A stretch of DNA of 64,000 bases. It comes from Siphonodentalium dalli (Eukaryota; Mollusca; Scaphopoda; Gadilida; Siphonodentaliidae). The first letter of the stretch is position 1. The number at the start of each line of letters is the position of its first letter. The translations under genes and the position numbers were made by a program. Under the pieces are notes generated by a model. That model worked only from the letters and a program-made list of their open reading frames with translations, was not told the DNA's origin and did not search any database. Location of the stretch: positions 252,590,484-252,654,483 of the forward strand of contig CP136064.1 of assembly GCA_032622095.1 (NCBI GenBank), given 5' to 3'. Shown piece after piece: positions 1 to 64,000 of the stretch.

Positions 1-42
1 GCGACCTGAACGCAGCGCCTTAGACCACTCGGCCATCCTGAC
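1..42 (-). tRNA. tRNA-Leu (CAG), cut by window edge
   Basis: 5' half of the minus-strand Leu gene of the unit that precedes unit 1. The D arm and anticodon-stem side are present; the rest lies outside the window. Confidence 0.9.
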
Positions 43-311
43 TACAGAAAGACTGCAACAGTATCCTGCTCAAAGTGAGACAATGGTATTGTGGATATAT
101 TTTAGTTCCCTTCTGGCTGTCGTTGCATTCTTAACGCACACATCCGATTGCTGATTTTTTAATGGGTATATGATAAATGTACGTGATTCTATATAGTTAT
201 ATTATGGCTATTAAGTTTTCATAAACAGGCCTTCTTGGACATAAAACATAATTTTATATTTTGTTTTCAAATCAGCGAAAATGCGTTATAACGAGCACTG
301 TTTTCATTACT

Positions 312-392
312 GTCCCAGTAGCTCAGCGAGTCAGCGGATAGAGCGCTGGACTTCTAATCCAGAGGCCGTGGGTTCGATCCCCACCTGGGATG
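312..392 (+). tRNA. tRNA-Arg (TCT), enlarged D loop
   Basis: Unit 1. Acceptor stem GTCCCAG pairs with CTGGGAT, the anticodon loop is CTTCTAA, and box B GGTTCGATCCC is intact. The gene is 81 rather than 73 bases because the D loop carries an 8-base duplication (CGAGTCAG) between AGCTCAG and CGGATAGAGC. The duplication also lengthens box A spacing, so function is uncertain. Confidence 0.85.
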
Positions 393-516
393 CACAGATA
401 TTTTTAAATCTTGGAATCAAAATTCGGTCGTCGTGCCTTGCTGACCTGCAAAGCGATTGTTGACAAACTGTTGAATAACGAATATAATGTCTTATAAAAT
501 GGTGTATTTATCGTAA

Positions 517-587
517 GCGACGCTGGTGTAGTGGTATCATGCAAGATTCCCATTCTTGCGACCCGGGTTCGATTCCCGGGCGGCGCA
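517..587 (+). tRNA. tRNA-Gly (CCC), acceptor mismatch
   Basis: Unit 1. The anticodon loop TTCCCAT reads CCC and the sequence is otherwise the animal Gly(CCC) consensus. The acceptor strand is GCGACGC where all other copies have GCGCCGC, so position 4 no longer pairs. Confidence 0.92.
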
Positions 588-697
588 TATCTACTTTTTC
601 AGTTAAATATGACAGGCCATAATTTAGCTGACATTTCTAATGGATTCAATTTTTAACAGAGGAATGTCATTTTAGAAAACCACCATTATTACCATGG

Positions 698-769
698 AGC
701 AGAGTGGCGCAGTGGTAGCGTGCTGGGCCCATAACCCAGAGGTCCGAGGATCGAAACCTCGCTCTGCTA
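698..769 (+). tRNA. initiator tRNA-Met (CAT)
   Basis: Unit 1. Initiator marks are visible: A1-T72 end pair, three G-C pairs next to the anticodon loop (GGG CCCATAA CCC), and ATCGAAA in the T loop instead of TTCGANT. Box A TGGCGCAGTGG is intact. TTTT follows within a few bases. Confidence 0.97.
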
Positions 770-1057
770 ATATTTTCGTCAAGGGGAGAGGAAGGAAGAA
801 TTATCACTTTGTTTGAAAGTAAATACAGTAAGAATGTGCGTGTGTGTTTTAATGTTTATATTAAAATATGGTTTTATTTATTATTGCTAGCAAATTAAAA
901 AAAACGCTTCTTAAATGAATCGTGCACATGCATTTCAAGGGAGACTCGAAATGCATGACTTGTCCAGTCTATCGTTATAAAGTTCAAAGTCGCGTTGACT
1001 TCTCGACAACAAATGTGCTAGCTGCTCAAGAAGCTAAATTTGCGTTCATATCTCGCC

Positions 1058-1128
1058 GCATCGGTGGTTCAGTGGTAGAATGCTCGCCTGCCACGCGGGC
1101 GACCCGGGTTCGATTCCCGGCCGATGCA
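1058..1128 (+). tRNA. tRNA-Gly (GCC)
   Basis: Unit 1. Acceptor GCATCGG/CCGATGC, anticodon loop CTGCCAC, box B GGTTCGATTCC and a run of seven T shortly downstream. Confidence 0.97.
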
Positions 1129-1289
1129 AAATAAGTTTTTTTCACTGATTTTGTTTGTGGATATCCACCTCATTTTGGACTATGCAGTTTAATTGGGAAC
1201 TTGAGAAAAACAAATTTCATTGGCACATAAATTTGTTTAAAGAAAACGGACGGACTTGCGATTCGCATTTCATCGAGCAAAATTACTGT

Positions 1290-1373
1290 TGTCAGAAGTG
1301 GGATTCGAACCCACGCCGGGAAGACCCGACTGCGACCTGAACGCAGCGCCTTAGACCACTCGGCCATCCTGAC
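1290..1373 (-). tRNA. tRNA-Leu (CAG)
   Basis: Unit 1. An 84-base gene with a long variable arm. Read on the minus strand it starts GTCAGGATGGCCGAGTGG, has anticodon loop TTCAGGT and ends TTCTGACA. It is convergent with the four upstream tRNAs. Confidence 0.97.
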
Positions 1374-1642
1374 TACAGAAAGACTGCAACAGTATCCTGC
1401 TCAAAGTGAGACAATGGTATTGTGGATATATTTTAGTTCCCTTCTGGCTGTCGTTGCATTCTTAACGCACACATCCGATTGCTGATTTTTTGGTGGGTAT
1501 ATGATAAATGTACGTGATTCTATATAGTTATATTATGGCTATTAAGTTTTCATAAACAGGCCTTCTTGGACATAAAACATAATTTTATATTTTGTTTTCA
1601 AATCAGCGAAAATGCGTTATGAAGAGCACTGTTTTCATTACT

Positions 1643-1723
1643 GTCCCAGTAGCTCAGCGAGTCAGCGGATAGAGCGCTGGACTTCTAATCCAGAGGCCGT
1701 GGGTTCGATCCCCACCTGGGATG
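1643..1723 (+). tRNA. tRNA-Arg (TCT), enlarged D loop
   Basis: Unit 2, with the 8-base D-loop duplication. Confidence 0.85.
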
Positions 1724-1847
1724 CACAGATATTTTTAAATCTTGGAATCAAAATTCGGTCGTCGTGCCTTGCTGACCTGCAAAGCGATTGTTGACAAACT
1801 GTTGAATAACGAATATAATGTCTTATAAAATGGTGTATTTATCGTAA

Positions 1848-1918
1848 GCGCCGCTGGTGTAGTGGTATCATGCAAGATTCCCATTCTTGCGACCCGGGTT
1901 CGATTCCCGGGCGGCGCA
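1848..1918 (+). tRNA. tRNA-Gly (CCC)
   Basis: Unit 2. All stems pair: acceptor GCGCCGC/GCGGCGC, anticodon stem CAAGA/TCTTG. Confidence 0.97.
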
Positions 1919-2028
1919 TATCTACTTTTTCAGTTAAATATGACAGGCCATAATTTAGCTGACATTTCTAATGGATTCAATTTTTAACAGAGGAATGTCA
2001 TTTTAGAAAACCACCATTATTACCATGG

Positions 2029-2100
2029 AGCAGAGTGGCGCAGTGGTAGCGTGCTGGGCCCATAACCCAGAGGTCCGAGGATCGAAACCTCGCTCTGCTA
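2029..2100 (+). tRNA. initiator tRNA-Met (CAT)
   Basis: Unit 2, consensus copy. Confidence 0.97.
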
Positions 2101-2388
2101 ATATTTTCGTCAAGTGGAGAGGAAGGAAGAATTATCACTTTGTTTGAAAGTAAATACAGTAAGAATGTGCGTGTGTGTTTTAATGTTTATATTAAAATAT
2201 GGTTTTATTTATTATTGCTAGCAAATTAAAAAAAACGCTTCTTAAATGAATCGTGCACATGCATTTCAAGGGAGACTCGAAATGCATGACTTGTCCAGTC
2301 TATCGTTATAAAGTTCAAAGTCGCGTTGACTTCTCGACAACAAATGTGCTAGCTGCTCAAGAAGCTAAATTTGCGTTCATATCTCGCC

Positions 2389-2459
2389 GCATCGGTGGTT
2401 CAGTGGTAGAATGCTCGCCTGCCACGCGGGCGACCCGGGTTCGATTCCCGGCCGATGCA
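2389..2459 (+). tRNA. tRNA-Gly (GCC)
   Basis: Unit 2, consensus copy. Confidence 0.97.
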
Positions 2460-2620
2460 AAATAAGTTTTTTTCACTGATTTTGTTTGTGGATATCCACC
2501 TCATTTTGGACTATGCAGTTTAATTGGGAACTTGAGAAAAACAAATTTCATTGGCACATAAATTTGTTTAAAGAAAACGGACGGACTTGCGATTCGCATT
2601 TCATCGAGCAAAATTACTGT

Positions 2621-2704
2621 TGTCAGAAGTGGGATTCGAACCCACGCCGGGAAGACCCGACTGCGACCTGAACGCAGCGCCTTAGACCACTCGGCCATCC
2701 TGAC
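2621..2704 (-). tRNA. tRNA-Leu (CAG)
   Basis: Unit 2, consensus copy. Confidence 0.97.
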
Positions 2705-2973
2705 TACAGAAAGACTGCAACAGTATCCTGCTCAAAGTGAGACAATGGTATTGTGGATATATTTTAGTTCCCTTCTGGCTGTCGTTGCATTCTTAACGCA
2801 CACATCCGATTGCTGATTTTTTGGTGGGTATATGATAAATGTACGTGATTCTATATAGTTATATTATGGCTATTAAGTTTTCATAAACAGGCCTTCTTGG
2901 ACATAAAACATAATTTTATATTTTGTTTTCAAATCAGCGAAAATGCGTTATGAAGAGCACTGTTTTCATTACT

Positions 2974-3054
2974 GTCCCAGTAGCTCAGCGAGTCAGCGGA
3001 TAGAGCGCTGGACTTCTAATCCAGAGGCCGTGGGTTCGATCCCCACCTGGGATG
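2974..3054 (+). tRNA. tRNA-Arg (TCT), enlarged D loop
   Basis: Unit 3, with the 8-base D-loop duplication. Confidence 0.85.
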
Positions 3055-3178
3055 CACAGATATTTTTAAATCTTGGAATCAAAATTCGGTCGTCGTGCCT
3101 TGCTGACCTGCAAAGCGATTGTTGACAAACTGTTGAATAACGAATATAATGTCTTATAAAATGGTGTATTTATCGTAA

Positions 3179-3249
3179 GCGCCGCTGGTGTAGTGGTATC
3201 ATGCAAGATTCCCATTCTTGCGACCCGGGTTCGATTCCCGGGCGGCGCA
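3179..3249 (+). tRNA. tRNA-Gly (CCC)
   Basis: Unit 3, consensus copy; last intact tRNA before the giant insertion. Confidence 0.97.
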
Positions 3250-3359
3250 TATCTACTTTTTCAGTTAAATATGACAGGCCATAATTTAGCTGACATTTCT
3301 AATGGATTCAATTTTTAACAGAGGAATGTCATTTTAGAAAACCACCATTATTACCATGG

Positions 3360-3393
3360 AGCAGAGTGGCGCAGTGGTAGCGTGCTGGGCCCA
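3360..3393 (+). pseudogene. initiator tRNA-Met, 5' part (split by transposon)
   Basis: Unit 3. Bases 1-34 of iMet, through the first two anticodon bases, are followed directly by the terminal repeat of the element. Box A remains here and box B is 35.7 kb away at the other junction, so this copy cannot form a tRNA. Confidence 0.97.
3392..3393. repeat. target-site duplication CA, left copy
   Basis: These are bases 33-34 of iMet, the first two anticodon bases; they are repeated at 39050-39051. Confidence 0.85.
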
Positions 3394-3415
3394 CACTCTT
3401 ATAAGTAATGTGTAG
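3394..3415 (+). repeat. left terminal inverted repeat of giant element
   Basis: Starts CACTCTTATAAGTAATGTG. It differs from the right end only at its bases 10 and 12. It opens CACT but then C, not the A or G usual in CACTA elements. Confidence 0.92.
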
Positions 3416-3546
3416 AAACGATTACACATCAAATGTGTAAACCCGGTTTATACACATAGCAATGTGTAGTTTTACATATGAATGCATGGACCAATAGCCG
3501 TTTACACATTTTGTGTATATTTTGGTACACAAAATTGTGTAAAGAT
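3404..3546. repeat. left subterminal TGTGTA/TACACA array
   Basis: Words such as ATGTGTA and TACACAT recur about every 15-25 bases in both orientations, often as palindromic pairs (ACACATCAAATGTGT, ACACATTTTGTGTAT). The array fits multiple binding sites for an element-encoded protein. Confidence 0.8.
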
Positions 3547-3640
3547 GTCGCGTGCATGTCGCGTGCGGCGGCAAAAAGCGCATTGCATTGTGGTTTTATA
3601 GCGTCTGTCCGACAGACGCCATATTAATTTAATATTATAA
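3547..3640 (+). other. CpG-rich patch with palindrome
   Basis: A locally GC-rich stretch in AT-rich DNA, with GTCGCGTGC twice and the perfect palindrome GTCTGTCCGACAGAC. It lies just inside the subterminal array, where CACTA elements often carry their promoter; promoter function is a guess. Confidence 0.3.
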
Positions 3641-4849
3641 AAGTTAAAAATGTGTACAATCTATTGGGATCAGAGCCAAGAAATGTAAGTTCAGAATTCC
3701 GACTTGTGGGTATAGTATAAGTAATACACGATGATTCATTTGTTAAACTTCCTTGGCGATTACTGACCTTAAGACTCTTTTTATGGCCGTTATTATAAAA
3801 CTAATATTCAATTATAGTCTATCAGTATCACTCTATGGAACCACGCCGCGTTCCTGATTTATAATTGTTCAGTTTCTAAAAGAATACTCACACAAATAAA
3901 ATACTACATACATAGTCTATATACCGATACATGATACATATAAATTATAATCAAATATATAAATATATGGTACATTATACCGGTTGTTAATGTTATTGTT
4001 AACAATCAAAATTAATTTACCCGGCCTGACTCTGGTAACGACTAAATCAATCTCACAGTCACAGACACAAAAGACAATACTCTTATACTGCGCCTCGTCG
4101 ATGTTGTTATTAACAATTTACAGAGTGGTTCAAACTAGGAAACTATCCCAAATGTTTGCCCAAATTTCGACGAGCAGTCGTTGTATTTTTCATCATATAT
4201 AATATCGATATAAAGTCAAAGTGAAAAACCTTCCCAATCCCATTGATCACGATTGAGTGAATGAGTCTGTTGCAAAGTTGTTTTCGACTAATCGCGCAGA
4301 TAGTTGCCTTCATATCGTTCAGCAAAACAGTAAATGCAGACTGACCCTGTAACGTTAAAAATGCCAACTTGAATGCCATCTGATTCGAAGTAAACGTCAT
4401 CGGTATGGATCACGTGATCAAAGCACGATACTGACGTCACATATAAACATTAAAAATATAAATAAACACAACAGCACGTGGCACGCAATCAATAAAAATA
4501 CTAATACTGTAATACTAATAGGGAATGTCACAGACAAGAGTCCAACCACCCACCTAACACAAATAATACAAACACAATGTAAACATCCGCCAGTACTAGT
4601 AGATCTACTTGATACATTTTATTTTTAGTATTTTTACTACAAATACTATTACGCCAGTCAAAAGTACAGTTGCAAGCAAAACAATGCAAACAATTGCTGA
4701 TATATTACAATACAAACTGTGAATATGTCTTCATTTAGGTCATCTATATAGTCACAGTTGTCAGGGGTTTTGTGTCATATATTACATATGGTGACAACTG
4801 GTTGACTTAGGATCCATACTTGTGACTTAGGCACATATATATATTATTA
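3641..4849. other. AT-rich stretch, nothing recognised
   Basis: Short open frames occur on both strands, but no splice-flanked or conserved coding signal is visible. Confidence 0.4.
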
Positions 4850-6409
4850 GAAGGGATTTTGGGCTTAGTGTAGGGAAATATGTTTTTTAAATATAAGAAT
4901 TGGTACATTTAACTTGAATTGGGCACTGTAACCATTATAGTTTTTATTCCCATCCCTGTTGGTGTTTTTAGATAGCGGGTCTGCATCTATATAAGAGATA
5001 TTCTTGGGCTCCCCAGCATTTTTTAAGGGTATGGAGCTTAATTGGCCTACAAAAATGCCCTACTAGTTAGTACATCCACCGTGGCAGCACCCATGATAAA
5101 ACTATACAGCACCGTGCCACGCATCTAAAATATTTTTTTGGAATCATTGTTTTCTCTGACAGAGTGTATAACCATTCTGAAAATTATTCAACATATGACT
5201 TTATAATTTAGGTAGTCAATGAACAAAAATGGTTTGGGCACCTGGAGGCTGGAAGGGTTTAGGGCTCAATGTAGCTAGGGCAATATTTGTGTTTTTAATA
5301 GCCAAATTGATATTTCATTCAACTTGAATGGGCCCTGTATTAAACCACTATAGGTGCTTCATTCCAGCACTTTTAGTGTTGTTTGATATGCCAGCATCTC
5401 TAGAAAAGATTTGCAAAAGGCTCAGTTGGGATTTAATGGTAAGGGGGCGTCCCAATAACCCATACGCTACCACCCGTGATAAAACAGTACAGCAGCCATG
5501 CATGCATACAAACTCATATTTTGAAGTCAGCTTTCTATCAGACTATACTCATTATTAAAATAATTCCACAATTATTTACTTTAGAATATAGGCAGGCAAT
5601 GAACAAAAATACTTGGGCACCTGGATGGGGTTTTGGGATCAAGGGGAGGGGAATATTTGCTTATTAACAGTAAAATTAGTAGTTTTAACTTTCATTGGGC
5701 CCTGTAACACATTATACATGTAGGTGTTTAGCAAGAACTGAAAGCGTTTTTGGATATGTCTGAATCGATACATAAGACTTGTAAAAGTTTGGGCTCCTCG
5801 GTGGGATTTAAGGGCAAAAAGCTGACCTGAAAACCCACACCACCCATGATAAATCATACAGAACCGTACCTTAATATCATATTTAGGAGTCACTGTTCTC
5901 TCAGACTGTACTCATTATGGAAATTATTCCACATTTGACTTTATAAGTACTCTTCGGCTCCAAATAAAAGTGCAGGCCCAAATAATAGTGCAGGGGGGAA
6001 ATTCCATTGAAATTTAATAAACAAGCAGACCCAAATAATAGTGCAGGGTGAACTCTGAACAAAACATCAACATATTAAAGGTGGTTAAACAAAGTATTTT
6101 TATAATGTAGGAATAAGTATTTCAAGTATAGGAATCAACATAGTATGTGTCATGTGGTGTTTTATTCAATATTTAAAGGTACTCAATCCAATAAAACTCC
6201 TCTCAATTACTATTTCAATGGCTTCGGGGGTCAAAAATATTTGATTCGAGTCGAGGAAGTCACCCATCAAAGCTCAGATTTGTTAGATATCAATTTTAGA
6301 AATCTATTATTTTTCATTATCGGGAATACTTTCTGGCCCAGAATTTTAACTCTATCAAAATTGCGTTATTATTACCACTTGATTTTAGAGTTATCAATCC
6401 TTGTCTGTT

Positions 6410-6532
6410 CAGCCCTTTTAATTCAGATTGTCTGGCTTCGGCAATCTGCTACGGCAACCATTTACCGTGGCCTAGTTTGCTTCAGCAAATGGCTTCGGCA
6501 TTGCCGATTGCCGTAGCCAATTATGAAGGCTG
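6410..6532. mobile_element. 123-bp MITE, copy A
   Basis: Begins CAGCCCTTTTAATTCAGATT and ends AATTATGAAGGCTG, flanked by TCTGTT on both sides. The related copy at about 30180-30200 lacks it, showing the empty site. Confidence 0.8.
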
Positions 6533-6767
6533 TCTGTTGGAATATTGTTTTGGTGTACACATCTCGCGCAGGTTACAAAACTGACGGCAATTATTAGTAC
6601 TCATCTCGAGAAACTAACAAATTTCAAAAATCAATATCTAATAACTCTGAGCTTTGTTTAATGGGTTCGACTCGACTCGAATCAAATATTTTTTACCCCC
6701 AAAGCCAAAGAAATAGTAATATAGGACCCTCTGATCGGATTGTTGTTGTTGGAATCTGTTGAGATGG

Positions 6768-6890
6768 CAGCCCTCTTAATTCAGATTGTTTGGCTTCGGC
6801 AATCCGCTATGGCAACAGTATGCCATGGCCCAGTTTGCTTCAGCAAATTGCTTTGGCAATGCTGATTGCCGTAGCTAATTATGAAGGCTG
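6768..6890. mobile_element. 123-bp MITE, copy B
   Basis: Same length and ends as the copy at 6410, flanked by AGATGG on both sides. The uninterrupted sequence CTGTTGAGATGGGGACC is seen at about 30410. Confidence 0.8.
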
Positions 6891-7335
6891 AGATGGGGAC
6901 CCTCTGTTCGGATTGAGTACCTTTAAATGTTCACATGTATGCCATACATATACAAAGGTACATGTATAAAGTTATACCTGTAAGCTCACCATTTTTATAT
7001 CAGAGTCATATACATTTAGAAATCTAGAGTTTGTGCTGATTTCAATTTATATAGCCTCAAATGTGCAGACCCAAATAAGCACTGTGTAAGGAGAAAATTA
7101 TCCAATACAATAATAAAGGTGCATGCATGTTTATTTGGAGCCCAAGAGTATAGGCAGGCAATCAAAAAACATATCTGGTCACCCTGGGATGTATTTTGGG
7201 CTCAGGGTGGGGACTATTTGGGCTTTTTAATAATCAAATTGCTATCTTTAACTGGGCCCTGTAAGACAACAAAAAAGATACTAAGTTTCCGCACATCGAC
7301 CGACCCGAAAACTAACCCGCCGACCCTACTCATGG

Positions 7336-7800
7336 ACTCCAAATAAACATGCATGCACGTTTATTATTTTTTTGGGAAATCCCCCCCCCTGCACAGTACT
7401 TATAATCCTTATTTCCAATTTTGGGTCTGCATGTTTATTGATTTTGAAGCTATGAAAATTGAAATCAGCACAAACTCAAGATTTCTATATGATTCAGATA
7501 CCGAAATGATGAGCTTATAACTTTATGCATGTACATATTCAAGTACATGTATATATGGTGTACATGTGAACATTTAAATATTCATATTGAATAAAACACC
7601 ACTTGACAAATACTATGTTGATTCCTTATACATATACTATAAAAATAATTTGTTTAACCACAGTATCAAGTAATACTTTCCCCAAATCACTAGTTGGCAT
7701 TTTATGTCACTTTGGTCGAGATAATTCAATATTCCTGCAGCTGGATACAAAATATCAAAATAAAATAAAACAAAAAATTTCCTGCCTACCTATACCCTAA
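7336..7800. repeat. inverted copy of the 5948-7150 element
   Basis: The reverse complement of this stretch follows the flanks of the TTAA element at 6177 (for example GTGTTTTATTCAATAT, then TTAAATGTTCACATGTA). It therefore shows the pre-insertion arrangement. Confidence 0.65.
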
Positions 7801-8354
7801 TTTTTTCGCTCCATTAGCGGAAACATACAATCTTTTTTTTTGGCCTAACCCATCATGTGGATACCAGTCCAGATCTTTTAGTGTTTTTGGATAGGTATGC
7901 ATCTATACAAATGGTTTGCACAAAGATTAGGCTCCTCAGTGGGTTGTAACTTGTAAGGGTATGGAGACAGCCCAACACCCACAGGCCACAGCACCTATGA
8001 TATAATCATACAGAACCCTGCCTTAAAATTATATTTTGGAGTCACTGTTCTCTCAGGCTGTACTCATTCTGGATTATTCCACATTTGACTTTTAGGAATA
8101 TAGGCAGGCAATCAACAAAACATATCTGGTCACCTGGGATGGATTTTGGGCTCATGGTGGGGACTATTTGGGTTTGTTAAAAGTCAAATTGCTATTTTTA
8201 ACTTCAATTGGGACCTGCAATAGTATCACCTTCTGTTTTAGTTGGAGCGACTCGTGATAGCATTATATTATCTTCGGTATATATTAGTTGGGGCTACTTT
8301 CTGTATTAGTTGGGGCGACATTGATTTTCTTCAATTTTCGAGTATACAGGCACA

Positions 8355-8970
8355 CCATATGAGGGAAGCAAGCCCTCGGTGACACCACATTCACACTATA
8401 TGATCATGGAAATACTATAGATTTGTGCAAGAGATGCTGATTTAATAAGAAAAACTAGAGCTCCAGGACTGAGACACCAAAGCTCCAGTAATTACACACC
8501 ATTTTTTGGACAGGGATGCTGATAATATGAAAATAGGGTTTTTTCCCCCTGATTTAAGTCAATAAGTAAACCATACAGTAATGCTCTAATTAATCGACTC
8601 CTTAACCACAGCAGAATTATGGATAACTTTTCAGGATTTAGTAGGAAATATGGCTTGTTGCCATCCATCGGAAAGCTCTCTAGAGCTTTTCGATGAATGG
8701 CAACAAGCCATATTTCCGACTAAATCCTGAAAAGTTACCCATAATTCTGCTGTGGTTAAGAAGTCGATTAATTAGAGCATTACTGTATGAGGTAAGAAAG
8801 CCCTCATGCAATGACACAGCATGCATGTATAGGATATTACCATAGTAAAGGCTAAAATCTGTGCAAAAATACATTAAAAACATCATACAAAAAATTACTA
8901 GAGTTCCGGGAAGGCGACATCAATTCTTTGGATAGAGGGATGCTGATAATATGTAATTAGGGATTCTCCT
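8355..8970. repeat. diverged direct repeat pair around a MITE
   Basis: Stretches near 8355-8540 and 8785-8965 share GAGGGAAGCAAGCCCTC / GAGGTAAGAAAGCCCTC and GGGATGCTGATAATATG. Confidence 0.5.
8574..8787. mobile_element. TA-flanked foldback MITE, copy 1
   Basis: Almost the whole element is one palindrome: CAGTAATGCTCTAATTAATC at the left returns inverted at the right, with the centre at AGCTCTCTAGAGCT. TA flanks it on both sides, as for Tc1/mariner mobilisation. No coding capacity. Confidence 0.8.
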
Positions 8971-9102
8971 TGTTGAACACATACTCACAGTTGACTGTTG
9001 AGTACAGGTCAAAATTAGCCCAATGCTCATCTTGTGTTGCTAGGAGATACACCAGGTCATGCTAATAGTTTATGGGTAGGTTAGATAGTAGTCACAATTA
9101 CG

Positions 9103-9262
9103 CTTAAGCGCAATTGATTGCGCTTAAGCACAATTGATTGCGCTTAAGCGCAATTAATTGCGCTTAAGCGTAATTAATTACACTTAAGGGTAAATGCCCT
9201 ATTTGCGCTTAAGCACAATATGTGGTATTTGCGCTTAAGCGCAATTAATTGCGCAATTCATT
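9103..9262. repeat. palindromic minisatellite, about 20-bp period
   Basis: Repeats of TTGCGCTTAAGCGCAATTAA with small changes. Each unit is itself self-complementary around CTTAAG and AATT. Confidence 0.85.
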
Positions 9263-9280
9263 ATTTGGGAACATGTCTCT

Positions 9281-10650
9281 ATTCCGAAGGTTCACTACTC
9301 CGAAGGTTCTCTATTCCGAAGGTTCTCTTTTCCGAAGGTTCGTTATTCCGAAGATTTTTTTTTTTTAAAGGTTAATTCTATATTCAAGTATTGAGAAGGT
9401 TCTTTATCACGAAGACTCTTTTTTTTATGAAGGAAATAACTTAAACATTGAAACAATAAATGTTATTTTTTATATTTTCGCGGGTTTCCTTGAGATTTAA
9501 TGTCATTACGTATGACGTTATTTTCCAATACATATTCACACAATTGCTCTTTCCATGCGATTTAATGTCATCGCGCATGGCGTTATATCTCAATAATCTT
9601 ACAAGCAACAATACGCCAGCTAAAGGCGGGATTAAAACAGCGGGACTATAACTCTTAAGGAATACTGCGAAGCAGAATGTCGTTGAATAGACGGGTATGA
9701 GTTGAACCTAACTGCAATTGTGAATTTGTATTGAATTGTAAGGCCCACTTAATTTTCGAGTCATCGGCTATTTTTTATAGTGCCTTGATATCAGGTTTTA
9801 AACACAATCTGTGCCATAAAATATGATTAAAACACTATATATAGTTCATCACCATTCCAAACGTCTGTATCAGAATATGCCCCTAGAGAAATAGAAAACA
9901 TCTTAAATCATAAAAAGATTCCCCCGTTACATGTTGCTCTCAAAATGCAACAGAATTAAACCTAATGTATTTTCAATTGAAGGGGAATAAAATTTTCTTT
10001 AAAATATAGAGTTACCCCCCCTCCATTGAAAATAATACACTTTACTTTGCGCAACAAAACCAGATGAACCTTAAGCACAAAAACAAGTCGTTAACCCTGC
10101 GTTAACTCAACAAAAACAACATGTTCACCGATTATTACACTGGATAAGCTGATAATACAGTGTTAGATAGCTTCATATTTCAAATGGTATATATTGTGGC
10201 ATATATTTTATATATGTGATCTGGGGGTTCGAAAATTAAGTGGGCCTTGAATGTTGATGTTTTTTTTTAAATACAGATTGACAGTTCGGAAAAACTATAT
10301 CTCTTACATGTGGTTTATTTCAGTCATCGTGTTTTTAACTTTCCATAATGAACGATAAACTGATACTCTTTTCTTGCTATTATTAACCGATATTTAGGAC
10401 AATTTGGGAATTAGCAGTGGATATATAAATGTACTATATATGAGTACTAGCGTAATCGTATTTTTCATTCCTCGTGTAGTTTTTTGTGGTGGGGTGGAAA
10501 TTTTGATTCATTTCTGGTTAAATACGCCCAGAATAGAAAACCTTCGGAATAGCGAACCTTCGGAATAATGAACCTTCGGAATAGGGAACCTTCGGAATAA
10601 TGAACCTTCGGAATAGCAAACCTTCGGAATAATGAACCTTCGGAATAGAG
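9281..10650. mobile_element. element with inverted short-tandem-repeat ends
   Basis: The left end is about five copies of ATTCCGAAGGTTC (9281-9353). The right end is seven copies of the inverse, AACCTTCGGAATA (10541-10650), at 15-16-bp spacing. The arms point inward around about 1.2 kb. A 0.5-kb element is nested inside. No transposase is visible. Confidence 0.65.
9740..10248. mobile_element. 509-bp element with AAGGCCCACTTAATTTTCGA ends
   Basis: Twenty bases at the left end return inverted at the right end. A related copy with a decayed left end lies at about 32955-33380. Non-coding. Confidence 0.75.
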
Positions 10651-12069
10651 AACCCTACCCTCATTATTTAATGTGAATTTGGCCTCCCATAAAATACACA
10701 ATCTTTTTGTTTGACCTTGTCAGGCCTTGTCGCAATTTAAAAAAAAAATTTAACCAGTCAGTGAAAAATCTAGGATTTTTGGGGACACCTGTTTTTGGGC
10801 AATGATATTCCGAAGGCATATCCTGAAGGCCTGAGCTGAGGAAGGTTTGGGAGGGGTTGACCCAAGCTGATGGTGGGGGTACGTTCTCCCCCTGGTAGTT
10901 TTTGAAAATCCATTGCATTGAGAGCTAATCTAGGGCTCTTTGAGTCAGTATTTTGAATTTTACTGAGAGGTCAATTTGATCAAGTTTCTTAAGCATAACT
11001 TTGGAATTTTTTTTATATATGTATGGATTGGAAATGCTTATAAGTTATTGTAAGATATCTTTTGGTTCAATGGATTATGCTTATCCTGCTTGAAATGAGA
11101 CTTACCATTATCACTCTAATTTATATAATACCGGCAGGCTATTTTCTAAAATGCACTTATGCAAGTGAGACTGTGAGAGACACATACATAATAAATTGGT
11201 ACAGAAAAAATGTCTATTAAGTTAGTAATTACTATTTAGTACTAATCTATTTGGTGTTATGAGATCCCACTTGATAAATAGGTTGATTTGATCAAATTGT
11301 CACTGTTCATGTACTGTATTTGATTGAAATACTGAAGTCTGAAGGCTGAATGATAACAAACCTCTGAACCCAAACTATTTGAAGCTAGATAAAGCCAAAC
11401 ATACTTTAAATTACAGTATGATTCCAACTATTAAACTTAAATCTTTTTGTAAACTTAAATGTGTTATGTCAATATATATATATAAATTTATAAATTTTTT
11501 GCATCTTGTTATGATATGAATTGGGACCTATTAAAATTGAAAAAAAGTATAAAAAAAACAAAATAATGTTTGGTCCAATTTTTTTTGAGGCGCCTGAAGT
11601 TTGGGCACCCAAACCGGTAAACAGTATGAAAAACGGCCTGGATATGTCCCTGCGGCAGTCTATACTTACCGGCCTAGCGAAAACCCTGCATGACCAAAAT
11701 CTTTAAATTATCTCAATAAAAGTTAAATACTAGTAAGGCGACATGTACTGACAAAGTACTTCAAGTAACATACAAGTTCCAAGTTTACCTCATTACAATC
11801 AACTATATTAATTAAACTACATGACCCCATTTGAAAGAGTTTATATGTAATGCACAACAATCTTTAACTTCTCATACGACGTTTGTATAATATTAGACGT
11901 AAACTTAAAAATAAAAAAGTTTTCCAAATATACAATAAAATGTGTAGGGTCGTGGTTCAGAATAGGGTCGGTCGGTTTAATGAAACCAAAGCTATTATTT
12001 TTATTAGGACTCTAAATGAATAAATACACATAAATGAGAGCAAACTAATTATTTTATTGTAATTTTCAG
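10651..12069. other. upstream region of the transposase gene
   Basis: AT-rich, no conserved coding signal. It probably contains the intron ahead of the transposase exon: a pyrimidine-rich tract ends in TTTTCAG at 12069. The first exon and promoter were not found. Confidence 0.35.
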
Positions 12070-12111
12070 GTTATTTCAAAGAATTAACTGGATAAATCGA
12101 GTATAGCAAAA

Positions 12112-14529
12112 ATGATAACATGCTTCATATGCCGGAAAGAGTTTTCATTAATAAAATCTCTGAGAAATCATCTTAACCTCCATCAATTTTCTGGCGAGCT
12201 TAAATACCCTATAGAATGCAGACAGGATATATGCAGCAGCACATTCGTGAATGTTTCAAATCTCATCAGGCATATAAAATCATTCCATCCAGCTGATTTA
12301 TCAGCAGCAGATATATCGACCCCAAACATAAACACCGAAGATGAAGTAAATTCTCTTTCAGAGAGTGATGTGAACCCCGTTCATTCTGACATAAACAGGG
12401 AGTCCGTTCTTGAACAATGTACCGAAAACATACGCGGCGAAGGAATTTCATTAACATCTCGTCTGAGAGCAAACAGTTCCGTGCCATATTATATAATTCC
12501 GGAAATTATAAAGGCATGCAACAGAATGATAAACATTACAGTGGAAAATGTCATTGAATCAAGCCCTAATACGGAAGAATTAGAATGCCTGAAAGATCCA
12601 TTAATTTTTCTTGACAGTGAGTACAAGCAGCAGAAGTTTTTTAGTGAGAATTCAAATTTTGTGAAACCTGAGAGCTGTTTTCTTGGAACACGTTTTGAGA
12701 ATAAATGGGACAAAAAATCGAGCAGTATGAAGCCAGTTATGACCCCTGATTCATTTTGGTATGTTCCAATCATAAAGACGCTTGAAGCTTTACTGAAGAA
12801 CCCAGTTTTCCTTGAATGTGTAAATTTAAACCAACGTTCGCAAACTGAGATGATAAAAGATTTCTGTGATGGTACAAAGTATCAAAATAATGAATTCTTC
12901 AGTAATGGAAACTCACTCATGCTTCAACTGTTTTTTGATGAAATGGGTACTACAAACCCTCTTAGAGGTAAACAGTCAATCCACAAAATTGGTGTTGTAT
13001 ACTTTGTGATAAAAAACCTACCTCCCAAATTCAACTCATCATTTGGAAATATTCATCTAGTAGCTCTTTTCCATTCCCTTGATTTGAAGAAGTATGGTTT
13101 CAATCGAATACTCGAGCGAATTGTTCTTGACATTCGAGTACTGGAAGAGCTTGGTGTCTGCGTGAATGATTCAAAAATAAAAGGTGCAATATGTCAGGTC
13201 ACGTGTGACAATCTAGGTTTAAACTCTATCTTTGGGTTTATTGAGTGTTTCAGTGCAGATTCATTTTGTGTGTTGTGTTATGCGAGTCGCGAGGAAATTC
13301 AAACCAAATTCTTGGAAGAGGAATTCGTATTAAGAAATAGAGACCTGTATGCCAAGGATGTGAGTGAGGCAATTCAGAATGGGAGGCATGAGAAAGGAGT
13401 TAAACGAGAGTGTGAGTTAAATAAAATGAAACATTTCCACATTATGGAGAACCATACCAATGATGCAATGCATACACTTTTGGAGGGGGTTGTGCCATTG
13501 GAACTGGGAATGATACTGCACAGACTCATAAATATTGAGGCACATTTTTCTTTGGAGACATTAAATAGTCAAATCAATGATTTCTTCACTAAACTGATTG
13601 TTGGTAAAAAAAACAAACCATGTGAAATCAACAAATTAGCAGAAAACACTCATCTAACTGGTCAAACTGCCACACAAACATGGAATCTGCTTCGATTTCT
13701 GCCTCTAATGGTTGGTGGTTATGTTGATTATGACAACAAGTATTGGGAATTACTGCTCAAACTTTCGGAGCTCGTTGACATCTGTTTTGCACAGTCATTC
13801 ACTGAGGGCATGTTAGTATATCTTACAGATTTGATAGTTGAGCATCATAGCTTATTTGCTGAACTATTTCCAAACAAATACTTGATTCCAAAGCATCACT
13901 TCATTGTGCACTTCCCCAATATTATCCGGAAAACCGGACCTCTTATTAACTCATGGTGCATGAGGTATGAGTTAAAAAATAGTTTTTTCAAAAGGAGTGC
14001 CCACATTGTTTGTAATTTCAAAGACATTTGCAAGACTTTGGCATTTCGACATCAATATGCAGCTGTTCATCTCCAAATGGCTGGTCGGCACATTAAAGAA
14101 TACTATCATCCTGGAAATACAAACACAATAATGGCAGACTCTCTGGCTAATGCTGAATTAATTTGTAATAGTCTCAACATTCAAATGACAGATTTCGTTT
14201 CCCAGGCATACAAGATTGAATATTGTGGAACACTATATCGACGCAATTGTGGTGTGGTTATCAAATTTGACAATGAGTTGCCATTATTTGGCAGAATAAT
14301 TGATTTCATAAAATCAGATATGGAAGGAAATTGGTTTGCTAGACTACACATCCTTGAAACTGCTGAGTATAACAATCATTTGAATGCATATGAAGTGAGA
14401 GACTCATCAAACAACAGTATGATCCTGATTTCAGTTAAACACTTTCTTGATTACCAACCACTTGACATTGTTAAAACAAATGAATGTAGATTATTTGTTA
14501 GACTGAAGTATCACATTGTAGATGAATAA
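12112..14529 (+). CDS. CACTA (EnSpm)-type transposase, 805 aa
   Basis: The single intact coding exon follows a splice acceptor at 12069, and an in-frame TAA lies between the acceptor and the ATG, which fixes the start. Two zinc fingers open the protein: C4, C7, H20, H24 and C36, C41, H54, H59. The core resembles the En/Spm transposase family. Seen are FFDEMGTTNPLRG with D276, followed by a hydrophobic strand and NLPPKF; CDNLG with D366; CVLC at 386-389; and HTNDAMHTLLEG with D451, H454 and E458. Residues about 591-628 (IPKHHFIVHFPNI, GPLINSW) resemble the DUF4218 region of plant CACTA transposases. D276 and D366 with E458 are my proposed catalytic triad, unproven. An AATAAA overlaps the stop codon. 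No frameshift or stop is present, so the gene may be functional. Family recognition is by motif, not search. Confidence 0.85.
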   Translation: MITCFICRKEFSLIKSLRNHLNLHQFSGELKYPIECRQDICSSTFVNVSNLIRHIKSFHPADLSAADISTPNINTEDEVNSLSESDVNPVHSDINRESVLEQCTENIRGEGISLTSRLRANSSVPYYIIPEIIKACNRMINITVENVIESSPNTEELECLKDPLIFLDSEYKQQKFFSENSNFVKPESCFLGTRFENKWDKKSSSMKPVMTPDSFWYVPIIKTLEALLKNPVFLECVNLNQRSQTEMIKDFCDGTKYQNNEFFSNGNSLMLQLFFDEMGTTNPLRGKQSIHKIGVVYFVIKNLPPKFNSSFGNIHLVALFHSLDLKKYGFNRILERIVLDIRVLEELGVCVNDSKIKGAICQVTCDNLGLNSIFGFIECFSADSFCVLCYASREEIQTKFLEEEFVLRNRDLYAKDVSEAIQNGRHEKGVKRECELNKMKHFHIMENHTNDAMHTLLEGVVPLELGMILHRLINIEAHFSLETLNSQINDFFTKLIVGKKNKPCEINKLAENTHLTGQTATQTWNLLRFLPLMVGGYVDYDNKYWELLLKLSELVDICFAQSFTEGMLVYLTDLIVEHHSLFAELFPNKYLIPKHHFIVHFPNIIRKTGPLINSWCMRYELKNSFFKRSAHIVCNFKDICKTLAFRHQYAAVHLQMAGRHIKEYYHPGNTNTIMADSLANAELICNSLNIQMTDFVSQAYKIEYCGTLYRRNCGVVIKFDNELPLFGRIIDFIKSDMEGNWFARLHILETAEYNNHLNAYEVRDSSNNSMILISVKHFLDYQPLDIVKTNECRLFVRLKYHIVDE

Positions 14530-14631
14530 ATTAAGGGGGCGCATATTTTGCATAAATCCGGCCAAAAATTACAAGAGATTTTCAACAAAGAATATCTCTG
14601 GATCTTTCTGGCGAAAATTCTAGAATTTCAC

Positions 14632-15054
14632 ATATGTGACCCGTCATATTAAAACCAGTCGTAAGTCGAAAAATATTTTATTTGAGTTATGTATTGCATG
14701 CTATAGAGTATGATAAGAGCTTTACATAGGTCACACACTTTAATAAGGGGATACCTTGTTGTGGTCCAAAGCAATATGATTTTGAATGTCAGTGTCATCA
14801 TGAACCGATTTCAGAGATAATATCGTTTAAAGACAATCAAATTAGTTAAATTCTGAATAAATATACACCAATATATGTCCAAATTTCAGAACTGCAAAAA
14901 TGGACACAAACTTCACTTTATGCTGCTCTATGTGACTTTGTCTAAAACTAAAATCATAATCTTTCGCATTTCTAATTTTCTATCATAATTTAGGTATTTA
15001 CTCAGTGTTAGCAAACCCATCTTACGACTGGTTTTGATATTGTGGGTCACATAT
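14632..15054. mobile_element. 423-bp MITE with ATATGTGACCC ends
   Basis: ATATGTGACCC at the left is inverted at the right, and the match extends through AAAACCAGTCGTAAG. It lies about 100 bases past the transposase stop. Non-coding. Confidence 0.75.
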
Positions 15055-15417
15055 CATCTTTGTTGTATATAGAAACTGAGACATTATTAAGAGACAACAA
15101 CAACAATGGATTGTAACTCATTTGAGAGGTTGAAAATATTATTTTATTTTCTGTCCATTTTCGGTACCAAGAACTGCTAGAATAATTAATAAATTTTACA
15201 CGTCTCTCCAATCACAAAATAGCTCTTTGTCTTGGTTCTATGAGAGGAGGCTTCATTTGTACCATAATGTTGAGTAATTTTTTTAATTGCATAAAATAGC
15301 ATCATACCCCCCCAGCTATTATATATTTTGGAACTTCTGTCTGCCTGTGCATGTATGTATGAGTGTTATAGACTGGAAAACTGCTCGACCAATCAGTTTT
15401 CTAATTGGTATGTAGGC

Positions 15418-15662
15418 CTACTTTGATCCGGGAAACAATATGGGCAGGTCCAATTTCACATGCAACTGTGTCCTTGACCTCACTCATATACGCTCATATA
15501 TAGGCATGTTTCTGGACCTCGACCGATCCGACTCAAATTTAGTATTAAGCCTACTTTGATCCCGGGATCAATATAGGTTCTGCAATATCACGTGTGACCG
15601 TGTCCTTGACCTCGCTCATATATGCTCATATAGGCATGCTTCTGGACCTCGACCGATCCGAA
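15418..15662. repeat. direct duplication, about 125-130-bp period
   Basis: Two copies share GCCTACTTTGATCC, TGTCCTTGACCTC, ACGCTCATATA or a close variant, and TCTGGACCTCGACCGATCCG. Confidence 0.8.
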
Positions 15663-16357
15663 AAATATTATTTTTCTTTCTCCTGATGGAGGCAATCACA
15701 AATAAATCCCTAGATAACCTGGACGAAGTCGGGCACATCAGCTACATGTAGTATATAATATAATGAAGCATACAGCAGTCACAAATGTTGATATGCAGTG
15801 TGGTCCACTCAAGCAGGGAACAATCAACTAGAATTAAACCACAGTGTTAAGAGATCTGGTGTCAGCTTTAAATTGGTTATGAACCCATGACCCACAACTA
15901 ATCTCAGCCCAATCATGCATTGATTAGGTATGACAGGAAAATTCTCAACTATACAGTGAACTATAGAAAATCGTTGCCTTTCTAAATGAAAGTAATCATT
16001 AAATTTCATGGATCAAGAATAATTAAGTCTCTTCTCATGATCTTATGGATATTATGAATTGCACTTTTGAAAACAAACTGTTTTTATATCTTGGTACCTG
16101 AAAACAGTGAAATTTTAAGTAATTGAGTTTAATATAGTTTTCTACTGGTTGATGGTTCTTAAATATTGTGTCAGAATAATCTGACCGATAATGGGAAAAT
16201 CCATTTTGAATTCCAGAAAAGTTTGACAAAATGTGCGTCTGACCCTTATTGTTCAGTAATTATGAATATATACAACTTATTTCCAGTGATTTCAGTGTTG
16301 GGTTCGCTAAATAACTTGGGAATCTCAGTTTTATATTAGTACATGTACGTGTAAACT
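15663..16357. other. AT-rich stretch, nothing recognised
   Basis: No gene, RNA or clear repeat could be supported here. Confidence 0.4.
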
Positions 16358-16549
16358 AGTACTCTCACCTGGCTACTATTAATAATAGAGATGACATGAA
16401 TATTCATTCTCAAAGAAAAATCCCATAATCACTATTATTTGGAAGTGAGTCAAAGAGCGAAAATGCCATCACTCACTAGTTTAAGTAAATAATCCAGCCA
16501 ACCACTATTATTCAGCCATCACTATTATTATTATGCAGGTGAGAGTACT
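16358..16549. mobile_element. 192-bp foldback MITE, AGTACTCTCACCTG ends
   Basis: AGTACTCTCACCTG at the left returns inverted (CAGGTGAGAGTACT) at the right, enclosing AT-rich imperfect palindromes. Confidence 0.65.
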
Positions 16550-16848
16550 GCACAAATTCAAATATGAGTAAGGTACGGCCATGGTTTATTAATTTTATTT
16601 TTAGCATCAATTGCCACATTTCCTTTTTTGGCAGAAAATAATAATGAATTTTATGAATTATCAGCACAATTCCGAAGATTGTCCCTTGTTAAAATTCAGA
16701 TAGGAACATTTACTGATAGTCCCTTGACAGATGCTTCATTCACATACTAGTAAAATGAATATAATAAAGATTGGTATCAATATAAATGTTATATTACTCT
16801 TATGACTCATATAAACACACGGGTACACTTATTAACCCTTTGATGACT

Positions 16849-17065
16849 AAAGCTTCCTGAATTTTTGCGAAAACCCTATGCCAATACATTCTCTTATACC
16901 ATAGGGCACTCGCATAAGAGAATGCATTGGTCTAAAAATACCTTGGAACTTGTAAAGCCAGTGCATTTTCATAAATAAAAAAAATTGTCAGACTCACTAT
17001 TGGAGACTCGCATATAAGAGAGTGCAATGGGCAATGGCACATACACCAGCGCAGCTCTGATCATG
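16849..17065. repeat. palindromic repeat with ATTCTCTTAT/ATAAGAGAAT
   Basis: Paired words such as CATTCTCTTATACC and GCATAAGAGAATGCATTGG fold on each other. A related stretch lies at about 21240-21510, sharing TTTGCGAAAA with a nearby AAACT/AGCTTCCTGAA block in inverted order. Confidence 0.5.
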
Positions 17066-18806
17066 ACAGAGTTAAATTACAAGTAAAAACCCCCTTGTAT
17101 CAGCCTGTATGCGACTTATTTTAGTCCCTATAATTATTTTCACTTGATTCCAAATGACTGATTTTCATATAAAAACACATCAATTTGATGTATAAAGATT
17201 ATGAAGAATAAGACAAAGGCTAACACAGATTCTCTTGGACCTTATAGCACTAAAAAAAATATGTTGACCTCCCCCTTGTACCACTATTCCGCCCCGTATG
17301 TTTATTTGGAGTCCAAGAGTATCATTATAATGTATATTCACATGTAGTACAAAATAAAGTTCTATAATAAGAAACCTATAGACTCCATATCGAGAATAAT
17401 TAATAATAAAAAATCACCTCATTTCGCATTTAATTCAGATTTTCTCAGAATCCTGGATGACTCTAAACATAAACTTAATTAACCATGACTAAGCCAAGAA
17501 TATATGGATAAAAAATTTCAAATAGACCACTTTAATATTGTTTGCACATCTTGTTTTGCATGGAGGCCCTAAAGATTCCCACTCCTATTCATCGGTCCCT
17601 GTTATCAAGTAAGATTCAAGTTTCCACATAAAAAAATGTTTTTGAAGATATGTTGTTACTTGATAATATGGGGGTCATCTGATCGGATTGAGTACCTTTA
17701 AGTAAGTGACCTGTTTAATTTTGAATGTTCTCAATCTAGTCCAGTGCATTTATGGTTTCACCTCAAACTGATTGCAACGCAAAGTTTCTTAGTGGGAATA
17801 AGTACTTTAACCCATCACAAACAACTAAAATCAAAAGGAATCAAGAAAGGCAAAATTGATGAATTTTGTGAAATAAATTTGTAAAAATTTGGTAAAATAC
17901 TCAATTTATGGCTTTTCAAGAATGTTTATAAAAACAATTGTTTCACGAGGCCTTCCATTTATATATCCATTTTGTAGTGTACACAGCTCTGATTACAGAA
18001 CAGAAAACATTTCCCAGATATGTTGAGTAGTTTTTGAGTTATGTGCCTCCAAATTATGGAGTTTATCTAATTTCGGAGCCTCAATTTCTCAAAATTAGTT
18101 TAAATCCATTTTTTATGTGCGTGTATTTTAAAAACTAAAGACAAATAAAGAGATTTCTTGTTGTTTTAGTCATTTCCTCACTTGGTTGAGCAGAAAATAT
18201 GATTTCTTTATGCATCTATGATTGAGATGACAAAAATATTCTTAAACAGAATGTGTGTATAATCACTTATTAAAGTAATGTGAAATGCTCCGGTAGGGTG
18301 ATCAAATATAAATTGAGATTAATCTTGCTCAAAGTACATGTTGTTATTTTTTATTATTACAGTCATTCTTATATATTAATTAAATGCAATGACTCTCGAT
18401 GGCGAAATCATTTGTGTTGCATCCCGAATCGAGGTGTAAATATTTATAATTGGGCGTAGTTCAGACGATGTTTTCTATGGAGTGGTTTCAGTGGTATGGT
18501 TGAAATTTTCAGCGATGTTAGTAGAATGCTACATTACCCAGGTTGGCATAGCGCCTGAGTACTAACTTATCAATTTCACGCATCCGAACAAGTCCATAAT
18601 ATGTCTTTAAGTATACATGGTTAAACACACTGTGGAGGAATTTCCAAAATCATGGTGTAGAAAATCAGATTATGGCCCTATGAACCTAAGAATGGACTCT
18701 TTTATAAAAATGCCATTTTGGGCATTTTTTTTCAATTTTCAAAGGTTACAAATGTGTATAAACAATAAAAAACAATGTTCGTTTAATGTGTAAAATTGGT
18801 GTCAGA
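17066..18806. other. AT-rich stretch, mostly unrecognised
   Basis: Contains a one-sided remnant of the TTAA MITE end at about 17675-17702 (GGATTGAGTACCTTTAA) and a TACTCTTGGACTCCAAATAA-type end near 17297-17322. No coding signal. Confidence 0.4.
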
Positions 18807-19926
18807 CCGATTCTCCGAAGACCTATTACTACGAAGGCCCACAACTCCGAAGACCCGATTCTCCGACGGCCCACAACTCCGAAGACCCGATTCTCCGACG
18901 GCCCATAACTCTGAAGATCCGATTCTACGAAAGCCCATAAGTCCGAAGGGCCGATTCTCCGAAGACCTATAACTCCGAAGGGCCGATTCTCCGAAGACCC
19001 ATAACTACGAAGGCCTGATTCCCCGACGGCCCATAACTCCGAAGGTCCGATTCTCCGAAGGTCCGATTCTCCGAAGATTTTGTTTTATCGGGGTATTATC
19101 GTTTACTAAATAGTGTACAGTCCAGTGGCGAAGCCAAGGGGTCCCAAAATTCCTACTGCCCCCATTAAACCTCTACTTGCTATTTCAGACAATATGGGCC
19201 CCTACCAAAACATGTCCAATATCATGTAAACGCCCGGAAATTGTTCATGGGGCATCAAAATATTCAAACTTTTCCTACTGCCCCCACCTAATTGGGAATC
19301 CTGGCCCGCCATTTCTTTGAAGTATTTTCAGTCGCCAGAAAAAAAGGGCGAGTTCTGCCCCTTTGGCCCCCGTTCGCCCCTGTCGTGTTAGGCTACTCTG
19401 ACATTCTTGCAGCATTTCGTTATAATATACCCGGTGCACACCAGTGGCAAAGCCAGGGTTCCTATTTAGGGGTGCACATTAATTATCATATGTGGGGGAT
19501 ATATCATGCATATGATATGCCGAAAGCCTGATTTGGGGAACGCATGCATGGGAGGGGTCGCCCCAATCGTTGGTCCGGGGGCTCCCCTGGGCAGGAACAC
19601 TGTGAATATTTGAATGCCTAGGACGGATTTCCGGACGTTTACATGACATTTGACATGTTTTTTGGGGGGCGGTCTTCCCTAGGGCCCCATTGACTCCGCC
19701 ACTGGACTGTACACTATTTAATAAGCGATAAAACATGATCTTCCGAGAATCGGCCCTTCGGAGAATTGGCCCTTCGGAGTTATAGTCCTTCAGAGTTATG
19801 GGCTTTCAGAGTTATAGGCCTTCGGAGTTATGGGCTTTCGGAGAATAGGGACTTCGGAGTTATGGGCTTTCAGAGAATCGGGGCGTAGGAGAATCGGACC
19901 TTCGGAGTTATGGGTCTTCAGAAAAT
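18807..19926. mobile_element. second element with inverted short-tandem-repeat ends
   Basis: The left arm (18807-19079) is an array of CCGATTCTCCGAAGACC / CATAACTCCGAAGG words. The right arm (19741-19926) is the inverse (CTTCGGAGTTATGGG, CTTCGGAGAATCGG). Just inside them, ATAGTGTACAGTCCAGTGGC inverts to GCCACTGGACTGTACACTAT. Its design matches the element at 9281 although the word differs. Confidence 0.7.
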
Positions 19927-21239
19927 CGCTACGTAACCGTAAAATTATTTGAACTTTCCCCTTAAAACACTTTAGTGTTGAAATAATAGCCTTATATTGG
20001 ATATGTTAATGAATGTCACTGAATTTCACTCACTTTTCTGGAAACTGACGTGAAATTTGAATATCTGAAAATTGGCGTAGGGGAAACCATATTGACAAAA
20101 TTTCAGAAAACATGTTGATACATAAAACTTTACCATCACCAGCTCCTACAATCATTATTCTTTGATACAGAGTATACTGCTTCCTATTGTGATGTTCATA
20201 TTTAGAGCTACAATCCTTTTTGTTGCAACTCGATGGCAAAATGGTGAATCATTAAAAAACATTGTGTTGCAATTAGTTTGAGGTCTGGAACTTTTTTCTC
20301 ATAAATGCACTGGACTAATAATCCTTTCATTATTTTGTACAAACTATATTGCTATTGATTGACTATCAATATTATATATGTGTGTGCTTTTTAATTTGCT
20401 TATTGTAATGTGAGCAATTTTCAGAGAGTGAAACTGAACTTCTGAAGTACATGTGTTGCCAGGTAAGTACACACCAGATTAGCTTTTTTCAGGGATACAG
20501 CTGTTGGTCTGTCTGTCCATTTATCTGTCCATATGTCCATCCATCCATTGAGTATTTAACTAAAAAATTGGGCTCCATCTGTGCATATATCTCAACCAAA
20601 TAGAATGGTTGTAGGATCTAATTGAAATTTTATGTGGAGGTTCACAATCATGACTGCTTTCAAAATTTGCTAAATGAAACTATTAGAACACAATTTAATA
20701 GCATGCAGATAACAGACTTGGAATTTATTCCAGGACTGATATATTATCACAAAGGTCCATGAGTGGTTCTCCAGCTGATGTATGGGACAAAAAACACTTT
20801 TCAAACCCACTGTTTGCTGGCAATGGACAGATTTTGCAAAGTGATGTGTTCTACCAAGACCACATCTAACATGCAGTCATGAGCAGTTACAATTGATCTT
20901 TGTTCTCAGACATCCCCAATCCCCTCAGTGAATGTCCTTAGAGACTGATTCGTAAGCATTGAGTATGGCACGTAATCTGAAATATACATGTATCTTGTCC
21001 ATGCTAAATTAATAAATTTGAATTACTGGAGCTTTCATATAGTGAGTGCCATGTGCGGGTCATGTACCAGGTTCAGATTGTAGATCCAAGTATAGTTAAA
21101 TTAAAAATAGTCGTATAATTTGGCTTTGCATGGCATGTGGTATATGACAATAACATCCTCACCATTCGAATGTTAAGGAATACTATCGCTTATCTCTTGG
21201 CATTCGAATGGTAATAAAGTATTAAGGAACATGGTCTTT
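19927..21239. other. region upstream of the SAM gene, little recognised
   Basis: AT-rich. One possible non-coding exon is listed separately; otherwise no supported feature. Confidence 0.4.
20425..20462 (+). other. possible 5' UTR exon of the SAM gene
   Basis: A 38-base stretch sits between GCAATTTTCAG and a strong donor, CCAG then GTAAGT. It does not open a frame into the next exon, so it could only be untranslated. Confidence 0.3.
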
Positions 21240-21510
21240 AGTCTTTAACCCTTTCATGTCGGGATCTGCGCTTGTGCAGCATTAAAGATCCTGTGCCAGT
21301 GCATTCTCTTATTTATGAGTCTCCCATTCGGAGAATTTCATATATAAGAGAATGCACTTGCTTACAAGGTCAATGTAGATATTGTTAGTCAATGTATCCT
21401 CTTATATATATACGAGGTGCCCAATGGATGACTCACATATATTGGAGAATACATTGGCAGAGGTTTTCGCAAAATTTCAGGAAACTCCAGTCATGGAAGG
21501 AATCAAATGA
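21240..21510. repeat. palindromic repeat related to 16849-17065
   Basis: Shares AACCCTTT, ATTCTCTTAT, TATAAGAGAATGCACT and TTTTCGCAAAATTTCAGGAAA with the copy at 16849, partly inverted. Confidence 0.5.
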
Positions 21511-21744
21511 CATCTCTAAGCAGTTGAATGCTAAGAATTGCATCTCTTAGATGGTTGAACATCAGCACATTGTACACGTATGCCAGCACCACCAATGCAA
21601 TCTCGTGTTTTAGGCTAACAATAATATATTTGTCTAATATAGTCAAAATTGTGATCTGATTTGTGGTCTGTCATTCCAATTTTAAGGGGGAGGGGTATCC
21701 GGTTGAAAATATATACATGTAGTTCTTTTAACCTACCAGGTGTG

Positions 21745-21919
21745 ATGAAACTTCAAAATAAATACATATTCAACCACTTCAGGTCTTCTCAAGAGGAAAT
21801 ACCATTAAAGGTATCATCACCTCAAAATGAGGTTCAACCCGGACCCAGCGACCAATTGATTACCATGATAACTACAATTATCCCTTCAATGGATGATGGT
21901 ATCAAGCAGAAAATCAGAG
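21745..21919 (+). CDS. SAM gene coding exon 1 (residues 1-58)
   Basis: Ends at a GTAAGC donor with one base left over. The stretch GPSDQLITMITTIIPSM begins the SAM-like region. Acceptor upstream is CTACCAG at 21739; a second, CACTTCAG, lies inside the exon. Confidence 0.65.
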
Positions 21920-24900
21920 GTAAGCCATTTGTAAATAAATTGCCAAAAAAATATATTTACATGTAAATGTACATAATTATGCTGGGATTTTCTTGGTGCT
22001 TCTGTGATCTAAGAGAGAAATACCATATACTGATTGTATCAATTATGTTAAATTTAAACAGAGATAAAAAGTAAGTTCATACTTTGATGTAATATGCATG
22101 AAATAATTTGGTATCCATTTATTATTTCATTATACAATGATATGTGCCAATATATTATGCCATACTCATACAATTTAAAATTTTCTATCTTATTATGACT
22201 AAAATAATTTCAGTGAAAAATACCTCTTGAGTATTCAACTTTTAAATGTTTCGACACTTGTGATGCAGACCAGACCGCTTTGGACCGGTCCGGTCCGCGG
22301 TCCAGTCCAGACCGGGTGTCACTGGACCGGACCGCTTTTTGCCACCGGTCTGGTACTCTCCGGTCCGGTCCACTATTTTTCTTCAGTTATAATAAACTAT
22401 CGCGAATATTATTGCGTATTTGCCGTCATATCAATTAGCAACGATTTATTGATACATTCAAGTGGTTAATATCTATGTAGCACCCTATCAATGCGACAAA
22501 CATGCACCTGAATGAATATGGAACTATGTGTTATAAACAGTGTAACATGGGATCAACTAATCAATTTGGATGGATATCGAATCGAGTATTCTATTGTTTT
22601 TCACAGTTATATTTATCGAAGAAACATGCAAACCACATTACATAGTACATACACAAGACAGTCACATTAATCCAATAGTAGTTGTACTTAGGTATATAAC
22701 TGTAATTGTCAGGACTATACAATCAGCCATCACAATCTCCAAGACTCCAATATTAATGTAGTAGTCATATTAGTACACATTAATTTTGTATAATTGTCAT
22801 CAGTATAGTTATTTCGTTTAAATTTCAATTTAATGAAAATATGTATGATACGAATCATGCATATGATCAGTTGAGTGCCATGTTAGATTGGTTATAACAC
22901 ATTCTGGCCCTATCTACTAGTATATATCTGTCCAATACATTTAATCAGTGCATGTTCGCATTACTAGACATACTATTATCGTGCATCGTTCCCAGTATAT
23001 CCCACTAGAGACAGACAATGATGCATACAATCGGCAAACAATGCAAGTTTTAACATATACAACTGTATGGACTCATTGCAATGCACAGAACTCAGTAACC
23101 TTATAGTTTGTACTATACAGAGTAAAAACTTTGAGAAAACAGAGAATTCATTAACATATAGCCTATTACAGGTGGACCGGACCGTTTTGGACCGGTCCAG
23201 GCATATGTACCGGACCGGAATGGACTGGACCGCATCACTATTCTACACAGTTGGAATCGGTGATAACTTCATGCGCTGTATTGAACATAGTCAAATGGCA
23301 AACTTCACAGATTTACTTGTACCCATTGCCTTTGAGCATGTACCCCAAGCTCACTATTAAAGAAAGTTGCCATGTTAATTGAATATGATAGAAACGTACT
23401 GTATATATCCTTTCTTTTCCAACAGACGAAGATCTAGATTTAGAAAGCTTCCGACGACTAACCGAAGAAGATCTGATTGAACTTGGTTTCAAGATGGGGC
23501 CTCGGAGGATGTTGAGAGACCTACAAGCCTCATCCACTCGATCCCCCAGCAACAGTGCAATCACCAGTGACTGTGTGTCAGATCCAGTATCTGATGTTCA
23601 GACTATGGAGATAAAGGCAAGTTTTATGAAAAATATTCAAACAATTATCTTATGTCTTAGGGTCGTTGACATTGGTGTAGATCTGTATACATATCTGTGT
23701 GAAGTATATACATGTCGCAGATTACTCTGGTTACTGATAAGTGAATGAGCACTAATCAGTACTCTGGTAATTGACAATCCACTATGTCAGTTTAGTACAG
23801 ACCAAAAAAAATTAATCAAACAAAATTGATTTGATGTTGCGTCAGACCGAAGTATGTCTACAAGTTCTTTTTCGCCTCACGCGTCTTGGTGTAACTTATG
23901 CTCTTTAGTTTTCAGAGTGATTCCCATGTTGGCAATTCCTCCGTCAGTCTACATTATTATTAGAAAAATAATAGGCAGAAACTATAGCAATGATATTAAA
24001 CCCACATGAAAATTGATAACCTCACCAACAGGTTACTTCATCTATGACCCCTATCACAGAAAATGTACAAAATTTCCCATCTATTAAATCACAAATTTGT
24101 TAGAATATAACCACCACAAGGCACATGACCTAGATTATATGCTGCGCTAGTCAACGTCAGATTATATGTTATTAATTGGCTGTTTCCATATAGACCGAGG
24201 CCTCATAACTTGGTCAATGCGTGCAACAATGTAATAATTGCTTCATATGATGAATATATTAACAGATATTAACAGATACCTGTACCATTGTGTGTTTTAT
24301 TAAATTAACAATTATTCCAGCAATTTTTATTCTTGTGAATTTTGCGAAGAACTTGCAGCAATTTCACAGTACTGTCTGTTTCCACTGGTAACGATATTTA
24401 TACACATACATGTAGTTCATCCATATGATTTTTGCTCTCACAAATGAATACTATTTTCTTTCTGTGTGCATTTCTATATCAACCCGTTCATACTAGTATG
24501 CGTGTAGAATTGTATACAGATCTACAGCAATGTAAATGCATCCCTACAAGTGGGATGTAAAACTATTACTAGTAGTTTACAGAATCACCTCATTTGTAAA
24601 ACCATGTATTATCTTATTGGTTTGTCCAATCACTTTTTTCATTTCTTGTCTGAACTGAAGTTTGCTATGTGTGTTTACTGGCACTAAAGTTGAAGTTGAA
24701 GTTTTAATTCAGGTTCTGATTGCTAATTTTCGCCAGAGTTACAACCCTTCAAAGTTTTTGTTGGAATTTGAACTTAATTTTAATTTCCAGATGATAACAT
24801 TGGTAAATCTGAATTGAATAGAATGCAATATAATATGGTCAAGTTCAAGTTTGGGTGCCCCACCAATTTCCACCACCGTTAAGGTCTTTTGTTGAAATTG

Positions 24901-27900
24901 CCATATTTTGCCACATCCTGCTTTAACATAAATTAATACATTCATTATGGAAAGCAAAATACTTTTATTTTGTAAAATAGCCCTTTCAACTCAAAATGTT
25001 TGGCAACCCTTTTCTTAAGCACTATTGTTGTAGCCAAATATTAGGGTTGTAGAATGCACCCCAAAATGTATCTTATTCCCAACTGGCCACCTCACAATGT
25101 AGCTTTCATAAAATTAAATAGTGGATAACCAAAGTTTTTTTCAATTTCAGTATGACATTCAAGGCATTCTCTCATCAACCAAAGCAGGGAGAGATCTCTA
25201 CCATCTATTTTCAAGGCCCGGGGACTTCAAAACAGAAAACAGAAGATCGATGGTCCGAATCCTGGGGAAACACCTGATGAACAATGCAAACAAGTAAATA
25301 ATGAGCATTCAATTATCATACTATTCGCTATACGCAGACAATTGAATTAAAATTAATTGGCAAAACAGAAATTGGTCTATCTGTAGAATTTTTTTTAAAA
25401 GTATTTACCTTACCACATTCACTGCTGAAAACGAATGGGTAATTCCATCTCATATGCCACTATGGGACTGCATGTTTTTACAATAGTATATTACGTATGC
25501 GGGAGTGATCATTCCACCACTATCGAGTTATATGTTGGTGAAAGAGAACCATAAGGCTTCTACGAGATATCTCGTAGTGGGCACCTGGGACAGAATTTAC
25601 CAGTGTGCCAAATGTTGCTGGTTCCAGCTATGAGTTTTCTTGTAGGTAAATACATATTACACTTTTGATGACTTATATAATGTAAGTGAGCAATCCATAT
25701 TAGGGATCTGCGAATCGGGGATTTTGCATCGAATCGAATCTCAATATCGAATCTCCTTCCTGATATCGAATCTCGAATCGAATTAGCTAGAGTATCATCA
25801 TTGTTTTCCCTCATGACAAAATAACTTGCAAAATTCACTGTGAATTTGGAACTTGTGTTTTTTTTATAGTAATATTATGACATAGGCAAATAACTCTCAA
25901 TATCATGGAGGGTTTGGGATATATTGCATTGAATTTCTATCTAGCTATATATCATGACAAACAAGACACACGAAATGACAGTAATTAGACACTTAAAGAC
26001 TGTTCAATCAACGTATCACAAACACAATGGAATGAAACTCACTTCTCTCCATTATTTAATAACGATAATAAAGATTTAAAACAAATTGACATGGATACAC
26101 CATTCAGCAATATAATTGTTGTAGTCACTGAACCAGTCAATTAAAATTAATATAATACAATGTTTTATATGAAATTTATATTAAACAGAAAAAACAGTCC
26201 CACAAGAGATGAAAAGAATGCGATGGGCTATGCAATAGTATCAGCTTTTCCTAAACTGAAGATGCTGGGAACAAAAAATCTACCAGATGGAACAAGAACA
26301 AAAGAGTGGGTAAGTATAAATTATAGCATTTTGTCACATATGTGACACATTCTTATGTCATAGTAGAAATCAGAACTTTAAATTGTGTCATATGTAAATA
26401 TATTAGGTGGCAATTACAAGACCAGTTCTGAAATTCTTTGATTTTCTAAATCCGGCATAAATGGAAACATCAACAAGAGGTGTGCACTCGAGTGCTTAGC
26501 ATACCCCCACCGTGGCAAATTCAACCTGCATTATCCGTAAACTCAACAAAAAAGATTTTTAACTTTAAAGAAAATTTCGGACTAATGATATCAATATGGT
26601 GTCACAAGAAGCTTGTGCATAAAAAATTCAAATCGGTTCATATTTGTTAAAATTATTAAGTCAGACAGAATTTTCTAAGTCAAAATAAGTCGAAAATGAA
26701 GTGTAATATTACGAAAAACAGTCTGAGCCAATCCCTAGCCGCATCATGTAGAGAGGGTATTGTGAGAAGCATGTATACCAAAAATTATTGAAATCGGCTC
26801 ATATTTGTTAAAGTTATTAAGTCGGACAGAATTTTCTAAGTCAAAATTTAGCATCATGCGGAGAGACCGTCCTAAGGAGATTGCACACAAAAAATTATTG
26901 AAATCGGTTCATAGTTGTTCGAGTTATGAGGTCGGACGGACACACGGAGGGAGAAAGCGTGATGGGCGGACGGACAGACGGACGGACGCAGTCAATCCAG
27001 TATACCCCCCATTTTCCTCGAAAGTGGGGGTATAATATATGGCTTACCACCTTCATAACAAAACATCATGATAATATGAGGGTCGTCCAAGGAACATGCT
27101 TCCAAAAAGAGCCAGTGGAGTCTGGTGTTTCTCCGGGTACGTACTGTAGAGATGGCGGTATTGAAATTTCAATCTCGGTACCGGTAAATTTTCATCGATT
27201 TACCTCGGTATCAGTACGGTAATCGGTATTGCTATTAAATTATAAGACCAAAGCAGATATTCCCAGTAAATAATTTTAATTCAAGTTTGTAGCTGAACAA
27301 TATACATGTATATATGACCACGGTCAACAGATTTACTACATTCTTGACAATACCTAAATTAGGCAACAAAATTACCTTCGCAATTAAGTAATATTCTCAC
27401 ATCTTTTTGATGATTTACACGTTGACCATTCCCGTGGAATTTGAGCTCGATCCGACCAGCCGTTTACGATTCTATGAAGTACCCACACACATATATACAC
27501 ACATATATACAGAGTTCTCAAATTATATAGTAGAATACATGTATTACCGACTTGTTACACAGAGTTATCATAATTATCCGATTCTCGTTGCTTACGGTTC
27601 CATGACCGGTCATACAAGTCATGCATGTCACGGCAGCGGTGATGCATATATGTTGGCAACACATGAATAATTTTATTAGTGAAAATATGGTATTTTTAGT
27701 TTTGATTCGGTAGGTAAATTGGTTTTATGCTGATACCGATACCGCCCGGTAAATACCCAGTACCGCCCATCTCTAACGTACTGTCCTCTATCGAATGATA
27801 ACATGAAAAAGGGACATGCACAAAGTAATCCAGCAAGATCTTAAACATCTAGAACAATTGGTAGATGACTGGGGTATGCGCTTTAATGCCAAAAAATTAT

Positions 27901-30900
27901 TTGTGATATGTCAATAGAATCACCACCCATTCGTAAACCCAAATGTTTAAAATAATCGAAAAGAGTAAAGTCCCAACAAAAAATTATGAGTGCCACTCTA
28001 TAATTTAGGCAGGGATGAGTGGATATGTGTTTGTGAGTTAAACCCTACTATATTTTACACCACCACAGAATATACAGTAATGTTTTAAGTAATCGACTTC
28101 TTAGCCACAGCATAATTATGGGTAACTTTTCAGGATTTAGTCGGAAATACGGTTTGTTGCCATCCATAGGAAAGCTCTCGCGGAGAGCTTTCCGATGTAT
28201 GGCAACAGACCATATTTCTGAATAAATCCTGAAAAGTTACCCATAATTCTGCTGTGGTTAAGAAGTCGATTATTTAGAGCATTACTGTAGATTTAAAATG
28301 AGTTACTTGTCAATCATATAAAACACAGCCTCTAGTTGTCTGGATACCTTTTTAGCCCAAAGGTATCACTGAAGATTCAGAAGATGAGAGCTTCTGAATA
28401 TTAAACTATTTCTGAATATTTACGTATTATCTCCCCATCAAACAGGCACATTTCTATGATGAAAAGGCTCATACAGGGTTCTTGGAGTTCTACATCCGAA
28501 ATAGGAAGACTAACAGCACAGAGATCGATACACGAGAATGGAAACGAGCAAAGAGAAGCTTGTCGCCAGAATATATGCAACTCGATCCAGAGTCAGCGGA
28601 TGAAATCTTCATGAGAACATCGGTTCCAAATGCGGCTAACCATCAACGTATTTTGGAGCTGATGGAGAAGACTAGAGAAAAGAGGCAAAGATGGATAAAA
28701 AGCCATTCTCCATCACCAGGGGAGATTTTAGCTCGGTGGCCTCGACTGATAGATACAACTGGAGCAGTAAGTGACCTGTATATACCGTATACACATCTTC
28801 TAAGTACTGTGGGCTAAGTTTAGCCTAAGATTTAGAGACATCATCATGTTAAGGGAAGCAATTCATTGCATCTAAATGTATATTCAGTAACTGAAAGATG
28901 CTTCACAAAAAGTGAAAGAGGTTCACCTAATTGAATTTGGAAATGAATTTATATATGTCGCCAAGATAACATCTGTCATACTCCTATGTTGTTAAATTTC
29001 TCACAGAGTATCATTGATGAGAATCTCGGAGGAAAGCAGTTTATACACGGATTGCCTATTATAGTCACTCGTCAATCTATATCATACACAAGTTACTGCA
29101 CCTAATCTTTCGGTATAGCAATTTAATATATACCTTTCTATAAAAAAGCAGAAATTTACCAAATTATATTGTCGTATCTATCCCTTCGGAGCTACATGTA
29201 CAGTGCATTTACGCTGTCCACTAGCCAATCAAATGCAAATAATGTATGACACCACCATTGCTGAAACAGTTGACCTATTTTTGTAGCCGGTTAACCATGA
29301 GGGGTAACCGGTTGACAACCAGATATCTGCTATTATCAACCATGGCCTTTACACTCATTGTCTACAATATAAAATGAGCAACAACCTCGCCATAATCTGG
29401 TCAAATAACTGTTTGGCGAACTCACTTAATGTTTATACATACAAAGCTTGTATTAAACAAATGTGAATCAGAAAACGCGAATGATAATAAGCTAATAGGC
29501 CAGTAAAGCCATGTGTTGAGCTGCATGAAACAGTTAACTAAAACTTGCAGTGTTTAATAAATATAGACATGTCATATGTGACCAGTTTGTATATTGTAGT
29601 CACAACTATCTAATCCTGACTTGTCATCATTCGTGTTTGGTGATAAATAAACTGCATCACCCAATTTCATGTTCTAAGTGTATGTATTTTATGTATACGC
29701 TTAGAACAATATGGAACTCAGGTCCTGAGGGTATTATTTGGCCTAGGACGATTGATGACAGTTAGACACAATTGTGAAGTTTCAACTTTCATGAATTTTA
29801 TGTATAATGAAAATAAAAATCAGCCAAGACAGTGTTTATGTTCGAAAAATTGAACAATCAAATGAGCCCTTGGTCATAAACATTAAACAAAACTCGATGC
29901 GAGTTCAACCAGTTCATTGGAACATAACTTTATCCACTGAGATTAATTATTACTCAAAGTTTAAAGGTACTCAATCCGATAAAACTCCTCTCAATTACTA
30001 TTTCAATGGCTTCAGGGGTCAAAAATATTTGATTTGAGTCGAGGAAGTCACCCATCAAAGCTCAGATTTGTTAGATATCGATTTTAGAAATCTATTATTT
30101 TTCATTATCGGGAATACTTTCTGGCCCAGATCTCAGTCAAAATTGCGTTATTATTACCACTTGATTTTAGAGTTATCCATCCTTGTCTGTTTGAATAGAG
30201 TTTTGGTGTACAAATCTCGAACAGGAAACGAAATTGATGGCAATTATTAGTACTCATGTCCAGAACATAACAAATTTCCAAAAATCAATATCTAATAACT
30301 CTGAGCTTTGTTTGATGGGTTCCTCGACTCGAATCAAATATATTTACCCCAAAGTCAAAGAAATAGTAATATAGGACCCTCTGATCGGATTGTTGTTGTT
30401 GGAATCTGTTGAGATGGGGACCCTCTGTTCGGATTGAGTACCTTTAAACTCGGGAAGGGTCGGTCGCTAGTACTGGCAATAGCAGAGCTGGTCTGTTGGT
30501 TATGGATTTTTGGTTTATACATCTAGCGACCGACCCTTCCCGAGTTTAAACTTTGAGTAATAATTAATATCAGAGCTGGTCTGTTAGTTATGGATTTTTG
30601 GTTTATACATCTCTATGTATTAAAACCCAATTGTCGTCTTTTATGTTTTGATGCCAATTAAAATATTTTTTTTTAAAGTTAAGTTCAATGTACGATTAAA
30701 CAAATGAATGATACACTGTTGTAAATCAATTAATAAATACTTCTTTATTGTGGGATGATCAATCACGATAAACATTTATGATATTGACGTTTTGTGATGC
30801 CATTTGGATATACAATTTATGAGAATAGGTGTAACACTTTGAGCAAGAATATCCTCCATTCACATAAAATGCCCACTTCAGAGGGTCTCACATCTCTTTA

Positions 30901-33742
30901 ACCTGGGCAACGCCGGGTAACCCTGCTTGATTATATATTTTCAATGTTGCTATAAAAACATTAGTGTTAACTCCACTCCAATTCAAACGATCTGATTGGG
31001 CAAAAGAAACATTATTACATATGTTAGTTTTGATTTGAAGACTTCTATCTAGTGAAATCAAACTGAATCTTAGGTTTCATCAGACCCACTGAGGGGGTCG
31101 GTAACATATGCCAGTTTTAGGAGTGTACGATCTATTACAATAGAAATCCCTTGTAAAAATTAATATAGAAAATATAATTTGCTATTGTTCTTAAACTGAT
31201 ACAGTCTCTATAAATAATTGTCTTTTATTAATCATCAGATGGAAGATGAATACAATTCAATAATGGTGACGGAAGCATCTCTGGCACAGAAACTAAAAGA
31301 TATTCAGGAGGGAATCATTTTCCGAGCAAGGAAGAATTACTGGGGTATCAGTGACATAAGGGAAATGCTTGACAGAGACGATGACAATGGAGGTGAGACA
31401 GTTCATATGAGTGATCACAGTTCAAGTAAACAAATTCTTGGAACTGAGCAGTACTATTGCCCACTTTTTCCCTTGCTGGGTGTACATGTATATATCTATT
31501 TATAATAAATATGTATCAAGACACCAACACAATTCTGTTTGGCGTTTTACACACTTATTGGTCTGTGATGTCAACAGTAAATGGTGTCTTTTACCTGTTT
31601 CAAAAAAGGCTTTCTTTCAATACTGTTCTTTTATGAATCATTTATTACCAAAATAAAACCTGATATGTAGATTTGAAATAAAATTTGTGCAACAATATCA
31701 TAATTAGCACCTGTGCATTCTTTACTTCCGGAATGACATAACATATTTGCGGAAGGATATCCAAACAAAGAAACAAATCTGGACAGACTGAAAACATTAA
31801 TTGCGTCCAACATAGAGTGGTGTATGTTATAACAAGTTTGAAGTCAATTGAAGGGTCAGTGATATGTGTAGGATACTAGTTACCGTCTGAATCTGACATT
31901 TTCTGGAAATATTGTTTCATTTATTAATCGCAAAATTAACTATAGGTTTCTTTGTTGACATGCTGTGGATCATTTGAAAAAAAGTCTATTATATATTGTT
32001 TCAAGCTCAAATGTAATGATATATCTAAATATTAAAATTTCAATACTTTCATTAACAGGGCTCAAAGACAAGAATACTTTAATGCTGTTGCCATATTTCT
32101 TGCCGGCATCCAAAAAATCAGTGAAAGAAGGGCCAAAATATAGAGGGTCTCTACTGATGATGGAATTTTGGGTAAGTATACAGCTGGTAACATTATTTAA
32201 ATTTTCATTTGTAAGCTTAGGTTAAAACCTACTTTTCAGGTACTACTGGTATTTAAGACTGGCAAAAATATTTTATTAAGATGACACATAGTCGTAGCAG
32301 CAATAGCTGTTTGTCAGATTACTATTATGTCCAAGTAACCTGTCCATTCCCAGATAATATTGGAGACAAGTCCCGACATTGCAATTGAAATGTTAATGAC
32401 TGATTCAAGATCACATTATCATTTCTATATTAGCAACGGATTGGTCAGGCGCATGGGAACACTTTATTGAACTAAAACTGTATTTCGTACCCCCACCCTA
32501 CCCCATGTATATGCATGCAAATTTGGAAGGCAACAAAATCAACTGTTACTTTATTACTCTGTTTAGTAACTGAAACAGACTCCATTTGGTTGGGGGCATT
32601 TATTCAGCAGCAGAGGAGCCTGTAGGCCCTTTGTGCCCTATGCACCTATGGCTCGGGAGCACTTTATTTCACTGAAAAACTTTATTTTCTACCACCACCC
32701 ACATATATGCATAAACATACGGAATGCAACAACATCAACTTATATAACTTATATTAACCGAAACAGACCTTTATTCGATGATGGAGTGGCCGACAGCCCC
32801 TCGGTGTGCGAAGCGCACACGCATTATAATCTTCAACAGGCTCTCTTCGGGAGCTTTTGTTCAGCAGCGTATATAGGGCCACAGGCACTTGCACTGTGGC
32901 CTATATAATAGGAGACTATTTCAAATAAATATGGATCACCATGACTGACATACCATTTAAATGCACACTTATTTTCCCGAGTCTCTGATTATTTTTTTTA
33001 TAGTGACTTGATATACAGTTTTAATAACAATCTATGCCATAAAATATGATTAAAATACTATAATTCATCACTTTTTGAAACATCTGTGTCTCAGAAGATG
33101 AACACAGAAAAAATTGAAAACTGCTGAAACCCCCCCCCCCCATCTCTTCAATATATAGAGTATTCCCCCCTGCATTAAAAGTAATACTGATTTTTACTTC
33201 AATGTTGAAAAACGCATTGGCAACTCAACAAAAACAACATGTTCACATTTGATTACACCGGATAAATTAATAATACAATGTTTTGGAGCTTCCTCTTTCA
33301 AATTGTATATAACTAGCAGGTTAGCCCGCCATATATTTTATAAAAAGAAATCTGGGGGTTCGAAAATTAAGTGGGCCTTTAAATATTGTAAGCAGGGAGG
33401 GAATGTTTCTTTGCACCTGTCAATAAGAAGTTATTTCAATATTTTCAGAATGAATCACCTGAAGAATGCATCCGCTTAGCAGAAAAAGGAGGCATGAAGC
33501 AGCCAGGAATAATTCACATCAATGATCTCTACTTCTGTTCTGTGGATAGAAACATTATTCCCATCCACAGTGAGGACCTTTTCAAGGCTGTGGAATTTGT
33601 TCTTGGAACATACTTTGTTTTCAATTTATCGTATCCGCAGGAACTCACCACAATATATAACTTTTTTGAGCAACTTGTAGGTCTTAAAGGCAGTAAGGGA
33701 AGACCATGTGTGACTGAACTTATAAACTTGATGCAAAACTGA
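21745..33742 (+). CDS. spliced SAM-domain protein, SAMD3-like, 503 aa (8 exons)
   Basis: Coding exons: 21745-21919, 23426-23616, 25151-25293, 26189-26309, 28446-28766, 31239-31392, 32059-32171, 33449-33742. Together they give 1512 bases, exactly 504 codons with the TGA, and every junction keeps frame. Seven introns have AG acceptors; six donors are GT and one is GC. Residues about 37-92 end in a SAM-like helix region (LTEEDLIELGF, MGPRRMLRDL). The middle and C-terminal parts (NHQRILELMEK, RWIKSHSPSPGEIL; VFNLSYPQEL) resemble proteins annotated SAMD3-like in fish and invertebrates, which are of similar length. The SAM N-terminal helices look short. Function is unknown; SAM domains bind protein partners or RNA. 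Inside a CACTA element it could act as the accessory protein alongside the transposase; that is inference. Introns carry several MITEs. The start codon is the first ATG after a CTACCAG acceptor; upstream exons are possible. Confidence 0.75.
22260..23238. mobile_element. putative hAT-like element with GGACCGGTCC-rich ends
   Basis: The left end GTGATGCAGACCAGACCGC is mirrored by TGGACTGGACCGCATCAC at the right. Both ends carry repeated GGACCGG words. I could not find a clean 8-bp target duplication. It lies in intron 1 of the SAM gene. Confidence 0.55.
23426..23616 (+). CDS. SAM gene coding exon 2 (residues 59-122)
   Basis: Starts after TTTTCCAACAG and carries the C-terminal half of the SAM domain. 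The donor is AAG then GCAAGT, a classic GC-AG intron signal rather than GT. Confidence 0.8.
23617..25150. other. SAM gene intron 2
   Basis: AT-rich; no recognised element or gene within it. Confidence 0.5.
25151..25293 (+). CDS. SAM gene coding exon 3 (residues 123-169)
   Basis: Between CAATTTCAG and GTAAAT. Encodes YDIQGILSSTKAGRDLYHL and a basic stretch; two bases are left over for exon 4. Confidence 0.8.
25683..25790. repeat. low-complexity GAATCG-rich patch
   Basis: ATCGAATC words recur about eight times in SAM gene intron 3, similar to decayed MITE ends. Confidence 0.5.
26189..26309 (+). CDS. SAM gene coding exon 4 (residues 170-210)
   Basis: Between TTAAACAG and GTAAGT. Encodes NAMGYAIVSAFPKLK and ends in KEW at phase 0. 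Confidence 0.8.
26463..27035. repeat. interspersed repeat with GGACGGACGGACAGACG tract
   Basis: Contains two internal repeats of AAATCGGCTCATATTTGTTA followed by AAGTCGGACAGAATTTTC. The GGACAGAC-rich end is followed by TATACCCCCCATTTTC and its inverse AAAGTGGGGGTATA. It looks like a non-autonomous element in SAM gene intron 4. Confidence 0.6.
27147..27775. mobile_element. non-autonomous hAT element, 629 bp
   Basis: Ends TAGAGATGGCGGTA and TACCGCCCATCTCTA are inverted. Both flanks are the same 8-base ACGTACTG, the hAT target length. No transposase frame. It lies in SAM gene intron 4. Confidence 0.85.
28075..28287. mobile_element. TA-flanked foldback MITE, copy 2
   Basis: Same palindrome as 8574-8787: CAGTAATG outer ends, GTAACTTTTCAGGATTTAGT in each arm, AAGCTCTCGCGGAGAGCTTT at the centre, and TA on both sides. 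Confidence 0.8.
28446..28766 (+). CDS. SAM gene coding exon 5 (residues 211-317)
   Basis: The longest exon, between ATCAAACAG and GTAAGT, phase 0 at both ends. Basic middle region (RNRKTNS, EWKRAKRSL), then VPNAANHQRILELMEK and ARWPRLID. Confidence 0.85.
28767..29940. other. SAM gene intron 5, first part
   Basis: AT-rich, nothing recognised. Confidence 0.4.
29965..30443. mobile_element. TTAA-flanked foldback MITE, copy 2
   Basis: 479 bp, ends AGGTACTCAATCCGA and inverse, TTAA both sides. It lacks both 123-bp insertions of copy 1 and therefore supplies their empty sites. Confidence 0.8.
30444..30551. repeat. inverted repeat AAACTCGGGAAGGGTCGGTC
   Basis: A 28-base arm (through GCTAG) inverts perfectly after a spacer of about 48 bases; part of the spacer is repeated directly at 30568-30610. 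Confidence 0.75.
31239..31392 (+). CDS. SAM gene coding exon 6 (residues 318-368)
   Basis: Between TAATCATCAG and GTGAGA. Encodes LAQKLKDIQEGIIFRARKN and an acidic DRDDDNG end, with one base left over. Confidence 0.8.
32059..32171 (+). CDS. SAM gene coding exon 7 (residues 369-406)
   Basis: Between CATTAACAG and GTAAGT. Encodes LMLLPYFLPASKKSVKEG and ends in MMEFW at phase 0. Confidence 0.8.
32445..32905. repeat. diverged direct duplication, about 215-bp offset
   Basis: GGGAACACTTTATTGAACT and GGGAGCACTTTATTTCACT begin two copies that both continue with CCACCC, GCAACA, GAAACAGAC and TTCAGCAGC. Located in SAM gene intron 7. Confidence 0.6.
32955..33380. mobile_element. copy of the 509-bp GGGCCCACTT-type element
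   Basis: Shares ATGCCATAAAATATGATTAA and the right end TCGAAAATTAAGTGGGCC with 9740-10248; its left end is decayed. SAM gene intron 7. Confidence 0.65.
33449..33742 (+). CDS. SAM gene terminal exon 8 (residues 407-503)
   Basis: Starts after ATATTTTCAG. Encodes HINDLYFCSVDRNIIPIHS, then VFNLSYPQEL and NFFEQLVGLKG, and stops at TGA. The last codons lie in a long inverted repeat. Confidence 0.85.
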   Translation, partial: NESPEECIRLAEKGGMKQPGIIHINDLYFCSVDRNIIPIHSEDLFKAVEFVLGTYFVFNLSYPQELTTIYNFFEQLVGLKGSKGRPCVTELINLMQN

Positions 33743-33827
33743 ATTGATAAGATGGCCAATATGAGTAAATTTAGCAATTTATTTATATTGGCCTCATCAA
33801 TTAAGTTTTGCATCAAGTTTATAAATT
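33717..33827. repeat. inverted repeat spanning the SAM gene stop codon
   Basis: A roughly 40-base left arm containing TATAAACTTGATGCAAAAC returns inverted as GTTTTGCATCAAGTTTATA with few mismatches, spacer about 25 bases. The last coding bases and the stop are in the left arm. Confidence 0.85.
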
Positions 33828-34335
33828 AGGCCAATTTAAGTAAATTGCTAGATTTACATCCAACTTTTTCAGAAAAAAGGGGCGGGAGACTGCGAGAGGT
33901 CAATTTTATTTTTTTAAACTGTGCATTGATATTGTAAACAAACTTTTCTCAAGTGTCGTTTTGGTCCAACTACATGTATCACTTTTTCGACGGGGAGAGC
34001 TGATCCGAATAATAGCTAAGATGTATTTAGATAGAATTATCGAAAGAATTTGACCGATTAGGGTGCATTTAAGAGAACCGAGTGGAGAAAACTTGGTAAC
34101 TTTTTCATCAGAAACACTGTTTGACAGTGTATCGAAGAATATGTTTCTATATGATGTAAGCGATCTAACTCTAAAATTTGGGCAAGTATTTAACCCATCA
34201 ATTCCAATGATGGTGGCTATATATAAAAAATTGAAGAGAGACTACAAATATGGTTGGAAGGGGATGTAAATCAAGCATTTTTTTTATATTGGCTTTAATA
34301 TACATAATTGGCATGTATTGTGTTCTATATGGAAA
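33828..34335. other. sequence after the SAM gene, nothing recognised
   Basis: A 68-codon open frame lies here (34063-34269) but shows no family resemblance I can name. Confidence 0.35.
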
Positions 34336-35276
34336 GCCAAACAACGCCAAAACGACAACTTTAGGAAAAATAATGGTACTTTTTTTTGTAACAGCATCAG
34401 TTTGCCCTACCAGCACCATACCAATTCATCAGGATCACCAACATCATAGCAGACTAGCAGGACCACTTGACCAGGGGTGATATATCTATTTGTAAATACT
34501 TTACTGATATTTGGGGGGGGGGGGGCTACATAATACATAATATTATTGGATTAAAATTAAAGGGAGACTATCTAAATTCAGCCATTTATTGAGCCATTTC
34601 CTACTACACACAGAGAAACACGTATAACGACCTGAAAATTGTAATGAAAATGAGTGAAAGGCTTAAAGGTACTCAATACAATTAAACATCCCAAAAGTAC
34701 TATTTCTTTGGCTATGGTGGTAAAAAATATTGTATCCGAGTCGAGGAACCCACCCTTCAAAGCTCAGAGTGTTCAGATATAAATTTGTTATATTTTTTAG
34801 ATGTGGTACACTTTCACGTGCTCAAATGGACAAATTGCGGGTGTAAGATGGATAACTCGAAAATCAAGTGGTTACTATTAACAATAATAAACATTTGATT
34901 TTTGACACCCACAATTTGTCCTTTTCAGCACGTGGAAGTGGACCACATCTGAACAAAAATAAAAAATTTATATCTGAACACTCTGAGCTTTGAAGGGTGG
35001 GTTCCTCGACTAAAATCAAATATTTTTTACCCCCCGAAGCCAAAGAAATAGTAATTTAAGGGTGCGTAATCGTATTGAGTACCTTTAAGCCTTTTGCTCA
35101 TTTTCATTATAATTACCATGTTGTTTTACATCCTTCATGTTACATTTAGTGTTTTGTGCACTCATCCCATACTCAAATTTGTTTATTTGTTGCATATTTT
35201 CCATTGAATAGAGTGTGAGATGGCTTATATAATGGCTGGATGTAGACAGTCAGCTTTCAATATGTTGATGCTTTTT
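34336..35276. repeat. segmental duplication, copy 1
   Basis: Begins CGCCAAAACGACAACTTTAG and ends in GGCTGGATGTAGACAGTCA. Both edges recur in the same order in 35943-38395. TTAA MITE copy 3 lies inside. Confidence 0.8.
34677..35084. mobile_element. TTAA-flanked foldback MITE, copy 3
   Basis: 408 bp, AGGTACTCAATACAATTAAA type ends, TTAA on each side. The flanks are a palindrome (AATGAAAATGAG...GGCTTAAGCC...CTCATTTTCATT) centred on the TTAA. Confidence 0.75.
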
Positions 35277-35477
35277 GACATAATTGTTCTCTATTGTCAG
35301 CTGTATGGAAAGTCATAATTGAACATCTTGAAATATCCTTTATTTTGGTGTATAACACACAAATAAAGGCCTAAATGTGTAATTAATATTATTCTCTGAA
35401 CTTGTTATGAATTATTTTGGTAATTTGATGTGTATATTATATATCTACCCTACTCAAGTAGTCCTGCTAATGTGCTA

Positions 35478-35626
35478 CAGTAATGCCCTAAATAACCACT
35501 GAGAGCTTTCCGGTGAATGGCAGCAAGCCATATTTGGCAACAAGCCATATTTCTGACTAAATCCCGAAAAAAAAACCATCATTCTGCTGTGGTTAAGGAG
35601 TCGATTACTTAGGGAAATACCATATG
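35478..35626. mobile_element. TA-flanked foldback MITE, partial copy 3
   Basis: Starts CAGTAATGCCCTAA, lacks most of the left arm, and keeps GAGAGCTTTCCGGTGAATGG and the right arm ending TCGATTACTTAGG. Confidence 0.7.
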
Positions 35627-36627
35627 ATGCTAGTGACTGCTGAATTGCTGTGCTGCTGTTTGGTCAAACTGATGCCTTTAAGAAAAAGTACCTTTATTTT
35701 TTTCTAAACTTTATGTTCGAGGTGTTCCAATAATCTGAACATAATTGTATCAAACATTCAAAATCATATATTTTACAAAATATTTCAATACTGGCTGTAT
35801 TAGTTGTGATTTGACTATTATAAGATGGCTATTCATGTTGTTTTGCAATCAATAGCACAACCCTTGTTGAGGTTTTTTTTTTTAAATTGTTCTTGAATTT
35901 TTCATAGACACTGGCATTTTTCTCAAATCGTTCTGTTTAGCCAAACCACGCCAAAACGACAACTTTAGCATCGGTTTGCCCTACCAGCACCATACCAATT
36001 CATCAGAATCACCAACATCATAGCAGACTAGCAGGACCACTTGACCAGGGGTGATATATCTATTTGTAAATACTTTACTGATATTTGGGGGGGCTACATA
36101 TAAATACATAATATTATTGGATTAAAATTAAAGGGAGACTATTTAAATTCAGCCACTTATTGAGCCATCTCCTAATACACACAGAGAAACACGTATAACG
36201 ACCTGAAAATTGTAATGAAAATGAGTGAAAGGCTTAAAGGTACTCAATACGATTAAACACCCCAAAAGTACTATTTCTTTGGCTTCGGGTGGGGGGGGGG
36301 GGGGTTGCACAAAAGTTTTATCATACAGGGCTGGGGTGGGTAGGTCCGAAGAGGCCCGAAAAAATGAATTTGTGCAAAAAAATTTCTATTCACATTTTTG
36401 CCCTTGTTTTAAGTTGTTTTCAAATATATTCATTAATAATTGTGTTCTAAGGCAGGTTGTGGCCTTTACAGACACTTAGGAACAGGGTAGATATAAGTTA
36501 TAACTTATAGGTAATACAGGGGAGATCTTCCAAAAACATACCTATACCGGGCGGGGTGCATCTCAGAGGCCTGAAAAAAACTGTTTGTGCAAATTTTTTT
36601 CAACCCACATTATGGACATTGTTTTAA

Positions 36628-37076
36628 AGGTACTCAATCCGATCAGAGGGTCCTATATTACTATTTCTTTGGCTTTGGGGGTAAAAAATAATTGATACGA
36701 GTCGAGGAACCTACCATTCAATGCTCAGGGTGATCAGATATCGATATATGAAGTTTCGTTATTTCTATTCTTTCTGTCCCAGATCACAGTCAAAATTGTG
36801 TTAATATTATTACCACTTGATTTTAGAGTTATCCATCCTTGTCTGTTTGATTAGTGTTTTGGTGTACACATCTCGAGCAGATTATGAAATTAAAGGCAAT
36901 TATTAGTACTCATCTTGAGAAAATAACAAATTTCAAAAATCAATATCTAATAACTCTTGAGCTTTGTTTGATGGGTTCCTCGACTCGAATCAAATATTTT
37001 TTACCCCCAAAGCCAAAGATATAGTAATATAGGACCCTCTGATCGGATTGTTGTTGTTGGAATCTGTTGAGATGGG
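36628..37076. mobile_element. TTAA MITE copy 5, right end missing
   Basis: Starts AGGTACTCAATCCGATCAGA after TTAA and matches copy 2 up to TGTTGAGATGGG, where the 606-bp element begins. Confidence 0.65.
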
Positions 37077-37682
37077 GCACAGTTACTGGACATAAAGTCC
37101 CAAAAATAAGGTTTTAATCGAGTTTAGAAATCGGTATCCTTATATAACGAAGTCAAGTAATCACTGGTAATGCATGAATTAATTTTTGAAAATTCACCCC
37201 CGAGAAACATGTCTCAAATAAAAGCACTAAACGCAAAATACCGGCCATAAAGTCGCTTGTTTCCTATAAATAACATACTCACCTACAACTATGCAGCGAT
37301 AAAATCATTCCGGACGCCAAATTAACGGAGTTTTAAACATTTTTCGCCGTGATCGTCCAGTGGCTCGACACCATCATTGAATTCAAAACCGAAACCAATC
37401 GAATGCAGAAATAAACTGGCGAATAAAAAATGCCAACCCACTAAAACGGAACAATTGAGAGATCGCAATTTTTCGTTTTGGACGTCGGAAGGAAAAGTTA
37501 ATCTGCCTATATCTTTATCGGAGGCCGGTCAGTTTGTGAATTATTACAACGAATTATTCAAAAGTTGTAGTTAATTGGTTTTAATAGGTGTTGGCTATAG
37601 AATTAGATGAGATTATGCATGGTCATCGTCAAATAACTCGATTAAAACCTTATTTTTGGGACTTTATGTCCAGTAACTGTGC
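37077..37682. mobile_element. 606-bp element with perfect 46-bp inverted ends
   Basis: The first 46 bases (starting GCACAGTTACTGGACATAAA) return exactly inverted at the right end. Perfect arms suggest a recent arrival. A 65-codon open frame (37377-37574) is inside but resembles nothing I know. No clear target duplication seen. Confidence 0.8.
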
Positions 37683-38395
37683 ACAATGTAACGTTTCACG
37701 ACCCCCCCCCCCCTCGCTTCGGGGGTGAAAATATTGGATTTGGGTCGAGGAACCCACCCTTCAAAGCTCGGAGTGATCAGTTATTGATTTTTGAAGTTTG
37801 TTATTTTTTTTAGATGTGGCCCACTTCCACGGGCTCAAATGGACAAATTGCGGGTGTAAGATGGATAACTCGAAAATCAAGTGGTTACTATTAACAATAA
37901 TAACCATTATTTTTTAGTTATCCACCTTACACCCGCAATTTGTTCATTTGAGCACGTGGAAGTGGACCACATCTAAAAAATATAACAAACATCAAAAATC
38001 AATAACTGATCACTCTGAGCTTTGAATGGTGGGTTCCTCGACTCGAATACAATATTTTTGACCCCCGAAGCCAAAGAAATAGTAATTTAGGGGTGTTTAA
38101 TCGTATTGAGTACCTTTATGGCTTTCAGTTCCTCGACTCGAATCAAATATTGTTTACCCCCGAAGCCAAAGAATAGTAATTTAAGGGTGCGTAATCGGAT
38201 TAAGTTCCTTTAAGCCTTTTACTCATTTTCATTATAATTACCATGTTGTTTTACATCCTTCATGTTACATTTAGTGTTTTGTGCAATCATCCCAGACTCA
38301 AATTTGTTTATTTGTTGCATATTTTCCGTTGAATAGAGTGCGAAATGGCCTATATAATGGCTGGATGTAGACAGTCACCTTTCATTATGTTGATA

Positions 38396-38701
38396 TGAAA
38401 TGAAATCTAACAATAAATTATGAAATATGTATGTAGTCGTGTTTTCAATGGTTGACCCATGTTTTATTTTGCCCTCATGCAACACTATATTAGTATATAC
38501 TTGCTATTTTTATGTAAATAGCCCACATGAACAGTCATGTTTCTGACGGCGACCCATCAGGACTGGAAGGATTGGGGTATATACAAAATATTGGCACAGA
38601 ATAGTGTACATTTCATGAGTTCCAGATACTGCAGCTATCCGAATGTCTGAAGTGAAGGTGTAGAGAGTACGTTAGTCATATTGATTCATGGTCCTGATTT
38701 T
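38396..38701. other. short stretch, nothing recognised
   Basis: AT-rich sequence between the segmental duplication and the right subterminal array. Confidence 0.4.
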
Positions 38702-39027
38702 TATACACCATTATGTGTATAATTTAACACAATAATGTGTATAATTTAACACAAAAATGTGTGAAATTGTGCACATTTTTGTGTAAATAGTATGTGTAAA
38801 AACATACACTGTAATGTGTAAGAAAGTACACAAAATGTGTAAGGGGTATGTGTATATTTTATACACATCATTGTGTATAAATGTGTAGAAATTTACCCAT
38901 TTATTGTGTAAAAATTCTTACACAATTTGTGTACTTCGATGAAACTACACATTTACTACACAAATATGTTTAAGATCAAAAATGAATAATGATTGTGTAG
39001 CAGGGCTACACATTTTGTGTAGAAAAA
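38702..39027. repeat. right subterminal TGTGTA/TACACA array
   Basis: More than twenty TGTGTA or TACACA-like words over about 325 bases, many as palindromes (ACACCATTATGTGT, ACACAAAATGTGT). It is longer than the left array. Confidence 0.85.
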
Positions 39028-39049
39028 CTACACATTAGTAATAAGAGTG
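39028..39049 (-). repeat. right terminal inverted repeat of giant element
   Basis: Ends TAATAAGAGTG at 39049; inverse of 3394-3415 with two mismatches. Confidence 0.92.
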
Positions 39050-39051
39050 CA
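39050..39051. repeat. target-site duplication CA, right copy
   Basis: Second copy of the first two anticodon bases of iMet. Confidence 0.85.
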
Positions 39052-39089
39052 TAACCCAGAGGTCCGAGGATCGAAACCTCGCTCTGCTA
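39050..39089 (+). pseudogene. initiator tRNA-Met, 3' part (split by transposon)
   Basis: Unit 3. Bases 33-72 of iMet, with the T arm and box B. Joined to 3360-3393 less one CA, it gives the 72-base length of the intact copies. Confidence 0.97.
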
Positions 39090-39377
39090 ATATTTTCGTC
39101 AAGGGGAGAGGAAGGAAGAATTATCACTTTGTTTGAAAGTAAATACAGTAAGAATGTGCGTGTGTGTTTTAATGTTTATATTAAAATATGGTTTTATTTA
39201 TTATTGCTAGCAAATTAAAAAAAACGCTTCTTAAATGAATCGTGCACATGCATTTCAAGGGAGACTCGAAATGCATGACTTGTCCAGTCTATCGTTATAA
39301 AGTTCAAAGTCGCGTTGACTTCTCGACAACAAATGTGCTAGCTGCTCAAGAAGCTAAATTTGCGTTCATATCTCGCC

Positions 39378-39448
39378 GCATCGGTGGTTCAGTGGTAGAA
39401 TGCTCGCCTGCCACGCGGGCGACCCGGGTTCGATTCCCGGCCGATGCA
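39378..39448 (+). tRNA. tRNA-Gly (GCC)
   Basis: Unit 3, first intact tRNA after the insertion. Confidence 0.97.
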
Positions 39449-39609
39449 AAATAAGTTTTTTTCACTGATTTTGTTTGTGGATATCCACCTCATTTTGGAC
39501 TATGCAGTTTAATTGGGAACTTGAGAAAAACAAATTTCATTGGCACATAAATTTGTTTAAAGAAAACGGACGGACTTGCGATTCGCATTTCATCGAGCAA
39601 AATTACTGT

Positions 39610-39693
39610 TGTCAGAAGTGGGATTCGAACCCACGCCGGGAAGACCCGACTGCGACCTGAACGCAGCGCCTTAGACCACTCGGCCATCCTGAC
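39610..39693 (-). tRNA. tRNA-Leu (CAG)
   Basis: Unit 3, consensus copy. Confidence 0.97.
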
Positions 39694-39962
39694 TACAGAA
39701 AGACTGCAACAGTATCCTGCTCAAAGTGAGACAATGGTATTGTGGATATATTTTAGTTCCCTTCTGGCTGTCGTTGCATTCTTAACGCACACATCCGATT
39801 GCTGATTTTTTGGTGGGTATATGATAAATGTACGTGATTCTATATAGTTATATTATGGCTATTAAGTTTTCATAAACAGGCCTTCTTGGACATAAAACAT
39901 AATTTTATATTTTGTTTTCAAATCAGCGAAAATGCGTTATGAAGAGCACTGTTTTCATTACT

Positions 39963-40043
39963 GTCCCAGTAGCTCAGCGAGTCAGCGGATAGAGCGCTGG
40001 ACTTCTAATCCAGAGGCCGTGGGTTCGATCCCCACCTGGGATG
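39963..40043 (+). tRNA. tRNA-Arg (TCT), enlarged D loop
   Basis: Unit 4, with the 8-base D-loop duplication. Confidence 0.85.
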
Positions 40044-40167
40044 CACAGATATTTTTAAATCTTGGAATCAAAATTCGGTCGTCGTGCCTTGCTGACCTGC
40101 AAAGCGATTGTTGACAAACTGTTGAATAACGAATATAATGTCTTATAAAATGGTGTATTTATCGTAA

Positions 40168-40238
40168 GCGCCGCTGGTGTAGTGGTATCATGCAAGATTC
40201 CCATTCTTGCGACCCGGGTTCGATTCCCGGGCGGCGCA
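40168..40238 (+). tRNA. tRNA-Gly (CCC)
   Basis: Unit 4, consensus copy. Confidence 0.97.
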
Positions 40239-40348
40239 TATCTACTTTTTCAGTTAAATATGACAGGCCATAATTTAGCTGACATTTCTAATGGATTCAA
40301 TTTTTAACAGAGGAATGTCATTTTAGAAAACCACCATTATTACCATGG

Positions 40349-40420
40349 AGCAGAGTGGCGCAGTGGTAGCGTGCTGGGCCCATAACCCAGAGGTCCGAGG
40401 ATCGAAACCTCGCTCTGCTA
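40349..40420 (+). tRNA. initiator tRNA-Met (CAT)
   Basis: Unit 4, consensus copy. Confidence 0.97.
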
Positions 40421-40708
40421 ATATTTTCGTCAAGGGGAGAGGAAGGAAGAATTATCACTTTGTTTGAAAGTAAATACAGTAAGAATGTGCGTGTGTGTTT
40501 TAATGTTTATATTAAAATATGGTTTTATTTATTATTGCTAGCAAATTAAAAAAAACGCTTCTTAAATGAATCGTGCACATGCATTTCAAGGGAGACTCGA
40601 AATGCATGACTTGTCCAGTCTATCGTTATAAAGTTCAAAGTCGCGTTGACTTCTCGACAACAAATGTGCTAGCTGCTCAAGAAGCTAAATTTGCGTTCAT
40701 ATCTCGCC

Positions 40709-40779
40709 GCATCGGTGGTTCAGTGGTAGAATGCTCGCCTGCCACGCGGGCGACCCGGGTTCGATTCCCGGCCGATGCA
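40709..40779 (+). tRNA. tRNA-Gly (GCC)
   Basis: Unit 4, consensus copy. Confidence 0.97.
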
Positions 40780-40940
40780 AAATAAGTTTTTTTCACTGAT
40801 TTTGTTTGTGGATATCCACCTCATTTTGGACTATGCAGTTTAATTGGGAACTTGAGAAAAACAAATTTCATTGGCACATAAATTTGTTTAAAGAAAACGG
40901 ACGGACTTGCGATTCGCATTTCATCGAGCAAAATTACTGT

Positions 40941-41024
40941 TGTCAGAAGTGGGATTCGAACCCACGCCGGGAAGACCCGACTGCGACCTGAACGCAGCGC
41001 CTTAGACCACTCGGCCATCCTGAC
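40941..41024 (-). tRNA. tRNA-Leu (CAG)
   Basis: Unit 4, consensus copy. Confidence 0.97.
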
Positions 41025-41293
41025 TACAGAAAGACTGCAACAGTATCCTGCTCAAAGTGAGACAATGGTATTGTGGATATATTTTAGTTCCCTTCTGGCT
41101 GTCGTTGCATTCTTAACGCACACATCCGATTGCTGATTTTTTGGTGGGTATATGATAAATGTACGTGATTCTATATAGTTATATTATGGCTATTAAGTTT
41201 TCATAAACAGGCCTTCTTGGACATAAAACATAATTTTATATTTTGTTTTCAAATCAGCGAAAATGCGTTATGAAGAGCACTGTTTTCATTACT

Positions 41294-41366
41294 GTCCCAG
41301 TAGCTCAGCGGATAGAGCGCTGGACTTCTAATCCAGAGGCCGTGGGTTCGATCCACACCTGGGATG
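41294..41366 (+). tRNA. tRNA-Arg (TCT), T-stem mismatch
   Basis: Unit 5. Normal 73-base form without the D-loop duplication. The 3' T-stem strand is CACAC instead of CCCAC, which breaks one pair and alters the end of box B. Confidence 0.88.
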
Positions 41367-41490
41367 CACAGATATTTTTAAATCTTGGAATCAAAATTCG
41401 GTCGTCGTGCCTTGCTGACCTGCAAAGCGATTGTTGACAAACTGTTGAATAACGAATATAATGTCTTATAAAATGGTGTATTTATCGTAA

Positions 41491-41561
41491 GCGCCGCTGG
41501 TGTAGTGGTATCATGCAAGATTCCCATTCTTGCGACCCGGGTTCGATTCCCGGGCGGCGCA
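41491..41561 (+). tRNA. tRNA-Gly (CCC)
   Basis: Unit 5. The spacer just after it lacks 32 bases, including the normal TCTACTTTTTC terminator; the next T runs are only ATTT and GACATTTC. Confidence 0.93.
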
Positions 41562-41639
41562 TAATTTAGCTGACATTTCTAATGGATTCAATTTTTAACA
41601 GAGGAATGTCATTTTAGAAAACCACCATTATTACCATGG

Positions 41640-41711
41640 AGCAGAGTGGCGCAGTGGTAGCGTGTTGGGCCCATAACCCAGAGGTCCGAGGATCGAAACC
41701 TCGCTCTGCTA
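41640..41711 (+). tRNA. initiator tRNA-Met (CAT)
   Basis: Unit 5. The first anticodon-stem base is T instead of C, giving a T-G wobble at the stem top. Confidence 0.94.
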
Positions 41712-41999
41712 ATATTTTCGTCAAGGGGAGAGGAAGGAAGAATTATCACTTTGTTTGAAAGTAAATACAGTAAGAATGTGCGTGTGTGTTTTAATGTTTA
41801 TATTAAAATATGGTTTTATTTATTATTGCTAGCAAATTAAAAAAAACGCTTCTTAAATGAATCGTGCACATGCATTTCAAGGGAGACTCGAAATGCATGA
41901 CTTGTCCAGTCTATCGTTATAAAGTTCAAAGTCGCGTTGACTTCTCGACAACAAATGTGCTAGCTGCTCAAGAAGCTAAATTTGCGTTCATATCTCGCC

Positions 42000-42070
42000 G
42001 CATCGGTGGTTCAGTGGTAGAATGCTCGCCTGCCACGCGGGCGACCCGGGTTCGATTCCCGGCCGATGCA
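42000..42070 (+). tRNA. tRNA-Gly (GCC)
   Basis: Unit 5, consensus copy. Confidence 0.97.
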
Positions 42071-42231
42071 AAATAAGTTTTTTTCACTGATTTTGTTTGT
42101 GGATATCCACCTCATTTTGGACTATGCAGTTTAATTGGGAACTTGAGAAAAACAAATTTCATTGGCACATAAATTTGTTTAAAGAAAACGGACGGACTTG
42201 CGATTCGCATTTCATCGAGCAAAATTACTGT

Positions 42232-42315
42232 TGTCAGAAGTGGGATTCGAACCCACGCCGGGAAGACCCGACTGCGACCTGAACGCAGCGCCTTAGACCA
42301 CTCGGCCATCCTGAC
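42232..42315 (-). tRNA. tRNA-Leu (CAG)
   Basis: Unit 5, consensus copy. Confidence 0.97.
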
Positions 42316-42584
42316 TACAGAAAGACTGCAACAGTATCCTGCTCAAAGTGAGACAATGGTATTGTGGATATATTTTAGTTCCCTTCTGGCTGTCGTTGCA
42401 TTCTTAACGCACACATCCGATTGCTGATTTTTTGGTGGGTATATGATAAATGTACGTGATTCTATATAGTTATATTATGGCTATTAAGTTTTCATAAACA
42501 GGCCTTCTTGGACATAAAACATAATTTTATATTTTGTTTTCAAATCAGCGAAAATGCGTTATGAAGAGCACTGTTTTCATTACT

Positions 42585-42665
42585 GTCCCAGTAGCTCAGC
42601 GAGTCAGCGGATAGAGCGCTGGACTTCTAATCCAGAGGCCGTGGGTTCGATCCCCACCTGGGATG
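42585..42665 (+). tRNA. tRNA-Arg (TCT), enlarged D loop
   Basis: Unit 6, with the 8-base D-loop duplication. Confidence 0.85.
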
Positions 42666-42789
42666 CACAGATATTTTTAAATCTTGGAATCAAAATTCGG
42701 TCGTCGTGCCTTGCTGACCTGCACAGCGATTGTTGACAAACTGTTGAATAACGAATATAATGTCTTATAAAATGGTGTATTTATCGTAA

Positions 42790-42860
42790 GCGCCGCTGGT
42801 GTAGTGGTATCATGCAAGATTCCCATTCTTGCGACCCGGGTTCGATTCCCGGGCGGCGCA
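42790..42860 (+). tRNA. tRNA-Gly (CCC)
   Basis: Unit 6, consensus copy. Confidence 0.97.
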
Positions 42861-42970
42861 TATCTACTTTTTCAGTTAAATATGACAGGCCATAATTTAG
42901 CTGACATTTCTAATGGATTCAATTTTTAACAGAGGAATGTCATTTTAGAAAACCACCATTATTACCATGG

Positions 42971-43042
42971 AGCAGAGTGGCGCAGTGGTAGCGTGTTGGC
43001 CCCATAACCCAGAGGTCCGAGGATCGAAACCTCGCTCTGCTA
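42971..43042 (+). tRNA. initiator tRNA-Met (CAT), damaged initiator stem
   Basis: Unit 6. The anticodon stem reads TTGGC instead of CTGGG, so one of the three G-C pairs that mark initiator tRNAs is lost. It is probably a weak or inactive copy. Confidence 0.85.
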
Positions 43043-43336
43043 ATATTTTCGTCAAGGGGAGAGGAAGGAAGAATTATCACTTTGTTTGAAAGTAAATACA
43101 GTAAGAATGTGCGTGTGTGTTTTAATGTTTATATTAAAATATGGTTTTATTTATTATTGCTAGCAAATTAAAAAAAACGCTTCTTAAATGAATCGTGCAC
43201 ATGCATTTCAAGGGAGACTCGAAATGCATGACTTGTCCAGTCTATCGTTATAAAGTTCAAAGTCGCGTTGACTTCTCGACAACAAATGTGCTATATATAG
43301 CTGCTCAAGAAGCTAAATTTGCGTTCATATCTCGCC

Positions 43337-43407
43337 GCATCGGTGGTTCAGTGGTAGAATGCTCGCCTGCCACGCGGGCGACCCGGGTTCGATTCCCGGC
43401 CGATGCA
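43337..43407 (+). tRNA. tRNA-Gly (GCC)
   Basis: Unit 6. The gene is normal; a 6-base TATATA insertion lies about 40 bases upstream (near 43292). Confidence 0.97.
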
Positions 43408-43568
43408 AAATAAGTTTTTTTCACTGATTTTGTTTGTGGATATCCACCTCATTTTGGACTATGCAGTTTAATTGGGAACTTGAGAAAAACAAATTTCATT
43501 GGCACATAAATTTGTTTAAAGAAAACGGACGGACTTGCGATTCGCATTTCATCGAGCAAAATTACTGT

Positions 43569-43652
43569 TGTCAGAAGTGGGATTCGAACCCACGCCGGGA
43601 AGACCCGACTGCGACCTGAACGCAGCGCCTTAGACCACTCGGCCATCCTGAC
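43569..43652 (-). tRNA. tRNA-Leu (CAG)
   Basis: Unit 6, consensus copy. Confidence 0.97.
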
Positions 43653-43921
43653 TACAGAAAGACTGCAACAGTATCCTGCTCAAAGTGAGACAATGGTATT
43701 GTGGATATATTTTAGTTCCCTTCTGGCTGTCGTTGCATTCTTAACGCACACATCCGATTGCTGATTTTTTGGTGGGTATATGATAAATGTACGTGATTCT
43801 ATATAGTTATATTATGGCTATTAAGTTTTCATAAACAGGCCTTCTTGGACATAAAACATAATTTTATATTTTGTTTTCAAATCAGCGAAAATGCGTTATG
43901 AAGAGCACTGTTTTCATTACT

Positions 43922-44002
43922 GTCCCAGTAGCTCAGCGAGTCAGCGGATAGAGCGCTGGACTTCTAATCCAGAGGCCGTGGGTTCGATCCCCACCTGGGA
44001 TG
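43922..44002 (+). tRNA. tRNA-Arg (TCT), enlarged D loop
   Basis: Unit 7, with the 8-base D-loop duplication. Confidence 0.85.
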
Positions 44003-44126
44003 CACAGATATTTTTAAATCTTGGAATCAAAATTCGGTCGTCGTGCCTTGCTGACCTGCAAAGCGATTGTTGACAAACTGTTGAATAACGAATATAATGT
44101 CTTATAAAATGGTGTATTTATCGTAA

Positions 44127-44197
44127 GCGCCGCTGGTGTAGTGGTATCATGCAAGATTCCCATTCTTGCGACCCGGGTTCGATTCCCGGGCGGCGCA
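44127..44197 (+). tRNA. tRNA-Gly (CCC)
   Basis: Unit 7, consensus copy. Confidence 0.97.
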
Positions 44198-44307
44198 TAT
44201 CTACTTTTTCAGTTAAATATGACAGGCCATAATTTAGCTGACATTTCTAATGGATTCAATTTTTAACAGAGGAATGTCATTTTAGAAAACCACCATTATT
44301 ACCATGG

Positions 44308-44379
44308 AGCAGAGTGGCGCAGTGGTAGCGTGCTGGGCCCATAACCCAGAGGTCCGAGGATCGAAACCTCGCTCTGCTA
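44308..44379 (+). tRNA. initiator tRNA-Met (CAT)
   Basis: Unit 7, consensus copy. Confidence 0.97.
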
Positions 44380-44666
44380 ATATTTTCGTCAAGGGGAGAG
44401 GAAGGAAGAATTATCACTTTGTTTGAAAGTAAATACAGTAAGAATGTGCGTGTGTGTTTTAATGTTTATATTAAAATATGGTTTTATTTATTATTGCTAG
44501 CAAATTAAAAAAAACGCTTCTTAAATGAATCGTGCACATGCATTTCAAGGGAGACTCGAAATGCATGACTTGTCCAGTCTATCGTTATAAAGTTCAAAGT
44601 CGCGTTGATTCTCGACAACAAATGTGCTAGCTGCTCAAGAAGCTAAATTTGCGTTCATATCTCGCC

Positions 44667-44737
44667 GCATCGGTGGTTCAGTGGTAGAATGCTCGCCTTC
44701 CACGCGGGCGACCCGGGTTCGATTCCCGGCCGATGCA
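44667..44737 (+). tRNA. tRNA-Gly with shifted anticodon (TCC)
   Basis: Unit 7. The anticodon loop is CTTCCAC where all other copies have CTGCCAC, changing GCC to TCC. All stems and both internal promoter boxes are unchanged, so it would read GGA as glycine. Confidence 0.93.
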
Positions 44738-44898
44738 AAATAAGTTTTTTTCACTGATTTTGTTTGTGGATATCCACCTCATTTTGGACTATGCAGTTTA
44801 ATTGGGAACTTGAGAAAAACAAATTTCATTGGCACATAAATTTGTTTAAAGAAAACGGACGGACTTGCGATTCGCATTTCATCGAGCAAAATTACTGT

Positions 44899-44982
44899 TG
44901 TCAGAAGTGGGATTCGAACCCACGCCGGGAAGACCCGACTGCGACCTGAACGCAGCGCCTTAGACCACTCGGCCATCCTGAC
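44899..44982 (-). tRNA. tRNA-Leu (CAG)
   Basis: Unit 7, consensus copy. Confidence 0.97.
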
Positions 44983-45251
44983 TACAGAAAGACTGCAACA
45001 GTATCCTGCTCAAAGTGAGACAATGGTATTGTGGATATATTTTAGTTCCCTTCTGGCTGTCGTTGCATTCTTAACGCACACATCCGATTGCTGATTTTTT
45101 GGTGGGTATATGATAAATGTACGTGATTCTATATAGTTATATTATGGCTATTAAGTTTTCATAAACAGGCCTTCTTGGACATAAAACATAATTTTATATT
45201 TTGTTTTCAAATCAGCGAAAATGCGTTATGAAGAGCACTGTTTTCATTACT

Positions 45252-45324
45252 GTCCCAGTAGCTCAGCGGATAGAGCGCTGGACTTCTAATCCAGAGGCCG
45301 TGGGTTCGATCCCCACCTGGGATG
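45252..45324 (+). tRNA. tRNA-Arg (TCT)
   Basis: Unit 8. 73-base form with AGCTCAGCGGATAGAGC and all stems paired. Confidence 0.97.
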
Positions 45325-45448
45325 CACAGATATTTTTAAATCTTGGAATCAAAATTCGGTCGTCGTGCCTTGCTGACCTGCAAAGCGATTGTTGACAAAC
45401 TGTTGAATAACGAATATAATGTCTTATAAAATGGTGTATTTATCGTAA

Positions 45449-45519
45449 GCGCCGCTGGTGTAGTGGTATCATGCAAGATTCCCATTCTTGCGACCCGGGT
45501 TCGATTCCCGGGCGGCGCA
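45449..45519 (+). tRNA. tRNA-Gly (CCC)
   Basis: Unit 8, consensus copy. Confidence 0.97.
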
Positions 45520-45629
45520 TATCTACTTTTTCAGTTAAATATGACAGGCCATAATTTAGCTGACATTTCTAATGGATTCAATTTTTAACAGAGGAATGTC
45601 ATTTTAGAAAACCACCATTATTACCATGG

Positions 45630-45701
45630 AGCAGAGTGGCGCAGTGGTAGCGTGCTGGGCCCATAACCCAGAGGTCCGAGGATCGAAACCTCGCTCTGCT
45701 A
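45630..45701 (+). tRNA. initiator tRNA-Met (CAT)
   Basis: Unit 8, consensus copy. Confidence 0.97.
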
Positions 45702-45989
45702 ATATTTTCGTCAAGGGGAGAGGAAGGAAGAATTATCACTTTGTTTGAAAGTAAATACAGTAAGAATGTGCGTGTGTGTTTTAATGTTTATATTAAAATA
45801 TGGTTTTATTTATTATTGCTAGCAAATTAAAAAAAACGCTTCTTAAATGAATCGTGCACATGCATTTCAAGGGAGACTCGAAATGCATGACTTGTCCAGT
45901 CTATCGTTATAAAGTTCAAAGTCGCGTTGACTTCTCGACAACAAATGTGCTAGCTGCTCAAGAAGCTAAATTTGCGTTCATATCTCGCC

Positions 45990-46060
45990 GCATCGGTGGT
46001 TCAGTGGTAGAATGCTCGCCTGCCACGCGGGCGACCCGGGTTCGATTCCCGGCCGATGCA
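45990..46060 (+). tRNA. tRNA-Gly (GCC)
   Basis: Unit 8, consensus copy. Confidence 0.97.
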
Positions 46061-46221
46061 AAATAAGTTTTTTTCACTGATTTTGTTTGTGGATATCCAC
46101 CTCATTTTGGACTATGCAGTTTAATTGGGAACTTGAGAAAAACAAATTTCATTGGCACATAAATTTGTTTAAAGAAAACGGACGGACTTGCGATTCGCAT
46201 TTCATCGAGCAAAATTACTGT

Positions 46222-46305
46222 TGTCAGAAGTGGGATTCGAACCCACGCCGGGAAGACCCGACTGCGACCTGAACGCAGCGCCTTAGACCACTCGGCCATC
46301 CTGAC
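46222..46305 (-). tRNA. tRNA-Leu (CAG)
   Basis: Unit 8, consensus copy. Confidence 0.97.
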
Positions 46306-46574
46306 TACAGAAAGACTGCAACAGTATCCTGCTCAAAGTGAGACAATGGTATTGTGGATATATTTTAGTTCCCTTCTGGCTGTCGTTGCATTCTTAACGC
46401 ACACATCCGATTGCTGATTTTTTGGTGGGTATATGATAAATGTACGTGATTCTATATAGTTATATTATGGCTATTAAGTTTTCATAAACAGGCCTTCTTG
46501 GACATAAAACATAATTTTATATTTTGTTTTCAAATCAGCGAAAATGCGTTATGAAGAGCACTGTTTTCATTACT

Positions 46575-46647
46575 GTCCCAGTAGCTCAGTGGATAGAGCG
46601 CTGGACTTCTAATCCAGAGGCCGTGGGTTCGATCCCCACCTGGGATG
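46575..46647 (+). tRNA. tRNA-Arg (TCT)
   Basis: Unit 9. 73-base form with the variant D loop AGCTCAGTGG. Confidence 0.97.
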
Positions 46648-46771
46648 CACAGATATTTTTAAATCTTGGAATCAAAATTCGGTCGTCGTGCCTTGCTGAC
46701 CTGCAAAGCGATTGTTGACAAACTGTTGAATAACGAATATAATGTCTTATAAAATGGTGTATTTATCGTAA

Positions 46772-46842
46772 GCGCCGCTGGTGTAGTGGTATCATGCAAG
46801 ATTCCCATTCTTGCGACCCGGGTTCGATTCCCGGGCGGCGCA
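46772..46842 (+). tRNA. tRNA-Gly (CCC)
   Basis: Unit 9; followed by the 32-base spacer deletion. Confidence 0.93.
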
Positions 46843-46920
46843 TAATTTAGCTGACATTTCTAATGGATTCAATTTTTAACAGAGGAATGTCATTTTAGAA
46901 AACCACCATTATTACCATGG

Positions 46921-46992
46921 AGCAGAGTGGCGCAGTGGTAGCGTGCTGGGCCCATAACCCAGAGGTCCGAGGATCGAAACCTCGCTCTGCTA
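46921..46992 (+). tRNA. initiator tRNA-Met (CAT)
   Basis: Unit 9, consensus copy. Confidence 0.97.
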
Positions 46993-47280
46993 ATATTTTC
47001 GTCAAGGGGAGAGGAAGGAAGAATTATCACTTTGTTTGAAAGTAAGTACAGTAAGAATGTGCGTGTGTGTTTTAATGTTTATATTAAAATATGGTTTTAT
47101 TTATTATTGCTAGCAAATTAAAAAAAACGCTTCTTAAATGAATCGTGCACATGCATTTCAAGGGAGACTCGAAATGCATGACTTGTCCAGTCTATCGTTA
47201 TAAAGTTCAAAGTCGCGTTGACTTCTCGACAACAAATGTGCTAGCTGCTCAAGAAGCTAAATTTGCGTTCATATCTCGCC

Positions 47281-47351
47281 GCATCGGTGGTTCAGTGGTA
47301 GAATGCTCGCCTGCCACGCGGGCGACCCGGGTTCGATTCCCGGCCGATGCA
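47281..47351 (+). tRNA. tRNA-Gly (GCC)
   Basis: Unit 9, consensus copy. Confidence 0.97.
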
Positions 47352-47512
47352 AAATAAGTTTTTTTCACTGATTTTGTTTGTGGATATCCACCTCATTTTG
47401 GACTATGCAGTTTAATTGGGAACTTGAGAAAAACAAATTTCATTGGCACATAAATTTGTTTAAAGAAAACGGACGGACTTGCGATTCGCATTTCATCGAG
47501 CAAAATTACTGT

Positions 47513-47596
47513 TGTCAGAAGTGGGATTCGAACCCACGCCGGGAAGACCCGACTGCGACCTGAACGCAGCGCCTTAGACCACTCGGCCATCCTGAC
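47513..47596 (-). tRNA. tRNA-Leu (CAG)
   Basis: Unit 9, consensus copy. Confidence 0.97.
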
Positions 47597-47865
47597 TACA
47601 GAAAGACTGCAACAGTATCCTGCTCAAAGTGAGACAATGGTATTGTGGATATATTTTAGTTCCCTTCTGGCTGTCGTTGCATTCTTAACGCACACATCCG
47701 ATTGCTGATTTTTTGGTGGGTATATGATAAATGTACGTGATTCTATATAGTTATATTATGGCTATTAAGTTTTCATAAACAGGCCTTCTTGGACATAAAA
47801 CATAATTTTATATTTTGTTTTCAAATCAGCGAAAATGCGTTATGAAGAGCACTGTTTTCATTACT

Positions 47866-47938
47866 GTCCCAGTAGCTCAGTGGATAGAGCGCTGGACTTC
47901 TAATCCAGAGGCCGTGGGTTCGATCCCCACCTGGGATG
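47866..47938 (+). tRNA. tRNA-Arg (TCT)
   Basis: Unit 10, AGCTCAGTGG D-loop form. Confidence 0.97.
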
Positions 47939-48062
47939 CACAGATATTTTTAAATCTTGGAATCAAAATTCGGTCGTCGTGCCTTGCTGACCTGCAAAGC
48001 GATTGTTGACAAACTGTTGAATAACGAATATAATGTCTTATAAAATGGTGTATTTATCGTAA

Positions 48063-48133
48063 GCGCCGCTGGTGTAGTGGTATCATGCAAGATTCCCATT
48101 CTTGCGACCCGGGTTCGATTCCCGGGCGGCGCA
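48063..48133 (+). tRNA. tRNA-Gly (CCC)
   Basis: Unit 10; followed by the 32-base spacer deletion. Confidence 0.93.
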
Positions 48134-48211
48134 TAATTTAGCTGACATTTCTAATGGATTCAATTTTTAACAGAGGAATGTCATTTTAGAAAACCACCAT
48201 TATTACCATGG

Positions 48212-48283
48212 AGCAGAGTGGCGCAGTGGTAGCGTGCTGGGCCCATAACCCAGAGGTCCGAGGATCGAAACCTCGCTCTGCTA
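48212..48283 (+). tRNA. initiator tRNA-Met (CAT)
   Basis: Unit 10, consensus copy. Confidence 0.97.
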
Positions 48284-48571
48284 ATATTTTCGTCAAGGGG
48301 AGAGGAAGGAAGAATTATCACTTTGTTTGAAAGTAAGTACAGTAAGAATGTGCGTGTGTGTTTTAATGTTTATATTAAAATATGGTTTTATTTATTATTG
48401 CTAGCAAATTAAAAAAAACGCTTCTTAAATGAATCGTGCACATGCATTTCAAGGGAGACTCGAAATGCATGACTTGTCCAGTCTATCGTTATAAAGTTCA
48501 AAGTCGCGTTGACTTCTCGACAACAAATGTGCTAGCTGCTCAAGAAGCTAAATTTGCGTTCATATCTCGCC

Positions 48572-48642
48572 GCATCGGTGGTTCAGTGGTAGAATGCTCG
48601 CCTGCCACGCGGGCGACCCGGGTTCGATTCCCGGCCGATGCA
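48572..48642 (+). tRNA. tRNA-Gly (GCC)
   Basis: Unit 10, consensus copy. The spacer after it has CATTGCCAC, a marker shared with units 15 and 23. Confidence 0.97.
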
Positions 48643-48803
48643 AAATAAGTTTTTTTCACTGATTTTGTTTGTGGATATCCACCTCATTTTGGACTATGCA
48701 GTTTAATTGGGAACTTGAGAAAAACAAATTTCATTGCCACATAAATTTGTTTAAAGAAAACGGACGGACTTGCGATTCGCATTTCATCGAGCAAAATTAC
48801 TGT

Positions 48804-48887
48804 TGTCAGAAGTGGGATTCGAACCCACGCCGGGAAGACCCGACTGCGACCTGAACGCAGCGCCTTAGACCACTCGGCCATCCTGAC
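48804..48887 (-). tRNA. tRNA-Leu (CAG)
   Basis: Unit 10, consensus copy. Confidence 0.97.
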
Positions 48888-49156
48888 TACAGAAAGACTG
48901 CAACAGTATCCTGCTCAAAGTGAGACAATGGTATTGTGGATATATTTTAGTTCCCTTCTGGCTGTCGTTGCATTCTTAACGCACACATCCGATTGCTGAT
49001 TTTTTGGTGGGTATATGATAAATGTACGTGATACTATATAGTTATATTATGGCTATTAAGTTTTCATAAACAGGCCTTCTTGGACATAAAACATAATTTT
49101 ATATTTTGTTTTCAAATCAGCGAAAATGCGTTATGAAGAGCACTGTTTTCATTACT

Positions 49157-49229
49157 GTCCCAGTAGCTCAGCGGATAGAGCGCTGGACTTCTAATCCAGA
49201 GGCCGTTGGTTCGATCCCCACCTGGGATG
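49157..49229 (+). tRNA. tRNA-Arg (TCT), T-stem mismatch
   Basis: Unit 11. The T stem reads GTTGG instead of GTGGG, losing one pair; no D-loop duplication. Confidence 0.9.
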
Positions 49230-49353
49230 CACAGATATTTTTAAATCTTGGAATCAAAATTCGGTCGTCGTGCCTTGCTGACCTGCAAAGCGATTGTTGA
49301 CAAACTGTTGAATAACGAATATAATGTCTTATAAAATGGTGTATTTATCGTAA

Positions 49354-49424
49354 GCGCCGCTGGTGTAGTGGTATCATGCAAGATTCCCATTCTTGCGACC
49401 CGGGTTCGATTCCCGGGCGGCGCA
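49354..49424 (+). tRNA. tRNA-Gly (CCC)
   Basis: Unit 11, consensus copy. Confidence 0.97.
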
Positions 49425-49534
49425 TATCTACTTTTTCAGTTAAATATGACAGGCCATAATTTAGCTGACATTTCTAATGGATTCAATTTTTAACAGAGGA
49501 ATGTCATTTTAGAAAACCACCATTATTACCATGG

Positions 49535-49606
49535 AGCAGAGTGGCGCAGTGGTAGCGTGCTGGGCCCATAACCCAGAGGTCCGAGGATCGAAACCTCGCT
49601 CTGCTA
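49535..49606 (+). tRNA. initiator tRNA-Met (CAT)
   Basis: Unit 11, consensus copy. Confidence 0.97.
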
Positions 49607-49894
49607 ATATTTTCGTCAAGGGGAGAGGAAGGAAGAATTATCACTTTGTTTGAAAGTAAATACAGTAAGAATGTGCGTGTGTGTTTTAATGTTTATATTA
49701 AAATATGGTTTTATTTATTATTGCTAGCAAATTAAAAAAAACGCTTCTTAAATGAATCGTGCACATGCATTTCAAGGGAGACTCGAAATGCATGACTTGT
49801 CCAGTCTATCGTTATAAAGTTCAAAGTCGCGTTGACTTCTCGACAACAAATGTGCTAGCTGCTCAAGAAGCTAAATTTGCGTTCATATCTCGCC

Positions 49895-49965
49895 GCATCG
49901 GTGGTTCAGTGGTAGAATGCTCGCCTGCCACGCGGGCGACCCGGGTTCGATTCCCGGCCGATGAA
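49895..49965 (+). tRNA. tRNA-Gly (GCC), acceptor end mismatch
   Basis: Unit 11. The last acceptor base is A instead of C (CCGATGA), so the G1-C72 pair is lost. Confidence 0.88.
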
Positions 49966-50126
49966 AAATAAGTTTTTTTCACTGATTTTGTTTGTGGATA
50001 TCCACCTCATTTTGGACTATGCAGTTTAATTGGGAACTTGAGAAAAACAAATTTCATTGGCACATAAATTTGTTTAAAGAAAACGGACGGACTTGCGATT
50101 TGCATTTCATCGAGCAAAATTACTGT

Positions 50127-50210
50127 TGTCAGAAGTGGGATTCGAACCCACGCCGGGAAGACCCGACTGCGACCTGAACGCAGCGCCTTAGACCACTCGG
50201 CCATCCTGAC
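50127..50210 (-). tRNA. tRNA-Leu (CAG)
   Basis: Unit 11, consensus copy. Confidence 0.97.
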
Positions 50211-50479
50211 TACATAAAGACTGCAACAGTATCCTGCTCAAAGTGAGACAATGGTATTGTGGATATATTTTAGTTCCCTTCTGGCTGTCGTTGCATTCTT
50301 AACGCACACATCCGATTGCTGATTTTTTGGTGGGTATATGATAAATGTACGTGATTCTATATAGTTATATTATGGCTATTAAGTTTTCATAAACAGGCCT
50401 TCTTGGACATAAAACATAATTTTATATTTTGTTTTCAAATCAGCGAAAATGCGTTATGAAGAGCACTGTTTTCATTACT

Positions 50480-50552
50480 GTCCCAGTAGCTCAGCGGATA
50501 GAGCGCTGGACTTCTAATCCAGAGGCCGTGGGTTCGATCCCCACCTGGGATG
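50480..50552 (+). tRNA. tRNA-Arg (TCT)
   Basis: Unit 12, AGCTCAGCGG D-loop form without duplication. Confidence 0.97.
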
Positions 50553-50676
50553 CACAGATATTTTTAAATCTTGGAATCAAAATTCGGTCGTCGTGCCTTG
50601 CTGACCTGCAAAGCGATTGTTGACAAACTGTTGAATAACGAATATAATGTCTTATAAAATGGTGTATTTATCGTAA

Positions 50677-50747
50677 GCGCCGCTGGTGTAGTGGTATCAT
50701 GCAAGATTCCCATTCTTGCGACCCGGGTTCGATTCCCGGGCGGCGCA
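50677..50747 (+). tRNA. tRNA-Gly (CCC)
   Basis: Unit 12; followed by the 32-base spacer deletion. Confidence 0.93.
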
Positions 50748-50825
50748 TAATTTAGCTGACATTTCTAATGGATTCAATTTTTAACAGAGGAATGTCATTT
50801 TAGAAAACCACCATTATTACCATGG

Positions 50826-50897
50826 AGCAGAGTGGCGCAGTGGTAGCGTGCTGGGCCCATAACCCAGAGGTCCGAGGATCGAAACCTCGCTCTGCTA
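50826..50897 (+). tRNA. initiator tRNA-Met (CAT)
   Basis: Unit 12, consensus copy. Confidence 0.97.
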
Positions 50898-51185
50898 ATA
50901 TTTTCGTCAAGGGGAGAGGAAGGAAGAATTATCACTTTGTTTGAAAGTAAATACAGTAAGAATGTGCGTGTGTGTTTTAATGTTTATATTAAAATATGGT
51001 TTTATTTATTATTGCTAGCAAATTAAAAAAAACGCTTCTTAAATGAATCGTGCACATGCATTTCAAGGGAGACTCGAAATGCATGACTTGTCCAGTCTAT
51101 CGTTATAAAGTTCAAAGTCGCGTTGACTTCTCGACAACAAATGTGCTAGCTGCTCAAGAAGCTAAATTTGCGTTCATATCTCGCC

Positions 51186-51256
51186 GCATCGGTGGTTCAG
51201 TGGTAGAATGCTCGCCTGCCACGCGGGCGACCCGGGTTCGATTCCCGGCCGATGCA
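51186..51256 (+). tRNA. tRNA-Gly (GCC)
   Basis: Unit 12, consensus copy. Confidence 0.97.
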
Positions 51257-51417
51257 AAATAAGTTTTTTTCACTGATTTTGTTTGTGGATATCCACCTCA
51301 TTTTGGACTATGCAGTTTAATTGGGAACTTGAGAAAAACAAATTTCATTGGCACATAAATTTGTTTAAAGAAAACGGACGGACTTGCGATTCGCATTTCA
51401 TCGAGCAAAATTACTGT

Positions 51418-51501
51418 TGTCAGAAGTGGGATTCGAACCCACGCCGGGAAGACCCGACTGCGACCTGAACGCAGCGCCTTAGACCACTCGGCCATCCTGA
51501 C
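51418..51501 (-). tRNA. tRNA-Leu (CAG)
   Basis: Unit 12, consensus copy. Confidence 0.97.
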
Positions 51502-51770
51502 TACAGAAAGACTGCAACAGTATCCTGCTCAAAGTGAGACAATGGTATTGTGGATATATTTTAGTTCCCTTCTGGCTGTCGTTGCATTCTTAACGCACAC
51601 ATCCGATTGCTGATTTTTTGGTGGGTATATGATAAATGTACGTGATTCTATATAGTTATATTATGGCTATTAAGTTTTCATAAACAGGCCTTCTTGGACA
51701 TAAAACATAATTTTATATTTTGTTTTCAAATCAGCGAAAATGCGTTATGAAGAGCACTGTTTTCATTACT

Positions 51771-51843
51771 GTCCCAGTAGCTCAGTGGATAGAGCGCTGG
51801 ACTTCTAATCCAGAGGCCGTGGGTTCGATCCCCACCTGGGATG
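51771..51843 (+). tRNA. tRNA-Arg (TCT)
   Basis: Unit 13, AGCTCAGTGG D-loop form. Confidence 0.97.
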
Positions 51844-51967
51844 CACAGATATTTTTAAATCTTGGAATCAAAATTCGGTCGTCGTGCCTTGCTGACCTGC
51901 AAAGCGATTGTTGACAAACTGTTGAATAACGAATATAATGTCTTATAAAATGGTGTATTTATCGTAA

Positions 51968-52038
51968 GCGCCGCTGGTGTAGTGGTATCATGCACGATTC
52001 CCATTCTTGCGACCCGGGTTCGATTCCCGGGCGGCGCA
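51968..52038 (+). tRNA. tRNA-Gly (CCC), anticodon-stem mismatch
   Basis: Unit 13. The anticodon stem 5' strand is CACGA instead of CAAGA, breaking the middle pair. Confidence 0.9.
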
Positions 52039-52148
52039 TATCTACTTTTTCAGTTAAATATGACAGGCCATAATTTAGCTGACATTTCTAATGGATTCAA
52101 TTTTTAACAGAGGAATGTCATTTTAGAAAACCACCATTATTACCATGG

Positions 52149-52220
52149 AGCAGAGTGGCGCAGTGGTAGCGTGCTGGGCCCATAACCCAGAGGTCCGAGG
52201 ATCGAAACCTCGCTCTGCTA
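52149..52220 (+). tRNA. initiator tRNA-Met (CAT)
   Basis: Unit 13, consensus copy. Confidence 0.97.
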
Positions 52221-52508
52221 ATATTTTCGTCAAGGGGAGAGGAAGGAAGAATTATCACTTTGTTTGAAAGTAAATACAGTAAGAATGTGCGTGTGTGTTT
52301 TAATGTTTATATTAAAATATGGTTTTATTTATTATTGCTAGCAAATTAAAAAAAACGCTTCTTAAATGAATCGTGCACATGCATTTCAAGGGAGACTCGA
52401 AATGCATGACTTGTCCAGTCTATCGTTATAAAGTTCAAAGTCGCGTTGACTTCTCGACAACAAATGTGCTAGCTGCTCAAGAAGCTAAATTTGCGTTCAT
52501 ATCTCGCC

Positions 52509-52579
52509 GCATCGGTGGTTCAGTGGTAGAATGCTCGCCTGCCACGCGGGCGACCCGGGCTCGATTCCCGGCCGATGCA
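52509..52579 (+). tRNA. tRNA-Gly (GCC), altered box B
   Basis: Unit 13. GGTTCGATTCC has become GGCTCGATTCC, replacing the near-invariant T54 of the T loop and of box B. Likely weakened transcription. Confidence 0.88.
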
Positions 52580-52740
52580 AAATAAGTTTTTTTCACTGAT
52601 TTTGTTTGTGGATATCCACCTCATTTTGGACTATGCAGTTTAATTGGGAACTTGAGAAAAACAAATTTCATTGGCACATAAATTTGTTTAAAGAAAACGG
52701 ACGGACTTGCGATTCGCATTTCATCGAGCAAAATTACTGT

Positions 52741-52824
52741 TGTCAGAAGTGGGATTCGAACCCACGCCGGGAAGACCCGACTGCGACCTGAACGCAGCGC
52801 CTTAGACCACTCGGCCATCCTGAC
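52741..52824 (-). tRNA. tRNA-Leu (CAG)
   Basis: Unit 13, consensus copy. Confidence 0.97.
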
Positions 52825-53093
52825 TACAGAAAGACTGCAACAGTATCCTGCTCAAAGTGAGACAATGGTATTGTGGATATATTTTAGTTCCCTTCTGGCT
52901 GTCGTTGCATTCTTAACGCACACATCCGATTGCTGATTTTTTGGTGGGTATATGATAAATGTACGTGATTCTATATAGTTATATTATGGCTATTAAGTTT
53001 TCATAAACAGGCCTTCTTGGACATAAAACATAATTTTATATTTTGTTTTCAAATCAGCGAAAATGCGTTATGAAGAGCACTGTTTTCATTACT

Positions 53094-53166
53094 GTCCCAG
53101 TAGCTCAGTGGATAGAGCGCTGGACTTCTAATCCAGAGGCCGTGGGTTCGATCCCCACCTGGGATG
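53094..53166 (+). tRNA. tRNA-Arg (TCT)
   Basis: Unit 14, AGCTCAGTGG D-loop form. Confidence 0.97.
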
Positions 53167-53290
53167 CACAGATATTTTTAAATCTTGGAATCAAAATTCG
53201 GTCGTCGTGCCTTGCTGACCTGCAAAGCGATTGTTGACAAACTGTTGAATAACGAATATAATGTCTTATAAAATGGTGTATTTATCGTAA

Positions 53291-53361
53291 GCGCCGCTGG
53301 TGTAGTGGTATCATGCAAGATTCCCATTCTTGCGACCCGGGTTCGATTCCCGGGCGGCGCA
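53291..53361 (+). tRNA. tRNA-Gly (CCC)
   Basis: Unit 14, consensus copy. Confidence 0.97.
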
Positions 53362-53471
53362 TATCTACTTTTTCAGTTAAATATGACAGGCCATAATTTA
53401 GCTGACATTTCTAATGGATTCAATTTTTAACAGAGGAATGTCATTTTAGAAAACCACCATTATTACCATGG

Positions 53472-53543
53472 AGCAGAGTGGCGCAGTGGTAGCGTGCTGG
53501 GCCCATAACCCAGAGGTCCGAGGATCGAAACCTCGCTCTGCTA
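53472..53543 (+). tRNA. initiator tRNA-Met (CAT)
   Basis: Unit 14. Gene unchanged; the first spacer base after the discriminator is G instead of A, shared with unit 15. Confidence 0.97.
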
Positions 53544-53831
53544 GTATTTTCGTCAAGGGGAGAGGAAGGAAGAATTATCATTTTGTTTGAAAGTAAATAC
53601 AGTAAGAATGTGCGTGTGTGTTTTAATGTTTATATTAAAATATGGTTTTATTTATTATTGCTAGCAAATTAAAAAAAACGCTTCTTAAATGAATCGTGCA
53701 CATGCATTTCAAGGGAGACTCGAAATGCATGACTTGTCCAGTCTATCGTTATAAAGTTCAAAGTCGCGTTGACTTCTCGACAACAAATGTGCTAGCTGCT
53801 CAAGAAGCTAAATTTGCGTTCATATCTCGCC

Positions 53832-53902
53832 GCATCGGTGGTTCAGTGGTAGAATGCTCGCCTGCCACGCGGGCGACCCGGGCTCGATTCCCGGCCGATG
53901 CA
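53832..53902 (+). tRNA. tRNA-Gly (GCC), altered box B
   Basis: Unit 14. Same T54 to C change as unit 13, so the two adjacent units share a recent ancestor. Confidence 0.88.
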
Positions 53903-54063
53903 AAATAAGTTTTTTTCACTGATTTTGTTTGTGGATATCCACCTCATTTTGGACTATGCAGTTTAATTGGGAACTTGAGAAAAACAAATTTCATTGGCAC
54001 ATAAATTTGTTTAAAGAAAACGGACGGACTTGCGATTCGCATTTCATCGAGCAAAATTACTGT

Positions 54064-54147
54064 TGTCAGAAGTGGGATTCGAACCCACGCCGGGAAGACC
54101 CGACTGCGACCTGAACGCAGCGCCTTAGACCACTCGGCCATCCTGAC
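54064..54147 (-). tRNA. tRNA-Leu (CAG)
   Basis: Unit 14, consensus copy. Confidence 0.97.
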
Positions 54148-54416
54148 TACAGAAAGACTGCAACAGTATCCTGCTCAAAGTGAGACAATGGTATTGTGGA
54201 TATATTTTAGTTCCCTTCTGGCTGTCGTTGCATTCTTAACGCACACATCCGATTGCTGATTTTTTGGTGGGTATATGATAAATGTACGTGATTCTATATA
54301 GTTATATTATGGCTATTAAGTTTTCATAAACAGGCCTTCTTGGACATAAAACATAATTTTATATTTTGTTTTCAAATCAGCGAAAATGCGTTATGAAGAG
54401 CACTGTTTTCATTACT

Positions 54417-54489
54417 GTCCCAGTAGCTCAGTGGATAGAGCGCTGGACTTCTAATCCAGAGGCCGTGGGTTCGATCCCCACCTGGGATG
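54417..54489 (+). tRNA. tRNA-Arg (TCT)
   Basis: Unit 15, AGCTCAGTGG D-loop form. Confidence 0.97.
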
Positions 54490-54613
54490 CACAGATATTT
54501 TTAAATCTTGGAATCAAAATTCGGTCGTCGTGCCTTGCTGACCTGCAAAGCGATTGTTGACAAACTGTTGAATAACGAATATAATGTCTTATAAAATGGT
54601 GTATTTATCGTAA

Positions 54614-54684
54614 GCGCCGCTGGTGTAGTGGTATCATGCAAGATTCCCATTCTTGCGACCCGGGTTCGATTCCCGGGCGGCGCA
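54614..54684 (+). tRNA. tRNA-Gly (CCC)
   Basis: Unit 15, consensus copy. Confidence 0.97.
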
Positions 54685-54794
54685 TATCTACTTTTTCAGT
54701 TAAATATGACAGGCCATAATTTAGCTGACATTTCTAATGGATTCAATTTTTAACAGAGGAATGTCATTTTAGAAAACCACCATTATTACCATGG

Positions 54795-54866
54795 AGCAGA
54801 GTGGCGCAGTGGTAGCGTGCTGGGCCCATAACCCAGAGGTCCGAGGATCGAAACCTCGCTCTGCTA
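54795..54866 (+). tRNA. initiator tRNA-Met (CAT)
   Basis: Unit 15; same downstream G as unit 14. Confidence 0.97.
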
Positions 54867-55154
54867 GTATTTTCGTCAAGGGGAGAGGAAGGAAGAATTA
54901 TCATTTTGTTTGAAAGTAAATACAGTAAGAATGTGCGTGTGTGTTTTAATGTTTATATTAAAATATGGTTTTATTTATTATTGCTAGCAAATTAAAAAAA
55001 ACGCTTCTTAAATGAATCGTGCACATGCATTTCAAGGGAGACTCGAAATGCATGACTTGTCCAGTCTATCGTTATAAAGTTCAAAGTCGCGTTGACTTCT
55101 CGACAACAAATGTGCTAGCTGCTCAAGAAGCTAAATTTGCGTTCATATCTCGCC

Positions 55155-55225
55155 GCATCGGTGGTTCAGTGGTAGAATGCTCGCCTGCCACGCGGGCGAC
55201 CCGGGTTCGATTCCCGGCCGATGCA
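55155..55225 (+). tRNA. tRNA-Gly (GCC)
   Basis: Unit 15, consensus gene; CATTGCCAC marker in the spacer after it. Confidence 0.97.
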
Positions 55226-55386
55226 AAATAAGTTTTTTTCACTGATTTTGTTTGTGGATATCCACCTCATTTTGGACTATGCAGTTTAATTGGGAACTTG
55301 AGAAAAACAAATTTCATTGCCACATAAATTTGTTTAAAGAAAACGGACGGACTTGCGATTCGCATTTCATCGAGCAAAATTACTGT

Positions 55387-55470
55387 TGTCAGAAGTGGGA
55401 TTCGAACCCACGCCGGGAAGACCCGACTGCGACCTGAACGCAGCGCCTTAGACCACTCGGCCATTCTGAC
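55387..55470 (-). tRNA. tRNA-Leu (CAG), acceptor G-T to A-T
   Basis: Unit 15. The sixth acceptor base is A instead of G (GTCAGAA), which turns the usual G-T wobble into a Watson-Crick pair. Confidence 0.96.
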
Positions 55471-55739
55471 TACAGAAAGACTGCAACAGTATCCTGCTCA
55501 AAGTGAGACAATGGTATTGTGGATATATTTTAGTTCCCTTCTGGCTGTCGTTGCATTCTTAACGCACACATCCGATTGCTGATTTTTTGGTGGGTATATG
55601 ATAAATGTACGTGATTCTATATAGTTATATTATGGCTATTAAGTTTTCATAAACAGGCCTTCTTGGACATAAAACATAATTTTATATTTTGTTTTCAAAT
55701 CAGCGAAAATGCGTTATGAAGAGCACTGTTTTCATTACT

Positions 55740-55820
55740 GTCCCAGTAGCTCAGCGAGTCAGCGGATAGAGCGCTGGACTTCTAATCCAGAGGCCGTGGG
55801 TTCGATCCCCACCTGGGATG
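55740..55820 (+). tRNA. tRNA-Arg (TCT), enlarged D loop
   Basis: Unit 16, with the 8-base D-loop duplication; an isolated return of this form after eight units without it. Confidence 0.85.
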
Positions 55821-55944
55821 CACAGATATTTTTAAATCTTGGAATCAAAATTCGGTCGTCGTGCCTTGCTGACCTGCAAAGCGATTGTTGACAAACTGTT
55901 GAATAACGAATATAATGTCTTATAAAATGGTGTATTTATCGTAA

Positions 55945-56015
55945 GCGCCGCTGGTGTAGTGGTATCATGCAAGATTCCCATTCTTGCGACCCGGGTTCGA
56001 TTCCCGGGCGGCGCA
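55945..56015 (+). tRNA. tRNA-Gly (CCC)
   Basis: Unit 16, consensus copy. Confidence 0.97.
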
Positions 56016-56125
56016 TATCTACTTTTTCAGTTAAATATGACAGGCCATAATTTAGCTGACATTTCTAATGGATTCAATTTTTAACAGAGGAATGTCATTT
56101 TAGAAAACCACCATTATTACCATGG

Positions 56126-56197
56126 AGCAGAGTGGCGCAGTGGTAGCGTGCTGGGCCCATAACCCAGAGGTCCGAGGATCGAAACCTCGCTCTGCTA
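56126..56197 (+). tRNA. initiator tRNA-Met (CAT)
   Basis: Unit 16, consensus copy. Confidence 0.97.
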
Positions 56198-56485
56198 ATA
56201 TTTTCGTCAAGGGGAGAGGAAGGAAGAATTATAACTTTGTTTGAAAGTAAATACAGTAAGAATGTGCGTGTGTGTTTTAATGTTTATATTAAAATATGGT
56301 TTTATTTATTATTGCTAGCAAATTAAAAAAAACGCTTCTTAAATGAATCGTGCACATGCATTTCAAGGGAGACTCGAAATGCATGACTTGTCCAGTCTAT
56401 CGTTATAAAGTTCAAAGTCGCGTTGACTTCTCGACAACAAATGTGCTAGCTGCTCAAGAAGCTAAATTTGCGTTCATATCTCGCC

Positions 56486-56556
56486 GCATCGGTGGTTCAG
56501 TGGTAGAATGCTCGCCTGCCACGCGGGCGACCCGGGTTCGATTCCCGGCCGATGCA
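56486..56556 (+). tRNA. tRNA-Gly (GCC)
   Basis: Unit 16, consensus copy. Confidence 0.97.
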
Positions 56557-56717
56557 AAATAAGTTTTTTTCACTGATTTTGTTTGTGGATATCCACCTCA
56601 TTTTGGACTATGCAGTTTAATTGGGAACTTGAGAAAAACAAATTTCATTGGCACATAAATTTGTTTAAAGAAAACGGACGGACTTGCGATTCGCATTTCA
56701 TCGAGCAAAATTACTGT

Positions 56718-56801
56718 TGTCAGAAGTGGGATTCGAACCCACGCCGGGAAGACCCGACTGCGACCTGAACGCAGCGCCTTAGACCACTCGGCCATCCTGA
56801 C
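56718..56801 (-). tRNA. tRNA-Leu (CAG)
   Basis: Unit 16, consensus copy. Confidence 0.97.
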
Positions 56802-56960
56802 TACAGAAAGACTGCAACAGTATCCTGCTCAAAGTGAGACAATGGTATTGTGGATATATTTTAGTTCCCTTCTGGCTGTCGTTGCATTCTTAACGCACAC
56901 ATCCGATTGCTGATTTTTTGGTGGGTATATGATAAATGTACGTGATTCTATATAGTTATA

Positions 56961-57013
56961 TATCATGCAAGATTCCCATTCTTGCGACCCGGGTTCGATT
57001 CCCGGGCGGCGCA
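56961..57013 (+). pseudogene. truncated tRNA-Gly (CCC)
   Basis: Unit 17 (short). Bases 19-71 remain. The 333-bp deletion joins AGTTATAT of the pre-Arg spacer to TATCATGC in the Gly D loop, through a shared TAT. Box A and the acceptor 5' strand are gone. Confidence 0.95.
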
Positions 57014-57123
57014 TATCTACTTTTTCAGTTAAATATGACAGGCCATAATTTAGCTGACATTTCTAATGGATTCAATTTTTAACAGAGGAATGTCATTTTA
57101 GAAAACCACCATTATTACCATGG

Positions 57124-57195
57124 AGCAGAGTGGCGCAGTGGTAGCGTGCTGGGCCCATAACCCAGAGGTCCGAGGATCGAAACCTCGCTCTGCTA
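57124..57195 (+). tRNA. initiator tRNA-Met (CAT)
   Basis: Unit 17, consensus copy. Confidence 0.97.
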
Positions 57196-57483
57196 ATATT
57201 TTCGTCAAGGGGAGAGGAAGGAAGAATTATCACTTTGTTTGAAAGTAAATACAGTAAGAATGTGCGTGTGTGTTTTAATGTTTATATTAAAATATGGTTT
57301 TATTTATTATTGCTAGCAAATTAAAAAAAACGCTTCTTAAATGAATCGTGCACATGCATTTCAAGGGAGACTCGAAATGCATGACTTGTCCAGTCTATCG
57401 TTATAAAGTTCAAAGTCGCGTTGACTTCTCGACAACAAATGTGCTAGCTGCTCAAGAAGCTAAATTTGCGTTCATATCTCGCC

Positions 57484-57554
57484 GCATCGGTGGTTCAGTG
57501 GTAGAATGCTCGCCTGCCACGCGGGCGACCCGGGTTCGATTCCCGGCCGATGCA
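57484..57554 (+). tRNA. tRNA-Gly (GCC)
   Basis: Unit 17, consensus copy. Confidence 0.97.
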
Positions 57555-57715
57555 AAATAAGTTTTTTTCACTGATTTTGTTTGTGGATATCCACCTCATT
57601 TTGGACTATGCAGTTTAATTGGGAACTTGAGAAAAACAAATTTTATTGGCACATAAATTTGTTTAAAGAAAACGGACGGACTTGCGATTCGCATTTCATC
57701 GAGCAAAATTACTGT

Positions 57716-57799
57716 TGTCAGAAGTGGGATTCGAACCCACGCCGGGAAGACCCGACTGCGACCTGAACGCAGCGCCTTAGATCACTCGGCCATCCTGAC
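57716..57799 (-). tRNA. tRNA-Leu (CAG), D-loop GG lost
   Basis: Unit 17. GAGTGGTC reads GAGTGATC, so the conserved G19 of the D loop, also the last base of box A, is A. Tertiary contact with the T loop and transcription may suffer. Confidence 0.9.
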
Positions 57800-57958
57800 T
57801 ACAGAAAGACTGCAACAGTATCCTGCTCAAAGTGAGACAATGGTATTGTGGATATATTTTAGTTCCCTTCTGGCTGTCGTTGCATTCTTAACGCACACAT
57901 CCGATTGCTGATTATTTGGTGGGTATATGATAAATGTACGTGATTCTATATAGTTATA

Positions 57959-58011
57959 TATCATGCAAGATTCCCATTCCTGCGACCCGGGTTCGATTCC
58001 CGGGCGGCGCA
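57959..58011 (+). pseudogene. truncated tRNA-Gly (CCC)
   Basis: Unit 18 (short). Same deletion junction; also an anticodon-stem change (CCTGC). Confidence 0.95.
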
Positions 58012-58112
58012 TATCTACTTTTTCAGTTAAATATGACAGGCCATAATTTAGCTGACATTTCAAATGGATTCAATTTTTAACAGAGGAATGTCATTTTAGA
58101 AAACCAGAGTGG

Positions 58113-58184
58113 AGCAGAGTGGCGCAGTGGTAGCGTGCTGGGCCCATAACCCAGAGGTCCGAGGATCGAAACCTCGCTCTGCTA
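58113..58184 (+). tRNA. initiator tRNA-Met (CAT)
   Basis: Unit 18. The gene is normal but its 5' flank is AACCAGAGTGG in place of CACCATTATTACCATGG, as in unit 22. Confidence 0.97.
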
Positions 58185-58472
58185 ATATTTTCGTCAAGGG
58201 GAGAGGAAGGAAGAATTATCACTTTGTTTGAAAGTAAATACAGTAAGAATGTGCGTGTGTGTTTTAATGTTTATATTAAAATATGGTTTTATTTATTATT
58301 GCTAGCAAATTAAAAAAAACGCTTCTTAAATGAATCGTGCACATGCATTTCAAGGGAGACTCGAAATGCATGACTTGTCCAGTCTATCGTTATAAAGTTC
58401 AAAGTCGCGTTGACTTCTCGACAACAAATGTGCTAGCTGCTCAAGAAGCTAAATTTGCGTTCATATCTCGCC

Positions 58473-58543
58473 GCATCGGTGGTTCAGTGGTAGAATGCTC
58501 GCCTGCCACGCGGGCGACCCGGGTTCGAATCCCGGCCGATGCA
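58473..58543 (+). tRNA. tRNA-Gly (GCC)
   Basis: Unit 18. T loop TTCGAAT instead of TTCGATT; still fits box B. Confidence 0.96.
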
Positions 58544-58704
58544 AAATAAGTTTTTTTCACTGATTTTGTTTGTGGATATCCACCTCATTTTGGACTATGC
58601 AGTTTAATTGGGAACTTGAGAAAAACAAATTTCATTGGCACATAAATTTGTTTAAAGAAAACGGACGGACTTGCGATTCGCATTTCATCGAGCAAAATTA
58701 CTGT

Positions 58705-58788
58705 TGTCAGAAGTGGGATTCGAACCCACGCCGGGAAGACCCGACTGCGACCTGAACGCAGCGCCTTAGACCACTCGGCCATCCTGAC
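58705..58788 (-). tRNA. tRNA-Leu (CAG)
   Basis: Unit 18, consensus copy. Confidence 0.97.
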
Positions 58789-58947
58789 TACAGAAAGACT
58801 GCAACAGTATCTTGCTCAAAGTGAGACAATGGTATTGTGGATATATTTTAGTTCCCTTCTGGCTGTCGTTGCATTCTTAACGCACACATCCGATTGCTGA
58901 TTTTTTGGTGGGTATATGATAAATGTACGTGATTCTATATAGTTATA

Positions 58948-59000
58948 TATCATGCAAGATTCCCATTCTTGCGACTCGGGTTCGATTCCCGGGCGGCGCA
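58948..59000 (+). pseudogene. truncated tRNA-Gly (CCC)
   Basis: Unit 19 (short). Same junction; GACTCGGG instead of GACCCGGG before the T stem. Confidence 0.95.
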
Positions 59001-59110
59001 TATCTACTTTTTCAGTTAAATATGACAGGCCATAATTTAGCTGACATTTCTAATGGATTCAATTTTTAACAGAGGAATGTCATTTTAGAAAACCACCATT
59101 ATTACCATGG

Positions 59111-59182
59111 AGCAGAGTGGCGCAGTGGTAGCGTGCTGGGCCCATAACCCAGAGGTCCGAGGATCGAAACCTCGCTCTGCTA
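59111..59182 (+). tRNA. initiator tRNA-Met (CAT)
   Basis: Unit 19, consensus copy with the usual 5' flank. Confidence 0.97.
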
Positions 59183-59470
59183 ATATTTTCGTCAAGGGGA
59201 GAGGAAGGAAGAATTATCACTTTGTTTGAAAGTAAATACAGTAAGAATGTGCGTGTGTGTTTTAATGTTTATATTAAAATATGGTTTTATTTATTATTGC
59301 TAGCAAATTAAAAAAAACGCTTCTTAAATGAATCGTGCACATGCATTTCAAGGGAGACTCGAAATGCATGACTTGTCCAGTCTATCGTTATAAAGTTCAA
59401 AGTCGCGTTGACTTCTCGACAACAAATGTGCTAGCTGCTCAAGAAGCTAAATTTGCGTTCATATCTCGCC

Positions 59471-59541
59471 GCATCGGTGGTTCAGTGGTAGAATGCTCGC
59501 CTGCCACGCGGGCGACCCGGGTTCGATTCCCGGCCGATGCA
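59471..59541 (+). tRNA. tRNA-Gly (GCC)
   Basis: Unit 19, consensus copy. Confidence 0.97.
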
Positions 59542-59702
59542 AAATAAGTTTTTTTCACTGATTTTGTTTGTGGATATCCACCTCATTTTGGACTATGCAG
59601 TTTAATTGGGAACTTGAGAAAAACAAATTTCATTGGCACATAAATTTGTTTAAAGAAAACGGACGGACTTGCGATTCGCATTTCATCGAGCAAAATTACT
59701 GT

Positions 59703-59786
59703 TGTCAGAAGTGGGATTCGAACCCACGCCGGGAAGACCCGACTGCGACCTGAACGCAGCGCCTTAGACCACTCGGCCATCCTGAC
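59703..59786 (-). tRNA. tRNA-Leu (CAG)
   Basis: Unit 19, consensus copy. Confidence 0.97.
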
Positions 59787-59945
59787 TACAGAAAGACTGC
59801 AACAGTATCCTGCTCAAAGTGAGACAATGGTATTGTGGATATATTTTAGTTCCCTTCTGGCTGTCGTTGCATTCTTAACGCACACATCCGATTGCTGATT
59901 ATTTGGTGGGTATATGATAAATGTACGTGATTCTATATAGTTATA

Positions 59946-59998
59946 TATCATGCAAGATTCCCATTCCTGCGACCCGGGTTCGATTCCCGGGCGGCGCA
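59946..59998 (+). pseudogene. truncated tRNA-Gly (CCC)
   Basis: Unit 20 (short). Same junction and CCTGC stem change as unit 18. Confidence 0.95.
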
Positions 59999-60098
59999 TA
60001 TCTACTTTTTCAGTTAAATATGACAGGCCATAATTTAGCTGACATTTCTAATGGATTCAATTTTTAACAGAGGAATGTCATTTTAGATATCAGAGTGG

Positions 60099-60170
60099 AG
60101 CAGAGTGGCGCAGTGGTAGCGTGCTGGGCCCATAACCCAGAGGTCCGAGGATCGAAACCTCGCTCTGCTA
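60099..60170 (+). tRNA. initiator tRNA-Met (CAT)
   Basis: Unit 20. 5' flank GATATCAGAGTGG, shared only with unit 21. Confidence 0.97.
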
Positions 60171-60458
60171 ATATTTTCGTCAAGGGGAGAGGAAGGAAGA
60201 ATTATCACTTTGTTTGAAAGTAAATACAGTAAGAATGTGCGTGTGTGTTTTAATGTTTATATTAAAATATGGTTTTATTTATTATTGCTAGCAAATTAAA
60301 AAAAACGCTTCTTAAATGAATCGTGCACATGCATTTCAAGGGAGACTCGAAATGCATGACTTGTCCAGTCTATCGTTATAAAGTTCAAAGTCGCGTTGAC
60401 TTCTCGACAACAAATGTGCTAGCTGCTCAAGAAGCTAAATTTGCGTTCATATCTCGCC

Positions 60459-60529
60459 GCATCGGTGGTTCAGTGGTAGAATGCTCGCCTGCCACGCGGG
60501 CGACCCGGGTTCGATTCCCGGCCGATGCA
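60459..60529 (+). tRNA. tRNA-Gly (GCC)
   Basis: Unit 20, consensus copy. Confidence 0.97.
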
Positions 60530-60690
60530 AAATAAGTTTTTTTCACTGATTTTGTTTGTGGATATCCACCTCATTTTGGACTATGCAGTTTAATTGGGAA
60601 CTTGAGAAAAACAAATTTCATTGGCACATAAATTTGTTTAAAGAAAACGGACGGACTTGCGATTCGCATTTCATCGAGCAAAATTACTGT

Positions 60691-60774
60691 TGTCAGAAGT
60701 GGGATTCGAACCCACGCCGGGAAGACCCGACTGCGACCTGAACGCAGCGCCTTAGACCACTCGGCCATCCTGAC
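60691..60774 (-). tRNA. tRNA-Leu (CAG)
   Basis: Unit 20, consensus copy. Confidence 0.97.
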
Positions 60775-60933
60775 TACAGAAAGACTGCAACAGTATCCTG
60801 CTCAAAGTGAGACAATGGTATTGTGGATATATTTTAGTTCCCTTCTGGCTGTCGTTGCATTCTTAACGCACACATCCGATTGCTGATTATTTGGTGGGTA
60901 TATGATAAATGTACGTGATTCTATATAGTTATA

Positions 60934-60986
60934 TATCATGCAAGATTCCCATTCCTGCGACCCGGGTTCGATTCCCGGGCGGCGCA
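60934..60986 (+). pseudogene. truncated tRNA-Gly (CCC)
   Basis: Unit 21 (short). Same junction and CCTGC stem change. Confidence 0.95.
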
Positions 60987-61086
60987 TATCTACTTTTTCA
61001 GTTAAATATGACAGGCCATAATTTAGCTGACATTTCTAATGGATTCAATTTTTAACAGAGGAATGTCATTTTAGATATCAGAGTGG

Positions 61087-61158
61087 AGCAGAGTGGCGCA
61101 GTGGTAGCGTGCTGGGCCCATAACCCAGAGGTCCGAGGATCGAAACCTCGCTCTGCTA
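61087..61158 (+). tRNA. initiator tRNA-Met (CAT)
   Basis: Unit 21. 5' flank GATATCAGAGTGG as in unit 20. Confidence 0.97.
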
Positions 61159-61446
61159 ATATTTTCGTCAAGGGGAGAGGAAGGAAGAATTATCACTTTG
61201 TTTGAAAGTAAATACAGTAAGAATGTGCGTGTGTGTTTTAATGTTTATATTAAAATATGGTTTTATTTATTATTGCTAGCAAATTAAAAAAAACGCTTCT
61301 TAAATGAATCGTGCACATGCATTTCAAGGGAGACTCGAAATGCATGACTTGTCCAGTCTATCGTTATAAAGTTCAAAGTCGCGTTGACTTCTCGACAACA
61401 AATGTGCTAGCTGCTCAAGAAGCTAAATTTGCGTTCATATCTCGCC

Positions 61447-61517
61447 GCATCGGTGGTTCAGTGGTAGAATGCTCGCCTGCCACGCGGGCGACCCGGGTTC
61501 GATTCCCGGCCGATGCA
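61447..61517 (+). tRNA. tRNA-Gly (GCC)
   Basis: Unit 21, consensus copy. Confidence 0.97.
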
Positions 61518-61678
61518 AAATAAGTTTTTTTCACTGATTTTGTTTGTGGATATCCACCTCATTTTGGACTATGCAGTTTAATTGGGAACTTGAGAAAAAC
61601 AAATTTCATTGGCACATAAATTTGTTTAAAGAAAACGGACGGACTTGCGATTCGCATTTCATCGAGCAAAATTACTGT

Positions 61679-61762
61679 TGTCAGAAGTGGGATTCGAACC
61701 CACGCCGGGAAGACCCGACTGCGACCTGAACGCAGCGCCTTAGACCACTCGGCCATCCTGAC
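61679..61762 (-). tRNA. tRNA-Leu (CAG)
   Basis: Unit 21, consensus copy. Confidence 0.97.
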
Positions 61763-61921
61763 TACAGAAAGACTGCAACAGTATCCTGCTCAAAGTGAGA
61801 CAATGGTATTGTGGATATATTTTAGTTCCCTTCTGGCTGTCGTTGCATTCTTAACGCACACATCCGATTGCTGATTATTTGGTGGGTATATGATAAATGT
61901 ACGTGATTCTATATAGTTATA

Positions 61922-61974
61922 TATCATGCAAGATTCCCATTACTGCGACCCGGGTTCGATTCCCGGGCGGCGCA
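61922..61974 (+). pseudogene. truncated tRNA-Gly (CCC)
   Basis: Unit 22 (short). Same junction; the stem base differs again (CATTACTGC). Confidence 0.95.
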
Positions 61975-62075
61975 TATCTACTTTTTCAGTTAAATATGAC
62001 AGGCCATAATTTAGCTGACATTTCAAATGGATTCAATTTTTAACAGAGGAATGTCATTTTAGAAAACCAGAGTGG

Positions 62076-62147
62076 AGCAGAGTGGCGCAGTGGTAGCGTG
62101 CTGGGCCCATAACCCAGAGGTCCGAGGATCGAAACCTCGCTCTGCTA
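62076..62147 (+). tRNA. initiator tRNA-Met (CAT)
   Basis: Unit 22. 5' flank AACCAGAGTGG as in unit 18. Confidence 0.97.
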
Positions 62148-62435
62148 ATATTTTCGTCAAGGGGAGAGGAAGGAAGAATTATCACTTTGTTTGAAAGTAA
62201 ATACAGTAAGAATGTGCGTGTGTGTTTTAATGTTTATATTAAAATATGGTTTTATTTATTATTGCTAGCAAATTAAAAAAAACGCTTCTTAAATGAATCG
62301 TGCACATGCATTTCAAGGGAGACTCGAAATGCATGACTTGTCCAGTCTATCGTTATAAAGTTCAAAGTCGCGTTGACTTCTCGACAACAAATGTGCTAGC
62401 TGCTCAAGAAGCTAAATTTGCGTTCATATCTCGCC

Positions 62436-62506
62436 GCATCGGTGGTTCAGTGGTAGAATGCTCGCCTGCCACGCGGGCGACCCGGGTTCGATTCCCGGCC
62501 GATGCA
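62436..62506 (+). tRNA. tRNA-Gly (GCC)
   Basis: Unit 22, consensus copy. Confidence 0.97.
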
Positions 62507-62667
62507 AAATAAGTTTTTTTCACTGATTTTGTTTGTGGATATCCACCTCATTTTGGACTATGCAGTTTAATTGGGAACTTGAGAAAAACAAATTTCATTG
62601 GCACATAAATTTGTTTAAAGAAAACGGACGGACTTGCGATTCGTATTTCATCGAGCAAAATTACTGT

Positions 62668-62751
62668 TGTCAGAAGTGGGATTCGAACCCACGCCGGGAA
62701 GACCCGACTGCGACCTGAACGCAGCGCCTTAGACCACTCGGCCATCCTGAC
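62668..62751 (-). tRNA. tRNA-Leu (CAG)
   Basis: Unit 22, consensus copy. Confidence 0.97.
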
Positions 62752-63020
62752 TACAGAAAGACTGCAACAGTATCCTGCTCAAAGTGAGACAATGGTATTG
62801 TGGATATATTTTAGTTCCCTTCTGGCTGTCGTTGCATTCTTAACGCACACATCCGATTGCTGATTTTTTGGTGGGTATATGATAAATGTACGTGATTCTA
62901 TATAGTTATATTATGGCTATTAAGTTTTCATAAACAGGCCTTCTTGGACATAAAACATAATTTTATATTTTGTTTTCAAATCAGCGAAAATGCGTTATGA
63001 AGAGCACTGTTTTCATTACT

Positions 63021-63093
63021 GTCCCAGTAGCTCAGTGGATAGAGCGCTGGACTTCTAATCCAGAGGCCGTGGGTTCGATCCCCACCTGGGATG
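63021..63093 (+). tRNA. tRNA-Arg (TCT)
   Basis: Unit 23. Full-length unit type resumes here; AGCTCAGTGG D-loop form. Confidence 0.97.
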
Positions 63094-63217
63094 CACAGAT
63101 ATTTTTAAATCTTGGAATCAAAATTCGGTCGTCGTGCCTTGCTGACCTGCAAAGCGATTGTTGACAAACTGTTGAATAACGAATATAATGTCTTATAAAA
63201 TGGTGTATTTATCGTAA

Positions 63218-63288
63218 GCGCCGCTGGTGTAGTGGTATCATGCAAGATTCCCATTCTTGCGACCCGGGTTCGATTCCCGGGCGGCGCA
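63218..63288 (+). tRNA. tRNA-Gly (CCC)
   Basis: Unit 23, consensus copy. Confidence 0.97.
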
Positions 63289-63398
63289 TATCTACTTTTT
63301 CAGTTAAATATGACAGGCCATAATTTAGCTGACATTTCTAATGGATTCAATTTTTAACAGAGGAATGTCATTTTAGAAAACCACCATTATTACCATGG

Positions 63399-63470
63399 AG
63401 CAGAGTGGCGCAGTGGTAGCGTGCTGGGCCCATAACCCAGAGGTCCGAGGATCGAAACCTCGCTCTGCTA
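63399..63470 (+). tRNA. initiator tRNA-Met (CAT)
   Basis: Unit 23, consensus copy. Confidence 0.97.
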
Positions 63471-63758
63471 ATATTTTCGTCAAGGGGAGAGGAAGGAAGA
63501 ATTATCATTTTGTTTGAAAGTAAATACAGTAAGAATGTGCGTGTGTGTTTTAATGTTTATATTAAAATATGGTTTTATTTATTATTGCTAGCAAATTAAA
63601 AAAACCGCTTCTTAAATGAATCGTGCACATGCATTTCAAGGGAGACTCGAAATGCATGACTTGTCCAGTCTATCGTTATAAAGTTCAAAGTCGCGTTGAC
63701 TTCTCGACAACAAATGTGCTAGCTGCTCAAGAAGCTAAATTTGCGTTCATATCTCGCC

Positions 63759-63829
63759 GCATCGGTGGTTCAGTGGTAGAATGCTCGCCTGCCACGCGGG
63801 CGACCCGGGTTCGATTCCCGGCCGATGCA
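63759..63829 (+). tRNA. tRNA-Gly (GCC)
   Basis: Unit 23, consensus gene; CATTGCCAC marker in the following spacer. Confidence 0.97.
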
Positions 63830-63990
63830 AAATAAGTTTTTTTCACTGATTTTGTTTGTGGATATCCACCTCATTTTGGACTATGCAGTTTAATTGGGAA
63901 CTTGAGAAAAACAAATTTCATTGCCACATAAATTTGTTTAAAGAAAACGGACGGACTTGCGATTCGCATTTCATCGAGCAAAATTACTGT

Positions 63991-64000
63991 TGTCAGAAGT
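63991..64000 (-). tRNA. tRNA-Leu (CAG), cut by window edge
   Basis: Unit 23. Only the 3' end (TTCTGACA on the minus strand) is inside the window. Confidence 0.85.

Follow-up and report, generated by a model that had tools for sequence, protein, structure and literature searches.

Does an animal CACTA transposon carry a second gene of its own, and what would the second protein do for the element? In maize En/Spm, the protein TNPA is essential for transposition alongside the transposase (PMC1636069). Outside plants, CACTA elements have lacked a second protein that is conserved among them (PMC1636069). The question is raised here by one stretch of the Siphonodentalium dalli genome (C4:252590484-252654483; 64,000 nucleotides, hereafter the window), in which a transposase gene is followed by a spliced gene encoding a SAM-like protein. 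We read this stretch and searched the assembly (2.23 Gb in 9 contigs) for relatives of both genes. Comparison with its relatives shows the locus to be a CACTA/EnSpm-type (CMC) transposon of intact structure that holds two genes, one for the transposase and a spliced SAM-like one, the latter an inherited and selected part of the element.

Boundaries and insertion site of the element

The original prediction had placed a two-gene element at 12112..33742. Reading of the inverted ends and their flanks gave a wider extent, 3394-39049, with the following features (window coordinates).

3394..39049, unstranded: CACTA-type element in full, 35,656 bp, in a tRNA-Met(cat) gene (sequence of the inverted ends and flanks, empty site)
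3392..3393, unstranded: left target-site duplication, CA (sequence read)
39050..39051, unstranded: right target-site duplication, CA (sequence read)
3394..3415, plus strand: left terminal inverted repeat, 22 bp (sequence read; genome pattern count)
39028..39049, minus strand: right terminal inverted repeat, 22 bp (20/22 match with the left; genome pattern count)
3394..3543, unstranded: left subterminal array, 150 bp, nine TGTGTA hexamers on either strand
38710..39049, unstranded: right subterminal array, 340 bp, 20 TGTGTA hexamers on either strand

The left end reads CACTCTTATAAGTAATGTGTAG and the right end is the inverse of CACTCTTATTACTAATGTGTAG, with CA on both sides. The inverted repeats begin CACTCTTAT, in keeping with the CAC(T) termini of CACTA/EnSpm elements, and this motif is found at both ends in three copies (the window, C6:115.98, and C2:36.49). 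Duplications of 2 bp flank the window element (CA/CA), the C6 copy (TA/TA), and an 806-bp copy (CA/CA), within the 2-3 bp typical of the CMC clade. Subterminal repeat arrays, another mark of CACTA/EnSpm (CMC clade) elements, are apparent from the hexamer density: the 35,166 bp between the two arrays hold 29 TGTGTA hexamers, compared with 9 in the left 150 bp and 20 in the right 340 bp. Plant CACTA elements also have subterminal repeats. A genome-wide count of the 22-bp end pattern, with two mismatches tolerated, gave 956 hits on one strand and 970 on the other; the reversed control pattern gave a single hit on each. The family thus comprises roughly a thousand copies, provided most keep both ends.

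The element interrupts a tRNA-Met gene within a tandem tRNA array (101 tRNA calls in the window). When 400 bp of flank from each side were joined with one CA, the sequence was identical to another array unit (800/800) and, among the matches listed, 99.5-99.9% identical to nine more units over the full 800 bp. The insertion is therefore clean, and the claim that the tRNA unit is unbroken across it holds. The array occupies positions 1-3391 and 39052-64000, in units of ~1.33 kb that contain tRNA-Leu or Arg, Gly, Met, and Gly, plus Leu on the opposite strand; from ~57 to 62.7 kb the units are shorter, without the genes for Leu/Arg and Gly(ccc). Inside the transposon, paired inverted arrays of short CCGAAGGT-like units stand face to face ~0.7-1.2 kb apart at 9276-10654 and 18813-19919, looking like nested non-autonomous elements.

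The two genes

The element contains the following genes, all on the plus strand.

12112..14529, plus strand: transposase of 805 aa in one open frame, with C2H2/BED-type fingers at the N-terminus and catalytic motifs of the CMC type
21745..21919, plus strand: SAM-like gene, exon 1, start ATG at 21745 (a further upstream exon is possible)
23426..23616, plus strand: exon 2, C-terminal half of the SAM-like domain, GC donor
25151..25293, plus strand: exon 3
26189..26309, plus strand: exon 4, with a match in L041
28446..28766, plus strand: exon 5, with matches in L041, L042, and beside the C9 transposase
31239..31392, plus strand: exon 6; its counterparts in L041 and L042 match each other, and the window weakly
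32059..32171, plus strand: exon 7
33449..33742, plus strand: exon 8 with stop, with a match in L041

The transposase lies within an open frame of 813 codons. Its Pfam matches were C2H2 just under the cutoff, BED just over it, and a weak DUF4218 (E 0.11). C(2)C and H(3-4)H motifs between the second D and the last E are a trait of EnSpm, Plavaka, and their kin (PMC12730594). The window protein has the corresponding predicted catalytic motifs at D276, D366, C386-x2-C389, H596-x3-H600, and E620, each invariant in every covering row of a 14-row alignment. E458 shows the same invariance, but the C(2)C-H(3)H-E order points to E620, which was retained as the predicted catalytic Glu. We take the protein to be a CMC-type transposase, DDE with zinc fingers, whose catalysis is predicted. 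Neither Transposase_21 nor Plavaka (Pfam) matched it or its nearest relatives scanned (L005, L006, and L007). In a scan of nine more distant relatives (leaving out L054, nearly the same as L053), six matched Transposase_21 (E 2.2e-4 to 0.084) and six matched Plavaka (E 6.3e-6 to 9.8e-4); none of these matches reached its curated cutoff. The transposase profile gave 12 matches up to E 1 in the PDB; nine were zinc-finger chains over the N-terminus and the others were FokI (0.14 and 0.24) and a SnoaL-like protein (0.8). Elsewhere in the genome, C1:11.78, C3:14.72, and about eighteen further loci encode transposases ~25-31% identical to that of the window, with open frames of 855-862 aa and near-identical scores; these are other CMC families, perhaps active ones.

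The SAM-like gene is open over 503 codons from ATG 21745 to the stop at 33742. Its eight exons join in matching phases, as had been claimed from the sequence alone, and its donors are GT throughout except that of exon 2, which is GC (GCAAGT).

Linkage, divergence, and selection

Three SAM-like queries identified at least 30 loci and three transposase queries at least 108 clusters, both lower bounds since the search scores the best candidates only. At 12 of the 30 SAM-like loci, a transposase lies within 30 kb, and the SAM-like gene is downstream on the same strand in all 12; one of them has a second transposase match on the far side of the SAM-like gene. Random placement yielded a mean of 0.11 pairings and at most 2 (2000 trials), an expectation that ignores repeat-rich regions. 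The 12 may include duplicates with near-equal matches (C2:100.98/C2:112.01 and C3:299.57/C3:299.70). Three pairings (C5:104.30, C6:192.08, and C4:207.41) come from later transposase queries that met already known SAM-like loci. A transposase had been predicted beforehand at five SAM-like places: it was found at one, C5:104.30, and the later genome searches returned none at C2:47.11, C3:64.87, C3:156.79, or C4:247.41, while C6:192.08 and C4:207.41 emerged unpredicted. No relatives of either protein were found in viral contigs.

From the transposase side, 14 of the 108 clusters lie within 30 kb of a SAM-like locus. The gene accompanies 11 of the 13 clusters at least 50% identical to a query (query loci included), the exceptions within 30 kb being C2:116.12 and C6:155.02. 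Below 50% identity, the figure is 3/95: C4:207.41, the nearest cluster to its SAM-like locus, and C4:207.34 and C3:299.72, which are second to another. Not every CMC transposase in the genome therefore needs the SAM-like gene, which appears, from these counts, to mark one transposase clade. Genome searches revealed no SAM-like gene near the 25-31% identical transposases, and no match occurred in the 10 kb downstream of L060 and L061 (C3:230.98 and C4:133.27), a stretch too short to exclude one. The pairing extends to a transposase 36% identical to the window's (C9). The original prediction had asked whether SAMD3-like genes sit beside the same transposase family in other element copies; within this one genome, SAM-like genes do recur beside related transposases.

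Two deletion derivatives show where the gene belongs. In the C6:115.98 copy, window positions 3394-9904 are joined to 33303-39049 at 99.5-99.8% identity, with both ends and a TA/TA duplication; its last SAM-like exon is unchanged over 97 codons. Such high identity suggests that the element moved recently. In the copy at C2:220.87-220.89, positions 3394-6328 are joined to 24941 onward (95.6-98.4% identity); exons 3-8 of the SAM-like gene are present, the transposase is absent, and the left end was read, whereas the 3' (right) end was not found on reading the locus. As SAM-like exons lie inside element sequence in both derivatives, the gene is carried by the element, as had been proposed. A third, non-autonomous copy (L064), 806 bp from end to end, matches the right 236 bp of the window element at 90% and the left 150 bp at 88%; it retains the subterminal arrays and, as expected of a non-autonomous copy, lacks the SAM-like gene. 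A search for the ends of the C9 family did not yield them: homology between the C9 and C5:104 copies stops at sequence without CACT.

L041, beside a transposase 46-55% identical to that of the window, has exons 4-8 in the same order, and L042, beside one 38-50% identical, has exons 5-7; their intron places agree, as judged by eye. Beside the C9 transposase, there are matches to exon 5 (E 9e-8) and exon 4 (E 0.14), and three further loci hold C9-type exons 4 and 5 with a similar spacing. Exon 5 identity is 43% between L041 and L042, 33% between the window and L041, and 32% between the window and L042. Transposase identity is 59-60% between C4:17 and C3:299.69 and 56% between C4:17 and the window. 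Both genes rank the pairs alike, although the transposase gap is small.

Selection was estimated in 11 exon-bounded comparisons against the window, eight of which gave dN/dS ratios of 0.09-0.25. For exon 5, the ratio was 0.12 against C3:51.77 (dN 0.075, dS 0.609, p 1e-10) and 0.09 against C4:207.36 (p 6e-17; uncertain, with dS above 2 and near saturation). The others were C2:220 exon 8 (0.09), two non-independent rows from the C3:26 copies (0.20 and 0.25), another non-independent pair (C2:100.99, 0.15, and C2:112.02, 0.21), and C6:191 (0.15; uncertain, dS above 2). The outlier, C2:220 exon 5 (1.15), reflects five changes (one synonymous and four replacement) in a near-identical copy and is little informative. 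No ratio was obtained for C6:115.99 exon 8, which has zero changes, or for L041, where dS is saturated. Some copies contain stops, so part of their history was neutral, which pushes dN/dS up. By these ratios the SAM-like gene is under purifying selection, which had previously been argued from the intact reading frame.

These results bear on two other explanations for the second gene. It could be a chance neighbor or a later insertion, and the many nested repeats do show that the element accepts insertions. The copies refute this reading: SAM-like exons sit within element sequence in the deletion derivatives, and 12 of 30 loci are paired in the same strand and order against the 0.11 expected by random placement, although that value ignores repeat-rich regions. 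We consider it extremely improbable. The same observations rule out a single-copy host gene. Nor do other copies lack the gene where the transposase is related: 11 of 13 such clusters have it. A second explanation, that a host gene was captured once and rides along without benefit to the element, draws on the fact that some CACTA elements carry pieces of host genes. It also draws on the 18 of 30 SAM-like loci near which no transposase match was found: two are the deletion derivatives and the other 16 were read in part at most, among them C2:47.10, where the transposase was absent from the 8.5 kb read and from the genome search. A passenger is nonetheless improbable given purifying selection, the like exon order beside transposases 36-56% identical, and the parallel ranking of identities in the two genes.

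Fold and possible role of the second protein

At E 1, no Pfam family matched the SAM-like protein (490 of the 503 aa submitted). With the piece encoded by exons 1-2 and a threshold of E 10, SAM_1 (E 0.13) and SAM_2 (0.16) were the sole families, aligned over the C-terminal half; SAM_1 scored 13.1 bits against a cutoff of 23. The C2:100.98 copy matched SAM_1 alone (E 0.015, 16.1 bits), again below the cutoff. Of the SAM-domain protein originally predicted, the family therefore stands as the best match in both copies tried and the formal assignment does not; we call the protein SAM-like only. It is conceivable, if doubtful, that the fold is a different one and the SAM match accidental, in which case the element would still have two genes. 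Besides the half-domain, sub-cutoff matches, the PDB search is consistent with this, as the unrelated p62/Sequestosome-1 (0.0064) came slightly ahead of the SAM protein ANKS3 (0.009). Against it, SAM domains of ANKS3, ANKS6, BICC1, and L3MBTL3 were among the 11 PDB matches up to E 1. Two ribosomal PDB matches of the exon 8 profile (E 0.28 and 0.37) were taken as chance.

Our best guess, to which we give a probability of about one half, is that the SAM-like protein is a TNPA-like accessory factor for transposition. TNPA binds subterminal repeats. The role was considered on the basis of this maize precedent, the arrays retained in the 806-bp copy, and a basic stretch at residues 121-210 of the SAM-like protein (net +7 to +8 per 60 aa). 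The protein would self-associate through its SAM-like domain, make contact with the subterminal TGTGTA arrays, either by itself or via the transposase, and help bring the element ends together for cut-and-paste transposition. As a counterpoint, the transposase's own predicted zinc fingers could bind the arrays alone.

The main rival, possible though we rate it lower, is that the protein acts outside strand transfer as an anti-silencing or regulatory factor, for example via germ-granule or piRNA assemblies built on SAM domains. That the gene was detected with a single transposase clade would fit such an optional, adaptive gene. Asz1 has a SAM domain. It is a zebrafish piRNA protein (PMC11760641). 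Cargo genes also have a precedent in fungal EnSpm and Plavaka elements: in fungi, EnSpm and some other elements bear genes for TET/JBP dioxygenases, whose likely effect is to counteract DNA methylation (PMC12730594). Like our element, these fungal ones combine a CMC-type transposase bearing C(2)C and H(3-4)H with a second gene; unlike it, their dioxygenase has moved between superfamilies (PMC12730594), whereas our searches place the SAM-like protein with a single transposase clade. Retention of the gene down to 36% transposase identity, however, also fits a core role in transposition.

Two other CACTA elements are among the closest known systems. Our element shares CACT ends and subterminal repeats with maize En/Spm. 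A tnp2-kind transposase and a second protein, TNPA in maize, are also common to both (PMC1636069). In maize, both proteins derive from one alternatively spliced transcript, whereas our element encodes the second protein in a separate gene of eight exons, 7 kb downstream of the transposase; the 2-bp target-site duplication also departs from plant CACTA/EnSpm elements. SmTRC1 of Schistosoma mansoni is likewise a CACTA element from an animal; its extra proteins were proposed to be TNPA-like, and its authors found no relatives of them in other animal or fungal elements (PMC1636069). Here, in contrast, the second gene accompanies transposases of at least three lineages within a single genome (the window, C4:17/C3:299, and C9). 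No description of a CACTA element with a SAM protein was found among the literature matches listed, most subscription journals lying outside the search. One SAM-like family, itself under selection, has stayed with a transposase clade through deep divergence, and the question of an accessory protein thereby becomes testable.

Numerous gene models of fish and arthropods that bear the name SAMD3-like presumably resemble the protein in its C-terminal region. Should the family include these annotated genes, many of the models would in fact belong to transposons, and some host gene might turn out to be domesticated. In the strongest and rather unlikely version, the animal SAM-like (SAMD3-like) family would at its root be an accessory protein of the CACTA clade, host SAMD3 genes would be domesticated copies, and SAM polymerization along subterminal repeats would be a solution unrelated to TNPA.

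Two further places contain parts of the gene. At C4:93.65 Mb (L062, 2922-5420), exon 8 occurs twice, in open and almost identical copies, together with remnants of exon 7; no match to the window transposase was present in the 10 kb read, and this might be a solo relative of the SAM-like gene. On C3, at 26.23 Mb (L019, 1616-2530 and 2529-3225) and also at 26.51 Mb, satellite-like arrays (a 92-bp unit repeated 9.9 times and a 44-bp unit repeated 15.8 times) overlap matches to the start of SAM-like exon 8, on opposite strands at the two places.
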